Below are positions 1 to 64,000 of a stretch of 64,000 nt of DNA, piece by piece. The position numbers and the translations under genes are program-made. Under the pieces are notes generated by a model. That model had not been told where the DNA came from. It made no database searches and worked only from the letters and a program-made list of their open reading frames with translations. How positions within the stretch are numbered: the first letter of the stretch is position 1; every line of letters starts with the position of its first letter. This DNA comes from a virus. The stretch spans positions 1 to 64,000 of the IMG/VR virus record IMGVR_UViG_3300021602_000003. One strand, written 5' to 3'.

Positions 1-1
1 T

Positions 2-127
2 ATTATTCGGACATTCGGTCCGAAACCAGTTAACAAGATTCTGGTCGATACAAGAAAACTTGTAAAATCTGTAATACCAGCGTATAATATACAGTTAGTA
101 GAGTTAAAGAACTTTGCAATAAAGTAA
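2..127 (+). CDS. C-terminal end of a gene that starts outside the window
   Basis: Frame 2 is open from the window edge and codes 41 residues before TAA at 125-127. The visible tail is basic and contains the stretch TFGPKPVNKIL. The other two forward frames close earlier. No family can be named from so short a tail. The gene ends just before a tandem pentamer and a tRNA gene. Confidence 0.5.
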   Translation: MIRTFGPKPVNKILVDTRKLVKSVIPAYNIQLVELKNFAIK

Positions 128-164
128 AGTAAAATAAAATAAAATAAAATAAAATAAAATAAAA
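120..164 (+). repeat. Nine-unit TAAAA/TAAAG tandem pentamer
   Basis: Two TAAAG units are followed by seven TAAAA units, ending one base before tRNA-Lys. Read as RNA this is an unstructured A-rich leader to the tRNA. Copy number is likely to vary by slippage. It overlaps the stop codon of the preceding partial gene. Confidence 0.85.
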
Positions 165-165
165 T

Positions 166-239
166 GGGCGTATAATTCAATGGGAGAATATCGGTCTTTT
201 AAACCGACTACCAGGGATCGATACCCTGTGCGCCTACCA
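166..239 (+). tRNA. tRNA-Lys (anticodon TTT)
   Basis: Full cloverleaf with encoded CCA. The acceptor GGGCGTA pairs with TGCGCCT, the anticodon arm is TCGGT-CTTTTAA-ACCGA, and the T-arm is CAGGG-ATCGATA-CCCTG. The T-loop has A in place of the usual first T. It reads AAA/AAG, which suits the AT-rich codon use of the phage. Confidence 0.92.
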
Positions 240-266
240 CATAAAAAATATTTTATATCGAACTAT

Positions 267-274
267 GATAAATA
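267..274 (+). promoter_or_regulatory. Late promoter box GATAAATA
   Basis: Matches the T4 late consensus TATAAATA with G at the first position. It lies 26 bases before the ATG of the HNH gene at 300. The same variant precedes about twenty genes in this window. Confidence 0.6.
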
Positions 275-299
275 ACATTATAGTCTAACAAGGTTCGAT

Positions 300-932
300 A
301 TGAAATACTGTCCTAAATGCGGGATAAATCACGATAAGCCCGGCACCTTTTGTTCTAGGTCGTGTGCTAATAGTAAAATATGCTCATCCGAAAATAAATA
401 TAAGAAAAGTATAGCACTGAAGGGGCGCCGATCTACACAAACAATAGAAGTCAGGAAAATTGCTGTAGAGAAACTCCGAAACACACGATTACAAAAATAT
501 TTAAATACACCGTTTAATGAATTGGGGTGTGAAAATCGACGTCGTAGAGTTTTTGAAGAACAAGAACATAAATGTATCAGGTGTGGAATTACCGAATGGT
601 TTGAACATACAATATCATTAGAATTAGAACATAAAGACGGTAATACTGAAAATAATAAAAGAGAAAATTTAGAGGGATTATGTCCTAATTGCCATTCTAT
701 AACAGATACGTGGCGTGGCCGGAATAAGCCTGTTCGTAATGGGATAATTGACACAACAGATGAATTTTTGTTACAATGTTTAAAAGAAACAGATAATATA
801 CGGCAGGGTTTGTTAAAAGCAGGTTTAGCGGCAAAAGGCAATAATTATGCCAGAGCAAAGCTTTTATTAAAACTTGTGCAGGTCATATCAAAACACATTA
901 ATCGGGGATATACTTGGCGTGACTATCCTTAA
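300..932 (+). CDS. HNH homing-type endonuclease with N-terminal zinc finger
   Basis: A 210-residue protein. Residues 4-24 carry a CxxC...C...C zinc finger. Residues 91-130 hold the HNH core: CIRCG, then LELEHKDGN with the metal-binding His, then LCPNCHS. The rest is basic, as expected for DNA binding. HNH proteins of this type cut DNA site-specifically and spread their own gene between phages; stand-alone copies next to tRNA genes are common in T4-like phages. The ATG follows a GATAAATA late box. At least eight further homing-type nucleases occur in the window. Confidence 0.85.
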   Translation: MKYCPKCGINHDKPGTFCSRSCANSKICSSENKYKKSIALKGRRSTQTIEVRKIAVEKLRNTRLQKYLNTPFNELGCENRRRRVFEEQEHKCIRCGITEWFEHTISLELEHKDGNTENNKRENLEGLCPNCHSITDTWRGRNKPVRNGIIDTTDEFLLQCLKETDNIRQGLLKAGLAAKGNNYARAKLLLKLVQVISKHINRGYTWRDYP

Positions 933-981
933 ACAGCCTAGCGCACAATTGCTACCGAATAATATGTTTTGATATGGTTCT

Positions 982-1112
982 ATATTAAAATACACTGTGG
1001 TGTTAGATAACGAGCCTTCTTAGCGGTCGGCGTTCTGAGTTATTTGACACTACGCCCGTGGAGAGGGTATAGTTGCAACTACCGGTTCGATTCCGACAGT
1101 GTATTTTAATAT
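982..1112 (+). ncRNA. Structured RNA closed by a 17-bp stem, with a tRNA-like T-arm
   Basis: Bases 982-998 and 1096-1112 are perfectly complementary over 17 bp. Inside, 1000-1011 and 1039-1050 form a second 12-bp helix with a few G-U pairs. The 3' part has the T-loop-like GGTTCGATTCC just before the closing stem and the palindrome TAGTTGCAACTA. A tRNA-like reading (acceptor ATACACT/AGTGTAT) is possible, but the T-stem would have only 3 bp and the body is about 40 nt too long. It lies in a gap with no ORF, 20 bases before the next gene. I assign no known family. Confidence 0.6.
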
Positions 1113-1131
1113 GGTAAAGTAGGATATTTAT

Positions 1132-1497
1132 ATGACACATAAAATCGCAATAATTAAGACTAAGGACATGTATTACAACTACGGTGACGATCATGAATTG
1201 ATTGCAACAAGTATTACCGACTGGACAGAAGTAAGTGACGCAGATTTCAGCATACTCCAGAAAGCCAGATTTAACAGGAATTTCGATATATTAGAACAAC
1301 CTGTCAGCACCCCCGAATTTGTTGCCCACACAGTTGCAGATTACATAAAAGAAGCCAAGAAGGCCGAAGAAAAAGAAAAAGAAGAAAAGAAGAAGCGTGA
1401 AGTTGCTGCAATTGCTCGTAAGCATAAGAAAGAGTTAAAGACACGCGAGTCTAAACTCGAACTGTTAAAGAAATTACAGGAAGAATTAGCTGTATAA
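1132..1497 (+). CDS. Hypothetical protein with charged coiled-coil tail
   Basis: 121 residues. The N-terminal half (about 1-65) looks like a small mixed alpha/beta domain. From residue 70 on it is a long Lys/Glu-rich helix (KKAEEKEKEEKKK) typical of a coiled coil. No family recognised. The ATG sits 20 bases downstream of the structured RNA, and a strong terminator follows directly, so it forms a one-gene unit with that RNA. Confidence 0.7.
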   Translation: MTHKIAIIKTKDMYYNYGDDHELIATSITDWTEVSDADFSILQKARFNRNFDILEQPVSTPEFVAHTVADYIKEAKKAEEKEKEEKKKREVAAIARKHKKELKTRESKLELLKKLQEELAV

Positions 1498-1500
1498 AAG

Positions 1501-1527
1501 ATGCCCACTGCGGTGGGTATTTTTTTG
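1501..1527 (+). terminator. Rho-independent terminator
   Basis: ATGCCCAC and GTGGGTAT pair (one G-U) around loop TGCG and are followed by seven T. It separates the 1132 gene from the accessory block that begins at 1567. Confidence 0.85.
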
Positions 1528-1540
1528 ACTAGCAAATCTA

Positions 1541-1566
1541 TAAGATAAATAGTTTATAATATCTTA
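1541..1566 (+). promoter_or_regulatory. Late promoter overlapping a start-site hairpin
   Basis: TAAGATA at 1541-1547 pairs with TATCTTA at 1560-1566, and the ATG of the next gene follows at once. The late box GATAAATA (1544-1551) is partly inside the 5' arm. A transcript from this box would lack that arm; a read-through transcript would carry the whole hairpin. Confidence 0.55.
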
Positions 1567-2469
1567 ATGGTAAGAATGTATCCGACCAACAATATAAATT
1601 TCGATTATTCGTATCAGAATATGCCTAATACAGTAATAGAACAAAGATTCTCCATGAATTTTAGAAAAATTCAACGACCATTAATGTCTTGGAAAGAAGA
1701 AATCATGGATACAACTTTAAATATAAAACGGCTGGCAGGGCGCAGGCCCATTATGCTATGTTTGAGTGGTGGCACCGATTGTGAAATTATGGCAACAGCA
1801 TTCCTGAAAAATAATATAGATTTTTCTGTTGTTAGTTGTAGACACGAAGCCGGAACAAATGACCACGATATGGTATATGCTACGAATTTTTGTAAAAGAA
1901 ATAATGTAAAGCATATTATTTTTGAAATTAATCATCTTGAATTTTTTACGGATGGTATAAATCGATATATTGAACAAGGATATCGATCAACCAGGATATT
2001 TAGGTATTTTCAATTGTTATTGTTGGAAGAAGTAGAATCGCGCGGCGGGTGCGCCGTATTAGGTGGAGGTGACCCGATGTATTTTGGGGTAAACGGCGAT
2101 GTTGTATTAAAATATGCACCAGATTTTAGCCTATGTCTCGATTGGTGCAATAATCACAATTCTTTACATTTTCCATATTTCTATAAACAGAATCCACATA
2201 TATTTGCTTCATATATGAAAGAAGAATTGATAGAGTTTATTATATCACGGCCCGAATATTTTAAAGATGAATGGTTTGTTAGTTTAGAAAAGACACTGAT
2301 GTATACAGCGAATTGGCCCGATATAGAAAGACGGCCAAAATATCACGGATTTGAGAAGATGAGATATATTAAAAACACTGTAGAAAAAAAGTTACGTGAA
2401 AAATTTCCCGATTTAGAATATTTAATTTTTCCGATATCTGTTATAAAAAGTCAGCTAGGAATAACTTGA
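1567..2469 (+). CDS. PP-loop ATP-pyrophosphatase-like protein (first of eight)
   Basis: 300 residues. The ATP-binding PP-loop is SGGTDCE at about residues 67-73, after a hydrophobic strand (PIMLCL). Two further blocks recur in paralogues here: LGGGDPMYFG near 166 and RPKYHGFE near 255. N-type ATP pyrophosphatases adenylate a carboxyl, carbonyl or base oxygen for attack by N or S (AsnB, QueC, TilS, ThiI). The substrate cannot be inferred. It opens a 14-gene block; a late box overlapping a start hairpin precedes it. The closest match by eye is the gene at 5082. Confidence 0.75.
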   Translation: MVRMYPTNNINFDYSYQNMPNTVIEQRFSMNFRKIQRPLMSWKEEIMDTTLNIKRLAGRRPIMLCLSGGTDCEIMATAFLKNNIDFSVVSCRHEAGTNDHDMVYATNFCKRNNVKHIIFEINHLEFFTDGINRYIEQGYRSTRIFRYFQLLLLEEVESRGGCAVLGGGDPMYFGVNGDVVLKYAPDFSLCLDWCNNHNSLHFPYFYKQNPHIFASYMKEELIEFIISRPEYFKDEWFVSLEKTLMYTANWPDIERRPKYHGFEKMRYIKNTVEKKLREKFPDLEYLIFPISVIKSQLGIT

Positions 2470-2509
2470 ATAGATTTTATGATTACATTTTTATAGTGAT
2501 AAATGTTAA

Positions 2510-3280
2510 ATGAATATACACATAATTACAATGCCTCGCTCTGGATCTAAAACTGTGATGCAATATATGACCTTATATTATCGAGAAAAATATAAAAATC
2601 TTTTTGTTTCCACACTAATAAGTACAAAGGATATTATTTGGCAAGGACTGAAGTCTGCGTGGAGTGTAGATGAATTTCTTAATCACCACCATAAAGGGAT
2701 GTTTCAAGGTCATGCTGAAATATTAAATCGATTTGAAATTCTGGTATCAGATAAAAAAATAGATTCGATAGAAAAAGAATTAATATCGAGGCTAGATATT
2801 ATACAAAACTTAACCGAACCATACATCTTAAAACATTTTCCCAGAGGATATACTCATATCACTGATCAGTTAATATCGATACCGGCTAATATTTATTATA
2901 TTACACGCGACGATATATTTAATCATACACTAAGTTGGGCTCTTTCTCAACGACTCGCATCGTGGGTAAACAATAATCATCAGAAAAATATGATTTCTCT
3001 ATCAGAGAATAGTCCGATTACTGTTGATCATATAGCATTCCGCGGGCTATTAAGAGAATTGTTGCATTTTAGTAAGAAATTTAATGATGGCAGGCCTGTT
3101 ATTAGATTCGAAGATATAATTGCACTAAATAACGCCAGGGATTTCTGTACTTTATTTAACTTAGATTTTGTAGATTTTGAATTTGTAAAAATAGGAGAAG
3201 AATTTGGAAACCATAAATTGCAGATGATAGCCAATATAAATGAGCTTCACGATATTTACACCGAAGAAATAGAAGAATGA
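2510..3280 (+). CDS. Sulfotransferase-like protein
   Basis: 256 residues. It begins with a strand and a phosphosulfate-binding-type loop, IITMPRSGSKTVMQY (residues 4-18). Near 130-145, YYITRDDIFNHTLSWAL resembles the second PAPS-contact region of sulfotransferases (R-D...S). These enzymes move sulfate from PAPS to hydroxyls or amines. It overlaps the next gene by 4 bases (ATGA) and lies between a PP-loop gene and a methyltransferase, suggesting a tailoring role. A weak late box (GATAAATG, 2498-2505) precedes the ATG. A different P-loop transferase cannot be excluded. Confidence 0.6.
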   Translation: MNIHIITMPRSGSKTVMQYMTLYYREKYKNLFVSTLISTKDIIWQGLKSAWSVDEFLNHHHKGMFQGHAEILNRFEILVSDKKIDSIEKELISRLDIIQNLTEPYILKHFPRGYTHITDQLISIPANIYYITRDDIFNHTLSWALSQRLASWVNNNHQKNMISLSENSPITVDHIAFRGLLRELLHFSKKFNDGRPVIRFEDIIALNNARDFCTLFNLDFVDFEFVKIGEEFGNHKLQMIANINELHDIYTEEIEE

Positions 3281-4026
3281 GTAATCATATTCATCAATAT
3301 TATCCTGTATTCACATATTTTGCAAATCAGTTAGATCAATCGTCAGAGTGGTGGACTGATAAAAAAGTATTAGATTTTGGTGGAAATTGTGGTAACATCT
3401 TAAGAGATCCGAATTGCACTATTAAGCACGAAAATTATTATTGTTTAGATATATCGTCGGCCGCTATAGAAAAAGGAAGAGAAGATTTTCCAGAAGCACA
3501 TTGGCATCATTATAATCGATTTAATATCGCATATAATTTCGATGGTAATAAAGATGAACCGTTTCCCGTGTTTTCTGAAAAATTTGATATGATTCTAATT
3601 TATTCAGTTTTTACATCTACTTCTAGGTCCGAAATGATAAGATGCATAAACTTAGAATTATTACCGTTATTAGATCACGCCGGGATACTTATCAATACAT
3701 ACCTAAGTTTAAATAATTATGGAGTATTAAAAGGATTCTTAAATAAACGACAAACAAAAAAGGAAGACCAAATTAATATATTAAATAAGATTTATGGAAA
3801 AGAATATTTTTATTTAATAGGGGAAGATATAGTTAGCACAGAGGAAGATTTTATAAATTATAATAATCAAGGATGGGCATTGTCTTTTTATAAAGATGAG
3901 GAAATTTGCAGAATATTTCCTGATTGTGAAATTAAATCGTTTAAATTAAGTACTGACGGCCAAAGAACTAAATTAGTACATCATAGTATGCTAATTTGTG
4001 CCCGGGTCGATAAAATTCAATTTTGA
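3277..4026 (+). CDS. SAM-dependent methyltransferase
   Basis: 249 residues. Motif I is VLDFGGNCGNILRD near residues 30-43. An acidic strand end, YYCLDIS, follows near 55 and would bind the ribose of SAM. FDMILIYSVF near 105-114 fits motif IV/post-I. This is a class I Rossmann methyltransferase; the substrate is unknown. It is coupled to the sulfotransferase-like gene upstream, and its 3' end overlaps the converging QueC-like gene by 36 bases. Confidence 0.75.
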   Translation: MSNHIHQYYPVFTYFANQLDQSSEWWTDKKVLDFGGNCGNILRDPNCTIKHENYYCLDISSAAIEKGREDFPEAHWHHYNRFNIAYNFDGNKDEPFPVFSEKFDMILIYSVFTSTSRSEMIRCINLELLPLLDHAGILINTYLSLNNYGVLKGFLNKRQTKKEDQINILNKIYGKEYFYLIGEDIVSTEEDFINYNNQGWALSFYKDEEICRIFPDCEIKSFKLSTDGQRTKLVHHSMLICARVDKIQF

Positions 4027-4593
4027 AAATGCCCATGCTCGTTCCTTACAGAAGAAGCATTCGTTGCATCGCCCAGCTACTTTCATGCAACATGAATGTG
4101 TAAGTTTAAGCATTTCTTCTATCTTGTATTGATAGTATAAAGAGATAACAAATGCCTTATCATAATTAAAGAATGGATGTTGACGTATATCTGTTCGAAT
4201 AGTATTTTCTCTGGCCGGGTATGTAAAGGTTGTGTCTAATTGTATATCTGGGTTCTTAGTTGTGCCTGTAAGAAGAATATCGGCCTTATATTTAAGCAAA
4301 GCATCTTTCATCCCGGATCCGACAAATTTACTATGATGCACGTCTGCATCACCTACATAAATTACGTCTGGCAATTCTATATTGAAATAACTTTTTAAAT
4401 AATTTAAAACATTAGTTGTATGAGCGATAGTCCCGGTTCGTCGAGATACAGAATAAGGGACAATTTTACAGTTTTTATTTTCTTCTATATTTTGTTTATG
4501 TATTAAATAAAGGAGTATAGAACTATCTGCACCACCGGAAAACATTACACCCAGATGTTTATCATGATAGGAATCTATTATATTCATATTCAT
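3991..4593 (-). CDS. QueC/ExsB-like PP-loop protein with zinc-binding C terminus
   Basis: 200 residues on the minus strand, ending in TAG. The PP-loop is FSGGADSS near residue 18. The C terminus reads CCMKVAGRCNECFFCKERAW, matching the C...C-x2-C-x2-C-x2-R zinc site of QueC. QueC makes 7-cyano-7-deazaguanine (preQ0), a precursor of queuosine and of phage 7-deazaguanine DNA modifications. The other preQ0 genes (folE, queD, queE) are not in this window. It is the only minus-strand gene of the block and the only PP-loop member here with the cysteine cluster. Two in-frame ATGs (4593, 4587) are possible starts; a minus-strand TATAAATA overlaps the first. Confidence 0.7.
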   Translation of the reverse strand: MNMNIIDSYHDKHLGVMFSGGADSSILLYLIHKQNIEENKNCKIVPYSVSRRTGTIAHTTNVLNYLKSYFNIELPDVIYVGDADVHHSKFVGSGMKDALLKYKADILLTGTTKNPDIQLDTTFTYPARENTIRTDIRQHPFFNYDKAFVISLYYQYKIEEMLKLTHSCCMKVAGRCNECFFCKERAWAFSKLNFIDPGTN

Positions 4594-4619
4594 ATTTATA
4601 TAATACCGATTGATATCAT

Positions 4620-4627
4620 GATAAATA
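4620..4627 (+). promoter_or_regulatory. Late promoter box GATAAATA
   Basis: Lies 8 bases before the ATG at 4636, so a late transcript would have almost no leader. It favours 4636 over upstream in-frame ATGs that would overlap the divergent gene. Confidence 0.5.
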
Positions 4628-4635
4628 CCTGTACA

Positions 4636-5085
4636 ATGCAGAATATTGAAGAAATTAATTTTAAAACTATATTAGATATATGGAAAAACGAATTATGGCC
4701 CGGCAGAACATCACCTATAGAAACGCATAGTGCTATGTTATATCTTCGTAATCATGATATGAATAATTTTTCATTACCAAATTGGTACTATGGATGTTAT
4801 ATAGATAACAAACTAATAGGAGTCAATAGTGGACATCTCTGTGTTAATAACAATGTTAGATCAAGAGGCCTCTGGGTTTGCCCGGAATATCGTAAAAAAG
4901 GCTACGGAAAACAGTTATTATCGGCGACTATAGACAAGGCAAAAACACTTAATGCTTCTTTTGTTTGGAGTTACCCCCGAAAGTCATCCTGGGTGACTTA
5001 CAAATCTGTCGGATTCGAATTAACGACTGAATGGCAGAAAAGCGAAACAAGCGATGCGAATTGTTATTGTATACTAGATCTATGA
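4636..5085 (+). CDS. GNAT-family N-acetyltransferase
   Basis: About 149 residues from ATG 4636; an in-frame ATG at 4618 lies before the late box. The acetyl-CoA signature is WVCPEYRKKGYGKQLLSA, with the R-x-x-G-Y-G pyrophosphate loop, followed by a helix, then WVTYKSVGFE, the usual beta5-alpha4 end of GNATs. It acylates an amine on an unknown partner. It overlaps the next PP-loop gene by 4 bases, so the two are likely co-translated. Confidence 0.8.
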   Translation: MQNIEEINFKTILDIWKNELWPGRTSPIETHSAMLYLRNHDMNNFSLPNWYYGCYIDNKLIGVNSGHLCVNNNVRSRGLWVCPEYRKKGYGKQLLSATIDKAKTLNASFVWSYPRKSSWVTYKSVGFELTTEWQKSETSDANCYCILDL

Positions 5086-6002
5086 ATATTTACACATCAG
5101 AAGATAATTGGTATAAATGGCGCTATAGTAATGGTCCACTGTTTGGCAGAAGAGAAAGAAATTTTAATTCATTGTTCGAGACGGAATATACCAAATATTA
5201 CGGTCAGGTAGGCACCTTTAAAGAAGAATTACAGAAGGCAGCAAGAAGCACGCTAGATCATTTTCCTGGATTACGACCTTCTATATTATTCAGCGGAGGT
5301 ATGGATAGCGAGGTTCTTCTAAGATCCTTTATTGATATTGGGGCAAATCCTGCCGTGTATGTTTTTAGATACGAAGATAATATAAATTATGAAGATGTGT
5401 TAATGGCAGAAACTGTATGTAGAAATTTGAAAATAAATTATAATATTATTGATTTTAAATTACAAAAATTCTTAGAGAATGAAGTAGAGAAGATATCAGA
5501 AGAGTCCGAAATAGATTATCCTACAGCTTTGACACATATGAAATTTTTTGAATTAGTCGATGGTTTGCCGATATTAGGTGGCGGCGACCAATGTTGGATA
5601 AGGAATAATAGCGATTACACTACTAGGGGTATATGGTCCGGGGTGTGCAACGAATTTGAGATAGGCTGGTCGAAATATATTCGACTACACAATTTACAGG
5701 CAGTAGCAGAATGGTATAAATGGAGTCCTGGATTAATAATATCATATTTAAGATTAAAATGGTTTAACGATTTAATCGATGATAAAATTTATGGTAAACT
5801 AGGTGTAAATTCGACCAAATATATCGGATATCAAACTGTGTATCCTGATATTATTGTGAGAAAGAAATTAACCGGATTTGAAACAATCCAGGATTTAGTT
5901 ATAGAGATTGAGGCAACACTTAAGGATAAATATTCCACCTTACCTTATCGAAATACATATAATAGAACTATAGATCGGGTATCCGAAGAGTTAATAGGGT
6001 AA
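5082..6002 (+). CDS. PP-loop ATP-pyrophosphatase-like protein
   Basis: 306 residues. PP-loop SGGMDSE near 71; PILGGGDQCW near 164; RKKLTGFE near 259. The N-terminal W-x-K-W and GTFKEELQKAAR resemble the 10459 paralogue (GTFREECVRAAK). The ATG is placed inside the GNAT stop (ATGA) rather than at upstream GTG codons in the GNAT gene. It is followed 4 bases later by the radical SAM gene. Confidence 0.75.
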   Translation: MNIYTSEDNWYKWRYSNGPLFGRRERNFNSLFETEYTKYYGQVGTFKEELQKAARSTLDHFPGLRPSILFSGGMDSEVLLRSFIDIGANPAVYVFRYEDNINYEDVLMAETVCRNLKINYNIIDFKLQKFLENEVEKISEESEIDYPTALTHMKFFELVDGLPILGGGDQCWIRNNSDYTTRGIWSGVCNEFEIGWSKYIRLHNLQAVAEWYKWSPGLIISYLRLKWFNDLIDDKIYGKLGVNSTKYIGYQTVYPDIIVRKKLTGFETIQDLVIEIEATLKDKYSTLPYRNTYNRTIDRVSEELIG

Positions 6003-6006
6003 CTAA

Positions 6007-7584
6007 ATGACAGTTGACATTTTATTATTTACAGATAATACACATATACTATTTGTGAGACCTGCCGGTGCATACGCAGTTGCTACGACATTACGAGCTG
6101 CCGGTTATAGCGTTCAGGTAGTAGATCATTTTTTATTACTGGGCGTGGAAAAAACACTGGCAATAATAGATAAATTTGTAGGGCCAAATACTTTATTTGT
6201 TGGATTCGGTACCACATTTATGAATCCAACATACAGGCACCTTAAAGAGGCCGAAGTTAATAATCAAATATTTACTTACGATGGCTATTGGACTACAACT
6301 TCAAATAGGAATATTTATGTTGACACCATAGCCTATAGAGTACCAATAAGCGATCCAGAGATGGATGCCATTAAAAATAGAATTACATCTATAAATTCGA
6401 AGACAAAATTAGTAATCGGCGGATCTAAAGCAAATGACTTAAGACAGTCGCAAATGGATGTGTTTATTATCGGTTATGCTGAGCAGAGTGTTGTAGATTT
6501 CGCAAAGTATCTTCAGGGAAAAAATCCGTTTTTTCATTATAGAACCACACAAGCTGGTCAGATGATTGTTGATCACGATATTGATGCAAAAAATTATAAT
6601 TTTTCAGAATCGGGTATAAGGTTTTCTTCAACAGACTTAATTGACAGTACAGAACTCTTACCGTTGGAGGTTGCTCGCGGCTGCATATTTAAGTGTAAAT
6701 TTTGTTCGTTTCGACTCATCGGGAAGAAAAAGAATGATTACACAAAAACATTTGAGGCATTATATAGTGAGTTAATGTATAATTATGATAATTTTGGAGT
6801 AACAAGATACACATTTGTTGACGATACATTAAATGAATCTATTTACAAACTTGACCATATATTAAGGGTGGTAAAAAAGTTGCCATTTAAACTAGAAATT
6901 GCATCATACATAAGACACGATTTAATACATACCTATCCCGAGATGGCCGATATGTTATCTGAAATTGGATTAAAAGCGGCATGCTTTGGTATTGAATCTT
7001 TAAATCATGAGACAGGAAAGCTTATTGGTAAGGGGTTGCATCCAGAAAAAACCAAAGAATTATTAACTTGGTTACGTAATGAAAAAAAATGGAAGAATAA
7101 TATTCTTATGTATTCGGGTTTTATAATAGGTTTACCTAAGGATACAGTAAATACGGTTACAACCTGGACAGAAGAAATATCGGACCCTAGTTATCCGCTA
7201 GATTCTGTCTATATTATTCCATTAATGATGATTAGTGATTCTACTCGTTTAAAAAAATCAGAATTTGAGCTTAATTATGAGAAATATGGATACACGTACG
7301 AGACAGGTTCGACTGTTAGGTGGAAAAATAAAGACTGGACTTATGATAGTGCAACTGCCTTTGCAAAGAAATATACGCTCCGCAATTGGGAATCGAAACG
7401 AAATACTGTTACCTCATTTGCTTCTGTGGCATTAAGAAGTTATGGATATTCCTGGGAACAAATTTTTGCCATGCGTGAAAAGGATTATAATTGGCACAAT
7501 ATATTTCAGACGAACATTATTCGAACAAATACATATTATGATAACTTAATAGGAAATCAGAATGGGCCTGTTAGTAACATTTGA
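6007..7584 (+). CDS. Radical SAM enzyme, B12-binding-type architecture
   Basis: 525 residues. The N-terminal 170 residues look like a Rossmann B12-binding-type domain (LLFTDNTHILFVRPAGAYAV), but I see no clear DxHxxG cobalamin motif. The radical SAM cluster is CIFKCKFC near residue 226 (CxxxCxxC), preceded by LEVARG as is usual in this class. VDDTLNES and GIESLNHETGKLI fit the later barrel motifs. Such enzymes do methylation, methylthiolation or C-C chemistry. It overlaps the next PP-loop gene by 23 bases. It is the only radical SAM gene seen in the block. Confidence 0.8.
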   Translation: MTVDILLFTDNTHILFVRPAGAYAVATTLRAAGYSVQVVDHFLLLGVEKTLAIIDKFVGPNTLFVGFGTTFMNPTYRHLKEAEVNNQIFTYDGYWTTTSNRNIYVDTIAYRVPISDPEMDAIKNRITSINSKTKLVIGGSKANDLRQSQMDVFIIGYAEQSVVDFAKYLQGKNPFFHYRTTQAGQMIVDHDIDAKNYNFSESGIRFSSTDLIDSTELLPLEVARGCIFKCKFCSFRLIGKKKNDYTKTFEALYSELMYNYDNFGVTRYTFVDDTLNESIYKLDHILRVVKKLPFKLEIASYIRHDLIHTYPEMADMLSEIGLKAACFGIESLNHETGKLIGKGLHPEKTKELLTWLRNEKKWKNNILMYSGFIIGLPKDTVNTVTTWTEEISDPSYPLDSVYIIPLMMISDSTRLKKSEFELNYEKYGYTYETGSTVRWKNKDWTYDSATAFAKKYTLRNWESKRNTVTSFASVALRSYGYSWEQIFAMREKDYNWHNIFQTNIIRTNTYYDNLIGNQNGPVSNI

Positions 7585-8398
7585 CCCGTTTAGGGTGATA
7601 TACCCCGAGATTACTTCTGCTATTAAGGATTTTAAATCTGAGTGTATTTTAGCAGTCAACAAGATCGCAGATAAGAATACAGATAAATTACCCTACGCCA
7701 TAATGGTTAGTGGTGGAATAGATAGCGAATTAGTTGCAGAATCATTTTTATTAGCAGGTGAACATTTTATTTGTGCCATAGGTAGATTAATGACCTCGAT
7801 TAATGGCCATCGAATCGAGTTTAACCAGGATGATTATCGATATGCAGTAGATTGGTGTATTCGAAATAATGTTGAGATAATATTTGTAGATATTGATATA
7901 TTTAAATATAATGATTTAATATGTAAGTATACATTAGATTCTGCGGGATTTTCCCCGCAGTATGGCTGTCATATGTTTGTTATGAAACAATTGAGTGATA
8001 TGGGTTATTTTTTTGTTGCTGGGAACGGTGAAATGGATTTTGTATTAAGAAATAACAAATATTTTATGCTCGACGAACAACGAGAATTTACATTGTTAAA
8101 TTTTTGTAAGAATAATAATTTATGCGGTGAATTTCAATTCTGGAAGCAAGATAGCAGATTAAGTGCTTCTTTTCTACAATTGCCTACAGTAAAAAAGTTA
8201 ATGGAACGGAAAGTTACGAATATACTAGATTTCAAACACGTTTGTTTCGCCGATGTCTTTAAATCTGCTGCCAGAGTAAAACATACTGGTTTTGAATCAA
8301 TTCAGCAATGGGACTATATACATAGAAATTATTTAAAGACAATAAACGGGCAGTTTGATGAGAAATTTTATACACCGGCGGAGAAATTTATATTATGA
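7562..8398 (+). CDS. PP-loop ATP-pyrophosphatase-like protein
   Basis: 278 residues. PP-loop SGGIDSELVAES near residue 49; AGNGEMDFVL near 153 in place of the GGGD block; RVKHTGFESIQQW near 238. Slightly shorter at the N terminus than its paralogues. Start ATG 7562 lies within the end of the radical SAM gene; its own stop overlaps the Bug-like gene (ATGA). Confidence 0.73.
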   Translation: MGLLVTFDPFRVIYPEITSAIKDFKSECILAVNKIADKNTDKLPYAIMVSGGIDSELVAESFLLAGEHFICAIGRLMTSINGHRIEFNQDDYRYAVDWCIRNNVEIIFVDIDIFKYNDLICKYTLDSAGFSPQYGCHMFVMKQLSDMGYFFVAGNGEMDFVLRNNKYFMLDEQREFTLLNFCKNNNLCGEFQFWKQDSRLSASFLQLPTVKKLMERKVTNILDFKHVCFADVFKSAARVKHTGFESIQQWDYIHRNYLKTINGQFDEKFYTPAEKFIL

Positions 8399-9288
8399 GA
8401 CTGTTAAGTATTTTGATAATAGTATTAGCTTCGACGGTTGCTAACGCAGGCACAATAAATACCGAACTAGCAAAATTACCTAGAGAATTTAATGTGTATT
8501 CGTCGCAGTCTTCGGGTACCAAAGATACTGTTTGCAGGTCAATTCTGGACATATATTCCAAAAAATTTAATGCAATTCCGGTAATTATTGTTAAAAAGGG
8601 CGCAGGCGGAACAATTGCAATGGAAGAGATGCTGAAGGATAAGAAATTCTCAGTTTTATGTTCTGGACCATCAGAGAGTATATACAATATCACGGTATTT
8701 CCGGGGCACGAAAAAGAATATAAAATGTTAACCATGGTAATAATATTGGCTATCGGGCCAACAACAATTTACACAAAGACTGATGGTAAGTTTAATTCAA
8801 TCAATGATCTCCAGAAAAAGTCGTTTATAACCGTAGGGTTTAATGCTCAGGGGCCGAGATCGATAGCAGAAATAATATTTCAGAATAAAGATGTTGTCTG
8901 GGTACCATTTATAAACTCGGTTGATTCGTTATCGTCGTTAATGGATGGTTCTCTGGATGTGTATATTGATAGTGGTAGCTTAGAAGAAATGGCAAGAGCC
9001 AATAAGATTAAAAGTTTAGGACATTTTGGTGGGACACCCGACCTATTAGGGAGCGATCTGGGATTCGATTTCCCGCAAGCAGCAAAGTTGCCAGCATTCG
9101 TTGCCTTGACTACATCTATAAATAATTCTTTAGATGATATAGAGCAACTAAATGTTGAATTAAGAAGCATTATTAATTCAGCAGAATATGCAATAGCTAT
9201 TGCGAAAATAGGATGGGTACCGGTAAGTTTCACAGTTAAGAACTCTAACGAATTGGCAGAACAATTCAAATCTTTGTTAAAAAAATAA
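8395..9288 (+). CDS. Bug/TctC-like periplasmic solute-binding protein, copy 1
   Basis: 297 residues with a clear signal peptide (MRLLSILIIVLASTVANA, cut near residue 19). The body matches the Bug receptor pattern: a mature N terminus with the ligand loop, GAGGTIAMEEML near 70, then SLMDGSLDVYID. Bug proteins bind small carboxylates in the periplasm and are greatly expanded in Burkholderiales. A phage copy without transporter membrane genes is unusual. The next PP-loop gene starts 1 base after its stop. Copy 2 is at 12905; 35 bases (8614-8648) are identical between them. Confidence 0.75.
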   Translation: MRLLSILIIVLASTVANAGTINTELAKLPREFNVYSSQSSGTKDTVCRSILDIYSKKFNAIPVIIVKKGAGGTIAMEEMLKDKKFSVLCSGPSESIYNITVFPGHEKEYKMLTMVIILAIGPTTIYTKTDGKFNSINDLQKKSFITVGFNAQGPRSIAEIIFQNKDVVWVPFINSVDSLSSLMDGSLDVYIDSGSLEEMARANKIKSLGHFGGTPDLLGSDLGFDFPQAAKLPAFVALTTSINNSLDDIEQLNVELRSIINSAEYAIAIAKIGWVPVSFTVKNSNELAEQFKSLLKK

Positions 9289-9289
9289 A

Positions 9290-10462
9290 ATGTCGCATCA
9301 CTATAAACTCGGATTCTACAACGTCGGGGATAGAACTTTTCTAAATAAGGCCGATGCGTTAATAGAAGCAACCCGCCTCAATACTTCTGTATATTGGAAT
9401 TTTAATGATTCTGTATTCTCCTCTATAGACTGGAGTATACCGATAACAACCGGATTAAATGAACTCTATAGGAAAAGGGCATTGCAACTTAGGGAAAAAT
9501 ATGATTTTATTTCTCTATATTATAGTGGCGGAGTAGATAGCACAAATGTATTACACTCTTTTATTAATAATGGAATATTATTAGATGAAGTAGTAATGTA
9601 TCGCCCCAGAATTTTAGAATCAGAATCTAATTCACTTGATAGAACAAATAAGAATATATTTTCGGAAATAGAATTTGCAGCAATACCTTACCTACAAAAA
9701 GTGCTAAAGGATAGTCGCACTAAGATTAGAATTATTTATATTGATGAATCTATAAACGATTATCTTTCGGATGATAAATTGGTAGACGAGTTTCAAACTA
9801 TTAATTTGTTTATGCCTACCGGGGTCGGCCGATTATCAATGAATCTAACAGACTCGACATGGAATAATTTATTATCTAATGGCAAGAAGCTATGTCATTT
9901 ACACGGGATAGATAAACCTATACCCAAATTAGTAAATGGAAGATATACATTTCAATTTCATGATACTGCTGTAACTCCTGCAGTTAATATTCCTAAATAT
10001 AATTCGGCACGTTCGGAAATGATGGACCATCAATATCATGAGTTATTCTATTGGACACCAGACCTACCACAAATGGTAATTAAGCAGTGTCAGGTGGTTA
10101 AAGATATTAACACAGACGGATCTTTAAATTCGCTGTTCGAAAACTCAGATAGATGGAAACAAGATAAATTTACCTTCATACATAAATTTATCTATCCGGC
10201 ACAGGTTAATGCTGTTCGAGATCTATTTGTCACTGAAAAACCGGGACCCGATATTTATTCGGGACAGGGTTCTTGGTTCTACGATAAAATGAATGAATAT
10301 TCAAAGGGAGTATTTAGCGATATTATTAAGAACATGCAAGATAATATAGATACTAGATTCTTTCGTGGTTTTAATAATACTAATTATTATCTGGAAGACC
10401 CCGATACAGGTAGCCCAAAAACGGGATTAAGAGCTATTAAAAGTAAGGCACATATACTATGA
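9290..10462 (+). CDS. Long PP-loop protein (asparagine-synthase-like), copy 1
   Basis: 390 residues. PP-loop YYSGGVDSTNVLHSF near 76-90, then DEVVMYRPRI. It lacks the GGGD and RPKxxGFE blocks of the shorter paralogues and has its own features: HLHGIDKP near 204 and FYWTPDLPQMVIKQCQ near 262. The basic end (RAIKSKAHIL) is unexplained. The nearest relative is the 404-residue gene at 13789, and both directly follow a Bug-like gene. A synthetase or amidotransferase role is plausible; there is no N-terminal glutaminase Cys. Confidence 0.72.
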   Translation: MSHHYKLGFYNVGDRTFLNKADALIEATRLNTSVYWNFNDSVFSSIDWSIPITTGLNELYRKRALQLREKYDFISLYYSGGVDSTNVLHSFINNGILLDEVVMYRPRILESESNSLDRTNKNIFSEIEFAAIPYLQKVLKDSRTKIRIIYIDESINDYLSDDKLVDEFQTINLFMPTGVGRLSMNLTDSTWNNLLSNGKKLCHLHGIDKPIPKLVNGRYTFQFHDTAVTPAVNIPKYNSARSEMMDHQYHELFYWTPDLPQMVIKQCQVVKDINTDGSLNSLFENSDRWKQDKFTFIHKFIYPAQVNAVRDLFVTEKPGPDIYSGQGSWFYDKMNEYSKGVFSDIIKNMQDNIDTRFFRGFNNTNYYLEDPDTGSPKTGLRAIKSKAHIL

Positions 10463-11412
10463 AAATTGATTATACTCACAATAATTTCTTTAGGTGTGGT
10501 TGGGGGGATAAAAACACATTTAATTTTAAAAATAAAAAAGATTTAGACTATTGGGTCACGTATGACTGTGCCAAACAGATGCCGGGTACCTTTAGGGAAG
10601 AATGTGTGCGTGCTGCAAAACTAATAGGCAAACAATCGAAAAAACCGATATTAATATTCTTTTCAGGCGGAATCGATTCCGAGATAACAGTAAGATCATT
10701 TATGGATGCAAATGTAGATTTTACAGTTTGCATTGTCAATTTGTATTATGATAATATCTTATCTAATACACATGATACTAATTTTGCATTTTCTTTTGTT
10801 AAGCAGCATAATCTGTCTGTGAAAGAGATTGATTATAATTTCAGCAATTTCATGAATGAAAGATATATTGATGGTGTATATACATACCAGACGTGGTTAC
10901 CTGGATCGATAATGCATGCCGAATTAGTTAGTATGTTGTGCAAAGATTATCTATGCGTGTTCGGCCTCGGCGATATCCTGCTAAAACGGGCAAGACATAA
11001 TGGGTATCCCGATGTGGATGGTATCTCTGTTATATCGGACCCTAAATCAGTTACTGCTATTCATGCGGGAGCTCTGATGGCTGAGCCGGTAATTGCTGAA
11101 TTTCTTGCTTATACACCTGAACAGATGTTGTCGTGGATGTTACATCCCGATATTCAAACTTTTATTAAGTATGAGAGAGCATTTCCTATACTAGACATAT
11201 ATAACTTAAAACCATTTATCTATTTTAAGATGTGGCCGGATATGGCAGTAAGGCCAAAATATTCTGGATTAGAAGGCATACATCGTCTTTCAAAAAAAGA
11301 AATTTGGATGAACGACCCTGTTTTTAAAGAAGGTATGAATATAACTTCACAAATGAATGTGAAAGTTCACATCTCGAGCTCAGAATTAATTTCGATGCTA
11401 TTACCGAGGTAG
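10459..11412 (+). CDS. PP-loop ATP-pyrophosphatase-like protein
   Basis: 317 residues. PP-loop FFSGGIDSEITVRSF near 66-80; CVFGLGDILLKRA near 165; MAVRPKYSGLEGI near 262. Overlaps the gene before by 4 bases (ATGA). It ends in TAG (11410-11412), and the next gene's ATG is in frame three bases later, so amber read-through would fuse two PP-loop proteins. The window encodes a CTA-anticodon tRNA. Confidence 0.75.
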   Translation: MKIDYTHNNFFRCGWGDKNTFNFKNKKDLDYWVTYDCAKQMPGTFREECVRAAKLIGKQSKKPILIFFSGGIDSEITVRSFMDANVDFTVCIVNLYYDNILSNTHDTNFAFSFVKQHNLSVKEIDYNFSNFMNERYIDGVYTYQTWLPGSIMHAELVSMLCKDYLCVFGLGDILLKRARHNGYPDVDGISVISDPKSVTAIHAGALMAEPVIAEFLAYTPEQMLSWMLHPDIQTFIKYERAFPILDIYNLKPFIYFKMWPDMAVRPKYSGLEGIHRLSKKEIWMNDPVFKEGMNITSQMNVKVHISSSELISMLLPR

Positions 11413-11415
11413 ATT

Positions 11416-12360
11416 ATGTCTGTATATAATAATTATTTTCAGTGTTACTATAATAAAGATCCCACGCAGATTCTTAGAAAGAGTGTTGACGATAAATGGG
11501 GATTACATTTTAACATTACAGGAAATTGTAAAATAAAGTCGTTTAAAGAGGAGGTATTGAATTCTTGTGAACTGATGTATGACGCATTCAAAATATATAC
11601 ACCTAAATTGAATTTATTTTTTAGTGGTGGTATGGACTCTGAATGTATGCTTAGATGCTTCACTGAACTCAAGATACCGGTAAATCCTGTTATTATCATT
11701 CACTGTGGAGAAGAATCAGCACCTGAAGCGCAGCAGGCATTACGTATCTGTAAGGAATTATCATTAGTACCGACAATTATAAATATTGACCTATCCAAGC
11801 TTTTCGGCGCCGGGGTATGCCACGATATTGGAGAAAAATATAGAACTAAAGAGCTGGCAATGGTTGAATTACTATATGTAATGGAAAAATTACAAGAGCC
11901 TTCGATACTATGTGATGATGTTCAACTCTTTTATCATAGTTCTTCTAAGAATAAACTTTCTAAGAGCGAAACCAATTATCAACAATGGTTTTATTCTATA
12001 AGAGAAGATCACGACGCTGTGTTTGATCGGTTCGAATATATTACAGGTATTCCTGTATTTGCTGATACATATAAGTTTACCAAGGAGTCATGGGCTGCAA
12101 TGCTTATGACCCCTGTTATTCAAGATATAGTCTTGAATAAAAGAGGAAAAGCAAGTGGAAAATCATCTAAGAATAAAATGATGTCAGCAGAATTCGATAC
12201 GGAATGGAGAGAAAAGACCGCAGTCTTTTCATCTGGGAATATTCTTCGCATCACACGGACATTACATAAAGATTTGGGAGAATTGATACCTGTTAGTAAT
12301 ACCCATACTATTGAGTATTTCAAATTATTATCTTTATTGGGAGCATATGATTCAGTATAA
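11416..12360 (+). CDS. PP-loop ATP-pyrophosphatase-like protein, divergent
   Basis: 314 residues. PP-loop FFSGGMDSECMLRCF near 67-81, then PVIIIHCGEESAPEA. The acid-rich block SILCDDVQLF near 157 replaces the GGGD loop, and the C-terminal RPKxxGFE motif is not seen, so it may have a different substrate or be a non-catalytic partner. SFKEEVLNS resembles the N-terminal region of the 5082 and 10459 proteins. Its end overlaps the next gene by 14 bases. Confidence 0.72.
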   Translation: MSVYNNYFQCYYNKDPTQILRKSVDDKWGLHFNITGNCKIKSFKEEVLNSCELMYDAFKIYTPKLNLFFSGGMDSECMLRCFTELKIPVNPVIIIHCGEESAPEAQQALRICKELSLVPTIINIDLSKLFGAGVCHDIGEKYRTKELAMVELLYVMEKLQEPSILCDDVQLFYHSSSKNKLSKSETNYQQWFYSIREDHDAVFDRFEYITGIPVFADTYKFTKESWAAMLMTPVIQDIVLNKRGKASGKSSKNKMMSAEFDTEWREKTAVFSSGNILRITRTLHKDLGELIPVSNTHTIEYFKLLSLLGAYDSV

Positions 12361-12895
12361 ACTATTGTCACAGGAAGACAGGCCGGCATTTAATGAGTTA
12401 ATGAAAATTAAGAGATCATCCCGGCATCCGATTTATGAAATGCCTAATAATCTTCAATTAGAAAATTATTATTTCGATGATACGGAAGATTCTCATAAGA
12501 TATTTGCTGCTATAATCGATGGTAATTTATGTTCTTGTGTATTTTCTGTATTTTCGATGCAATCGAGAACATGGGAAATAAGTCATATAATGGGCGATTC
12601 CCTAAACAGTCTTTTAAGCACTGTTAATTTCGTAATATCTTTCGCTGAATCGATAAACTATTATAGATGGAATGCTGCTTATTTTGGAAGACAAGATTTA
12701 GTGTGTGAGCGAATAATGAGATATAAAGTACCACTGTTCAGAAGATATAATGTTGGAGTTGAAGAAATAATTCCTGCTTTTAAAAAATCGTCATTCGGAA
12801 ACTATTGGAGCAGCTTTCAAAATTTTAAAATTACTTCGTCATCAAAGATAATTAAGGAGTATTCTTTAATTGATTGTTATAGAGATTTCAACTAG
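12347..12895 (+). CDS. Hypothetical protein, possibly GNAT-like
   Basis: About 182 residues from ATG 12347. Alternating strands and helices (FAAIIDGNLCSCVFSVFSM; WEISHIMG) recall a GNAT fold, but no R-x-x-G-x-G/A acetyl-CoA loop is visible, so this is uncertain. It ends in TAG, in frame with the next gene's ATG nine bases on. It sits between a PP-loop gene and Bug copy 2, in a position parallel to the 7562 gene before Bug copy 1. Confidence 0.55.
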   Translation: MIQYKLLSQEDRPAFNELMKIKRSSRHPIYEMPNNLQLENYYFDDTEDSHKIFAAIIDGNLCSCVFSVFSMQSRTWEISHIMGDSLNSLLSTVNFVISFAESINYYRWNAAYFGRQDLVCERIMRYKVPLFRRYNVGVEEIIPAFKKSSFGNYWSSFQNFKITSSSKIIKEYSLIDCYRDFN

Positions 12896-12904
12896 GAGAA
12901 TTTA

Positions 12905-13792
12905 ATGATTTTAAGAAATATATTGTTATGTGTGTTGGTATTGTTTGCCCCGTATTGCCGGGCATCCTTACCGAACGAATTTTTTGTTTATACGCCACAT
13001 GCTGGTGGTAAAGATGCTGTGTGCAGGGTAATATTTAAGTTATATGCTGAAAAATATTTAGCAAATCCTGTATTTATAACTAAACAAGGTGCATCTGGAT
13101 TAATTGCAATGGAAGAGATGCTGAAGGATAAGAAATTTTCTGTTCTTTGTTCAGGAAACTCGGAGAGTATGTTTAATAATGAACAATATCCGGGGCACGA
13201 GGAATCACACAAATTATTAATGTTGGTATCAACTACAGCTCAGGTAACAACCGGTTTTTACACAGGGGTTAATAATCCTGCAAACGATATAAGAGAGTTA
13301 TTAAAAACATCGAAGCTAATAAAGGTGGGGTATCATACAAATGGTACTAAGTTCATAGCCCAGGTAGCATTTAATGATTATCCGATATTGTGGGTACCCT
13401 ATAAGACACCTGGGGACTCTCTGCCATCGTTAATAGACGGCTCGCTCGATTTATATACCGACGGTGGTTCTTTGGATATATTAGTTAAAGGCGGGAAAAT
13501 AAAAAGTATAGGACATATAAATGGTGCCGATAGTACATCCGGTCCTGATGTGACTAAAGATTTCCCCGACGCGGCAAAAATTAAGAGTATTCTTGCAATT
13601 TCGACTTCTTTATTAAACAACATGGAAGACATTGAGGAATTGAATCAACGGCTCAAGCCCTTAATCTATCATCCCGACGTTGTGAAGATCTTATCTGATT
13701 ATGCTGGTATATCTTATTGGCTATCTGTGAAAGATTCGAATGATCTTATTACCTATATGAGAAGCAAATATAAATTGCTTGGTAACAGATGA
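12905..13792 (+). CDS. Bug/TctC-like periplasmic solute-binding protein, copy 2
   Basis: 295 residues. Signal peptide ILLCVLVLFAPYCRA (cut near residue 20). Domain features match copy 1: FVYTPHAGGKDAVCRVIF, GASGLIAMEEMLKDKKFSV, SLIDGSLDLYTDGG. A good ribosome-binding site (AGGAG, 12895-12899) precedes it. It overlaps the following PP-loop gene by 4 bases, repeating the order seen for copy 1, so the pair is a duplicated module. Confidence 0.75.
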   Translation: MILRNILLCVLVLFAPYCRASLPNEFFVYTPHAGGKDAVCRVIFKLYAEKYLANPVFITKQGASGLIAMEEMLKDKKFSVLCSGNSESMFNNEQYPGHEESHKLLMLVSTTAQVTTGFYTGVNNPANDIRELLKTSKLIKVGYHTNGTKFIAQVAFNDYPILWVPYKTPGDSLPSLIDGSLDLYTDGGSLDILVKGGKIKSIGHINGADSTSGPDVTKDFPDAAKIKSILAISTSLLNNMEDIEELNQRLKPLIYHPDVVKILSDYAGISYWLSVKDSNDLITYMRSKYKLLGNR

Positions 13793-15003
13793 CAATATTA
13801 TCTTTAACAAAACACAAGAGATTGGGGCATTATAGGGCGGGCAGCAAAATATTTTTTAATAAAATTGATGCAGTATATTATGCCACTGAACAACTGAAGG
13901 AAGGGAACGATCATTCCGTCTACTGGGAATTTAATAAGGATATCTTTTCTAAATTTGACTGGAAAGATCCGATTAAACAATCGTTGTCCGAGTTATATTA
14001 CTGCCGAGCAAAACAATTACGTGACAAATATGATTATTTGTCCCTATTTTATAGTGGCGGCGTAGATAGTACGAATATACTTCGTGCATTTGTTGATAAT
14101 GGTATTTTTTTAGATGAAATTGTAATGTATAGGCCCGTGGTTTTAGAACCTTCATTTAATAAGGAAAGCACAAAGACAGATAATGTTTATTCAGAAATTA
14201 AGTTTGCTGCGATACCGTATGCTGAAAAATATGCTGATAAGAGAACAAGTATTAGGGTATTAGATATGTGTGACCCGGTTGAAAAATTTCTAACTAACGA
14301 GGAATTAATAAAGCAATATTGGGGAATTAATAAATGGTTCTCACCAAATTCTATAGCAAAGACAGCAATAGGTATTTTTGATCCTCACTGGTATTCTTTA
14401 TATGAATCTGGAAAAACAGTGGGACATATTCATGGTGCAGAAAAACCTAATATGGAAATAACGGATAATGACGAATATTATTTTCACTTCTATGATTGGC
14501 TCTCTCATGTGGTTTCCCCGTCATTTGATACAGATAGGTCATTAATAATAGAAAATCATCAATTTATTGAACCATTTTATTGGACACCGGATGTGCCCGA
14601 ATTAGTCATCAAGCAGTGTCAAACAATTAAAGAATCGTGCCGAGACCCGGCAGTTAAACAGGTATTTAAAACACACCAAAAGTTTGATGCCGGCGCCAAT
14701 CGACGTAAATTTACAAATTCGGCCCTATATTCGCCAGATATATTAGCAGTAAGAGAAATGTTCAATGCTGAAAAGCACGGTCTCGGGTTACATGCACCAC
14801 AAATGGACTGGTTCTATAAGTACATGTCTAAACCAGTTCTTGATAGATTCTGGTGTATTGTCACTGACATACGAAGAGAGGTTGACGGAAGATTTTTCAT
14901 GACAACCCTGCCATCGGGGCCCATATTAGTAATGAACACGGGCGACGCCCCGACAAAAAAATGGATGTTTCGACATGCTACGTCAGACCCTTATTTTCTG
15001 TAG
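13789..15003 (+). CDS. Long PP-loop protein (asparagine-synthase-like), copy 2
   Basis: 404 residues. PP-loop FYSGGVDSTNILRAF near 87-101 and DEIVMYRPVVLEP; HIHGAEKP and FYWTPDVPELVIKQCQ match the 9290 protein. Ends in TAG with an 18-codon extension possible before TAA. It closes the PP-loop block; the spanin genes follow behind a late box. Confidence 0.72.
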   Translation: MTILSLTKHKRLGHYRAGSKIFFNKIDAVYYATEQLKEGNDHSVYWEFNKDIFSKFDWKDPIKQSLSELYYCRAKQLRDKYDYLSLFYSGGVDSTNILRAFVDNGIFLDEIVMYRPVVLEPSFNKESTKTDNVYSEIKFAAIPYAEKYADKRTSIRVLDMCDPVEKFLTNEELIKQYWGINKWFSPNSIAKTAIGIFDPHWYSLYESGKTVGHIHGAEKPNMEITDNDEYYFHFYDWLSHVVSPSFDTDRSLIIENHQFIEPFYWTPDVPELVIKQCQTIKESCRDPAVKQVFKTHQKFDAGANRRKFTNSALYSPDILAVREMFNAEKHGLGLHAPQMDWFYKYMSKPVLDRFWCIVTDIRREVDGRFFMTTLPSGPILVMNTGDAPTKKWMFRHATSDPYFL

Positions 15004-15032
15004 GTGAATTTGGAAAATAAAATATCGATCAA

Positions 15033-15068
15033 GATAAATATTGTTATAATTTAACATATGGGAATATT
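15033..15068 (+). promoter_or_regulatory. Late promoter with start-site hairpin arms
   Basis: GATAAATA at 15033-15040. AATATT at 15037-15042 can pair with AATATT at 15063-15068, which abuts the ATG at 15069. Same layout as before the genes at 1567, 32330, 49968 and 52115, though this stem is weak (6 A-T pairs). Confidence 0.5.
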
Positions 15069-15494
15069 ATGGGCGTTATCGCAATATTATTAAAAAATAG
15101 AAGCTTAGTTGGTTTGGGGGTTTTGCTATTAGCACTTGCTGGTACAGGCATATACATAAAAGTGTTAAAAGGTGAAGTATCGACTTTAACTGCTGAAAAG
15201 AATACGCTTATTGCTGAAAAGAATACGCTTAAAATGGAACTTGTCCTCTCGCAGGATTCTGTAAAAAAATTGCAATTAGCAGTTGACGAGCAAAATACAG
15301 CAATTAAGAAACTTAAAGATGATGCAGATGCTAGATTAGTAGCACATCAAGTCGAAATTAAGAAAGCAAAAGATAAAGCAGCATCTTATAAGAAGTTAGC
15401 AGACGAACTAATGAACCTAGTTCCGGCGCCCGGCAAGCCTATATGTGATGAAGCAAATGCTTTAATCAATAAGGAGATCAACAGTGAAAAATAG
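15069..15494 (+). CDS. Inner-membrane spanin (Rz-like)
   Basis: 141 residues: one N-terminal membrane segment (about 8-30, LVGLGVLLLALAGTGIYI), then a long periplasmic coiled coil rich in Lys, Glu and Ala. This is the layout of i-spanins, which join the outer-membrane spanin to fuse the two membranes at the last step of lysis. A 7-residue repeat (AEKNTLI/AEKNTLK) at about 42-55 comes from a 21-base tandem repeat. It overlaps the lipoprotein gene by 11 bases, as in other Rz/Rz1 pairs. Stop is TAG. Confidence 0.8.
   Translation: MGVIAILLKNRSLVGLGVLLLALAGTGIYIKVLKGEVSTLTAEKNTLIAEKNTLKMELVLSQDSVKKLQLAVDEQNTAIKKLKDDADARLVAHQVEIKKAKDKAASYKKLADELMNLVPAPGKPICDEANALINKEINSEK
15190..15231 (+). repeat. 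21-base tandem repeat in the i-spanin gene
   Basis: Two copies of a 21-base unit centred on GCTGAAAAGAATACGCTT. It adds one heptad (seven residues) to the coiled coil, so copy-number change would lengthen the rod without breaking frame. Confidence 0.85.
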
Positions 15495-15756
15495 TATTAT
15501 ATTAGTAGTAATTTTGCTATCTGGATGTGCTTGCGTGCCACCGGAGCCTGTAATAAAAATTGAAATACAACGAGTTGAAGTTCCTATCGCAGTTCCATGT
15601 AAAGCAGTTACACCTACAAAACCCGATTTTAATTTTGATAAACTAACCGTCGAACAAAATGTATTTGATAAAACAAAAGCACTATTGGCAGACAGAAAAT
15701 TGCATCTGGGCTATGAAGGTGAATTATTGACTGCGCTAAATTCTTGTGTAAAATAA
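15484..15756 (+). CDS. Outer-membrane spanin lipoprotein (Rz1-like)
   Basis: 90 residues from GTG 15484. The signal peptide ends in a lipobox, LLSGC (Cys near residue 15), then proline-rich VPPEP, typical of Rz1-type lipoproteins. It is longer than lambda Rz1. Overlap with the coiled-coil gene upstream supports the pairing. No holin or endolysin gene is seen next to it. Confidence 0.8.
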   Translation: MKNSIILVVILLSGCACVPPEPVIKIEIQRVEVPIAVPCKAVTPTKPDFNFDKLTVEQNVFDKTKALLADRKLHLGYEGELLTALNSCVK

Positions 15757-15783
15757 CTAAAACAATATAATGATCGGAAAATT

Positions 15784-17097
15784 GTGAAACAATACATCAA
15801 CATCAACCACGAATTGTTAAACTTAATACCACATTCATCTAGGAATGTGCTGGAACTAGGGTGTGCCACAGGACTATTAGGTTCCACGTTCAAACAATCT
15901 CATCCTGATGCACAATGGACCGGCGTTGACTACAATCCGCGGGCTCTGTCAGATGCAGCGAAGATACTTGATTACATTGCCCTGGTTGATCTGAACAATC
16001 CGAAGTTAGAGCATCTGCCTGGATCAAACTATGATACGGTTGTCATGGGTGATATTCTGGAACACCTTACTAACCCACTGACAGCTATGAAGTTCGTACA
16101 TGAAGTTACATCACCGGATGCTCAGGCATTCTGCTGTATGCCTATCATGACCAACATCGGCATCGTTGAACGGATGCTACTCGGTGATCTGTCGTATGAT
16201 GAGTATGGGTTGCTCGATTCAACTCATGTCCGTTTCATGTCGATTGCCTCGACAATCAAATTATTTCTGGATTCAGGGTGGCTACCTACTATCACGGGAA
16301 CACGCTATGTGGGAATAGGTGACGGGCACGATAAGGCAGCGTTTACTAACGCACTGATTGATGCAGCATCCCACCTAAATATTCCGCGAAGCACAGCTGA
16401 ACGAAATCTGTTCAGCTTCCAGATCTGGATTCAAGCACACAAGTCGCCTATATTTCCGGCGAAGAAGAGCAGGTTTAGCGTGATCGTCCCGGTCAACAAT
16501 GGAACGATATTTGATGTTAATCTCAAACGATCACCCGGTCTTGCGGAAGTTGATGCTGAAATCATTCCTGTATACGGCTCCAAGAGTGCCGCAGATGCGC
16601 TGGCAGAAGGCATGTTAAAGGCAACAAATAAGTGGATACTGTTCTGCCACCAGGATCTATACATTCCACGCGGTAGCGGACATGCATTATCTGCTCTGTT
16701 TGACATGCCGGACGAAGATGCAAGAAAAACATTAATCGGTTTTGCCGGCATGAACAACCAACAGCAGCACGGTCTTGTCATTGATCGTGTCAACCGATTC
16801 GATCATCCTCGATGTGACAGTGCAACCTCTCTGGATGAAATTGCAGTAGCGTTCACTACCGACTCTGTCCACAAGATTGATCCCGACTTTGGATGGCACA
16901 TGTGGGCAACCGATATGTGTCTGCGTTCTTCAGAGCGCCAAGGAAATGTGGCGATTGAACGAGTGCCGCTGTTCCACAACTCTGTCACAGAGAATGGCCC
17001 GACGGAATCATTTAACGACTCGGTCAAATTGCTTTTCCAGAAGCATCCCGAACTAACAAGGATTGACGCCTGTACAGGAACTTTGACACCTAAATAA
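15784..17097 (+). CDS. Methyltransferase fused to a glycosyltransferase-like domain
   Basis: 437 residues from GTG 15784. Residues 1-200 are a class I methyltransferase (VLELGCATGLLGSTF; WTGVDYNP; VVMGDILEHL). Residues about 225-437 start FSVIVPVNN and include WILFCHQDLYIPRG and HMWATDMCLRS, like the nucleotide-binding and acceptor regions of GT-A glycosyltransferases. It may modify surface sugars or virion proteins. GC content and codon use are visibly higher than in neighbours, suggesting recent transfer. A sigma70 promoter follows it. Confidence 0.7.
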   Translation: MKQYININHELLNLIPHSSRNVLELGCATGLLGSTFKQSHPDAQWTGVDYNPRALSDAAKILDYIALVDLNNPKLEHLPGSNYDTVVMGDILEHLTNPLTAMKFVHEVTSPDAQAFCCMPIMTNIGIVERMLLGDLSYDEYGLLDSTHVRFMSIASTIKLFLDSGWLPTITGTRYVGIGDGHDKAAFTNALIDAASHLNIPRSTAERNLFSFQIWIQAHKSPIFPAKKSRFSVIVPVNNGTIFDVNLKRSPGLAEVDAEIIPVYGSKSAADALAEGMLKATNKWILFCHQDLYIPRGSGHALSALFDMPDEDARKTLIGFAGMNNQQQHGLVIDRVNRFDHPRCDSATSLDEIAVAFTTDSVHKIDPDFGWHMWATDMCLRSSERQGNVAIERVPLFHNSVTENGPTESFNDSVKLLFQKHPELTRIDACTGTLTPK

Positions 17098-17101
17098 AGA
17101 C

Positions 17102-17130
17102 TTGACAGTGGGCGATAAATATGCTATACT
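17102..17130 (+). promoter_or_regulatory. Sigma70-type promoter
   Basis: TTGACA (17102-17107), 17 bp, TATACT (17125-17130). A GATAAATA box (17114-17121) lies within the spacer. Probably drives the GIY-YIG gene and possibly the tmRNA downstream. Confidence 0.7.
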
Positions 17131-17136
17131 TTATAA

Positions 17137-17211
17137 GATAGAAATTGTTGTAATCCCCTTGGAGAAAAGGCAAGCAAGACGCGGGTTCGAATCCCGCATA
17201 TTTGATAAATA
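17137..17211 (+). ncRNA. Leader with a tRNA-type T-arm and a late box
   Basis: Between the promoter and the GIY-YIG start lies a perfect T-arm, GCGGG-TTCGAAT-CCCGC (17181-17197). A 7-bp acceptor can be drawn using TAAATAT upstream, but no D-arm or anticodon arm fits. It looks like a tRNA remnant or a regulatory hairpin. GATAAATA (17204-17211) follows directly. Confidence 0.4.
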
Positions 17212-17216
17212 AGAGT

Positions 17217-17861
17217 ATGAACTACTTATATCAAATTACTAACATTATAAATAACAAAATTTACATCGGTGTTCATAAAACGGACAATATGGATGATGGT
17301 TATATGGGCTCGGGTAAGATTATAAATTATGCTATTAAGAAATATGGGATTGAAAATTTTAAAAAAGACATATTAGGCTTCTATAATACATATGAAGATG
17401 CACTAACGGGTGAAGAAGAAATTGTAACAGACGAATTTCTTCTAAGGGAAGATGTATATAATCTGCGACGAGGTGGCACCGGGGGATTTGATTATATTAA
17501 TAAAAACGGATTAGCAGCTAACACAGAACATGCAAAACTTGCAAATATTGCATCGAGGTCGCCCGAATCTAGGATAAAAAGAAATAAGACTTTTAAAGAT
17601 ATTAATCACCAGCAGAAAGATAAGAATAGTCAATACGGGAAATATTGGATATCCAACCCAAAAACTAAAGAAATAAAGAGGGTAGATACAAACGATATTC
17701 CGCCAGGATGGGTTTCGGGTAAGAAAGGTAAATTAATTACAACATGTTGGGTAAATAATGGTATCGAGGAGCGAATTATACCATTAAAGGAGAAAGAATA
17801 TTATATAGAAAACGGGTATTCTAGAGGCAGATTTGTAACTAGTGTATCTAAAAGGTTATAA
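17217..17861 (+). CDS. GIY-YIG homing endonuclease
   Basis: About 214 residues from ATG 17217. The N terminus YLYQITNIINNKIYIGVH carries the GIY-YIG core (Y-x-Y ... Y-I-G). The conserved Glu and Arg fit EDALTGEEEIV and the REDVYNLRRGG region. The C-terminal half is a basic DNA-binding tail. It lies between a sigma70 promoter and the tmRNA gene. A TTG at 17202 in the same frame is less likely, as it lies before the late box ends. Confidence 0.82.
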   Translation: MNYLYQITNIINNKIYIGVHKTDNMDDGYMGSGKIINYAIKKYGIENFKKDILGFYNTYEDALTGEEEIVTDEFLLREDVYNLRRGGTGGFDYINKNGLAANTEHAKLANIASRSPESRIKRNKTFKDINHQQKDKNSQYGKYWISNPKTKEIKRVDTNDIPPGWVSGKKGKLITTCWVNNGIEERIIPLKEKEYYIENGYSRGRFVTSVSKRL

Positions 17862-17890
17862 TTTAGTAAATTTTTTACTAAATAATATAT
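17861..17890 (+). terminator. AT-rich terminator hairpin
   Basis: ATTTAGTAAA (17861-17870) pairs with TTTACTAAAT (17874-17883). It separates the GIY-YIG gene from the tmRNA. No long T run follows, so efficiency is uncertain. Confidence 0.5.
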
Positions 17891-17891
17891 C

Positions 17892-18262
17892 AGCTACTTA
17901 GAGTAGCAAACTGCGGTAGATAAATTGTTGCGGACGGGGATGCAAATTCCCCCACCTCCACCATAAGCATATTAGCTCCACGGAGCCCCGGTTATCGTTC
18001 TAGACGCGGGATAACGGAATAGTATGTTTTTGATGGGGGTGACTAGTTTCGACGTGGTAGTGGACTATCGTAGTGATCGGGAACGTGAAACCCGCAAGAC
18101 CGTGGTAACTCGGTTAAAGACACATATCAAAGTAAATGCAACAGCATATACAAACGAGTCTTTTGTAGCCCTTGACATGTCAGCTTTCGCTGACAGCGAT
18201 ATGGCTGTGGAAATGGTTGCCTAAGAAACACCAACTCTGTGGTAGAAAGACCATATAACCAA
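17892..18262 (+). ncRNA. ssrA: Circularly permuted (two-piece) tmRNA with a long tag
   Basis: The acceptor piece comes first: T-arm GGGGA-TGCAAAT-TCCCC (17936-17952), acceptor strand CACCTCC and ACCA ending at 17963. After about 70 bases comes the 5' end of the coding piece, GGGGGTG (18035-18041), which pairs fully (one G-U) with CACCTCC, then the tmRNA signature TTTCGACG. This is the permuted arrangement of alpha-, some cyano- and one lineage of betaproteobacteria. tmRNA frees stalled ribosomes and tags the peptide. The likely resume codon is GCA 18138, giving ATAYTNESFVAL..., which resembles usual tags but continues to TAA at 18222 (28 codons). The ORF here (66 codons) is not a protein gene. 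Confidence 0.85.
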
Positions 18263-18271
18263 ACCAATCAA

Positions 18272-18297
18272 GAAGCACCTTCGGGTGCTTTCTTTTT
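18272..18297 (+). terminator. tmRNA terminator
   Basis: AGCACC-TTCG-GGTGCT followed by TTCTTTTT. A stable UUCG tetraloop and U tract make this a strong intrinsic terminator. Confidence 0.9.
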
Positions 18298-18311
18298 ATA
18301 ATACAAAATTG

Positions 18312-18329
18312 CTGTAATAAAACTGTAAC
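18312..18329 (+). promoter_or_regulatory. Pho box (PhoB site) upstream of pstS
   Basis: CTGTAAT-AAAA-CTGTAAC: two 7-base half-sites with a 4-base spacer, one or two changes from the PhoB consensus CTGTCAT. It lies 53 bases before the start codon. Host PhoB would turn on the gene under phosphate starvation, as reported for pstS of some cyanophages. Confidence 0.7.
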
Positions 18330-18381
18330 AAATATTTAACAAAAGTCTGCTAAATATAAGCTTACTTAAAAGGAGTTACAA

Positions 18382-19374
18382 TTGAAGAAACTATTAGCAA
18401 TTTTATTATCTACTGTCGCAATAACAGCAACAGCACAAGACATTACAGGAGCCGGTGCAACATTCCCGGCTCCTTTGTATTCAAAGTGGGCAGCGGCCTA
18501 TAACAAAGAAACCGGTGTTAAAGTAAACTATCAAAGCGTTGGTTCGGGCGCCGGCATCAAACAGATTGAGGGCAAGACTGTGGTATTTGGCGCAAGTGAT
18601 ATGCCACTCACCGATGATAAGTTAGCTGTAATGGGTCTATTCCAATTCCCGACAGTTATCGGTGGCGTTGTTCCCGTAGTTAATCTTAAAGGTATTAATC
18701 CCGGCGATATGAAACTAACCGGTACTGTTCTTGCTGACATTTACTTGGGTAAGATCAAGAAGTGGGACGATGCTGCTATCAGAGCACTGAATCCAACCCT
18801 TGCTCTACCGTCGATTGATATTATAGCGGTGCGTAGAGCGGATGGCAGCGGTACAACATTTATATGGACTAACTATCTAAGTAAGGTTAGCAAAGAGTTT
18901 AAAGATGTTGTAGGCGAAGGCACTGCGGTCAACTGGAGAGTCGGAGCAGGTGGTAAGGGCAATGAAGGTGTGGCAGCAATGGTCAAACAACTCGCTGGTT
19001 CTTTAGGTTATGTCGAATATGCTTATGTCAAGCAAAACAAGATGACTTATGTACAAGTTCAAAATGCCGCAGGTACATGGGTTGCTCCAGAAGAAGATGC
19101 GTTTAAGGCAGCAGCCGCTGGGGCAGATTGGAATAAGAGTTATTACCAAATTCTGACCAATCAAAGCGGTAAAGGTGCTTGGCCCATTAGTGGAGCAACA
19201 TTCATCCTCATCTATCAGAAGCCAGACAATGCTAATCAAGTTAAGGTGGCATTAAATTTCTTTGATTGGGCATTTACGAGTGGCGATAAAGCAGCAGACG
19301 AGTTAGACTATGTTGCACTACCTAAATCAGTAAAAGATAAGATTAGATCAGATTGGAAAAGACTTGGTATGTAA
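18382..19374 (+). CDS. pstS: PstS phosphate-binding protein
   Basis: 330 residues with a signal peptide (KKLLAILLSTVAITATA). The mature start DITGAGATFPAPLYSKW is the PstS hallmark; SVGSGAGIKQI, GASDMPL and RADGSGTTFIWTNYLS supply the phosphate-binding loops. Length is normal. The start is TTG behind AAAGGAG, and no ATG fits. It captures phosphate in the periplasm for the host PstCAB transporter, so it works as an auxiliary gene during phosphate limitation. Pho box upstream. Confidence 0.93.
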   Translation: MKKLLAILLSTVAITATAQDITGAGATFPAPLYSKWAAAYNKETGVKVNYQSVGSGAGIKQIEGKTVVFGASDMPLTDDKLAVMGLFQFPTVIGGVVPVVNLKGINPGDMKLTGTVLADIYLGKIKKWDDAAIRALNPTLALPSIDIIAVRRADGSGTTFIWTNYLSKVSKEFKDVVGEGTAVNWRVGAGGKGNEGVAAMVKQLAGSLGYVEYAYVKQNKMTYVQVQNAAGTWVAPEEDAFKAAAAGADWNKSYYQILTNQSGKGAWPISGATFILIYQKPDNANQVKVALNFFDWAFTSGDKAADELDYVALPKSVKDKIRSDWKRLGM

Positions 19375-19382
19375 ATGATAGG

Positions 19383-19411
19383 TTGACAGTTCTAAAATAT
19401 TATAATACAAT
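19383..19411 (+). promoter_or_regulatory. Sigma70-type promoter before the outer-membrane protein gene
   Basis: TTGACA (19383-19388), 17 bp, TACAAT (19406-19411). A GATAAATA late box lies just downstream at 19421-19428, so the gene may be read both early and late. Confidence 0.65.
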
Positions 19412-19472
19412 TAAGGCTGAGATAAATAAACGCTCGCACTTTAAAACGGTGTAAAACAAAAGGAAATATACA

Positions 19473-19934
19473 ATGAAGAAATTAGCAATTATCGCAATCT
19501 TAGCAACAGCAGCAGTAGCAGCATCGGCAACTGACTTAGGACTCCGTGTGGGTCGTGTAGCGGGTGCAGAAACATCTGTGGTTGGCGTAGCAACAGAAGG
19601 CGTAACATTGGGACAAAAATTCGGTACATTTGGTGCTGAAGTTGCATATGATCGTGCATTAGTTGGCGCTTCCAGCCTAAGCCGTTACAGCTTGGTTGGC
19701 ACATACGATGTAGCAAAGGTTGCAGTAGCAACAGTAACAGCAAAAGCCGGCGGCGTATTTATTGACCCGACAGTAGGTGCAAACGGTTATGCTGCATTAG
19801 TTGGCGTCGGTGCATCTTATCCACTCACGAAGAATGTCAGTCTTGTTGCCGACTATGCTTATCAGGTAGGACAAGACCGCGTTAAGTTATTTAATGGAAA
19901 TGTTGTATCTATCGGTACAAAGTATTCGTTCTAA
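19473..19934 (+). CDS. Small outer-membrane beta-barrel protein
   Basis: 153 residues. Signal peptide KKLAIIAILATAAVAASA, then about eight amphipathic strands rich in Gly, Val and Tyr, ending in GTKYSF with a C-terminal Phe, the signal for BAM insertion. It resembles small opacity- or OmpA-type barrels. Strong ribosome-binding site (AAAGGAAA), own promoter and own terminator. Possible roles are receptor masking (superinfection exclusion) or permeability change; the sequence does not decide. Confidence 0.75.
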   Translation: MKKLAIIAILATAAVAASATDLGLRVGRVAGAETSVVGVATEGVTLGQKFGTFGAEVAYDRALVGASSLSRYSLVGTYDVAKVAVATVTAKAGGVFIDPTVGANGYAALVGVGASYPLTKNVSLVADYAYQVGQDRVKLFNGNVVSIGTKYSF

Positions 19935-19948
19935 ATAAAGACACGCAA

Positions 19949-19970
19949 TAAAGGGACTTCGGTCCCTTTT
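19949..19970 (+). terminator. Rho-independent terminator
   Basis: AAGGGAC-TTCG-GTCCCTT followed by TT after the outer-membrane protein gene. Confidence 0.88.
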
Positions 19971-20096
19971 CTGTTGAGTACTTACCGATAAAAAGGTAAA
20001 TACTTGTGTAATAATATTAATTGACTTAAATCAATGGGCATCTAGTCAATGTGCCGTTTAAACTATTGTTACTTCTAATTAATTTAAGGAGTAATA

Positions 20097-20660
20097 ATGA
20101 TAAAATTCTATGTATACGCTTATTTGCGTAGTAAAGATTCAACAACAGCAAACGCAGGAACACCATATTATATTGGTAAGGGGTCTGACGACCGTGCATA
20201 TAAGAAAGGTAAGCACGAACATATACAACCACCTAATGACAATTTAATATTATTCTTAGAGAAAAATCTTACAGAATTAGGCGCTTTCGCATTAGAGCGG
20301 AGAATGATACGATGGTATGGCAGGATTAATAACGGAACAGGTATCTTACGAAATAAAACAGACGGCGGCGAAGGCACTTCGGGTTATAAACAATCACACG
20401 ATCATATTGCTAAGAGGTGTAAAAAGAGAATTATATACACTGAAGAAATTCGAACATATACTTGTGTGTGTTGTGGTATATTATTTGAAAGAAAAGTTAT
20501 TACAGGAGGTAAACGCATTCTACATACTCCGAGGCATTGTTCTGCATCTTGTTGTAATAAGATGCGTATTATGGATATATCTAAATGTAGTCATTGCGGT
20601 GTTGATATGCGGCCGTGTAATCTACAAAAACATCTACGAGCCTGCCTACGTGATAAATAA
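20097..20660 (+). CDS. GIY-YIG endonuclease with C-terminal zinc fingers
   Basis: 187 residues. GIY-YIG core [11 protein letters not shown]...GTPYYIGKG at 4-29, then [12 protein letters not shown] and NKTDGGEG, conserved in a family of phage homing nucleases. From about 118 there are cysteine clusters (CVCCG; CSHCG with H-x4-C) that may bind zinc and DNA. The gene at 38805 shares the same core. Ribosome-binding site AAGGAG. Stand-alone, not inside an intron. Confidence 0.8.
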
Positions 20661-20734
20661 GTTTGCTACATAGGGTAGCACCTAACAGAACTGAAACTTC
20701 GAGCACTTGTTCTGTGTGCTGTATAAAGGAAAAC

Positions 20735-21604
20735 ATGAACATGATAAACAATCAGCTGGCCGTGGCAATAAAACATAACGGCAAAATCCTTAGAGAAACA
20801 AAAGACTTAGTACACTTGCCTTACGGCAGTGAATTTAGCGTTTTAGTTAAAAATCTCAACTCTAAACGGGCAAAATTTACTCTGCACATTGACGGTACAG
20901 ATGTACTAGACGGCGAAGAAATTATTGTCAACGGGAACTCGGAAGTCGACATAAAGCGATTTATTCGAAACGGTAATATGAATGAAGGTAACGCCTTTAA
21001 ATTCATAGAAAGAACACAAGCAATTGAAGACGGACCGCGTGGCGTAAAAGTCGACGACGGGATTGTTCGTGTTGAATTTTGGTTTGAACAAGATCAAGCC
21101 GAAATTAAGATTAACGACATTTATTGGGATAAGCACCACTATCGTGATTATTATCACCAACCATATAGGTGGCCCGATATAGTTGGTACAACACGTTACG
21201 GAAACGATTATTCGAAAGGCATTAGCGGTGCGAGCGGGTCTGCTGGGACATTCGGCGATGCACAGTATATGAATACATCGTGTGCGTCGGCACTTAGTAG
21301 GGGTATAGTAAATCAGGTATCGGTCGGAAACCTGCAGGCAACTGCATCATCGGTTCCTGTGAGTGATGTGGGTATTACAGTACCCGGTTCGAAGGTAGAT
21401 CAAAAATTTACACCAGTATATGGTTTTAAATCAGAACTCAATTCGCATGTTATTATTATCAGAATGGCAGGTATGGTAGGTACAGTCGAGGTAGTAGCAC
21501 CGATTACGGTTAAGACAAAACAGAAGTGTTCGACCTGCGCCCGTATCAATAAGGCAACATCCGCCTTTTGTAGCGGTTGCGGAACCTCGCTTAATATAGT
21601 ATAA
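20735..21604 (+). CDS. Hypothetical protein with C-terminal zinc ribbon
   Basis: About 289 residues from ATG 20735 (AAAGGAAA before it). The N-terminal 130 residues look like a beta-sandwich (EFSVLVKNLNSKRAKFTLHI). The middle is Gly/Ser/Ala-rich and probably extended. The end is a zinc ribbon, CSTCARINKATSAFCSGCG. Possibly a virion surface or scaffold protein. No family recognised. Confidence 0.6.
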   Translation: MNMINNQLAVAIKHNGKILRETKDLVHLPYGSEFSVLVKNLNSKRAKFTLHIDGTDVLDGEEIIVNGNSEVDIKRFIRNGNMNEGNAFKFIERTQAIEDGPRGVKVDDGIVRVEFWFEQDQAEIKINDIYWDKHHYRDYYHQPYRWPDIVGTTRYGNDYSKGISGASGSAGTFGDAQYMNTSCASALSRGIVNQVSVGNLQATASSVPVSDVGITVPGSKVDQKFTPVYGFKSELNSHVIIIRMAGMVGTVEVVAPITVKTKQKCSTCARINKATSAFCSGCGTSLNIV

Positions 21605-21621
21605 TTTAAGCACTGAGACAC

Positions 21622-21717
21622 ACAAATAAACATATACCAAAGTAGCATAAAGAATGCGCTGCGAAAGCAGAGAGCCTGGCAAGAGCATTACCGGTAAGGA
21701 AATCTATGTTTATTTGT
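21622..21717 (+). ncRNA. Compact RNA with a 13-bp closing stem
   Basis: ACAAATAAACATA (21622-21634) pairs perfectly with TATGTTTATTTGT (21705-21717). Inside: AATGC/GCATT, a CTGC-GAAA-GCAG tetraloop hairpin, and TACC/GGTA next to the closing stem. No ORF fits here. The layered helices are unlikely by chance, but I cannot name a family. Confidence 0.55.
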
Positions 21718-21730
21718 ATCATCAGTATTT

Positions 21731-21806
21731 TTATCTATCAAGTATAGAGGTGTGTTATATACTGAGTACGGGGACGCCTGGAAATGAGTGGCTACTTGAT
21801 AGATAA
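21731..21806 (+). ncRNA. Compact RNA with a closing stem of 12 bp or more
   Basis: ATCTATCAAGTA (21733-21744) pairs with TACTTGATAGAT (21793-21804), extendable by two A-T pairs. An inner helix AGGTGT/ACGCCT is visible. It is directly downstream of the previous RNA and similar in size; probably a processed unit of a polycistronic RNA. Confidence 0.5.
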
Positions 21807-21813
21807 ACATGTA

Positions 21814-21868
21814 TTGAGTATAATAGTGTATGTGCATGCCTGTCTTTGAAACAGGAGGATCTACTCAA
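21814..21868 (+). ncRNA. T-arm-less tRNA-like RNA, anticodon TTG (Gln)
   Basis: A 7-bp acceptor TTGAGTA/TACTCAA encloses a complete anticodon arm CCTGT-CTTTGAA-ACAGG with anticodon TTG. Only AGGATC stands where the variable loop and T-arm should be, and the D-arm is poor. At 55 nt it resembles truncated mitochondrial tRNAs or a decaying tRNA gene. No CCA is encoded. Function is doubtful. Confidence 0.45.
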
Positions 21869-21870
21869 CA

Positions 21871-21912
21871 GATAAATATAGTTACAACTTAAAAGGAGGT
21901 AATATGAAATAG
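21871..21912 (+). promoter_or_regulatory. Late box, strong ribosome-binding site and a two-codon ORF
   Basis: GATAAATA (21871-21878) is followed by AAAAGGAGG (21891-21899) and ATG AAA TAG (21904-21912). The Shine-Dalgarno is among the best in the window, yet the frame stops at once. Amber read-through would give only 11 codons. It may be a leader peptide or the relic of a deleted gene. Confidence 0.4.
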
Positions 21913-21997
21913 ATATTAAATAATGGTCCGCCATAAAATTAATCAAACGGTTAGTTAGAATAAACAAATTTGATTACATTTTATAAGGACAACAATC

Positions 21998-22366
21998 ATG
22001 AATTTCATTATCAATAAAGAAGAGTATTTAAAATTAATTGCCGCATGGAAAACTATTCCAAATCGCAATGCACAATATCACATTCTATACAATGTGCTCA
22101 GGGGATTTGACCTTAAACGCGGTTTTAGCCCAATACAAAAACAAAGTAAGTTATCGAACGGTGCAACAGAATGGCAGGCATTCGATACCGCCAAAAAAGA
22201 AGTCTGGTGGCTACTACGCGAACCGACCTTTTATGATGGCGATTCTGCAGATAGAAGAGTAAGAAAAGAGCAAGAATTAAAAGATCGAATTAAATTTTTA
22301 AGTGAAAAATTCGGCATCACATTCACAGCTGAACTATTAGCAGCACTCAGGGAATTGCTCAAATGA
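21998..22366 (+). CDS. Hypothetical protein
   Basis: 122 residues, mostly helical, with paired Trp residues (KEVWWLLREPTFY) and a charged C-terminal helix (EKFGITFTAELLAALRELL). Ribosome-binding site AAGGA. It overlaps the Pth2-like gene by 4 bases, so the two are co-translated. No family recognised. Confidence 0.65.
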   Translation: MNFIINKEEYLKLIAAWKTIPNRNAQYHILYNVLRGFDLKRGFSPIQKQSKLSNGATEWQAFDTAKKEVWWLLREPTFYDGDSADRRVRKEQELKDRIKFLSEKFGITFTAELLAALRELLK

Positions 22367-22689
22367 ACACATACATATACACTTTTATCCGGGAGGATAT
22401 TTCACCCGCTCAAAAGATTGTGCAACTCGGTCATGCTTGCCATGAAGCAGGTAAATTATTAAATCAATGGGAACATAAACATACATCGAGTTTGATTTTA
22501 TTATCTGCTAAAGATGAGGATGATTTATTAGATATCGCTGCAAGGATCGATCGGGCAGGTATTCTGTTCTGTATGTTTTATGAGCCCGATAATAATATGG
22601 GTTATAGTGCAATTTGTACCAGGCCCGTAAGTAGTACAAGGGAACGAGCATTCTTTCAGAAGTGGGATCTGTATAAACCTGCTGATTGA
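22363..22689 (+). CDS. Pth2-like peptidyl-tRNA hydrolase fold protein
   Basis: 108 residues. YTFIREDISPAQKIVQLGHA matches the N-terminal Pth2 pattern (R-x-D-L-x-x-x-K-x-x-A-Q-x-x-H-A), with the catalytic-type Lys and His kept. Pth2 enzymes free tRNA from stalled peptidyl-tRNA, which fits a phage that also encodes tmRNA and many tRNAs. The C-terminal strand is shorter than in cellular enzymes, so activity is unproven. Confidence 0.65.
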   Translation: MNTYIYTFIREDISPAQKIVQLGHACHEAGKLLNQWEHKHTSSLILLSAKDEDDLLDIAARIDRAGILFCMFYEPDNNMGYSAICTRPVSSTRERAFFQKWDLYKPAD

Positions 22690-22714
22690 CAATAAATAAA
22701 TGTGCCTGTAAAAT
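22686..22714 (+). promoter_or_regulatory. Sigma70-type promoter
   Basis: TTGACA (22686-22691), 17 bp, TAAAAT (22709-22714). It would transcribe the hairpin leader and the HNH gene at 22797 early in infection. Confidence 0.6.
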
Positions 22715-22733
22715 GGCACATACGCGGTATTAT

Positions 22734-22788
22734 CTAGCTGAAGTTTGGATTTTAGATAAATACATTATAGGGTCTATAACTCAGCTAG
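22734..22788 (+). promoter_or_regulatory. RBS-blocking hairpin with an internal late promoter
   Basis: CTAGCTGA (22734-22741) pairs with TCAGCTAG (22781-22788), 8 bp, with an inner hairpin TTATAG-GGT-CTATAA. The Shine-Dalgarno AGGTGA starts at the end of the 3' arm. GATAAATA (22755-22762) lies in the loop, so late transcripts lack the 5' arm. This copies the known T4 logic for I-TevI, soc and gene e. Confidence 0.6.
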
Positions 22789-22796
22789 GTGATATT

Positions 22797-23360
22797 ATGT
22801 TAAAATGTATATGTGGAAAAGAATTCGAAACTTACCGACAATTAAATGGTCATAAGAGTGTCCATAGTCGTGGTGAGGACTATACGAATAGCAGGAAAAA
22901 AGAAATAAAGACTTACAATTGTAGGTATTGTGGAAAGACCAATAAGATTAGCATACATAACCATAATATCTATTGTAATAATAGATGTCAGGGCGACTAT
23001 ACATGGAAATTAACTAAAGAAAAAATAGAAAACGGAACGCGCCCTGCTAATAAGAAGTATATAATAGAAAAATTTGGAAATACCTGCTCTGAATGTGGAT
23101 TAGGTAATATATGGAACGGAAGAGAATTAAGTCTTCAGCTGGACCATATCGATGGCAACAGCGATAATAATGATATCAATAATTTAAGAATATTATGTCC
23201 TAATTGTCATACGCAAACTGATACATTTGGTAGTAAACGTAATGGTTCCGGTATCAAGAAGATTACAAAAAGAAATATGTATTTAAGAAATTATCAATCA
23301 TCTGAAATTATTGGAATAAGAACTGCGACTGAAGCTGATAGGAATAGCAAGGATCTCTAA
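22797..23360 (+). CDS. HNH endonuclease with zinc fingers
   Basis: About 187 residues from ATG 22797. It starts with a C2H2-type finger (CICGKEF...HKSVH), then CRYCGKTN...CNNRC, then the HNH core CSECG...LQLDHIDGN...LCPNCHTQ. Similar in plan to the protein at 300. Its 3' end overlaps the first half of the suppressor tRNA gene, the stop TAA falling in the anticodon loop, so the nuclease gene has grown into or invaded the tRNA flank. Confidence 0.82.
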   Translation: MLKCICGKEFETYRQLNGHKSVHSRGEDYTNSRKKEIKTYNCRYCGKTNKISIHNHNIYCNNRCQGDYTWKLTKEKIENGTRPANKKYIIEKFGNTCSECGLGNIWNGRELSLQLDHIDGNSDNNDINNLRILCPNCHTQTDTFGSKRNGSGIKKITKRNMYLRNYQSSEIIGIRTATEADRNSKDL

Positions 23361-23398
23361 AATTCTGATAGTGGGTTCAATTCCCACCCGTCGCACCA
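23325..23398 (+). tRNA. Suppressor tRNA (anticodon CTA, reads UAG)
   Basis: Acceptor GCGACTG pairs with CCGTCGC (one mismatch), D-arm GCTGATAGGAATAGC, anticodon arm AGGAT-CTCTAAA-ATTCT, T-arm GTGGG-TTCAATT-CCCAC, A-CCA encoded. T33 is followed by CTA. Charging identity cannot be read off. Seven genes in the window end in TAG, four of them in frame with a close downstream start. Confidence 0.85.
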
Positions 23399-23406
23399 AT
23401 TTTATT

Positions 23407-23586
23407 ATGAACGAAACCATTAAGTATATAGACTGTCCGGAATGCCGTGGGGGTGGTGAGCAAATGATTGCCAGGATGTTTCCAACCGGGCATACAGAAT
23501 GTTGGGAACCTTGTGAGTTCTGTGATGGCGAGGGCAAATTCGAAGAAGCTGATTATTTAATATTAAAGTTAGAAGGCAAAGTATGA
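23407..23586 (+). CDS. Small DnaJ-type zinc-finger protein
   Basis: 59 residues from ATG 23407. CPECRGGGEQ and CEFCDGEGKF form the CxxCxGxG pairs seen in DnaJ/HSP40 zinc domains. Such mini-proteins are common in T4-like phages, function unknown. Overlaps the next gene by 4 bases. Confidence 0.7.
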   Translation: MNETIKYIDCPECRGGGEQMIARMFPTGHTECWEPCEFCDGEGKFEEADYLILKLEGKV

Positions 23587-23774
23587 GAATAACATCAAAT
23601 TTCACCGATGAACGTGATAAGCTGAATAAACTTATTGATGATACAAATGCTCCTATTAAGAATCGTATTTTATCTCTATGTCAACTTTATCGATGGTATC
23701 AGGGTGATGTTCATATGCAGGCAAGGACTATAACACGGATCGAAGATCTTATCAGATTAGATGAATACAAATAA
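23583..23774 (+). CDS. Hypothetical small protein
   Basis: 63 residues, helical and charged (DERDKLNKLIDDTNAPIKNR). It overlaps the upstream gene by ATGA and the sugar-kinase gene by 14 bases, so it is probably translated in the same operon. No family recognised. Confidence 0.6.
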   Translation: MRITSNFTDERDKLNKLIDDTNAPIKNRILSLCQLYRWYQGDVHMQARTITRIEDLIRLDEYK

Positions 23775-24507
23775 AATCAAAATACTATTGATAGGCGATA
23801 ATTGTATCGATATATACCAGTACGGTACGGTAGATCGTATTAGTCCCGAAGCACCTGTACCTGTATTTAAGTTTAGTCACGAAGAATGTCGACCCGGGAT
23901 GGCTGGCAATGTTTATAATAACTTATTGGCGCTGGGCTGCGATGTTCATTTTTTACATATCGATACCAGTACTAAAACACGATTAGTAGATATACGTAGT
24001 AGACAACATATTGTACGAATAGATAATGATAAGGTATCGACACCACTAAGTATTGATGAAATACTGCCTTTTAAGTATGATATTATTGTTATTAGTGATT
24101 ATGATAAAGGAACAATAAGTTACGAATTAATAGAAGAATTACGTGTAAAATTTACAGGTCCTATATTTATCGATACAAAGAAGAAAGATTTAGCTCGACT
24201 CGAAGGATGTGTTATTAAAATTAACTTATATGAATCTAATTTACTTATTAGTCGGCCTACAAGAAGTGCTGATATGATTATTACACTCGGCGATTGTGGC
24301 GCTGAGTGGAATGGTACACATTTTCCTGCTGTTAGGGTAGCTGTTTCGGATGTCTGCGGAGCAGGTGATACATTTTTATCAGCACTGGTGTATAAATATA
24401 TCGAGACTAACGATATGGGGCAGTCTATTCAGTTTGCTATACGGGCGAGCGCAATTACAGTGCAGCATTTAGGATGTTATGCACCCAGACTTAACGAAAT
24501 AATCTAA
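23761..24507 (+). CDS. HldE/RfaE-like PfkB-family sugar kinase
   Basis: 248 residues. LLIGDNCIDIYQYGTVDRISPEAP is the N-terminal pattern of heptose-7-phosphate kinases; GMAGNVYNNLLALG follows. The C-terminal DVCGAGDTFLSAL is the PfkB ATP/anion-hole motif with the catalytic Asp. It is shorter than the bacterial kinase domain (about 310). Likely phosphorylates a heptose or similar sugar for ADP-heptose synthesis, perhaps remodelling lipopolysaccharide. Confidence 0.8.
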   Translation: MNTNKIKILLIGDNCIDIYQYGTVDRISPEAPVPVFKFSHEECRPGMAGNVYNNLLALGCDVHFLHIDTSTKTRLVDIRSRQHIVRIDNDKVSTPLSIDEILPFKYDIIVISDYDKGTISYELIEELRVKFTGPIFIDTKKKDLARLEGCVIKINLYESNLLISRPTRSADMIITLGDCGAEWNGTHFPAVRVAVSDVCGAGDTFLSALVYKYIETNDMGQSIQFAIRASAITVQHLGCYAPRLNEII

Positions 24508-24511
24508 TTGT

Positions 24512-24970
24512 ATGACACGCATTAATTTAGTTACTGTAGAGAATCTTGCCGATCAGCATTTATTTGCCGAGTGGCGCGAGATTAAAATGGTTCCAGCAGC
24601 ATTACGTAGATCATTGCGTACAAAATCTATTCAGACTATTCTGGAGAGCATACCTGGCAGATACACGCTTAATACCGGCCATGTTACATTCTTCTATAAT
24701 AAGATGAAATTTCTTACTGAAAGATATAAATTGCTTACAGAAGAACTTGTCAGACGCGAATATAACATAAACGGTGATCCCGATTTTAGATATTTCCTCG
24801 GTGATCTACCGGTCGAATTCAGTCAATCAGATTGGCTACCAGATAAAAAAGAAGTAGATATAAATATAGAGAGAATCTCTGCACGTATAAGTGAAAAACC
24901 CGAATGGTACAGGTACTATGGTAAAAGAGTTATAGAAGGTTATTTCGACAGCATGTATAAAATATTATGA
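24512..24970 (+). CDS. denV: DenV-type pyrimidine-dimer DNA glycosylase/AP lyase
   Basis: 152 residues. The N terminus TRINLVTVENLADQHLFAEW closely follows T4 endonuclease V, including the Thr after the initiator Met that acts as nucleophile, and the catalytic Glu in WREIKM. GHVTFFYNKMKFL and WYRYYGK match the later DenV blocks. It removes UV-induced cyclobutane dimers and nicks the site. Useful for a phage of sunlit water. Overlaps the next gene by 4 bases. Confidence 0.93.
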   Translation: MTRINLVTVENLADQHLFAEWREIKMVPAALRRSLRTKSIQTILESIPGRYTLNTGHVTFFYNKMKFLTERYKLLTEELVRREYNINGDPDFRYFLGDLPVEFSQSDWLPDKKEVDINIERISARISEKPEWYRYYGKRVIEGYFDSMYKIL

Positions 24971-25359
24971 GAGTAGGATTTACAGGCACCAGACAAGGAA
25001 TGAGTCAATCCCAAAAAGAGCAATTTGTTCTTAAGTTATTTGAACTTGGTCCAACGGAATTCCATCATGGTGATTGTAAAGGTGCCGATGCCGAAGCACA
25101 CGATATCGTTAGAGAATTTTTTCCCGAAGTACATATTGTTGTTCATCCGCCGGAATTAACTTATACTCAGGCATTTAAACAAGGTGACGAACACCGAGTT
25201 CCTGGATCATATATAGATCGCGACAGGGATATTGTTGATGATACCGAATATCTAATTGGCGCACCACTAACAACTAACGAAATTGTTCGTAGCGGATCGT
25301 GGACAACAATTCGTTATGCAAGAAAAACAAAGAAACCGTATACGGTGTTGGGGAGATAA
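24967..25359 (+). CDS. SLOG-domain (DprA/YspA-like) protein
   Basis: 130 residues. RVGFTGTRQGMS at the N terminus and HHGDCKGADAEAHDIV near 37-52 are the nucleotide-binding loops of SLOG proteins. Members bind nucleotides or nucleotide-derived signals, and some act in anti-phage systems. A role in sensing or cleaving such a signal is inference only. Overlaps the next start as TAATG. Confidence 0.7.
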   Translation: MRVGFTGTRQGMSQSQKEQFVLKLFELGPTEFHHGDCKGADAEAHDIVREFFPEVHIVVHPPELTYTQAFKQGDEHRVPGSYIDRDRDIVDDTEYLIGAPLTTNEIVRSGSWTTIRYARKTKKPYTVLGR

Positions 25360-25568
25360 TGTCGTATTATGAATGGGACGTAGATAATATGTCCATTATT
25401 ATTAAGGCTGGTTTGGAAGTAGTTATGACAATATCTGTATATGAAGTCGTAGAAAGTTGCAAAAGAAAAGATATAATGCGTCATGTTAAAGAGTGTGATC
25501 GCTCGCCCTGGTTAAAGAATTGGGGTGCGGATGATGAAATAATTGATAAACTTAAAGGAATAAGATGA
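25359..25568 (+). CDS. Hypothetical small protein
   Basis: 69 residues from ATG 25359, overlapping the SLOG stop. Contains a Val/Ile-rich strand and a charged C terminus. An in-frame upstream start at 25299 would overlap the SLOG gene by 61 bases and is less likely. No family recognised. Confidence 0.55.
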   Translation: MSYYEWDVDNMSIIIKAGLEVVMTISVYEVVESCKRKDIMRHVKECDRSPWLKNWGADDEIIDKLKGIR

Positions 25569-25747
25569 ATAAATCGTGGACAGTAACAATCGAAGAAGAT
25601 GAAGAAGGTAATGCAGTATTACCTTTGCCAAAAGAGATGGTAGACGAGTTAGGCTGGTTGGTAGATGATATTCTTGATATGGATATTGACGGCGAAACAG
25701 TTATTATTAAGAATATTACTTGCGAAGAGCGTAAGAAAGTAGTATAA
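25565..25747 (+). CDS. AbrB/MazE-like swapped-hairpin DNA-binding protein
   Basis: 60 residues. WTVTIEEDEEGNAVLPLPKEMVDELGW fits the AbrB/SpoVT pattern (strand, turn, L-P-x-E/V-L, helix, G-W). Such domains are antitoxins or transition regulators. No toxin gene is next to it; a 470-base RNA-rich gap follows. Overlaps the preceding gene (ATGA). Confidence 0.65.
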   Translation: MNKSWTVTIEEDEEGNAVLPLPKEMVDELGWLVDDILDMDIDGETVIIKNITCEERKKVV

Positions 25748-25753
25748 TGAATC

Positions 25754-26162
25754 TTGGGGATGGTACATCGAAGGATGCCCCAATGCCTTGTCCGGGACTA
25801 TGGGCTGGTGATTACTGCCATTTCAGTAATGGATCCTACACCCAGAAAGTAGGCGGTTACGCTTTTAACCGGAGTCTGATAAATCCGCCTAATTGTACAT
25901 AATGGACGGTGGAGCAATACGCTCGTAAATATATCAGGACACAGATTTACCATCTATAGCACTAATTTATAGGTAAAAGGCAGTCAAGAAAGAGATACAG
26001 CCGGTGGAACATATGGGCAGAAAGATAAATCTCAACCCATCCTATGTTGACCTATCTTACGGTATCTCCTCCCGAGTGTCGGGAAAATGGACAGAAAAGT
26101 TATATAGCAGTAGAAATATAACGTATAGTGTGATAGATTTGGCAAACCGTTTGAGTCACACT
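25754..26162 (+). ncRNA. Gap of 470 bases with a string of compact hairpin RNAs
   Basis: No convincing ORF. Perfect or near-perfect helices occur in series: TTGGGG/CCCCAA (25754-25783); ATTACTG/CAGTAAT (25811-25830); TAGGCGG/CCGCCTA (25850-25891); a two-part hairpin TTTAC-CTATA (25946-25977); GAGATAC/GTATCTC (25992-26068) enclosing ACAT-ATGGG/CCCAT-ATGT; CCCGA/TCGGG (26071-26083); AGTGTGA/TCACACT (26127-26162). Three have 7-bp closing stems like a tRNA acceptor, but no T-loop is found. Probably one precursor of several small RNAs, family unknown. Confidence 0.55.
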
Positions 26163-26218
26163 TTGTAGCTATGATGACCGATTAGCAAGACACTCACCTA
26201 ATTTATTATAAATACAAT

Positions 26219-26584
26219 ATGAAAATACATTACGAAGACGAATACGGAACTAAATTATATTGGGGTAGCGAAGAAGCATTTCCTCCCATGCCCGGAGATA
26301 TGGTTGTTATTAGTGGCGAAGAATGGATTGTTAAACACCGTTCATTCATACCAGAAGAGCAGACTATTATTGTACTCGTAACAGAGAATATTGCCAGAGT
26401 GCGTCATTCAGAAAATTCCGAAACCGGTAGACTGCGAGAGGTGCAAAATGCTATAGTAGCAGTGAATAAGCGGCAGGATGCATCTGATAAGAAGTCTCGT
26501 TCGCTTAATGAGCAAATCGGCTCTATAAGAAAAAATATTAATCAGCGTACACAACGCGAAAATAAAGAAAGAAAAGATATATGA
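26219..26584 (+). CDS. Hypothetical protein
   Basis: 121 residues. N-terminal beta-rich domain (MPGDMVVISGEEWIVKHRSF), then a charged coiled-coil tail from about 75. No family recognised. Overlaps the next gene by 4 bases. Confidence 0.6.
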   Translation: MKIHYEDEYGTKLYWGSEEAFPPMPGDMVVISGEEWIVKHRSFIPEEQTIIVLVTENIARVRHSENSETGRLREVQNAIVAVNKRQDASDKKSRSLNEQIGSIRKNINQRTQRENKERKDI

Positions 26585-26781
26585 CACCTGATAAGAATTT
26601 TAGACTTTCCAAGCGCGCCAAAACGCAAATTGCATTACTCTGCAAATCGAACGAAGATCGTGGGCATTATAAATATCTAATGATTCAGGGTGAATTGGCA
26701 GAAGCGGCTGCTCGCCGCCAGGCCTTAAAATCTAAGACACCTAATCTGCGGAATAAAGATCCTCTTGCTCTGGCAGAATAA
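26581..26781 (+). CDS. Hypothetical small basic protein
   Basis: 66 residues with many Lys/Arg (RLSKRAKTQIALL; AAARRQALKSK). Possibly nucleic-acid binding. Co-translated with the gene before (ATGA). No family recognised. Confidence 0.6.
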   Translation: MTPDKNFRLSKRAKTQIALLCKSNEDRGHYKYLMIQGELAEAAARRQALKSKTPNLRNKDPLALAE

Positions 26782-26864
26782 AGAATATAGAGTATGCGTG
26801 ATGTGGCCTAAATGAAGACACATCGGCCCAGATATATTATTATAACAATATACCTACTCTTTTT

Positions 26865-26939
26865 GCCCGTTTGGCTCAGTGGTAAAGCATCTCTTTGGTA
26901 AAGAGAAGATCCCGAGTTCGATTCTCGGAATGGGCACCA
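26865..26939 (+). tRNA. tRNA-Thr (anticodon GGT)
   Basis: Acceptor GCCCGTT/AATGGGC, anticodon arm TCTCT-TTGGTAA-AGAGA, T-arm CCGAG-TTCGATT-CTCGG, ACCA encoded. The anticodon in positions 34-36 is GGT. A long ORF frame runs through it, but the real gene starts downstream. Confidence 0.92.
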
Positions 26940-26972
26940 TTAACTACTCACTTCCATTATTGTCTATATAAA

Positions 26973-26980
26973 GATAAATA
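26973..26980 (+). promoter_or_regulatory. Late promoter box GATAAATA
   Basis: Lies 10 bases before an in-frame ATG (26991) and 49 before ATG 27030, which has the better leader. It separates the tRNA from the membrane-protein gene. Confidence 0.55.
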
Positions 26981-27029
26981 TTGCCATAATATGGTACTTT
27001 TACCTGTTATAGTAAATAGGCAGAGTGCG

Positions 27030-27722
27030 ATGAGTATAAAAACTGATATGGCAAATAATGTTGCTAGTAATGCTGCTGGCAATCTTACATTAATTCAAGC
27101 ATTTTTGAAGATTCTTACATGGACTAAACTTTTTCAATTAACTATGTTTTTTGTAATAGTGGGATTGGCTATTGCCTTATATGAAACACGATCCATTTTC
27201 ATAGAATATACAAAGCATCAGAGGATAGGACACTATGATAGTCCTCCACAAGTAATAGGTAAAACATCTAAAGAAGAGATAGATCAGATTGTTACACATT
27301 CTGATCTAATTGTAGCTATTGTTGTATCCACTGTAGATTTTCAAAAGAATACACGACATATCATATATAAGAGTAGTGATGATAGCAATTTACGAAAAAT
27401 ATATGACGACGAAGATAAAAAACTAACGAACGATGTGCCTTTATTTAATAATGATACCATTAATAACGGAAGAATGGTAGATCTTATAAATGGTGAATTC
27501 ACATGTCATCTATATAACAATTCGATCGACGCCTTGCTTATCCCGGCCTCTATACCTTATGCTAATACTGTTTGTTCCAATGGAATACCTCCATTTTATG
27601 GTATGTTCAGTGGTGTGGTAAGTGTTATTACAAAGCGAACACCGTCCGCCACAGAAGTAGCTCAGTTAAGAGAAGTGCTAAAAAATTTAGCATCTAAAAT
27701 ATATGAACGCGACATTAAATAA
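27030..27722 (+). CDS. Membrane-anchored hypothetical protein, paralogue 1
   Basis: About 230 residues from ATG 27030 (an alternative at 26991 adds 13). One membrane segment near 40-62 (TMFFVIVGLAIAL) and an exposed C-terminal domain. The domain matches the gene at 27979: KNTRHIIY / KNSRHVVY; GRMVDLINGEFTCHLY / ARMIRIINHEFVCSPF; CSNGIPPFYGMFSG / CSTSIPPSYGNFVG. Conserved Cys pairs suggest a periplasmic location. Function unknown; a role at the envelope such as exclusion is possible. Confidence 0.65.
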   Translation: MSIKTDMANNVASNAAGNLTLIQAFLKILTWTKLFQLTMFFVIVGLAIALYETRSIFIEYTKHQRIGHYDSPPQVIGKTSKEEIDQIVTHSDLIVAIVVSTVDFQKNTRHIIYKSSDDSNLRKIYDDEDKKLTNDVPLFNNDTINNGRMVDLINGEFTCHLYNNSIDALLIPASIPYANTVCSNGIPPFYGMFSGVVSVITKRTPSATEVAQLREVLKNLASKIYERDIK

Positions 27723-27972
27723 ACGAATTAATTCTAGCATAGAATGGACTGCGGTCGAATCAGACATATTACATAAAAGTCGTAAACTTATTAATCGAAG
27801 AGATATTCGGCGATTTGTTAAAAATATACAACAAGAAATTACTCAATTATCTAAGGCAGAAGTTGAGGCCCGGCAAGGGAAAAAAATCAAGGCAAAAGAA
27901 ATATTAAATAAAGTTAATACAGATATAGAGATGGTGGAAGAGTATTTGTTAATTGCCGCACTATTAGGATAA
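27703..27972 (+). CDS. Hypothetical helical protein
   Basis: 89 residues, almost all charged helix (RRDIRRFVKNIQQEITQLSK). Lies between the two membrane paralogues and overlaps the first by 20 bases. May be a cytoplasmic partner of the pair. No family recognised. Confidence 0.6.
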   Translation: MNATLNKRINSSIEWTAVESDILHKSRKLINRRDIRRFVKNIQQEITQLSKAEVEARQGKKIKAKEILNKVNTDIEMVEEYLLIAALLG

Positions 27973-27978
27973 TTTGAA

Positions 27979-28587
27979 ATGACAGAAATTGTACGTAAAA
28001 GAACACCAAAAAGAATGAGTTTAAGAGTGGTGATATCTATCATAGTTTCTGTTATTTTATTATTCACGTTTTTAGTATATAAACTAGTTGCATATGATAC
28101 AGAGTTCTCCACATTAAGTCCGCAGACAATTATAAAAATTGATGTTTTCCTTCACAGTCATCCCGATTATATGGGAATACAAGTAATGTCAATGGATTTA
28201 TCGAAAAATTCCAGACATGTTGTATATAGTCATTTAGAATCTAATGAATTTCAAAAAATATATATGAATTATATTTCTAATAGAATATCTCAAATATCTC
28301 CTATCTTTACAAATAATAATGAAGCCAATAATGCCCGAATGATCAGAATTATAAATCATGAATTCGTGTGTTCCCCTTTTAGCGAAAGCATGTTATTTAA
28401 GAATCTTCCGGCCTCTGCATCTTTTATAAAAACAATTTGCTCAACTAGTATTCCTCCATCATACGGTAATTTTGTAGGTAGTGTTAATTTATTTTTAACT
28501 AACGAACCTACCGAATTGGAAATAAGAGTAATACAAATGTATCTAAAAGAAATATCTGCAGATATATTTCTGGAGATGCGTCATTAA
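27979..28587 (+). CDS. Membrane-anchored hypothetical protein, paralogue 2
   Basis: 202 residues. Membrane segment near 15-36 (VISIIVSVILLFTFLVY), then a domain homologous to the 27030 protein with the conserved I-P-P-x-Y-G near 155 and two Cys. A tandem duplication with a small helical gene between. Function unknown. Confidence 0.65.
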   Translation: MTEIVRKRTPKRMSLRVVISIIVSVILLFTFLVYKLVAYDTEFSTLSPQTIIKIDVFLHSHPDYMGIQVMSMDLSKNSRHVVYSHLESNEFQKIYMNYISNRISQISPIFTNNNEANNARMIRIINHEFVCSPFSESMLFKNLPASASFIKTICSTSIPPSYGNFVGSVNLFLTNEPTELEIRVIQMYLKEISADIFLEMRH

Positions 28588-28667
28588 ATCAGCTAGTTTT
28601 TGATTTCGGTTGTGTTCTGTTATAGCAAGTAGTATAGTAGTACTTGTCTACACAGAAAGGACACACA

Positions 28668-29426
28668 ATGGACATTGAAGAACAACGAGCTAAGGTAAAA
28701 AAGTGGGCGTCAGTGGGTTTAATTGGGTTGATTGGCCTAATTGTTGCACCTGTAATTTTTCTAGCAATACAGGGTTTGATTGGTTTAGCGATTGCTGGTG
28801 TAGTATGTTTATCATTGGTAACATTTACTCCGTGGGTGACAATGAAGTTTGCGAATTGGAAAGTTAAAGCAATCATGTCTGAAGCTAAAGAAAATCCAAT
28901 CGAGACTATGATCAATTTACTTGCTGCTAAACAAATAGCATTTAAGGAATTTCAAGTTAATGTGACGACAGCAGTTACGGCAAGAAATAACTTTAAAAGT
29001 AAGATTGAAACATTTGCTGTAAAGTATCCTGCTCGAGCACCCGAATTTAAGAATCAACTTGTTAGAATGACTGATCTGGTTGAGCGTAAAAAGAAAGCAC
29101 TAAATGATGCTGAACATATGCTCAAAGAAGGCCAGGATAAGTTAGACGAAATGAAGGCGTATTGGGAAATGAGTCAAGCCGCACAGGCAGCAAACAAAGC
29201 CGCTGGCATGGATACGGGCGACCAGTTCGAAAAACTTAAATCAGATACGGCAGTTGATGCAGTATTCGAAAGTATGAACCGCGCATTTGCTGAACTTGAG
29301 GTAGCAGCAGCGTTAGATGTGGATGCGGATGACAAACCAGCCGCAGTTGTAGCACAATTAGGTAATAGTGAACCAGTTGTATTAGATGTTATAGTTCGCG
29401 AAACACAGAAGGTAGGTGTTAAATGA
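28668..29426 (+). CDS. Membrane protein with coiled-coil tail
   Basis: About 252 residues from ATG 28668 (AGAAAGGA before it). Two close membrane segments at about 14-55 (VGLIGLIGLIVAPVIFLAI), then a long helical region like phage-shock or flotillin-type coiled coils. The end is acidic. Higher GC and regular codons suggest good expression. Overlaps the next small gene (ATGA). Confidence 0.65.
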   Translation: MDIEEQRAKVKKWASVGLIGLIGLIVAPVIFLAIQGLIGLAIAGVVCLSLVTFTPWVTMKFANWKVKAIMSEAKENPIETMINLLAAKQIAFKEFQVNVTTAVTARNNFKSKIETFAVKYPARAPEFKNQLVRMTDLVERKKKALNDAEHMLKEGQDKLDEMKAYWEMSQAAQAANKAAGMDTGDQFEKLKSDTAVDAVFESMNRAFAELEVAAALDVDADDKPAAVVAQLGNSEPVVLDVIVRETQKVGVK

Positions 29427-29587
29427 AGACCCGAGTTTTTGGATCGTTATTGGTACTTGTTATCCTGGTAGCACTGTTTGTTTTAACGGGTGGAGATCAT
29501 CAAAGCCCTGCAGGTCCTACAGTGCAAAGTCAGCCGCAACCGCAAAGTTCGTCTGATGCAGATTTGAAAAACCTGAAAATTAACTAA
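29423..29587 (+). CDS. Small single-pass membrane protein
   Basis: 54 residues: membrane segment about 6-22 (FGSLLVLVILVALFVLTGG), then a Ser/Gln/Pro-rich tail. Starts inside the stop of the preceding gene. Probably a partner of that membrane protein. Ends 19 bases before the TAXI receptor gene. Confidence 0.6.
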   Translation: MKTRVFGSLLVLVILVALFVLTGGDHQSPAGPTVQSQPQPQSSSDADLKNLKIN

Positions 29588-29606
29588 CTTAAAGAAAGAC
29601 ACACAA

Positions 29607-30551
29607 ATGAAGAAATTTTCAAAGATTGCCGTAATTGGCGCCATGCTTATGGCTTCCGTTGGAGTTATGGCCCAGACGCAACTTAAGGTGGCAACAGGTG
29701 GAGCAACTGGTACATATCATCGTATGTTTACAGAGTTCCAACAGGCCTGTAAGGATCAAATTATGCAGATTGAAGTCCCATCTAGAGGTTCAGTCGATAA
29801 TATGGACAAGTTGCTCGGTAATGAAGTAAATGCAGCTATTGTGCAAACCGATGTACTGTTTTATCGTGCCCGAAATGAAGACTTGGGCGGCATTAAAACA
29901 CTGTTTGCATTGTATCCCGAAGAAGTGCATGTGATTACTTCTACCACAAGCGCCATCCTAGAAGGTGGTACATTGGGTATGGGTAAGAAGCCTGCGGTAT
30001 TTAATACACTGAATGATCTCCAAGGTCGTGCTGTTGCAGCATGGGGCGGAAGTATTATTACAGCGCAAGTTATTCGTCTGCAGAGTGAAATTAGTTTTAC
30101 GGTAGCTGAAGTATCCGATTTCAAAGCAGCTAAGGCAGCATTGGATGCAGGTCAAGTGGCAGCTATTGTAATGGTCGGTGGCCAGCCGATGGACGATGTT
30201 AAGGCGCTCAACAATACATACAAATTGCTTTCCTTCCCTGAGGCAACAATGGGTAAGTTGAAGAGCGTGTATGTTCCTGCTAAGTTGAACTATTCAGGTA
30301 TGGGTCAAGGCGGATCAGGTGTGCAATCTATTGCAACAGAATCCCTGTTTGTAACTCGTGCATATAAGACAGAAAAGTATGTACAATCGTTGGCAGCGTT
30401 ACGTGGTTGCTTTAAGGCTAATGTTGCAGAATTGCAAGAAACAACAGGTATGCACAAGAAATGGGCAGCAGTTAATCCTGACAATACAGGTAAGTGGTCA
30501 TATTACGAACTTCCAGTAACTAAGGTTGCAGTGCCAGCTAAAAAGAAGTAA
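29607..30551 (+). CDS. TAXI-family TRAP transporter solute-binding protein
   Basis: 314 residues. Signal peptide ends at GVMAQ (about 23). LKVATGGATGTYHRMFTEF is the TAXI hallmark; GSVDNMDKLLGNEVNAAIVQTD follows. TAXI receptors bind glutamate- or dicarboxylate-like solutes for TRAP transporters. No transporter membrane genes are nearby. With PstS and two Bug-like proteins it makes four periplasmic receptors in the window. Its own terminator follows. Confidence 0.85.
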   Translation: MKKFSKIAVIGAMLMASVGVMAQTQLKVATGGATGTYHRMFTEFQQACKDQIMQIEVPSRGSVDNMDKLLGNEVNAAIVQTDVLFYRARNEDLGGIKTLFALYPEEVHVITSTTSAILEGGTLGMGKKPAVFNTLNDLQGRAVAAWGGSIITAQVIRLQSEISFTVAEVSDFKAAKAALDAGQVAAIVMVGGQPMDDVKALNNTYKLLSFPEATMGKLKSVYVPAKLNYSGMGQGGSGVQSIATESLFVTRAYKTEKYVQSLAALRGCFKANVAELQETTGMHKKWAAVNPDNTGKWSYYELPVTKVAVPAKKK

Positions 30552-30567
30552 ACTTCTTTAACCAAAC

Positions 30568-30594
30568 AAAACCGCTTGCAATAAGCGGTTTTGT
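30568..30594 (+). terminator. Rho-independent terminator
   Basis: AAAACCGCTT-GCAAT-AAGCGGTTTT; the A and T tracts on both sides make it usable in both directions. Confidence 0.88.
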
Positions 30595-30609
30595 CATTTA
30601 TACTAGCAA

Positions 30610-31065
30610 ATGGGCAGATTAGTTAGACTTAGAGATTTAGGCTTGAATGCCACATGGTACTTCGAAGATGCGTATTGGACGACTTCGGCCGCCGGTAGTT
30701 ATCAATATGCATGGCCGAGTAAAAATTTTCCGCATCAACTATGTATGCACAGAGATGAATTCCAATATGCAAGTCGCAAATTAGAAATTCGCCGTTGGAT
30801 AGAAAATTTAATACCGGACACTGTTATTTTCGATAGTGTCGAGATGGATTATAAGAAGTATTACGGGAAGAGTTATGAATGGGAAAAGAAATATGATATT
30901 CATAATACTTGGTATCGATTTAGTTTTGAAAATGAGAATAGTGCTATTATGTTCAAACTTGCATTTTCAGATTGGATTAAGCCAATAACAAAATGGCACC
31001 CGGATCGACCAGAGGATGAAGAATATTTAAATAGGCCGTTAGAAGATAGATATGTAAAGGATTGA
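30610..31065 (+). CDS. Hypothetical protein
   Basis: 151 residues, rich in Trp and Tyr (TWYFEDAYWTT; YEWEKKYDIHNTWYRF). No membrane segment or motif I can name. It ends one base before the RNA ligase gene, so they probably share a transcript. Confidence 0.6.
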   Translation: MGRLVRLRDLGLNATWYFEDAYWTTSAAGSYQYAWPSKNFPHQLCMHRDEFQYASRKLEIRRWIENLIPDTVIFDSVEMDYKKYYGKSYEWEKKYDIHNTWYRFSFENENSAIMFKLAFSDWIKPITKWHPDRPEDEEYLNRPLEDRYVKD

Positions 31066-31066
31066 T

Positions 31067-32086
31067 ATGACAGAAAGAAAAATGGCAACAATTCGTAAAA
31101 TTGTTGAGATTAAAGCAATACCCGAAGCAGATTTAATCTGTGCCTATCGGGTGGACGGTTGGTGGGTAGTTGATTCGGTCGGAAAATATGCCATTGATGA
31201 TCTAGTAGTATATGCAGAACCGGATTCTTGGATTCCCGCCGAATTAGCACCGTTTTTGTCTAAAGGCAAAGAGCCTAGGGAGTATAACGGGGTTAAGGGC
31301 GAAAAATTACGCACAATTCGGCTAAAAAAGCAGCTATCTCAGGGTTTATTAATGCCGCTCGAGCCGACTTGTGCTAACATCGAATCTATGTTATTCGAGG
31401 CTTTAGATGTTTCCTTACCGCTTAATATTCAGAAATACGAAGCACCTATCGCTGCAAATTTAGCAGGGACTGTTCGCGGAAACTTTCCGTCCAGAATTCC
31501 TAAAACTGATCAGGAAAGAATTCAAAATCTACCAAAAGAGCTTGAATTCTGGAAAGAAAAGAAATTTACATGGACTGTATCTGAAAAATGTGAAGGATCT
31601 TCGCATACTGCTTATATATTTGATGGTGAATTCGGCGTCTGTTCTCGTAACCTCGATTTAAAAGAAGACGAAAATAACGTATTGTGGAAAACTGCTATTA
31701 AATATGATCTGAAGAATAAATTAATTACGTTAAATAGAAACTTAGCAATTCAATCGGAAATTTTAGGGCCGGGAATTCAGGGAAATATTTATCAATTGAA
31801 AAATCATATGTTAGCAGTGTTTGATATATTTGATATTGATAAACAGGAATATCTATATCCGGCAGAGAAGAAATTGTTAATTGAACAACTGGGTTTAACA
31901 TCTGTTCCTATTCTTAATTCTTCTTATTCTTTAACTGATAAAACCGTCGACGAATTATTAATGTTCGCCGAAGGTAAATCAGTTATGGGGTTGATTGGGT
32001 GTGAAAGAGAAGGGCTTGTATTTAACTGCAACGAATGTCATGCAAGTTTTAAAGTGGTATCAAATAGATATTTATTGAAGCAATAA
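31067..32086 (+). CDS. RNA ligase, DRAF/Rnl2-related family
   Basis: 339 residues. The N-terminal 100 residues form an OB-like domain (YRVDGWWVVDSVGKY; GLLMPLEP) as in the two-domain RNA ligases of many phages. The nucleotidyl-transfer motif is SEKCEGSSHTAY near 169-180 (Lys is the adenylation site). Later motifs: GVCSRNLDLKE near 189, EILGPGIQGN near 229 and EREGLVFNC near 316. It seals nicked RNA, for instance tRNAs cut by host anticodon nucleases. Confidence 0.85.
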   Translation: MTERKMATIRKIVEIKAIPEADLICAYRVDGWWVVDSVGKYAIDDLVVYAEPDSWIPAELAPFLSKGKEPREYNGVKGEKLRTIRLKKQLSQGLLMPLEPTCANIESMLFEALDVSLPLNIQKYEAPIAANLAGTVRGNFPSRIPKTDQERIQNLPKELEFWKEKKFTWTVSEKCEGSSHTAYIFDGEFGVCSRNLDLKEDENNVLWKTAIKYDLKNKLITLNRNLAIQSEILGPGIQGNIYQLKNHMLAVFDIFDIDKQEYLYPAEKKLLIEQLGLTSVPILNSSYSLTDKTVDELLMFAEGKSVMGLIGCEREGLVFNCNECHASFKVVSNRYLLKQ

Positions 32087-32242
32087 TTATTTCTTCTTGG
32101 GTCCTGTTTTTGCCCTGTGAGGTATTATTTCTTTATTTTTTAATACAGACAATACTCCACTTCCATTTATTGCAAGTTCGTTCGCTATCTGAAAAGGGCC
32201 CATACCCTTATTATGGAGATACAGAATCATATTTTCATTCAT
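32087..32242 (-). CDS. Small helix-turn-helix protein
   Basis: 51 residues on the minus strand: LHNKGMGPFQIANELAINGSGVLSVLKNK is a helix-turn-helix, and the tail is basic (PHRAKTGPKKK). The stop abuts the RNA ligase stop. It resembles one repeat of the protein at 51223. Possibly a DNA-binding relic of a homing nuclease or a small regulator. Confidence 0.6.
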   Translation of the reverse strand: MNENMILYLHNKGMGPFQIANELAINGSGVLSVLKNKEIIPHRAKTGPKKK

Positions 32243-32301
32243 AATATTATTTATCTAATTGGCCACGATATACACGGTAATTATGAAAATATTTATTAGA
32301 A

Positions 32302-32329
32302 GATAAATAGCGTATCGAAAGGATACGCT
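32302..32329 (+). promoter_or_regulatory. Late promoter plus hairpin enclosing the RBS
   Basis: GATAAATA (32302-32309) runs into an 8-bp hairpin AGCGTATC (32309-32316) / GATACGCT (32322-32329) that ends exactly at the ATG. The Shine-Dalgarno AAAGGA lies in its loop and 3' arm. A late transcript starting about 6 bases after the box would begin inside the 5' arm and leave the site open. Confidence 0.65.
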
Positions 32330-32926
32330 ATGAGATTATCAGAAATACAATTAACGGAGAGTGTTACATTTGGTGTAGCAAGATTAGAAGATCATAACGG
32401 TCAGCAAGTATACAGCGATCCATTTCAGAAAAAGACAATGGAAAAATGCTGGGTATGCCACGGCACAGGTAAAGAAAAATTTAGTGGTTATACCGATGAA
32501 GGTGGGATAGAACATCCGGCAACCGAGCATACCTGCGGATATTGCAACGGCAAAGGTGAAAACGAGGAGTGGAATACAACTGCTTCCGAATTAAACGTCT
32601 CAAATTCTAATGCAATGGAAATACAACGAATGTTAGGGCTAGATGCCGATTATTCCGGTGTTATAAAACAGAAAGATTTCCCATTAGTAAAACGAAAATT
32701 GATTCGACTAAAGAACGGCGACATATCGGCTCACACCGAATTGCCAAATACCTCCGGCGGCCAAATGAAAAAATACAAGGATGATCGGGGCGTGACCGCA
32801 ATAGGCCGAACTGCAACAATGCATGACGCTGGTCGGTCACATTCTCAAGTTGAAAGGTATATTGATACATTATTATCTCTTATTGATTTCGCTCAAAAGA
32901 GTAATTGCGATGTGGTTTGGGGATAA
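32330..32926 (+). CDS. Zinc-finger protein with capsid-targeting-like N terminus
   Basis: 198 residues. It starts MRLSEIQLTES: an amphipathic start ending in L-T-E, the T4 gp21 protease site (L/I-x-E). Residues 42-75 have CWVCHGTGKEKF and CGYCNGKGE, DnaJ-type zinc modules. The rest has no motif I can name. If cut like T4 internal proteins, about ten residues would be lost and the protein would travel in the head. Followed by another gene with such a start. Confidence 0.65.
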   Translation: MRLSEIQLTESVTFGVARLEDHNGQQVYSDPFQKKTMEKCWVCHGTGKEKFSGYTDEGGIEHPATEHTCGYCNGKGENEEWNTTASELNVSNSNAMEIQRMLGLDADYSGVIKQKDFPLVKRKLIRLKNGDISAHTELPNTSGGQMKKYKDDRGVTAIGRTATMHDAGRSHSQVERYIDTLLSLIDFAQKSNCDVVWG

Positions 32927-32928
32927 TA

Positions 32929-40218: not shown

Positions 40219-40293
40219 ATCGCTATAGTTCAATGGATAGAATAGGAGTTTCCTAAACTTTAGATGTAGGTTCGATTCCTACTAGCGGTACCA
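40219..40293 (+). tRNA. tRNA-Arg (anticodon CCT)
   Basis: Acceptor ATCGCTA/TAGCGGT, anticodon arm GGAGT-TTCCTAA-ACTTT with two G-U pairs, T-arm GTAGG-TTCGATT-CCTAC, ACCA. Reads AGG. Confidence 0.88.
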
Positions 40294-40296
40294 ATA

Positions 40297-40324
40297 AAAA
40301 AGCCCACATAAAGTGGGCTTTTTG
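40297..40324. terminator. Bidirectional terminator
   Basis: AAAAAGCCCAC-ATAAA-GTGGGCTTTTT, between tRNA-Arg and the minus-strand repeat protein; it can end transcripts from both sides. Confidence 0.9.
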
Positions 40325-40339
40325 TTGAGCTAAATTTTC

Positions 40340-41452
40340 TTATACAGAGAATGTAGCAGTTAATGTAGCCTGAACAGGTGCAACATCTGGTGCAGCGACT
40401 GATACAGACGGCGCAACAAAATAACCTGAACCAGTAACACCGACAACCGATGTAACTCTATGAGCAGTGAGCACAGCAGTAGCAGCGCCGGCCACAGCAG
40501 CAGGGGCAGGATCTACTGTCACTGTCACTAAACCGACAAAGCCCGTTCCAGCACCAGTAACAGTAATTGTACTAACAGCACCATTGACAAGTGTTGCCAC
40601 AGCAACCGCATTGCCATTTCCGCCGCCTAATGTTACAGCAGGTACAGAAGTATAGAAACCGCCGCCTAATGTAACAACTAAAGCGCCGAGTGTCACACCG
40701 CCGCCGCCATTATTTAATGGGGGTGTAGCTGTAGCAGTTACAGCAGCAGGAGGTGCTGCGATTGTTATAGCAGGAACAGCATTATAATAGCCGTTCAGAG
40801 CAGCATTATTAACTGTCAATCCTAATACTCCATTTATTACTGTACGAGCAAGTGTAGCAGTGACGGAAGCAGGAGGTGCAGTGAGTGAAACACCCGAATA
40901 GCCCATTCCTGCGGTATCAATAACCGACGTTGCTACGTGGCCATCCGCACCAGCGATTGTTGTATGTGCAGCGCCTCCACTTCCACCACCTGTAAGTGTC
41001 ACAGCCGGCGCAGTAAAATATCCAGAACCGGCAACGTTGACAGCAAGTGTCAATAGGGCACCGACAGAACCTGTACCTGTAATTAGGTCAGCTTCGCCTG
41101 GTGCAGCAGCAGGAATTGTAGACCAACTATAACTAACAATCGAACCGTCTGCCTCAAATAAATCTACACGATATTGGGCAATCTTTGAACATGGTAACGC
41201 GGATCCGCCGAATGGTGTAGCAAGAATAAAACATTCTCCTGGATTTAAATTGACTACATCCGAAGCATTAACCATAAAGCATGTTTCGCTCTTTGTTCCA
41301 TTGCTGACAATATAGGCGTTAGAGCCTGTTTGTTTAACAATGTAATCGCTTGTTGCTGTAGTTCCGTCGGCCCATTTAACGCCGCTGACTACAATTTGTG
41401 AACCTGGTGTTGTGGCTGGTCCGAACCATGACTTTTTGATGGGTTTTCCCAT
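40340..41452 (-). CDS. Gly/Ala/Thr/Val-rich repeat protein, probable virion surface protein
   Basis: 370 residues on the minus strand. Residues 1-110 are a distinct domain (KSWFGPATTPGSQIVVSGVKW; NPGECFILATPFGGSALPC). From about 130 a degenerate repeat occurs about five times: GSGYFTAPAVTLTGGG, NGYYNAVPAITIAAPP, GGFYTSVPAVTLGGGN, GTGFVGLVTVTV, GSGYFVAPSVSVAAP. It looks like an elongated beta fibre or decoration protein. GC-rich relative to its surroundings. Lone minus-strand orientation with its own terminator suggests a moveable cassette. Confidence 0.6.
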   Translation of the reverse strand: MGKPIKKSWFGPATTPGSQIVVSGVKWADGTTATSDYIVKQTGSNAYIVSNGTKSETCFMVNASDVVNLNPGECFILATPFGGSALPCSKIAQYRVDLFEADGSIVSYSWSTIPAAAPGEADLITGTGSVGALLTLAVNVAGSGYFTAPAVTLTGGGSGGAAHTTIAGADGHVATSVIDTAGMGYSGVSLTAPPASVTATLARTVINGVLGLTVNNAALNGYYNAVPAITIAAPPAAVTATATPPLNNGGGGVTLGALVVTLGGGFYTSVPAVTLGGGNGNAVAVATLVNGAVSTITVTGAGTGFVGLVTVTVDPAPAAVAGAATAVLTAHRVTSVVGVTGSGYFVAPSVSVAAPDVAPVQATLTATFSV

Positions 41453-41495
41453 AATAACTCTCCTAAATAGTTTATGTATCTATTTACCTAATTTT

Positions 41496-41503
41496 GATAA
41501 ATA
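41496..41503 (+). promoter_or_regulatory. Late promoter box GATAAATA
   Basis: 33 bases before the ATG of the HNH gene at 41537, in the gap between it and the divergent repeat-protein gene. Confidence 0.5.
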
Positions 41504-41536
41504 TACAAGAATACACTCTTAATAGGTCACCGGAAT

Positions 41537-42361
41537 ATGAACTACGAATTACATTATGATAGATTAATAGCAAGAGCAAGGAACAGGCAGTTAAAAGATA
41601 CTTATATAGAAAAACATCATATTATACCCAGGTGCATAGGCGGCACCGACGATGATGATAATTTAGTGAAACTAACCGCAGAAGAGCACTTTGTTGCACA
41701 TCAATTATTAATAAAATTATACCCCGATGATCGAAAATTAATATCTGCGTTAACAAAGATGTGTTCATCGAGTAAGAAAAATATACGAAATAATAAGGTA
41801 TATGGGTGGATAAGGAAAAAATGGTCTGAATCTTTTAGCGGAGAAAATAATCCAAGTGCTAAATTAACTAACAGTCAAGCCATCGATATATATTATTCTG
41901 CTGAAGATCCGGATACTTTATGTGAAAAATATAATATAAACAGATATAATATAACTTCTATAAAAAGAAAAATACATTATTATGACGCGACTAAAGGAAT
42001 ATCAGATAAACCGGGATTTTATTTTGGTGGGAAGACAACTAGATTACCACTACCTATAGATTTTATAGAGAAGATCTTTTATGATACAGGAGATTATACT
42101 TATTTTTGGGACAAATACAGCGCAACGGAAAGAGTAGTAAAATCGATAAAAGATAAGAAATGTTTTAAAAAAATTACTTCTAAATTAGGTACCCCGGGCC
42201 AAGTTAAGAGATACGGAATGACAAGAACTATGATTGAAAATATATTTAATGCTAAAGGGACAAATAAAGAGATAGCAGAAAGGTTTAATATACATTATAA
42301 TACAGTTAGAAATATAAAAGGAAAAAATTCCCGAGCATGGCACATGTGGGAGGAATATTAA
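41537..42361 (+). CDS. HNH homing endonuclease
   Basis: 274 residues. IEKHHIIPRCIGGTDDDDNLVKLTAEEHFVAHQLL near 28-62 is the HNH core, nearly the same plan as at 59194. The C terminus has two HTH-type NUMOD segments (CEKYNINRYNITSIKR; IAERFNIHYNTVRNIKG). Placed just before the rIIA promoter. Confidence 0.85.
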   Translation: MNYELHYDRLIARARNRQLKDTYIEKHHIIPRCIGGTDDDDNLVKLTAEEHFVAHQLLIKLYPDDRKLISALTKMCSSSKKNIRNNKVYGWIRKKWSESFSGENNPSAKLTNSQAIDIYYSAEDPDTLCEKYNINRYNITSIKRKIHYYDATKGISDKPGFYFGGKTTRLPLPIDFIEKIFYDTGDYTYFWDKYSATERVVKSIKDKKCFKKITSKLGTPGQVKRYGMTRTMIENIFNAKGTNKEIAERFNIHYNTVRNIKGKNSRAWHMWEEY

Positions 42362-42365
42362 CCAC

Positions 42366-42394
42366 TTGACTCAAACCGCTATTTAGTGCATAAT
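42366..42394 (+). promoter_or_regulatory. Sigma70-type promoter of rIIA
   Basis: TTGACT (42366-42371), 17 bp, CATAAT (42389-42394), about 35 bases before the rIIA ATG. Fits early expression of rII genes. Confidence 0.7.
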
Positions 42395-42429
42395 AGCTAC
42401 ATTGTTTAATTTATAGAAAGAACAACACA

Positions 42430-44562
42430 ATGCAACTTAGCAACGATGTAAATGTAGTTACACTAACTAACGTGGGTACAGTCGGCGAATTTAGAATTCG
42501 TAATTCAGCAAAAGCTTTTTCTATTCTTAGTTCCGGATTATATTCGAATAAGATTAAAGCTATCATTCGAGAGCTATCGTGCAATGCGGTAGATAGTCAT
42601 GTTGCAGCAGGCAAAACGGAAGTGCCGTTTGAAGTGCATTTGCCTTCTATGTTAGAACCTTGGTTTTCCGTACAAGATTTTGGTCTCGGGTTGGACGGCG
42701 ATCAAGTAACTAATATCTATACAACTTATTTCGAATCTACAAAAACAGATTCCAATGATTACATTGGTGCGCTGGGGCTTGGTTCTAAATCCCCGTTCAG
42801 CTATACAGAAAACTTTACCGTTACTGCTATCAAAGACGGTATTAAACGAATCTATAGTGCATTTATTAACGATATGGGCGTTCCTAGTATTGCAGAGATG
42901 AATACTGAATCGACTGAAGCAGGTAACGGTGTTGAAGTAAAATTCAGTGTTGTCAATAGACAAGATTATGATAGCTTTAGATACGAATCGGCCAATGTAT
43001 TTAAGTGGTTTAAGAATAAACCTAAGGTAATTGGCGCTCGATTCGAACATACGACTCCGAAATATATCGAGTCAGATATTGTGCCTGGTGTCCATACAAT
43101 GGATATAGGATATAGTTATAATTCCACTGCTATTGCATTAATGGGCAATATTTGTTATCCGTTGAATATTTCGGAACCAGAAAAGCACTTCCCGGATACA
43201 GCACAATTATTGTCTTGCGGATTAGTTCTTGAATTTAACATTGGCGAACTTGATTTTGCAGCATCTCGTGAAGTATTGAGCTATGTTCCTATCACTATCG
43301 CAAGCATTAAGCGTAAATTAGACTTACTGAATGCTAATTTGGCCAAGCACCTTGCTTTAAAGGCAGATGCACTTACAAGTGAATGGGAACGTGCATTTTA
43401 TCTGAATGAACAGTCAGGTTCCAAACTTTATGGCAGCGCAGTAAAGAAATATGCGGAAGATACGAAGTTTCCATTATACGATAAAGATCAATATAATGGA
43501 AAGAAGACATTCACATTTCCTGTTTCCACATTACTTACTCGCGGCCTTACTATTTCTGCTCGCTATGTTAGTTCGAGTAGATCCGGTCATAAGATTGGTG
43601 ACGGTACTGATCATATAAATGGTGTATATGTAAAAACTTCGCAGATTCCTGTCGATAAAGATGTCATCATTGTTTTGAACGATCTGAAAACTGGTGCAAT
43701 GGCAAGAGCTCAGTATCATTATTCTAATCTGCCTGGCTCTTCGGTTAATGTATATTGCGTATCGCATTCGTCACCGGACTTAGCCGTACGTCAAGTCGAA
43801 TACAATAAGTTCATTAAAGAATTACATAATCCGCCGATTGTGGTAATGGCAAGCACACTTAATAAAAAAGAAACAGTTAAACGCGAAGCATTATCTAATC
43901 AGGGTATTATGATCTTGACTAAAAAAGCTACATATGATAGATACGGTGGTGCCGATTGTAAATATATCTGGGCACCGTATCGTGAAGAATTGGATGAGAA
44001 GACAACATATAATTATGTATGTTTGACCAATACAACTTCAACGAAACTCGACAGTACACCATTTAACATTAAGCATGTCAAAGATTTAATCGATACAGCA
44101 AAAATCGATAGTCTAACTAAGATTAATATTATTGGTGTGCAGAAAAGCCGTATCAAAGATATTAAGAACTTAAAGAACTGGAAATGGGTAGAAGATATTT
44201 TGCATACAGAAACAGCTAAAATATCAGATGCTACAGTTTCGTCGATGGTTGCATCGTCTGTACTTACTCAGTATGGTCATGAAATATATACCAATAAAAA
44301 TATTGCCAGTAAAGTATTACCAACATCCGATTATGCTATGTTTGTTAATAAATATGGTAATATAAAGAAACAAGAAGTTGGTTTAGATGCAATTGTTTCT
44401 TTATCGGGCACATACGGTAAGGCAATTAGTGTGGATCTGATTCGTCAGCAAATTGCCGACGAAAAGAAGAAGATTAAGAATAAGTATCCTTTGTTAGACC
44501 ATATTTCCAGTGCTGATGCAGGTCACGTAGCACATTACATTAACATGGTCGATAAAGGGTAA
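42430..44562 (+). CDS. rIIA: RIIA protein
   Basis: 710 residues. The N-terminal third is a GHKL ATPase: IIRELSCNAVDSH (N box, about 45-57), VQDFGLGLDGDQV (G1), GALGLGSKSPFSYT (G2). T4 RIIA and RIIB protect infected cells from RexAB exclusion and affect membrane energetics; their action is unresolved. Same order as T4 (rIIA then rIIB). T4 RIIA is 725 residues, so length is normal. Confidence 0.88.
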   Translation: MQLSNDVNVVTLTNVGTVGEFRIRNSAKAFSILSSGLYSNKIKAIIRELSCNAVDSHVAAGKTEVPFEVHLPSMLEPWFSVQDFGLGLDGDQVTNIYTTYFESTKTDSNDYIGALGLGSKSPFSYTENFTVTAIKDGIKRIYSAFINDMGVPSIAEMNTESTEAGNGVEVKFSVVNRQDYDSFRYESANVFKWFKNKPKVIGARFEHTTPKYIESDIVPGVHTMDIGYSYNSTAIALMGNICYPLNISEPEKHFPDTAQLLSCGLVLEFNIGELDFAASREVLSYVPITIASIKRKLDLLNANLAKHLALKADALTSEWERAFYLNEQSGSKLYGSAVKKYAEDTKFPLYDKDQYNGKKTFTFPVSTLLTRGLTISARYVSSSRSGHKIGDGTDHINGVYVKTSQIPVDKDVIIVLNDLKTGAMARAQYHYSNLPGSSVNVYCVSHSSPDLAVRQVEYNKFIKELHNPPIVVMASTLNKKETVKREALSNQGIMILTKKATYDRYGGADCKYIWAPYREELDEKTTYNYVCLTNTTSTKLDSTPFNIKHVKDLIDTAKIDSLTKINIIGVQKSRIKDIKNLKNWKWVEDILHTETAKISDATVSSMVASSVLTQYGHEIYTNKNIASKVLPTSDYAMFVNKYGNIKKQEVGLDAIVSLSGTYGKAISVDLIRQQIADEKKKIKNKYPLLDHISSADAGHVAHYINMVDKG

Positions 44563-44575
44563 ATATACAACCATA

Positions 44576-44604
44576 TTTGACATTGTAGATTTTTCAGTAT
44601 ATAA
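44576..44604 (+). promoter_or_regulatory. Sigma70-type promoter of rIIB
   Basis: TTGACA (44576-44581), 17 bp, TATAAT (44599-44604): full consensus, 26 bases before the rIIB ATG. Confidence 0.85.
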
Positions 44605-44630
44605 TTTAACATTACACAGAAAGGCATTTT

Positions 44631-45692
44631 ATGAACTCAGCACCCGCTTATCTTTTGCAAGGTAAAAATATTATTTTGGTATTGGACGGTAAAAGTCATA
44701 CCATTAGTCGCGACACTCATATGAATTATGAGAAGATTGTCGAAGCATTGAAGGACTCAGATTGGGACGAATTGCGTGATTTAGTCGAACCTAAGAAGGC
44801 AATCATCAATTTTGGTCGCGGTTTTGTTACAGTAGAAGACGGCATTGTTATGTGGAAGGATGAACCATTCCATAATGCATTGTCTGTGCGTATGTTGGAA
44901 ATGTATCAGGAAGGTTTTCCTGTTGATCCTATGATTAATTTTATGGAAAACTTGATGGATAATCCATCTAAACGTTCTGTAGAACAAGTATATGGGTTCT
45001 TGGAAAAGAATAGTTTGCCTATCACGGAAGATGGCTATTTCCTTGCATTTAAGAAGGTGAACACTAATTATAAAGATCTTCACACAAGGACTATCGATAA
45101 CAGTATCGGACAAATTGTAGAAATGGAACGAAATTTGGTTGACGATAACCCTGATTCTTACTGTTCGTCAGGTCTACACTTCTGTAGCGAAAGCTATTTG
45201 GCCGGTTTCGGCTGCGCTGACGACCCCGTTATGATCTTGAAGATCAATCCAGCCGATGTTGTTAGTATTCCTACCGATTACGACGGTGCAAAAGGTCGTT
45301 GCTGCAGATACGAAGTTGTGGGCCAGGTCGGTGGCGATCCTAAGGAAGCATTCAATGAAGTAGTCAATCGCGAATACTCGCCCAAGACAAAGACGACATT
45401 AAATCCGCAATCTGCATGGCCGTTCACTACATCGCCGGATGTTCCTAGTGGCAGCTGGCCCTTCCCTAAAGACGATTGTTCGGACGATTGCGGAGGTTGT
45501 ACATGCGTACATGAGGACGGCGACTTCGAAGACGAAGATCAATTATATGACTTGGTCCGTGTATACGGCGGCTGGGTTGAATACACTGATATGACGTTGG
45601 AAGAAGCTACAGATCGCGTCGAGAAGAATAGTCAGCAAAAGAAGGCTATGTTGAAGATTGTTCTTGCCGGAACGGACGAAGAACTGGAGTAA
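44631..45692 (+). CDS. rIIB: RIIB protein
   Basis: 353 residues. FVTVEDGIVMWKDEPFHNAL and VEQVYGFLEKNSLPITEDGYFLAFKKV are RIIB blocks; GLHFCSESYLAGF and DVVSIPTDYDGAKGRC follow. A Cys cluster near 283-291 (CSDDCGGCTC) and an acidic tail distinguish it from T4 RIIB. Strong own promoter. Its stop lies in the loop of a hairpin that spans the next gene's start, implying translational coupling. Confidence 0.87.
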   Translation: MNSAPAYLLQGKNIILVLDGKSHTISRDTHMNYEKIVEALKDSDWDELRDLVEPKKAIINFGRGFVTVEDGIVMWKDEPFHNALSVRMLEMYQEGFPVDPMINFMENLMDNPSKRSVEQVYGFLEKNSLPITEDGYFLAFKKVNTNYKDLHTRTIDNSIGQIVEMERNLVDDNPDSYCSSGLHFCSESYLAGFGCADDPVMILKINPADVVSIPTDYDGAKGRCCRYEVVGQVGGDPKEAFNEVVNREYSPKTKTTLNPQSAWPFTTSPDVPSGSWPFPKDDCSDDCGGCTCVHEDGDFEDEDQLYDLVRVYGGWVEYTDMTLEEATDRVEKNSQQKKAMLKIVLAGTDEELE

Positions 45693-45699
45693 ATCCAGT
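45683..45699 (+). promoter_or_regulatory. Translational-coupling hairpin
   Basis: ACTGGA (45683-45688) pairs with TCCAGT (45694-45699), covering the Shine-Dalgarno GGAG and part of the GTG start of the next gene; the rIIB stop TAA is in the loop. Ribosomes ending rIIB would open it. Confidence 0.5.
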
Positions 45700-46063
45700 G
45701 AAGAAATTATGCCTCCGAGTAGGCATAATTACTGTGTTATTTTTGGTATGTATGTTGCCGGTGAGCAGTATAGCAAAAGCAAATGATATATTTCCAGAAA
45801 TAACACCTCCAGTAGAACAGGTAGATCTAATCAAAGAAGCGAAAATTGCAACGTGCATTGAAGAGTATATAAAGAAACAGTCTACTTCGTATACCAAAAT
45901 TGTACAGAACAATTTATATGATTTGATACATAATTTTAATAATGTAGTTTCTAAGATATACGGAAAGAAAAAGTTAATAGATGAAACACCGTACGAAGAT
46001 AAAATAGTAGCTCTTGCAGCATCGCAATGCGAGACGTATTATAATTTAGGTGTTTTAAAATGA
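45698..46063 (+). CDS. Secreted or membrane-anchored hypothetical protein
   Basis: 121 residues from GTG 45698. N-terminal hydrophobic segment (VGIITVLFLVCMLPVSSIAKA) fits a signal peptide cut near 28. Two Cys in the mature part (ATCIEEYI; SQCETYYN) may form a disulfide. Function unknown; possible envelope role after rIIB. Confidence 0.62.
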   Translation: MKKLCLRVGIITVLFLVCMLPVSSIAKANDIFPEITPPVEQVDLIKEAKIATCIEEYIKKQSTSYTKIVQNNLYDLIHNFNNVVSKIYGKKKLIDETPYEDKIVALAASQCETYYNLGVLK

Positions 46064-46271
46064 GTGTGTGGCTATGTAGAGCCGGTTTGTGTACCTATGA
46101 TTGATTGATAGCGCCTATGTGTAAAGATACCGTGCATGGTATACATGCGTTTTATTTATTGATGGAGCGGCACTTTTTCCTACAAGAGAAATGTAACCGC
46201 GGAGGTTCCTTAATATAGGACGGGGAACTGGGGTTAGATGTAAAAGTTTAACAGGGGAATCCAGTACACAC
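46064..46271 (+). ncRNA. Structured RNA with its own terminator
   Basis: GTGTGTGG at 46064-46071 can pair with CC...ACACAC at 46261-46271. Inside: GGCT-ATGTAG-AGCC, GCATG-GTATA-CATGC (46134-46148), AACC/GGTT and GTTCC/GGAAC enclosing TCCT/AGGA. No ORF of note. It runs up to a strong terminator, so an RNA with a defined 3' end is likely. No family recognised. Confidence 0.5.
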
Positions 46272-46272
46272 A

Positions 46273-46300
46273 GAATAGGGCTTAACGGCCCTATTCTTTT
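46273..46300 (+). terminator. Rho-independent terminator
   Basis: GAATAGGGC-TTAACG-GCCCTATTC followed by TTTT, just before the sugar-nucleotide dehydrogenase gene. Confidence 0.9.
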
Positions 46301-46314
46301 GATAAAAGGGAAAT

Positions 46315-47175
46315 ATGTTAAAAAGCATTGCATTTATAGGATACGGATTTGTAGGCAAAGCATGTCATAAGGCATTCGAGCATAATACGGAAGCGATTAT
46401 AATCGATCCGCGACATTCGACAACAGTAATAACAGATTTACGAATAAGTGACCCGCCGCTTGTTTTTGTTTCGATAAATGCCCCTACCTTAGATGATAGA
46501 TCGGTTGATGCATCGGTAATTTATAGCATATTCGAACAATTAGTAAATATAGAATATAAAGGTATTGTTGTATTAAAGAGTACATTACCTCCAACCATAG
46601 TTGACGATCTTTATATTAGATTTGGTAGAGATAAGGTAATGAATAAAGAGGGGCCTTTACGATATATCTATTCTCCCGAATTTATAAGAGAAAGAGATTG
46701 GGAAAAAGATGCTCTAACACCTTATCAGATAATTATGGCAGGAAGTTTTTTTGATTGCAAGCTCTTACAATCAATATATGAAAATCATTCTAATATTAAT
46801 TGTACGGATGTTATATTTAATATTGTTGATTATAGAGCAGCAGCATTAGCCAAATATGCTATAAATTCTTATCTTGCAAGCAAAGTCGTATTTATGAATC
46901 AACTTTATCAGTTGTATAAAGATACATACAATGACTACGATCATGTATCTGGCATGGATTGGTCTGAATTCATAGATCTGCTAGACACTGATTTAAGGAT
47001 CGGTCATTCTCATCTGGATGTGCCTGGACCGGATGGGCAATTCGGGTATGGAGGCACCTGCTTCCCTAAGGATGTTAAGGCGATGATTGGATTCGATAAA
47101 GAAAATAGATTAACTGTATTAAGAGAAACAGAATTAGTCAATACAGTAATTAGATTAACCGGTAGTAAAGAATGA
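46315..47175 (+). CDS. UDP-glucose/GDP-mannose dehydrogenase-like protein
   Basis: 286 residues. N-terminal NAD-binding IAFIGYGFVGKACHKAF; YSPEFIRERDW near 118; ALAKYAINSYLASKVVFMNQL near 180; catalytic Cys in FGYGGTCFPKDVKAM near 240. It lacks the C-terminal UDP-binding domain (full enzymes are about 390-450 residues), as in some phage versions. Would oxidise a sugar nucleotide to a uronic acid, perhaps for glycan or DNA-base sugar change. Overlaps the cREC gene by 4 bases. Confidence 0.82.
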   Translation: MLKSIAFIGYGFVGKACHKAFEHNTEAIIIDPRHSTTVITDLRISDPPLVFVSINAPTLDDRSVDASVIYSIFEQLVNIEYKGIVVLKSTLPPTIVDDLYIRFGRDKVMNKEGPLRYIYSPEFIRERDWEKDALTPYQIIMAGSFFDCKLLQSIYENHSNINCTDVIFNIVDYRAAALAKYAINSYLASKVVFMNQLYQLYKDTYNDYDHVSGMDWSEFIDLLDTDLRIGHSHLDVPGPDGQFGYGGTCFPKDVKAMIGFDKENRLTVLRETELVNTVIRLTGSKE

Positions 47176-47540
47176 AATATTTATTTTTAGATGATGAAAG
47201 AATGCCTGCAGATGTTAAGTGGCTGCTTATCGGCGGCGTTGGCTCACGGGGTGCAGATTGGCAAATTGTTAGGTCTTACGATGAAGCAATTAAATGGGTC
47301 CAAGATAACGGATTTCCAGACGTAATATCGTTTGACCATGATTTGGGATTGATGCATTATGCAAACGACTATTCCGACGGAAAGACGGGGTATGATTTTG
47401 CTAAATGGTTGGTGGAATATGACATGGATACAAATTCTATGCCCGTTAAATTCTCATTTACTGTGCATAGTAAGAACCCAACCGGGACGATAAATATAGA
47501 ATCAATATTAGATAATTATATAAGGTATAAAAGAAAATGA
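47172..47540 (+). CDS. Cyclic-phosphate-processing receiver (cREC) domain protein
   Basis: 122 residues. YLFLDDERMP at the N terminus, IVRSYDEAIKWV, and VISFDHDLGL near 57 match the cREC pattern (D-D-E-R ... F-D-H-D-L), with SFTVHSKNPTG near 98. cREC proteins are linked by gene context to RNA repair and cyclic-phosphate ends. This fits the phage RNA ligase and Ro60-like genes. Start and stop overlap both neighbours. Confidence 0.8.
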   Translation: MKYLFLDDERMPADVKWLLIGGVGSRGADWQIVRSYDEAIKWVQDNGFPDVISFDHDLGLMHYANDYSDGKTGYDFAKWLVEYDMDTNSMPVKFSFTVHSKNPTGTINIESILDNYIRYKRK

Positions 47541-47701
47541 GTGCTGGAATAATGAGATCTTGGCAAACTTCTAAATTAATAAAGTCTAAAACTCCTGTGG
47601 AATATTTTTTCGCAATACAGGAGTATATGCTGTACGAGTACAGTGTTGCTAAGTTTAACACAATGGAAAAATTTAAAGAATTTTTTGATAAATATAATTA
47701 A
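47537..47701 (+). CDS. Small hypothetical protein
   Basis: 54 residues from an ATG inside the cREC stop (ATGA). Helical, with FFAIQEYMLYEYSVAKF and a Lys/Phe-rich end. Accepted because of the coupling and clean frame. Function unknown. Confidence 0.6.
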   Translation: MSAGIMRSWQTSKLIKSKTPVEYFFAIQEYMLYEYSVAKFNTMEKFKEFFDKYN

Positions 47702-47746
47702 CAACTACCTCTAGGACCGTTGTGGCTACTGCTAACGCAGGCGTCG

Positions 47747-47775
47747 ATAAGGAACGATTCGCTACCGTTCCTTAT
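47747..47775 (+). terminator. Hairpin terminator
   Basis: ATAAGGAACG and CGTTCCTTAT form a 10-bp stem around a 9-base loop, followed by CTTTATATTT. It lies 24 bases before the next ATG, so it could also be a leader structure. Confidence 0.65.
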
Positions 47776-47798
47776 CTTTATATTTGGGGTATACTATT

Positions 47799-48167
47799 AT
47801 GGGCGTATTAGGAAAAATTAGTGATCTTGCCAAAGGCAAAGTTCAGCTCTCGACACCGGCTAGATCATCACAATGGCCTACCGCTCGTGCCAATTATTTA
47901 AAAATAAATGGCAAGTGTGCTGTATGCGGTTCTACCAAAAAGTTAGAAGTACATCATAAACAGCCATTTCATGTTCATCCCGAATTAGAATTAGATCCAA
48001 CAAATTTTATTACATTATGTGAAACAGACGACAACGGCATTAATTGCCATTTATTGGTCGGCCATCTAGGTAATTTTAAGAGCGTAAATGTTAATGTAGA
48101 AGCAGACGCCGCATCCTGGAATCAAAAATTAGCAAATCGGCCAGCTGACGCCAACTTGGTAAAATGA
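47799..48167 (+). CDS. HNH nuclease
   Basis: About 122 residues from ATG 47799. CAVCGSTKKLEVHHKQPFHVHPE and NFITLCE form a compact HNH site with a CxxC; it has no NUMOD repeats. Short HNH proteins of this kind are found in many tailed phages and may help packaging rather than homing; position alone does not decide. Ends 1 base before the next gene. Confidence 0.75.
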   Translation: MGVLGKISDLAKGKVQLSTPARSSQWPTARANYLKINGKCAVCGSTKKLEVHHKQPFHVHPELELDPTNFITLCETDDNGINCHLLVGHLGNFKSVNVNVEADAASWNQKLANRPADANLVK

Positions 48168-48168
48168 T

Positions 48169-48660
48169 ATGAGACTGTTTGAATTTTTTAATGGCATAAA
48201 TAAACCACCGGGGAATGATCGCGAACCCGGAGAGTCGATGGCCGAAGTCTTAGCCGACTTACTTTTACAAGTTTCAAATAATATACAGAGTTCGGCTGCA
48301 GAATATGATGACGATGAAGAATATAAACAACAGTTAGAAGAGAGGGCTATGTATTTGCTATCTTTATCTACTATATTTGATTTAGATGGAATGAATGCCG
48401 GATTAAATGCATTATATAACAAATATCTTTCTATTGCTGATTATGCAGAAGAAGTTGCAAGAGACCATATGAATATTAATCTACACGATATGTATAATAA
48501 TACATTATCGGAAGCAAAAACTGATAAGAAGAAAGTACCTGCCACCACACCCCGCAATTTTGTAGCGAAAGCAGTTACCAGAAAGACAGGTGGCGGCCCC
48601 CATTCTGAAAATAAATTCACACGTAAAGAAAAGCATAAAAAGCCTGAATCCGGCCAATAA
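48169..48660 (+). CDS. Hypothetical protein, acidic-to-basic, possibly head-targeted
   Basis: 163 residues. Start MRLFEFFNGINK resembles the amphipathic starts of the 32330 and 51223 proteins, but lacks a nearby L/I-x-E site; the first such site is L-S-E near 115. The middle is helical and acidic (EYDDDEEYKQQLEERAM), the tail very basic (RKTGGG...KEKHKKPESGQ), as in DNA-associated virion proteins. No family recognised. Confidence 0.55.
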   Translation: MRLFEFFNGINKPPGNDREPGESMAEVLADLLLQVSNNIQSSAAEYDDDEEYKQQLEERAMYLLSLSTIFDLDGMNAGLNALYNKYLSIADYAEEVARDHMNINLHDMYNNTLSEAKTDKKKVPATTPRNFVAKAVTRKTGGGPHSENKFTRKEKHKKPESGQ

Positions 48661-48672
48661 GATACCCGATCG

Positions 48673-48739
48673 TATAAATATCCTCTGAGCAGCTAACCAA
48701 GATTAGTTGCGATTATTTTTGGCTGATGCTAAAATAATC
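48673..48739 (+). promoter_or_regulatory. Late promoter TATAAATA and a 9-bp hairpin
   Basis: TATAAATA (48673-48680) is an exact T4 late consensus. GATTATTTT (48711-48719) pairs with AAAATAATC (48731-48739) in the leader, 20 bases before the ATG at 48760. Confidence 0.55.
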
Positions 48740-48759
48740 TTATATCATAAGGATAAGAA

Positions 48760-49908
48760 ATGGCAACAAAGAGTTCAGCAGGTGTATTTGTTAGTTGGCC
48801 CAAACCCGATTTCGAATATACAGTAAAAACAAATAAGCACTTCGTGAGGAATTTTCACGGTGCCATGCTGTATGCTCATTATGAACTTTCGGCAACAGAG
48901 TTGAAGAAAGAAGTAATAAAGTATTTGAAATCTATCAATCTAAAACATCCATTACTGGATCGTATTAAAGATATGCACGAAAATAGATTTGCTACTGTGG
49001 GAAAGTATATGTATCTATTAAACCACGGATGCGATATACCCGATAGCGTTTTTCCTAAATTAATGCCCGCCTTGGAGAAAGTAATATATGAAGAAGAAAA
49101 AAGGCTTGCGGCAGTTGAAAAAGAATCACAGGATAGATCCGTTCTCAAAGTTCAAGAGCCTGTTAAAGCAGTTATCTCTATTCAGGACAGGTTGCGTGAA
49201 AAATCGTGTCAGATTGCGGGAGAAATAGAAGGATGGATAGACGACTTCTGTATGGATAAAAAACTTCCTGTAAAGTCGGTGGAGGATTTTGTGAATTTAT
49301 TTAAATCAAATGAATTAAAAGCACCGCATATGAAGTTCATACAAGCAGAGTTTGAAGGTCGACTAAAGGAGATGGCCGAAGCACTACAAGGTAAAGATAA
49401 AGAATTGGTAGAAGCATATTCTAATTATACTAATGCAGAATTGAAGAAGGCAGATTTATTTAATAGAAACTTATTCAAGGCATGCGCCATGATGCAAGAA
49501 TCAGCAAAGGTAGAAAGAGCACCCCGTAAAAAGAAACTTGTTTCTGCCGATAAAGTTGTATCTAAATTAAAATATAAGAAGGATGATAAAACACTGGGTA
49601 TTGTTAGTTTGAATCCTACACAAATAATTGGTGCTAAGGAAGTATGGACTTACAATGTTAGAACACGCAAATTATCTCAGTACAAAGCAGTTGACGCAGG
49701 AGGACTCGGTGTTAAAGGCGCAAGTTTACTGAATTATTCGTCTGATTCTTTAGAAAAAACACTGCGTAAGCCTGTCGAGACGCTCGCAGACTTCAAGAAG
49801 GCAAGTAAGGTCAAACTTCGCACTTTTTTGAAGGATTTAACAACACTCGATATTCCGTGCGGCGGCAAACTTAACGAGAATCATGTTATTCTGAGGATTG
49901 ATAAATGA
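48760..49908 (+). CDS. Hypothetical protein, conserved-looking, helical
   Basis: 382 residues, helical, with a Lys-rich middle (VERAPRKKKLVSADKVVSKL) and a C-terminal beta-rich domain (LGIVSLNPTQIIGAKEVWTYN...LRTFLKDLTTLDIPCGGKL). Good ribosome-binding site (AAGGATAAGAA). No motif I can name. Its stop overlaps ATG 49905 of the exonuclease-gene fragment, the original gene order before an endonuclease inserted. Confidence 0.65.
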   Translation: MATKSSAGVFVSWPKPDFEYTVKTNKHFVRNFHGAMLYAHYELSATELKKEVIKYLKSINLKHPLLDRIKDMHENRFATVGKYMYLLNHGCDIPDSVFPKLMPALEKVIYEEEKRLAAVEKESQDRSVLKVQEPVKAVISIQDRLREKSCQIAGEIEGWIDDFCMDKKLPVKSVEDFVNLFKSNELKAPHMKFIQAEFEGRLKEMAEALQGKDKELVEAYSNYTNAELKKADLFNRNLFKACAMMQESAKVERAPRKKKLVSADKVVSKLKYKKDDKTLGIVSLNPTQIIGAKEVWTYNVRTRKLSQYKAVDAGGLGVKGASLLNYSSDSLEKTLRKPVETLADFKKASKVKLRTFLKDLTTLDIPCGGKLNENHVILRIDK

Positions 49909-49937
49909 GATTATTTTTAGACACAGAATCGGCTTGA
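49905..49937 (+). pseudogene. Remnant of the 5' end of the exonuclease gene
   Basis: ATG at 49905, inside the stop of the previous gene (ATGA), codes MRLFLDTESA then TGA. The intact exonuclease gene at 50759 begins MRLFLDTEFVDLVP. The first eight residues are the same, though several third codon positions differ. Between them lies a homing-type endonuclease gene. This looks like the old 5' end left by the insertion, with a re-supplied start downstream. Confidence 0.75.
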
Positions 49938-49941
49938 AAAT

Positions 49942-49967
49942 GATAAATACTCTTATATAGGAGTATT
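49942..49967 (+). promoter_or_regulatory. Late promoter overlapping a start hairpin
   Basis: GATAAATA (49942-49949); AATACTC (49946-49952) pairs with GAGTATT (49961-49967), which contains the Shine-Dalgarno GGAG and ends at the ATG at 49968. Late transcripts would start within the 5' arm. Confidence 0.65.
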
Positions 49968-50759
49968 ATGGCATATAATAAAATAGTGTATAGGGTTAAT
50001 TATTTAGGTGAGAAGATATATTGTAATGTTGACGAGACACCCAAGACTGCTTACACAATAGAACTTACTTGCGATAAATGTGGCCATATATGGGATGCAT
50101 CAACAAGTAACTGGTTGAATATAAAAAAACGATCTACATATAATGGTGAGATGTGTATAAGATGTAGTAGAACAGGGGAGGGTAATCCAGCATTCGGGAA
50201 GAACCCTCACAGAAATATGTCAGAAAGTGAACTACAGAATCTTAAAGATAATTTAAGTAAGTCTTTAACTGGTAAGAATAATCCAATGTACGGAAAACAT
50301 CATTCCGCGACAACCAGAGCATTACAGTCTAATAGTAAGGTGGATTTAATTGCAGAAGGAAAATTCAATATAAAAAGTTGTAATAGAGGTAGAAAAGCCT
50401 ACTATGTTTCTACTAAATCTAATACACAATTTCACGCAGACTCTATCTTAGAATTAGCAAGAATGATTGAATTAGACAATGATATAAATGTTATATCTTG
50501 GACAAAACATCACGGAATAAGAATTCCTTATATATTTGAAGGAAAGAATCATAATTATGTTCCTGATTTTTTAATAGAATTTAAATCTGGTAAAAAAATG
50601 ATAGAGGAAGTTAAGGGTAGAATAGATCCTATTGATATTGAAAAGGAAAAGCGAGCAATAGCGTTTTGTGAAGAAAAAGATTATACATATAGAATGATTA
50701 TGGGCAAGGATTTATCGGATTTAGCAAATTATAAAAGATTATTGAAGGAGACAAAATAA
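49968..50759 (+). CDS. Homing-type endonuclease: zinc finger, NUMOD3 and PD-(D/E)XK domain
   Basis: 263 residues. CDKCGHIWDAS...CIRCSRTG (zinc finger), then NNPMYGKHHSATTRALQSN (NUMOD3), then a TnsA/gp4-like nuclease: SILELARMIELD, NYVPDFLIEF, KMIEEVKGRID (E...PD...ExK). HTH or HNH parts are absent. It has split off the first codons of the exonuclease gene. The last base of its stop is the A of the next gene's ATG. Confidence 0.8.
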   Translation: MAYNKIVYRVNYLGEKIYCNVDETPKTAYTIELTCDKCGHIWDASTSNWLNIKKRSTYNGEMCIRCSRTGEGNPAFGKNPHRNMSESELQNLKDNLSKSLTGKNNPMYGKHHSATTRALQSNSKVDLIAEGKFNIKSCNRGRKAYYVSTKSNTQFHADSILELARMIELDNDINVISWTKHHGIRIPYIFEGKNHNYVPDFLIEFKSGKKMIEEVKGRIDPIDIEKEKRAIAFCEEKDYTYRMIMGKDLSDLANYKRLLKETK

Positions 50760-51211
50760 TGCGTTTATTTTTGGATACGGAGTTTGTGGATTTAGTGCCT
50801 AATGCAAAACTAATCAGCATTGCTTTGGTCGATGAGGACGAAAACTATTTTTATGCTGAATTAACTGATACATACGAACTGAAAGACTGTTCGGATTTTG
50901 TTAGAGCAAATGTATTACCTTTATTGCGCGGTAAGAATAAAATGACACACTATGATTGCTCATTAGCAATTGCTAATTGGATTGAAGCAAGAAATGTCCC
51001 CTGTGTTATTGCTTCTGATAATCCATCCTGGGATATTCCGCATTTAAATAAATTGATATCACCTTTATGGCCAGACAACTTAGAAAAAATATGTATACCG
51101 ATCAGGGTGTCGGATCTTGTAGAAGAAGCACTATTGGTTAAATTTGGGTATGATGCACATAATGCATTGGATGACGCCTTTGTGATGAAGAAGGCAACCT
51201 TAGGATATTGA
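50759..51211 (+). CDS. DEDD-type 3'-5' exoribonuclease
   Basis: 150 residues. FLDTEFVDL is motif Exo I (D-x-E); HYDCSLAIANWIE and ASDNPSWDIPHL give Exo II-like Asp; YDAHNALDDAFVM is Exo III (H-x5-D). Matches the small exoribonuclease-like family found in phages and mycobacteria. Likely trims RNA or nucleic-acid ends. Upstream copy of its first eight residues: see the remnant at 49905. Confidence 0.82.
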   Translation: MRLFLDTEFVDLVPNAKLISIALVDEDENYFYAELTDTYELKDCSDFVRANVLPLLRGKNKMTHYDCSLAIANWIEARNVPCVIASDNPSWDIPHLNKLISPLWPDNLEKICIPIRVSDLVEEALLVKFGYDAHNALDDAFVMKKATLGY

Positions 51212-51217
51212 TAAATA
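51210..51217 (+). promoter_or_regulatory. Late promoter box GATAAATA
   Basis: Overlaps the exonuclease stop and lies 5 bases before ATG 51223, so a late transcript of the next gene would be nearly leaderless. Confidence 0.5.
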
Positions 51218-51222
51218 CGGGT

Positions 51223-52080
51223 ATGAAAATATCTGAAATTATCACAGAAGGCTATCCCCCTATCCCGGTAGAATTAATAAATCGGATAGAACAACTATAT
51301 AATAGCCATATGCCTATAAAAGATGTTGCTATAGAAATGAATATGCCACTTCATAAAATCAGTAATATATTGTCTAAGCAATTAAAAAACCGTCAATTAC
51401 GTCGTAATATTACGTTTTCTCCGGAGGAGGTATCGCTGGTTAAGCAATTGTATGATGAAGGACTGCCGTTTAATGCTATTGCTGATAAAGCAGGCATGAG
51501 TAATGAGCGGGTGGTATCTCTACTAAAATATAATTATAAAGAACGGAAACCTCGTTGGAAAGGACACACCCCGACTACACCTATCAATACTCACAAATTA
51601 ATTTCATCGGAACAAAAACAGCAAATGATACAGATGTATATTGCTGGTAAAACATTAAAATCTATTTCTTCGGAAATTAAGGTATCTCCTTCGGCCGTCC
51701 AACATTATTTGACTAAATTGCCAAATTATAGTGAATTAAGGCAACAAAGTATGTCAGCAGCAGGTGATTCATTCACCCCTGGTAAGAAAGGTACGACTAA
51801 GGAAGAGGTAAGTCGGATGTCTCGACTATTCGTCGATGGATTAAGTATTGAGAGCATAGGAAAAGTGTTTGATTTAAATCGTAAGGTAATAGAATATCAT
51901 TTAAAAAGATTATCTAACTACCCAGAATTAAAACAACAGCGCACTGCATCAATAGATGCTCATAAAGACGACCTTGCAAGACAAGCGGTTACTAATATAT
52001 ATCGTGCTGGTTCGATTGGTAATGATCGATTACAAGGACCGGGCGGTCGAAGTAATCGCGGTCGAACTGCCGGTAGATAA
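51223..52080 (+). CDS. Repeat helix-turn-helix protein with capsid-targeting-like N terminus
   Basis: About 285 residues from ATG 51223, giving MKISEIITEGY with an I-T-E site. Four HTH units follow: IEQLYNSHMPIKDVAIEMNM (about 17-36), VKQLYDEGLPFNAIADKAGM, MIQMYIAGKTLKSISSEIKV and MSRLFVDGLSIESIGKVFDL, each about 35 residues and like site-specific recombinase or NUMOD helices. A DNA-binding protein carried in the head is plausible. A GATAAATA box overlaps the gene before. Confidence 0.65.
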   Translation: MKISEIITEGYPPIPVELINRIEQLYNSHMPIKDVAIEMNMPLHKISNILSKQLKNRQLRRNITFSPEEVSLVKQLYDEGLPFNAIADKAGMSNERVVSLLKYNYKERKPRWKGHTPTTPINTHKLISSEQKQQMIQMYIAGKTLKSISSEIKVSPSAVQHYLTKLPNYSELRQQSMSAAGDSFTPGKKGTTKEEVSRMSRLFVDGLSIESIGKVFDLNRKVIEYHLKRLSNYPELKQQRTASIDAHKDDLARQAVTNIYRAGSIGNDRLQGPGGRSNRGRTAGR

Positions 52081-52082
52081 TT

Positions 52083-52114
52083 GATAAATAGTGTATCACT
52101 GGAGTTGATACACT
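52083..52114 (+). promoter_or_regulatory. Late promoter overlapping an RBS hairpin
   Basis: GATAAATA (52083-52090); AGTGTATC (52090-52097) pairs with GATACACT (52107-52114), ending at the ATG at 52115. Shine-Dalgarno GGAG is in the loop. Same plan as at 32302, with a related stem. Confidence 0.65.
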
Positions 52115-52867
52115 ATGTCTGCACAATATACACCGAGATCCCTGCTAATTCGCCAAATAGAGCTTTTGCTCGGTTCTCAGATGGTGGACGTCGAACTCGA
52201 CCAGGAGCACATAAATTTAGGTATCACGATTGGTATTCAAAAGTTGCGTCAACAATCGGATGGCGCTAATCTTGAGAAAGATATCTTTTTACATATTACA
52301 CGAGATATAACAGAATATACATTACCGGACGAAGTTCAGGAAGTTAGAAGACTATATCGCCGGGGCGTCGGTGCATATACAAACGGCGGTATCAATTTTG
52401 ATCCAGTAGATGCTGCATTCTATAATATCTATATGTTGCAACCAAATAGGTCCGGCGGATTGGCTACATGGGATATGTATAATCAATTCTTGGAAACAAC
52501 CGAACGATTATTTGCAAGTCAGATGAATTTCACATGGGACGTAAATTCTCATACATTGAAAATTATTCGCCGACCGACAGCAGACGAAGAGGTAGCGGTG
52601 CGCGTTTATGCAAGCAAATCGGAAGATGATATCATTAACGATCCTTATACGGGGCCTTGGTTACGTTCTTATTCTACAGCATATTCTAAGTATATGTTAG
52701 GCGAAGCAAGAGATAAGTTTCCGGGGGGTTTTCCGGGACCGAATGGCAATGTTACTCTTAATGGTGCTACTATTAAGCAAGAAGCTCAGGTAGAGATGGA
52801 TAAGTTAGAATTACAACTACAAAATCTCGTAACTGCTTCGGATGGATATAGCTTTGTAATCGGTTAA
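52115..52867 (+). CDS. Putative neck/head-closure protein (gp13/gp14-like)
   Basis: 250 residues. It opens with a helical segment (RSLLIRQIELLLGSQMVDVEL), then ITRDITEYTLPDEVQEVRRLYRRGVG, typical of phage connector and neck proteins that start with a helical bundle and continue with a beta domain. It lies upstream of dNMP kinase and tail sheath, fitting the structural block. The assignment to gp13 or gp14 is by position and shape only. Confidence 0.5.
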   Translation: MSAQYTPRSLLIRQIELLLGSQMVDVELDQEHINLGITIGIQKLRQQSDGANLEKDIFLHITRDITEYTLPDEVQEVRRLYRRGVGAYTNGGINFDPVDAAFYNIYMLQPNRSGGLATWDMYNQFLETTERLFASQMNFTWDVNSHTLKIIRRPTADEEVAVRVYASKSEDDIINDPYTGPWLRSYSTAYSKYMLGEARDKFPGGFPGPNGNVTLNGATIKQEAQVEMDKLELQLQNLVTASDGYSFVIG

Positions 52868-52936
52868 AATAACAAAATTATTCAACCCCTGAGCGGTTTG
52901 TGTATAACTACATAAACATTAACTTAGGGGTTTCTT

Positions 52937-53569
52937 ATGATTGTAGGCCTACTCGGATTCATTAATAGCGGTAAAGGTACTGTTGCATCGCAACTTGTCA
53001 ATAGATATGATTTTAGGCAAGATAGTTTTGCAGCAGGTTTGAAAGATGCTTGTGCCGTTATGTTTGATTGGCCCAGGCATATGCTCGAAGGCGATACAAA
53101 GGAGTCTCGGGAATGGCGTGAAATTGTAGACCCGTGGTGGGCCGAACAATTGAACATGCCTAATTTTAGTCCCAGACTTGCCTTGCAAGTAATTGGTACA
53201 GATGTTATGCGTAATAACTTCCATCAAGATATGTGGTTCTTAACACTTCGAAACAGAATTCGTAAAAATCCTGATCAGAATGTAGTTATTAGTGATGTTC
53301 GTTTTCCTAACGAAATAAAATTTATTCAAGAGCAAGGCGGCACGTTAATTAAGGTAAATCGTGGCCCTGCACCCATTTGGTATGAGACAGCTATCTTAGC
53401 AAATAGGGGTAATTCCATTGCTAAAGCAGTGATGACTGAAACATATTCTGCTGCTCATTTAAGTGAATGGGCATGGGTGGGGTCAAAAATTGATTATGAG
53501 CTAAATAATGATAGTACATTAGAAAGTCTAGAAGGTCAGGTCCAGAAAATATTCTCCAATAAATTATAA
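52937..53569 (+). CDS. 1: Deoxynucleoside monophosphate kinase (T4 gp1-like)
   Basis: 210 residues. P-loop LLGFINSGKGTVAS at 4-17; DSFAAGLKDACAVMFDW is the T4 gp1-like NMP region; VISDVRFPNEIKFIQEQGG near 115-133 matches phage dNMP kinases. It makes dNDPs for phage DNA and can serve modified nucleotides. In this genome it lies next to the tail genes. Confidence 0.87.
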   Translation: MIVGLLGFINSGKGTVASQLVNRYDFRQDSFAAGLKDACAVMFDWPRHMLEGDTKESREWREIVDPWWAEQLNMPNFSPRLALQVIGTDVMRNNFHQDMWFLTLRNRIRKNPDQNVVISDVRFPNEIKFIQEQGGTLIKVNRGPAPIWYETAILANRGNSIAKAVMTETYSAAHLSEWAWVGSKIDYELNNDSTLESLEGQVQKIFSNKL

Positions 53570-53608
53570 GATTGGTGCTTTATTTGCAGCATATTTAACA
53601 CCCTTCCT

Positions 53609-53616
53609 GATAAATA
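53609..53616 (+). promoter_or_regulatory. Late promoter box GATAAATA (tail sheath)
   Basis: 40 bases before the sheath ATG, with a GAAGA/TCTTC hairpin and AGGAG between. Strong late expression is expected for this gene. Confidence 0.65.
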
Positions 53617-53656
53617 CTAGCAACAAGAAGAAACATCTTCAATAGGAGTTAAATAT

Positions 53657-56203
53657 ATGGCAGTTTTAGTATCCCCAGGCGTAAGTATTTCAGTTATCGA
53701 CCAAAGCATCAATGTTGGCGCAGGTCCAGGAACAGTTCCACTTATTTTTATCGCCACACAACAAGATAAAACCATTCCAGACGGAACAACTGTTGCAGTT
53801 GGTACAACAAAAGCTAATGCTGGTATTGTATGGTCTATCACATCTCAACGTGATTTGGTACAAACTTTCGGCGATCCTACTTTCTACTCAGTAAGTGGTA
53901 CATCGTTGAACGGGTATCCATTAAATGAATACGGACTTTTAGCAGCTTATTCCTATTTGGGAATTTCCAATCTGTGCAGAGTTGTTAGAGCAGATGTGGA
54001 TACAGCTCAGTTAGAGCCTACACCGATTGCGCCAACAAGTCCTGCAGCGGCAGGAACATATTGGTTAGACGAATCTGTATCTTCGTATGGTTTATTCATA
54101 CGCACAGGCGCACCCGGTTCTGAAATATGGTCACCGGTTACACCAAGATATGTATATAATTTTGCAACAGGTACAGCTAATGAACCAACGGCATCTACCT
54201 CCGAAGCAGATATTGCAGTGGTGTTTGAAACAGAACCAGGCGAATTATCTTATTGGGCATATTTAGAAGGTGGTTGGGTAAAATTACAAGATCCTACAGG
54301 TGGTACGAGCGTAGTTATCCAGTCTGTATGGCCTGATTTAACAGATGTGTTAGTTACTCAGACGTACTGGATTAAGACAGGTTCGGCAGCACAAGGTGCA
54401 GATCTTGTTTTAAGAAAGATGAGCGCATCGACAGGATCTTTCTTGCAAGTCGAGGCTCCGATACTTGTAGATGATGCAGCAGCAGATACTTATTATGCCG
54501 CAAATCCTGCAGGATCTAATGGCCAGGTATATATTAAGATTGCACAAGGTGCAGAATCTACCACACCAAATTTATTCAGATTTATGTTATGTACAGACGG
54601 TGTCTGGGCAGCACTGACCACTATTGTCGGTTCAGCCACAGCACCTACGGCAGGTCCGGTAAATGGTCAGTCGTGGTTTAATGCATTATTAGGATTAAAT
54701 AGTGCTGGAGAATCTACGGTAGATATTATGATTGCTGATGGCGCAGGCGCATGGCAAAATATCAATCTCCCGGGCTTTACTTATACAGTATTACCGGGCG
54801 CACCAACTTTATATCCACAACCTGCCGATCCACAAGATAATGTTCCTACTCCGGCATTAGATACAGGCGATATTTGGGTTAACACCGATGCAGTTCCTTA
54901 TCCTGTTATTAATCGATGGAGTGGTACTGCTTGGGTACTAGTTGACAATACAGACCAAACAACACCTAACGGCATTATCTTCCAAGATGCTCGTCCTAAT
55001 CCTTTATATCATGACGGTGCATATACAGGTGAGAATAATGAAGGTGGTACAAATCCCGACTTAGATCCTGATGCACCACAAGCTGCATTATACCCGAATG
55101 GGTTCTTATTATGGAATACACGCTATTCTACAAATAATGTTAAGTCTTGGGAAGCACCGTATGTATTTGACGGCGTAACAGCGCAGCCAGATGATACCAA
55201 TAACGACTCGTTAGGTCGTTGGGTAACTATATCGGGCAATAATCCAGGCGGCGTACCTTATATGGGTGCAGCAGCACAGCAAATTGTCATCGTAAAAGCA
55301 ATTCAGTCTGTTATTTCTTCTAACGAAGATATTCGTGCAGAAGATTTATATTTTAACTTAATTGCTGCACCTGGCTATGTAGAAGCCATTGACGAGATGC
55401 TTGTGTTGAACGACGATCGTAAAGACACCGCATTCGTGGTAGGCGATACACCGTTTACATTAAGTGCAACAGGCACATCTTTACAGAATTGGGCAACAAA
55501 TCATAGTGTTGCTTACGGTAATGGAGCAGATGGCCTTGTTTCTGCAAGCAAATATTTTGCTGCATGGTATCCAAGCGGATTAAGTACAAATGTTGATGGT
55601 ACAGACGTAGTTGTTCCATCATCCCATATGGCTTTACGTACAATTGCTTATAATGATCAAGTTGCTTATCCTTGGTTCGCACCGGCTGGATTACAACGCG
55701 GTGTTGTAAACAATGCAGGGGCAGTCGGATATGTTAATTCGTCCGGACAATTTGTTACAGTTAAGCTGAATGAAGGCCAACGCGATATTTTATATCAAAA
55801 CGGCATTAATCCAATTCGCGTTATGCCACAAGGCGGTATTGTTGTGTTTGGACAAAAGACACGTCAGCCATATTCGAGTGCAACAGATCGTATCAACGTA
55901 GTTCGTTTAGAAAACTATCTACGTTATCAACTGAACAATCTTGCACAACCGTTCTTATTTGAGCCTAATGATACAACAACACGTAAATCCGTGTTAGATG
56001 CATTCAACAGATTCTTATCTGAACTTATTACATTGCGTGGTTTATATGACTTCTTGGTTGTTTGCGACTTGAGCAACAACACACCTGCTCGTATAGATAG
56101 AAACGAATTGTGGATTGACGTTGCAATTCAACCTGTTAAGGCAATTGAGTTTATTTATATTCCTATCAGAATTAAAAATACTGGTGCTAGTTTAACAGTA
56201 TAA
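53657..56203 (+). CDS. 18: Tail sheath protein (gp18)
   Basis: 848 residues. N terminus VLVSPGVSISVIDQSINVGA and C-terminal TTTRKSVLDAFNRFLSELIT...GLYDFLVVCDLSNNTP...IDVAIQPVKAIEFIYIPI are sheath hallmarks. It forms the contractile tube around gp19. It is larger than T4 gp18 (659); the extra part is a Pro/Ala/Thr-rich surface region of about residues 130-470 with repeats like GTYWLDESVSSYG, WIKTGSAAQGAD, GDIWVNTDAVPY. This suggests added outer domains. Confidence 0.92.
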   Translation: MAVLVSPGVSISVIDQSINVGAGPGTVPLIFIATQQDKTIPDGTTVAVGTTKANAGIVWSITSQRDLVQTFGDPTFYSVSGTSLNGYPLNEYGLLAAYSYLGISNLCRVVRADVDTAQLEPTPIAPTSPAAAGTYWLDESVSSYGLFIRTGAPGSEIWSPVTPRYVYNFATGTANEPTASTSEADIAVVFETEPGELSYWAYLEGGWVKLQDPTGGTSVVIQSVWPDLTDVLVTQTYWIKTGSAAQGADLVLRKMSASTGSFLQVEAPILVDDAAADTYYAANPAGSNGQVYIKIAQGAESTTPNLFRFMLCTDGVWAALTTIVGSATAPTAGPVNGQSWFNALLGLNSAGESTVDIMIADGAGAWQNINLPGFTYTVLPGAPTLYPQPADPQDNVPTPALDTGDIWVNTDAVPYPVINRWSGTAWVLVDNTDQTTPNGIIFQDARPNPLYHDGAYTGENNEGGTNPDLDPDAPQAALYPNGFLLWNTRYSTNNVKSWEAPYVFDGVTAQPDDTNNDSLGRWVTISGNNPGGVPYMGAAAQQIVIVKAIQSVISSNEDIRAEDLYFNLIAAPGYVEAIDEMLVLNDDRKDTAFVVGDTPFTLSATGTSLQNWATNHSVAYGNGADGLVSASKYFAAWYPSGLSTNVDGTDVVVPSSHMALRTIAYNDQVAYPWFAPAGLQRGVVNNAGAVGYVNSSGQFVTVKLNEGQRDILYQNGINPIRVMPQGGIVVFGQKTRQPYSSATDRINVVRLENYLRYQLNNLAQPFLFEPNDTTTRKSVLDAFNRFLSELITLRGLYDFLVVCDLSNNTPARIDRNELWIDVAIQPVKAIEFIYIPIRIKNTGASLTV

Positions 56204-56292
56204 GTGAAATCACTTAATAAAAGGGCAGAATAAAATTTGCCCTTTTATTTTGGCAATTTTAAATACCTCTCGAAGAAAAATTCGACAGATTT

Positions 56293-56300
56293 GATAAATA
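56293..56300 (+). promoter_or_regulatory. Late promoter box GATAAATA (tail tube)
   Basis: 28 bases before the tube ATG; AGGAG follows. Confidence 0.65.
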
Positions 56301-56328
56301 GTATTAGCTTTTATAGCAGGAGAATAAG

Positions 56329-56946
56329 ATGGCACAGAGTTTTTCAACATTATCCAAATTCGGGGTTCCGATTGACGGACAAAATCAGGGTATTTTACAC
56401 CCTAAACAAAAGTATCGCTTTAGAGTTATGTGGTATGGATTTGGCGATGGAGTCGGTGCAAACACAATGACAGCAAATGTTATGACATGCAGCCGTCCTA
56501 AAGTTACATACGAAGAAGTGAAGTTAGATTCATATAATTCCGTAGCATGGATTGCAGGCAAACACAGCTTTGATCCTCTCGAAATTAAATTGCGTGATGA
56601 TATAACTAATTCAATTGTAGCTAGTGTAGGTGCTCAGGTACAGAAGCAAATGAATCACTTCGAGCAGACAAGCGCATCCGCAGGCATAAATTATAAATTT
56701 TCTATGGAAGTTCATTCGTTGGATGGAACAACAAATGAAGAAATAGAATCCTGGTTCTTAGAAGGTTGCTGGATTAATGCAGCAACATATTCCGAAGCAG
56801 ATTATGCTAGTGGTGATCCACAAGAAGTTACATTAACAATTAGATTTGATAATGCTACAAACTTAGCAGGGAATAATCCTAACTACAATGGACCTGATCC
56901 GTATCCGAACATTCCTAGCCCAACTGGCGGCACAACGTTCGCTTAA
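56329..56946 (+). CDS. 19: Tail tube protein (gp19)
   Basis: 205 residues. GILHPKQKYRFRVMWYGFG, TCSRPKVTYEEVKLDSYNSVAWIAGKH and WFLEGCWINAATYSEADYASGDPQEVTLTIRFDNA follow the T4-like tube fold, with the late-stage strand pair near the end. It polymerises as the inner tube through which DNA passes. T4 gp19 is 163 residues; the extra C-terminal Pro/Asn-rich tail is probably exposed. Follows the sheath as usual. Confidence 0.9.
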   Translation: MAQSFSTLSKFGVPIDGQNQGILHPKQKYRFRVMWYGFGDGVGANTMTANVMTCSRPKVTYEEVKLDSYNSVAWIAGKHSFDPLEIKLRDDITNSIVASVGAQVQKQMNHFEQTSASAGINYKFSMEVHSLDGTTNEEIESWFLEGCWINAATYSEADYASGDPQEVTLTIRFDNATNLAGNNPNYNGPDPYPNIPSPTGGTTFA

Positions 56947-57031
56947 AATTTTTATCTACTTTAATATAGGGGCATTTAGCCCCTATATTTTTTTAATTTT
57001 CTATAAATGAAAAGAAGGTAAATAGTACATT

Positions 57032-64000: not shown

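What the first reader, a model, noticed from the sequence alone, without database searches (positions are those of the whole stretch)
1567..15003. Phage block with eight PP-loop ATP-pyrophosphatase paralogues, radical SAM, tailoring enzymes and secreted receptors
Fourteen tightly coupled genes hold eight SGGxDS/E proteins (1567, 3991 minus, 5082, 7562, 9290, 10459, 11416, 13789), a radical SAM enzyme, a methyltransferase, a sulfotransferase-like protein, a GNAT, a possible second GNAT and two Bug-like secreted proteins. Four of the short PP-loop proteins share a late R-x-K-x-x-G-(F/L)-E motif, and most have a G-x-G-(D/E) loop, so they look like one expanded family. I know of no described phage pathway with this make-up. 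Possible outcomes are a modified nucleotide or DNA base (one member is QueC-like), a small molecule, or a modified cell-surface group. The expansion of one activation chemistry with several transfer enzymes suggests stepwise assembly or several related substrates.
Basis: partly seen in the sequence, partly recalled or inferred. Interest (0 to 1): 0.92.

Follow-up and report, generated by a model that had tools for sequence, protein, structure and literature searches.

The report
Phage cluster of asparagine-synthetase-like ligases
A large, uncultured tailed phage carries a tight block of metabolic genes built around seven ATP-using, probably bond-forming enzymes of two families with no described relatives, and pieces of the same kit recur in dozens of other phages and on the chromosomes of predatory-type bacteria, so it looks like an undescribed biosynthetic pathway (probably for an acylated or amide-linked small molecule) whose product is not yet known.

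Summary
In detail: eight intact SGGxD(S/C) PP-loop genes, a radical SAM, a methyltransferase, GNAT-type genes and two Bug proteins lie in 1567-15003 (15 genes, not 14). The eight PP-loop proteins are three things. PP1, 3, 4, 6, 7 are family A; PP5, PP8 are family B; A and B are remotely homologous, and their AlphaFold models are nearest to asparagine, beta-lactam and carbapenam synthetases, without a glutaminase domain. PP2 is a separate, divergent QueC; the same phage encodes FolE, QueD and QueE. Family A has about 105 members in 82 IMG/VR loci, family B 45 in 30. They recur with a cobalamin radical SAM enzyme, an acyl desaturase, 2OG oxygenases, GNAT-like proteins and, in seven loci, an acyl carrier protein. 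Family A also sits on Bdellovibrionota-type chromosomes (24 of 369 genomes), significantly co-located with the same radical SAM and desaturase families; one such cluster has a homologous carrier protein. The window's paralogues are old, distinct lines under purifying selection. Best reading: a phage branch of an undescribed acyl/amide small-molecule pathway in which A and B are stand-alone carboxylate-activating ligases. Product, substrates and the role of the Bug proteins are inferred, not shown.

The parts
1567..2469 (+). PP1, family A PP-loop ligase-like protein (300 aa)
   Evidence: SGGTDC + RPKYHGFE; family A profile (E 3.6e-77)
2510..3280 (+). Sulfotransferase-like P-loop protein, unassigned (256 aa)
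   Evidence: N-terminal MPRSGSK motif only; no Pfam, PHROG or PDB match
3277..4026 (+). SAM methyltransferase
   Evidence: Pfam Methyltransf_12 1.6e-8
3991..4593 (-). PP2, divergent QueC-like protein with four-Cys motif (200 aa), the only minus-strand gene of the block
   Evidence: Pfam QueC 1.3e-6 over cut-off; phrog_1550 3.5e-10; recurs in other A loci
4636..5085 (+). GNAT acetyltransferase (listed ORF starts at 4555; homologues start near 4636)
   Evidence: Pfam Acetyltransf_1 3e-10; same family beside family A in a Bdellovibrio MAG
5082..6002 (+). PP3, family A (306 aa)
   Evidence: AlphaFold pLDDT 95.4; Foldseek beta-lactam/asparagine synthetase
6007..7584 (+). Cobalamin-type radical SAM enzyme, CxxxCxxC intact
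   Evidence: Pfam Radical_SAM 2.9e-14; family profile matches TokK 4.3e-26; motif
7562..8398 (+). PP4, family A (278 aa)
8395..9288 (+). Bug/TctC-type secreted substrate-binding protein 1
   Evidence: Family profile to TctC/Bug structures; N-terminal hydrophobic stretch
9290..10462 (+). PP5, family B (390 aa)
   Evidence: AlphaFold pLDDT 89; Foldseek carbapenam/asparagine synthetase
10459..11412 (+). PP6, family A (317 aa)
11416..12360 (+). PP7, family A (314 aa), paired with the next gene as in L072
12347..12895 (+). GN2, probable GNAT-like protein of the c2 family (listed ORF starts at 12311)
   Evidence: A homologue follows a family A gene on the same strand in 29 of 78 unique cases; alignment
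12905..13792 (+). Bug/TctC-type secreted protein 2
13789..15003 (+). PP8, family B (404 aa), 39% identical to PP5

Best explanation
The block is a phage-borne branch of an undescribed small-molecule pathway. Families A and B are stand-alone PP-loop enzymes related in fold to the synthetase half of asparagine, beta-lactam and carbapenam synthetases. Most likely each uses ATP to adenylate a carboxylate and joins it to an amine (amide bond), several distinct substrates or steps being served by the old, distinct paralogues; GNAT-type proteins acylate, and the cobalamin radical SAM enzyme, methyltransferase and sulfotransferase-like protein tailor the product. In many relatives the core is GNAT-like / acyl carrier protein / family A / GNAT-like / acyl desaturase, so the product class is probably an acylated (lipo-) amino or amide compound. 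Each family B gene works with a secreted Bug protein, which I infer captures a carboxylate outside for uptake by the host's transporter, to be used by B. PP2 is a separate QueC for 7-deazaguanine. Shown: gene content, families, fold similarity, intact motifs, recurrent linkage in phages and bacteria, purifying selection. Inferred: amide chemistry, the acyl product, the Bug role and the benefit to the phage.
For: Intact ATP motif in 35 of 38 A and 29 of 30 B family rows. Confident models nearest to beta-lactam synthetase 1.8e-6 / AsnB (A) and carbapenam synthetase 4.4e-5 / AsnB (B); A-B homology over 205 columns, E 9.5e-12. Recurrence with desaturase in 42, GNAT-like c2 in 35, radical SAM in 23 and B in 21 of 77 A loci (families). 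Carrier protein beside A in seven phage loci and in a bacterial cluster, keeping the D-S-L serine. Bacterial copies: 24 of 369 genomes; radical SAM presence Fisher p 1.6e-8; radical SAM 4 of 15 and desaturase 8 of 41 within 10 kb of A against 0.17 and 0.49 expected. dN/dS 0.02-0.31 for the PP-loops. B next to Bug in 19 of 33 cases, 18 on the same strand.
Against: No member has a known product. The window itself has no carrier protein or desaturase, though the record is incomplete. TM-scores to known synthetases are low (0.3-0.46) and no curated family claims A or B. Reading the GNAT-like c5 and c2 as acyltransferases is weak. B-Bug pairs also occur without A in small phages between tail-fibre and lysis genes, so B-Bug may be a separate function.
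Confidence: 0.47

Rival explanations
1. The block makes a hypermodified nucleobase: PP-loop enzymes act on 7-deazaguanine or another base that ends in phage DNA.
For: PP2 is QueC-like; the record holds FolE 3.5e-62, QueD 6e-41 and QueE 2.9e-49 and a 534-aa protein with a DSGGFQ motif; phages with this set carry deazaguanines in DNA (PMC6884629).
Against: The Que genes lie roughly 87-150 kb away; A and B lack the zinc Cys motif and fail the QueC equivalog cut-off (25.4 against 150.3 bits); their partners are carrier protein, desaturase and Bug; none of the phage or bacterial neighbour families read near A in bacteria was a Que gene. The DSGGFQ protein matched no TGT/DpdA family.
Confidence: 0.14
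2. A and B modify proteins (tail fibres or a host protein), as QueC-family Cap9 and QatC are held to do, or cyclise a peptide as AsnB-like lasso cyclases do.
For: Cap9 is among the solved sequences matched by A; QueC-family proteins catalyse or are proposed to catalyse protein conjugation (PMC13279940, PMC13329287); B-Bug lies between tail-fibre and holin/lysis genes in L012 and L015, and L010 has the kit among tail-fibre genes; several 2OG hydroxylase-like genes recur.
Against: No conserved small precursor peptide was found beside the genes; the small conserved ORF beside A is a carrier protein; the bacterial cluster genes read include no tail-fibre genes.
Confidence: 0.14
3. The product is a modified cell envelope lipid or glycan of the infected cell that alters surface or membrane, for example to exclude other phages.
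For: Acyl desaturase and carrier protein in relatives; glycosyltransferases near the Bdellovibrio MAG copy; methyltransferase-glycosyltransferase gene at 15784 just downstream; secreted Bug proteins.
Against: No membrane-bound transferase or flippase in the block; the envelope link is by proximity only.
Confidence: 0.15
4. Unlinked cargo: separately acquired genes pooled in a variable region.
For: Gene order and content vary widely among phages; B-Bug occurs without A.
Against: The same families are linked on bacterial chromosomes far beyond chance; the order c5-A-c2-desaturase repeats in many phages; B and Bug distances agree, Mantel r 0.70, though shared ancestry contributes.
Confidence: 0.08

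Closest known systems
Asparagine synthetase / beta-lactam synthetase / carbapenam synthetase (PF00733 synthetase domain)
   Same: PP-loop SGGxDS, best structural matches for both A and B; the GxG(D/E) loop and late Lys motif may match their catalytic loops (from memory, not verified by residue).
   Different: No glutaminase domain; below the PF00733 cut-off; only about 108 (A) or 47 (B) columns align by profile; TM 0.3-0.46.
QueC family (PF06508), including Cap9 and QatC
   Same: PP2 has the PP-loop and a four-Cys site; A matches weakly over the PP-loop.
   Different: A and B lack the zinc site; equivalog cut-off failed; neighbours differ from CBASS or Qat.
TokK / CysS-type cobalamin radical SAM methyltransferases
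   Same: Family profile of the 6007 protein matches TokK 4.3e-26 and CysS 6.7e-20; CxxxCxxC present.
   Different: Substrate unknown; no other carbapenem gene was identified. The B12 domain is below its Pfam cut-off in the window protein (22 against 32.1 bits).
Bug/TctC substrate-binding proteins
   Same: Family profile hits many TctC/Bug structures.
   Different: No TctA/TctB transporter gene was recognised in the block; paired with a PP-loop gene, for which I know no precedent.
Phage auxiliary metabolic clusters (e.g. cyanophage desaturases, phage 7-deazaguanine sets)
   Same: Host-like metabolic genes in phages.
   Different: This gene set matches none described that I could find (no papers).

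Membership tests
Asparagine synthase PF00733 | Score over the Pfam gathering cut-off (21 bits) | tested here: not met
   PP1 16.2, PP2 14.9, others no hit
Asparagine synthase PF00733 | Synthetase-domain fold and SGGxDS | tested here: inconclusive
   Motif met; Foldseek best hits but TM 0.3-0.46
Glutamine-dependent asparagine synthetase | N-terminal glutaminase domain | tested here: not met
   A is ~305 aa with the P-loop near residue 70; in B it is near residue 80
QueC (PP2) | PF06508 over cut-off | tested here: met
   28.5 against 22 bits
QueC (PP2) | Zinc motif C(x)8CxxCxxC | tested here: inconclusive
   PP2 has C-x7-CxxCxxC by reading the sequence; motif definition from PMC13329287
QueC (families A and B) | NCBIfam TIGR00364 equivalog cut-off / zinc motif | tested here: not met
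   PP3 25.4 against 150.3 bits; no conserved Cys columns
Bug/TctC | Homology to TctC/Bug solved proteins | tested here: met
   Profile A5 to 7ndr E 5.4e-65; the single window proteins are below Pfam cut-offs
Cobalamin radical SAM methyltransferase | CxxxCxxC and radical SAM domain | tested here: met
Cobalamin radical SAM methyltransferase | B12-binding domain | tested here: inconclusive
   PF02310 22 bits, cut-off 32.1; TokK match from column 51 on
Anti-phage defence (Qat, CBASS) | PADLOC system components | tested here: not met
   Only QueC and PDC-M51A single-gene hits
Phage 7-deazaguanine DNA modification (for the phage, not the block) | FolE, QueD, QueE, QueC, DpdA | tested here: inconclusive
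   FolE, QueD, QueE met; QueC candidate PP2; DpdA only a DSGGFQ motif

The most novel reading that the evidence does not exclude
Families A and B found a class of carrier-protein-linked, glutaminase-free amide ligases shared between tailed phages (jumbo and T4-like) and predatory-type bacteria, making a metabolite class not yet known; phages carry diversified versions, with exported Bug proteins feeding substrates to the ligases.
Probability: 0.35. Interest if true: 0.92.

Novelty: categorically new. Interest (0 to 1): 0.75.

Why it matters
If right, this is an unrecognised biosynthetic pathway spread through uncultured T4-like and jumbo phages, with a bacterial counterpart that makes it testable in cultivable relatives. 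It would add two enzyme families absent from Pfam, PHROGs and NCBIfam as families, show phages encoding dedicated acyl carrier proteins with ligases and desaturases, and open the question of why a virus makes a specialised metabolite during infection.

Tried and rejected
(1) tblastn of PP3, PP5, the radical SAM and two distant A members against 50,697 isolated phage records: no match, while the tail sheath did match, so the tool works. (2) Family B in 84,980 bacterial/archaeal genomes by pattern plus tblastn: none; a pattern search with limited sensitivity. (3) Family A in 399 genomes of the Dyella genome's phylum at E 1e-20: none. (4) Defence system reading: PADLOC gave only single-gene hits. 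(5) Precursor peptide/RiPP reading: the conserved small ORF proved to be a carrier protein. (6) Residue-level match of the late R-x-K-x-x-G motif to the catalytic Lys of beta-lactam/asparagine synthetase: profile alignment did not reach that region, so it stays a lead from memory. (7) FeeM-like N-acyl amino acid synthase reading of c5 and of the GNAT-like genes in L140: profile comparison gave no support. (8) Paper searches for the gene combination gave nothing relevant; only open-licence papers are held.
Full report
What was checked. The window is bases 1-64000 of a 166,256-base IMG/VR virus record. The eight PP-loop proteins carry intact SGGxD(S/C) motifs and are the only ones among 148 ORFs of 150 aa or more in the record. 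The block is 15 genes; 14 are on the plus strand, several with short overlaps, and PP2 alone is on the minus strand. It is directly followed by two genes that read like inner and outer spanins (15069-15494, 15484-15756; my reading of the sequence). The tail sheath is about 50% identical to that of PA5oct-like Pseudomonas phages and about 46% to Agrobacterium phage Atu_ph07, so this is a jumbo-type myovirus fragment.

Three groups, not one. All-against-all comparison splits the eight into family A (PP1, PP3, PP4, PP6, PP7), family B (PP5, PP8, 39% identical) and PP2 alone. Profile-profile comparison shows A and B to be homologous over 205 columns (E 9.5e-12). Neither is a curated family: in single scans the A members give mostly sub-threshold hits spread over QueC, NadE, MnmA, asparagine synthase and LarE (PP3 just passes the PF06508 cut-off), and B gives nothing in Pfam, PHROGs or PDB sequence searches beyond noise.

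Fold. AlphaFold models are confident (A: mean pLDDT 95.4; B: 89.0). Foldseek places both nearest to beta-lactam synthetase, asparagine synthetase B and carbapenam synthetase, independently for A and B. TM-scores of 0.3-0.46 mean a shared core rather than membership. This makes ATP-dependent adenylation of a carboxylate the most economical chemistry; transfer to an amine is inferred from those relatives. The R-x-K-x-x-G-(F/L)-E and GxG(D/E) motifs may be the catalytic loops of those enzymes, but that comparison is from memory and the profile alignment did not cover it.

Who else has it. Patterns from A and B found 78 and 8 loci in IMG/VR; clustering the genes of the fetched DNA gives 105 A genes in 82 loci and 45 B genes in 30. 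Clustering all neighbours shows a recurrent kit: cobalamin-type radical SAM, SPASM and other radical SAM, fatty acid desaturase (57 genes in 43 loci), aspartyl/asparaginyl-hydroxylase-like and other 2OG-type oxygenases, TauD, Rieske, nitronate monooxygenase, GNAT-like c2 and c5, Bug proteins, and a 73-82 aa acyl carrier protein. In many phages the order is c5 - (carrier protein) - A - c2 - desaturase. GN2 of the window belongs with c2 by iterated profile, and PP7-GN2 is the same pair as in L072. Of 33 unique B genes with both neighbours visible, 19 touch a Bug gene, 18 on the same strand. In a marine group (L071-L093) a single A gene sits between two genes that I read as T4 gp47- and gp46-like.

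Bacterial counterpart. A second genome scan found one strong cellular hit, a Bdellovibrio MAG with two tandem A genes, an Asp/Asn-hydroxylase-like gene and a GNAT of the same family as the window's. Over 369 genomes of that phylum, 24 have A at E 1e-20 or better, up to six copies, some on contigs of 2.7 and 3.3 Mb. The radical SAM family is in 15 of the 369, nine of them A-positive (Fisher p 1.6e-8). Within the 24, 4 of 15 radical SAM and 8 of 41 desaturase genes lie within 10 kb of an A gene, against 0.17 and 0.49 expected. Locus L144 has A, desaturases, a c2 GNAT-like gene, radical SAM and a carrier protein homologous to the phage one. Co-location in bacteria and in phages is hard to explain by phage gene pooling. 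Kinship among genomes is not corrected for in these tests. I did not test systematically for prophage at each bacterial site; several are on contigs of hundreds of kilobases and the flanking ORFs read were mostly metabolic. No A was found in 399 genomes of the phylum of a Dyella strain.

Are the paralogues redundant? The tree puts PP1, PP3, PP6 and PP7 each with members from other phages (PP1-L052, PP3-L017/L018/L019, PP6-L018/L019, PP7-L072), not with each other; PP4 is a long, unplaced branch. They are old, distinct lines kept together, as expected of different substrates or steps. Against the near relative L009, dN/dS is 0.02-0.31 for the PP-loops, 0.16 for the radical SAM and 0.54 for GN2, from few changes.

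PP2 and deazaguanine. PP2 passes the QueC Pfam cut-off and keeps a four-Cys motif. The same record encodes FolE (101846-102529), QueD (103160-103636) and QueE (152647-153546), no other QueC, and a protein with a DSGGFQ motif at 144343-145947 that matched no TGT/DpdA family. PP2 is therefore the likely QueC of a 7-deazaguanine set like those in PMC6884629, and perhaps only incidentally in this block; though QueC-like genes do recur in a few other A loci, which I cannot explain.

Mechanism and its limits. Shown: intact motifs, families, fold neighbourhood, conserved linkage in two kinds of genome, selection. Inferred: that A and B form amides from adenylated carboxylates; that the acyl chain on the carrier protein is a substrate; that the radical SAM enzyme (nearest solved relative TokK) methylates the product; that Bug proteins bring in a carboxylate for B. 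The nearest solved relatives of both the PP-loops and the radical SAM come partly from carbapenem pathways; this is suggestive but no other carbapenem gene was identified and I do not claim a beta-lactam. The window phage has no carrier protein or desaturase of these families in the 166 kb, so it may use the host's, or these may lie in the missing part, or its branch may not need them. B-Bug pairs without A in small phages (L012, L015), between tail-fibre and holin/lysis genes, leave open that B-Bug is a separate function and that the products act at the surface or late in infection.

Verdict. I rate it categorically new at the level of the pathway, since no library family or paper I could search describes A, B or the set, while the enzymes belong to known superfamilies; a description in a journal not held here cannot be excluded.

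Noticed in passing
record 101846-102529, 103160-103636, 144343-145947, 152647-153546 (L003, L006): FolE, QueD, QueE and a DSGGFQ-motif protein: a probable 7-deazaguanine DNA-modification set in the same phage.
   Followed up: partly
window 18382-19374 and 29607-30551: Two more secreted solute-binding proteins, PstS-like (PBP_like_2 1.7e-37) and NMT1/TAXI-like (9.5e-12): with the two Bug proteins the phage carries four such receptors.
   Followed up: partly
window 17871-18315: A tmRNA gene with an unusually long predicted tag (ATAYTNESFVALDMSAFADSDMAVEMVA) in a phage.
   Followed up: no
window 23325-23398; G001 3100-4674: A tRNA with a CTA (amber) anticodon, reported as tRNA-Pyl; the near relative's radical SAM match runs over one TAG near its end. 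Possible amber suppression.
   Followed up: no
window 15784-17097: A methyltransferase-glycosyltransferase fusion just downstream of the block, after two spanin-like genes.
   Followed up: no
L071-L093: In a marine phage group a single family A gene sits between gp47-like and gp46-like genes, far from most of the kit; its role there may differ.
   Followed up: partly
L143, L145, L146: In three Bdellovibrionota-type genomes a family A gene lies beside a 709-825 aa protein that contains a second A domain (fusion).
   Followed up: no
L011-L016: B-Bug pairs without family A in small phages, next to tail-fibre-like (some collagen-like) and lysis genes.
   Followed up: partly
window 300-932, 17202-17861, 20097-20660, 22686-23360 and others: Many HNH and GIY-YIG homing-endonuclease-like ORFs through the window.
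   Followed up: no

What the first reader, a model, noticed from the sequence alone, without database searches (positions are those of the whole stretch)
17892..18262. Phage-encoded permuted tmRNA with an unusually long tag
The acceptor half (ends at 17963) precedes the coding half (starts 18035), and their acceptor strands pair over 7 bp. A two-piece tmRNA in a phage is notable. The tag from GCA 18138 begins like common tags (ATAYTNESFVAL) but runs 28 codons to TAA at 18222 and ends in MVA rather than the usual A-L-A-A or A-V-A-A. A TCAGC/GCTGA hairpin (18179-18194) lies within the extra part. An altered end could spare tagged proteins from ClpXP or mark them differently, letting the phage release ribosomes without host degradation.
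Basis: partly seen in the sequence, partly recalled or inferred. Interest (0 to 1): 0.82.

Follow-up and report, generated by a model that had tools for sequence, protein, structure and literature searches.

The report
Phage tmRNA with conserved long tag
This large phage carries its own two-piece ribosome-rescue RNA (tmRNA) that encodes an unusually long 28-residue tag; related phages keep the same long tag as a peptide, so it is a real, selected feature rather than a reading error, although what the extra part does is still unknown.

Summary
Rfam's permuted-tmRNA model (RF04321) scores 68.1 bits (cut-off 47), and ARAGORN gives the same gene, frame and 28-codon tag, ATAYTNESFVALDMSAFADSDMAVEMVA. 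The acceptor stem has the G3·U70 alanine identity pair. Permuted tmRNAs in phages are already published.

What is new is the tag. Five other phage contigs encode clear homologues (e.g. ANAYTTESFVALDLSALADSDMAMEMAA), four of them beside shared neighbouring genes; a sixth, distant phage shares the DLSAFAD core. Length differences are whole codons, pooled pN/pS is 0.36 and variation concentrates at third positions, so the long tag is selected as a peptide. Other phages carry different 25-31-residue tags. None of 84,980 bacterial and archaeal species genomes holds the core coding pattern.

The idea that the MVA end spares proteins from ClpXP is not supported: sister tags end EMAA or LLAA, and VA ends recur. 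The phage also encodes ClpX, ClpP, a ClpA-like protein and ClpS, but no detectable SmpB. Its ClpX lacks the RKH loop that E. coli ClpX uses for ssrA tags; that loss also occurs in phages with ALAA tags or no detected tmRNA, so strict tag-protease co-evolution is not supported. Tag fate needs experiment.

The parts
17925..17963 (+). Acceptor (3') half of the tRNA-like domain, with T arm (T-loop TGCAAAT 17941-17947), acceptor strand CACCTCC 17953-17959, discriminator A 17960 and encoded CCA 17961-17963
   Evidence: RF04321 match, ARAGORN 3' tRNA domain, sequence
17964..18034 (+). Intervening segment between the two halves, expected to be removed to give a two-piece RNA (inferred)
   Evidence: Position between the two tRNA-domain halves
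18035..18060 (+). 5' half of the tRNA-like domain: acceptor strand GGGGGTG 18035-18041 with G3.U70, D-loop CTAGTTTCGAC (A at position 18)
   Evidence: ARAGORN 5' tRNA domain; covariation with T-loop G55
18061..18137 (+). Coding-piece segment upstream of the tag; ends in the resume-site motif AGTAAAT
   Evidence: ARAGORN resume consensus agtaaatgcaacagcata
18138..18224 (+). Tag frame: 28 codons ATAYTNESFVALDMSAFADSDMAVEMVA plus TAA stop (18222-18224)
   Evidence: homologous tags and codon-level conservation
18225..18262 (+). Conserved 3' part of the coding piece after the stop (GAAACACCAACTCTGTGGTAG...)
   Evidence: Nearly the same sequence follows the stop in L202, L211 and L212
18272..18296 (+). 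Terminator-like hairpin and T run
   Evidence: Consensus scan; 1 found, 0.7 expected from shuffles, so weak on its own

Best explanation
This is most likely a working phage gene for a two-piece tmRNA that releases ribosomes stalled on broken mRNAs during infection. The precursor is probably cut into an acceptor piece and a coding piece, charged with alanine and carried by the host's SmpB. The ribosome then switches to GCA 18138 and adds Ala plus 28 residues. The tag is best read as two parts: a phage-specific front part (...SFVALDMSAFAD...) and a hydrophobic end (...EMVA) that still acts as a degradation signal for Clp proteases, the host's or the phage's own ClpX/ClpP/ClpA-like set. Shown here: the gene architecture, the reading frame, conservation of the tag as a peptide, the phage Clp genes, and no detectable phage SmpB gene. 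Inferred: processing, charging, tagging and the fate of tagged chains.
For: RF04321 over its cut-off and ARAGORN agreement. Homologous long tags in L209-L213 and a related core in L374. Whole-codon length changes, pooled pN/pS 0.36, third-position excess p = 0.008 for six and 0.002 for seven sequences. Shared neighbouring genes in L209-L212 and in short-tag relatives L214 and L240. A18/G55 covariation in the tRNA-like domain, which argues against decay. Some long tags end in nearly canonical tags, e.g. ...AANDSRFALAA and ...MNDEQFEMAA. Phage ClpX, ClpP, ClpA-like and ClpS.
Against: No expression, processing or tagging data. The window's RF04321 score (68 bits) is lower than that of relatives (81-125 bits), and its branch in the tmRNA tree is long. 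The window tag ends VA, and its third residue after the charged Ala is T rather than the usual N. The phage ClpX lacks the RKH loop and Thr199, so it may not read ssrA-like ends at all.
Confidence: 0.6

Rival explanations
1. One reading: the long tag with its MVA end does not lead to degradation, so the phage frees ribosomes while sparing or re-labelling the unfinished proteins.
For: The window end is VA, not AA; substitutions of the penultimate tag residue raise KM for E. coli ClpXP (PMC7652416). The phage ClpX lacks RKH and Thr199.
Against: Close homologues of the same tag end EMAA and LLAA; VA ends occur in short tags too (ANNEMFALVA); LVA and AAV variants are used as degradation tags (PMC9382460).
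Confidence: 0.15
2. A private circuit: the phage's own ClpX/ClpA-like/ClpP, or an adaptor such as ClpS, recognises the conserved front part or the altered end, and tag and protease have co-evolved.
For: The phage and its sister G054 encode ClpX, ClpP and a ClpA-like protein; the ClpX degron-reading residues are changed; the front part is conserved as a peptide.
Against: RKH-less ClpX also occurs with ALAA tags (G105, G116) and in phages without a detected tmRNA (G014, PA5oct, Paride). ClpP was found in all 14 further large phage records checked, with or without tmRNA.
Confidence: 0.15
3. The extra residues are neutral: the tag grew by chance insertion or loss of an earlier stop and has no specific role.
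For: Tags of different lengths and sequences occur among related phages at a shared locus.
Against: Peptide-level constraint across the front part (pN/pS 0.36) and survival of the core in a distant phage.
Confidence: 0.07
4. A decayed tmRNA remnant that is no longer functional.
For: Lower model score than relatives and a long branch.
Against: Intact acceptor stem, T stem, resume site, open frame and stop, compensated D/T-loop contact.
Confidence: 0.03

Closest known systems
Permuted (two-piece) tmRNA, Rfam RF04321; nearest older clade model beta_tmRNA RF01850
   Same: Order of halves, tRNA-like domain, resume site and tag frame
   Different: Tag of 28 residues against a most frequent length of 10 (PMC11915505); ends EMVA
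Two-piece tmRNA of marine phage Melnitz and other phages (PMC9004378)
   Same: Phage-encoded permuted tmRNA
   Different: That paper describes a glutamine riboswitch; none was found by Rfam in this window. A conserved long tag is not described in the passages I read
Mesoplasma florum ssrA tag read by Lon (PMC9382460)
   Same: A longer tag with an unusual end; a known change of protease
   Different: A bacterial cellular system; its tag ends NYAFA and is read by M. florum Lon; no Lon was found in this phage
Large phages with Clp genes: Sinorhizobium phages AP-J-162 (PMC11242549) and Phosso
   Same: A phage tmRNA together with ClpX; AP-J-162 also has several Clp ORFs, DnaJ and Hsp20
   Different: Phosso's tag, read by eye, is short and canonical (ANDNVSTKVALAA) and its ClpX keeps Thr199 and RK-N

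Membership tests
Permuted tmRNA (RF04321) | Score over the family's curated cut-off | tested here: met
   68.1 bits vs 47
Permuted tmRNA (RF04321) | Acceptor half upstream of coding half, joined by a 7-bp acceptor stem with G3.U70 | tested here: met
   Sequence and ARAGORN structure
Permuted tmRNA (RF04321) | Resume site and open tag frame with stop | tested here: met
   frame confirmed by homologues
Permuted tmRNA (RF04321) | Processed into two pieces, charged with Ala, bound by SmpB | not testable with these tools
   No RNA or protein data; no phage SmpB detected, so the host's would be needed
Betaproteobacterial tmRNA (RF01850) | Score over the family's curated cut-off | tested here: not met
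   38.1 bits vs 84, partial match only
ssrA degradation tag of the E. coli type | C-terminal Ala-Ala | tested here: not met
   Ends Val-Ala; homologues L212, L210 and L209 do end Ala-Ala
ssrA degradation tag of the E. coli type | Directs tagged proteins to Clp proteases | not testable with these tools
   Needs a reporter assay
ClpX (encoded elsewhere in the phage, L298:731-1966) | Equivalog score and zinc-binding domain | tested here: met
   469.8 bits vs 359; PF06689 39.8 vs 27
ClpX that reads ssrA tags in the E. coli way | Pore-1 GYVG, pore-2 Thr199/Val202, RKH loop Arg228/His230 | tested here: not met
   GYVG and Val202 kept, Thr199 replaced by Gly, RKH loop deleted; roles of these residues from PMC7652416

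The most novel reading that the evidence does not exclude
A group of large phages runs a partly private trans-translation pathway: its own two-piece tmRNA adds a long, phage-specific peptide whose conserved front part is recognised by a phage-encoded factor (RKH-less ClpX, the ClpA-like protein, ClpS or an unknown adaptor), so that tagged chains are routed away from the host's normal ssrA route.
Probability: 0.15. Interest if true: 0.85.

Novelty: new variant of a known kind. Interest (0 to 1): 0.55.

Why it matters
tmRNA tags are most often about ten residues and are seen as simple degrons. Phage lineages that keep distinct 25-31-residue tags under peptide-level selection suggest that the tag can carry a second signal. 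This phage and several relatives also encode Clp unfoldase and protease genes, so the question 'who reads a viral tag?' becomes directly testable.

Tried and rejected
(1) Alternative frame or short tag: rejected by homologues. (2) The hairpin in the tag as an RNA element: 4 of 5 core pairs are forced by the codons for Ser-Ala-x-Ala-Asp; the free pair is A-U in four sequences, G-U in one, U-A in one and mismatched in one; inconclusive, and the overall fold is no better than shuffles. (3) Tag end coupled to ClpX residues: looked good at first, failed when extended (G105, G116). (4) ClpP as a tmRNA-specific partner: found in all 14 further large phage records checked. (5) A single origin of long tags: the tmRNA tree has only 87 usable columns and is unresolved. 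(6) An isolate with the window's long tag: none found in the phage collection. (8) The one bacterial contig matching the resume-region pattern (L259) has no tmRNA call.

Full report
What is there. Window 17925-18262 (+) is a complete permuted tmRNA gene in a virus record of 166,256 bases. The acceptor half ends in an encoded CCA at 17963 and the coding half begins at 18035. The 7-bp acceptor stem contains G3.U70, the alanine identity pair (established knowledge). RF04321 matches 17901-18224 with 68.1 bits against a gathering score of 47, and ARAGORN calls the same gene independently. The tag frame runs from GCA 18138 through 28 codons to TAA 18222-18224. A terminator-like hairpin follows at 18272-18296.

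Phage permuted tmRNAs are not new. One paper counted 53 two-piece tmRNAs among 133 unique phage tmRNA structures (PMC9004378). I found 69 distinct tag strings from permuted calls, mostly in viral contigs, including phage isolates of Xanthomonas, Pseudomonas, Alcaligenes and Bordetella. A few of these calls are doubtful (L005, L021, L282).

The long tag is real and selected. A degenerate pattern for LD.SALADSDM found five viral contigs, all with tags homologous to the window's: L212 ANAYTTESFVALDLSALADSDMAMEMAA, L211 ANANTSESFVALDLSALADSDMAMEMVA, L213 ANANTNGSLVTLDLSAFADSDMGLEMVA, L210 ANANTTETVALDLSALADSDMMLLAA and L209 ANAITTETALDLSALADSDMMLLAA. A more distant phage (G103, 385 kb) has ANNVSTEFASFDLSAFADAEVAFA. 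All length differences are whole codons. Pooled pN/pS among the six close sequences is 0.36, and differences by codon position are 66, 43 and 133. Variable sites concentrate at third positions (p = 0.008; p = 0.002 with the seventh sequence). These counts treat related sequences as independent, so the p-values are optimistic, but pN/pS is below 1 in every pair. This also confirms the frame and the stop codon.

Place in the genome. In the relatives the tmRNA lies near a spanin-like gene homologous to window 15069-15494 (L212, L211, L209, L240, L214) and next to a homologue of the gene at 20735-21604 (L212, L209, L210, L240) or of 21998-22366 (L211, L214). The spanin reading is mine, from size and lipoprotein-like signals, not from a family search. 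Short-tag phages (L240 ANNEMFALVA, L214 ANDTHYAIAA) share this neighbourhood with long-tag phages. So the locus is conserved while the tag changes.

A wider group of long phage tags. A pattern for the resume region found 49 viral contigs. Their tags are 10-14 or 25-31 residues, with none between. The long ones fall into several sequence groups, such as ANADTFDFSAMSFTGNTV...ALAA and ANASTGEVTVSGKNVKFSARTVKADSFAV. Some end in a nearly canonical tag (...RGAANDSRFALAA...MNDEQFEMAA), which suggests an added front part upstream of a retained degron (inference). The groups examined show pN/pS of 0.37-0.59. The pattern choice biases this sample, so the proportions are not population estimates. None of the genomes of 84,980 bacterial and archaeal species holds the core coding pattern of the window's tag, and only one contig, without a tmRNA call, holds the resume-region pattern. 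A tmRNA tree with 87 usable columns could not say whether long tags arose once.

The tRNA-like domain is maintained. The window has G at T-loop position 55 and A at D-loop position 18. Over distinct tRNA-like domains here the two go together: G55 with A18 in 13 and U55 with G18 in 80. Ten of the 13 were counted by the script; three were mis-set because TAGAT was taken for the TCGAC anchor, and I re-read those by eye. One domain has C55 with G18 and one ARAGORN call could not be scored. G at this T-loop position is known in Caulobacter (PMC1168896). This argues for a functional RNA.

Who would read the tag. The phage encodes ClpX (above two NCBIfam equivalog cut-offs), ClpP (above NF001368), a ClpA-like protein (869.8 bits, below the equivalog cut-off of 993), ClpS (Pfam 73 bits vs 23), Hsp20 and DnaJ. 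In record coordinates ClpX lies at about 104.7-106.0 kb, ClpS at 106.8-107.1 kb, ClpP at 115.7-116.3 kb and the ClpA-like gene at 134.0-136.2 kb, all outside the window. SmpB and Lon were not found; the record may be incomplete. The phage ClpX keeps the pore-1 GYVG but lacks the RKH loop and has Gly at Thr199. In E. coli ClpX, T199A, R228A and H230A strongly raise KM for ssrA-tagged substrates, and human ClpXP, with Leu at the positions of Thr199 and His230, does not degrade them (PMC7652416). I tested whether this tracks the tag. G066/G077 (ANDEQFALAA, identical ClpX) and Phosso (ANDNVSTKVALAA, read by eye) keep these features or nearly so. However, G105 (ANDSFYTEALAA) and G116 (AANDAVFALAA) have canonical ends with RKH-less ClpX, and G014, PA5oct and Paride have RKH-less ClpX with no tmRNA found. 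ClpP was found in all 14 further large phage records checked. So the ClpX change belongs to a ClpX clade, and strict co-evolution with the tag is not supported.

Fate of tagged proteins. Close homologues end EMAA and LLAA, VA endings recur, LVA and AAV variants are used as degradation tags (PMC9382460), and the phage carries a Clp set. I therefore think degradation more likely than sparing, perhaps slower with the VA end. A longer tag with an unusual end paired with another protease is known from Mesoplasma florum (PMC9382460), so the end alone does not settle it. This part is inference.

Verdict. A genuine new variant of a known kind: a permuted phage tmRNA whose long tag is conserved as a peptide. 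The role of the conserved front part is open and testable.

Noticed in passing
window 17941-17947 and 18035-18060; L011, L018, L027, L029, L043, L070, L100, L208, L219, L223, L230, L237: T-loop G55 always goes with D-loop A18, and U55 with G18, over 93 scorable distinct phage tmRNA tRNA-like domains: a covarying tertiary contact.
   Followed up: partly
L298:731-1966, L301, L304, L305, L343-L367 (ClpX); L340, L341 (PA5oct, Paride): A clade of phage ClpX proteins lacks the RKH loop and usually Thr199 while keeping GYVG, so its substrate choice probably differs from that of bacterial ClpX.
   Followed up: partly
L298:1905-2216: The ORF after ClpX looks like ribosomal protein bS21, the same neighbour as in PA5oct and Paride; identity not checked by family search.
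   Followed up: no
window 23325-23398: ARAGORN calls a tRNA with a CTA anticodon ('Pyl'), a possible amber-suppressor tRNA (Rfam tRNA 45.3 bits).
   Followed up: no
window 1567-12360 and 13789-15003: A run of repeated ORFs with an SGG(x)DSE-like motif near the start of each, resembling ATP-pyrophosphatase (asparagine synthase-like) proteins, mixed with a radical-SAM-like ORF (by eye).
   Followed up: no
window 18382-19374; L214:11274-11363: A PstS-like phosphate-binding protein lies right after the tmRNA; the relative L214 keeps only a 30-residue stretch of it, which looks like a remnant.
   Followed up: no
L277 (Xanthomonas phage XacN1): Two equally scoring permuted tmRNA copies in one phage genome; the tag ANANTFDYALAA starts like the long tags but has only 12 residues, a possible intermediate.
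   Followed up: no
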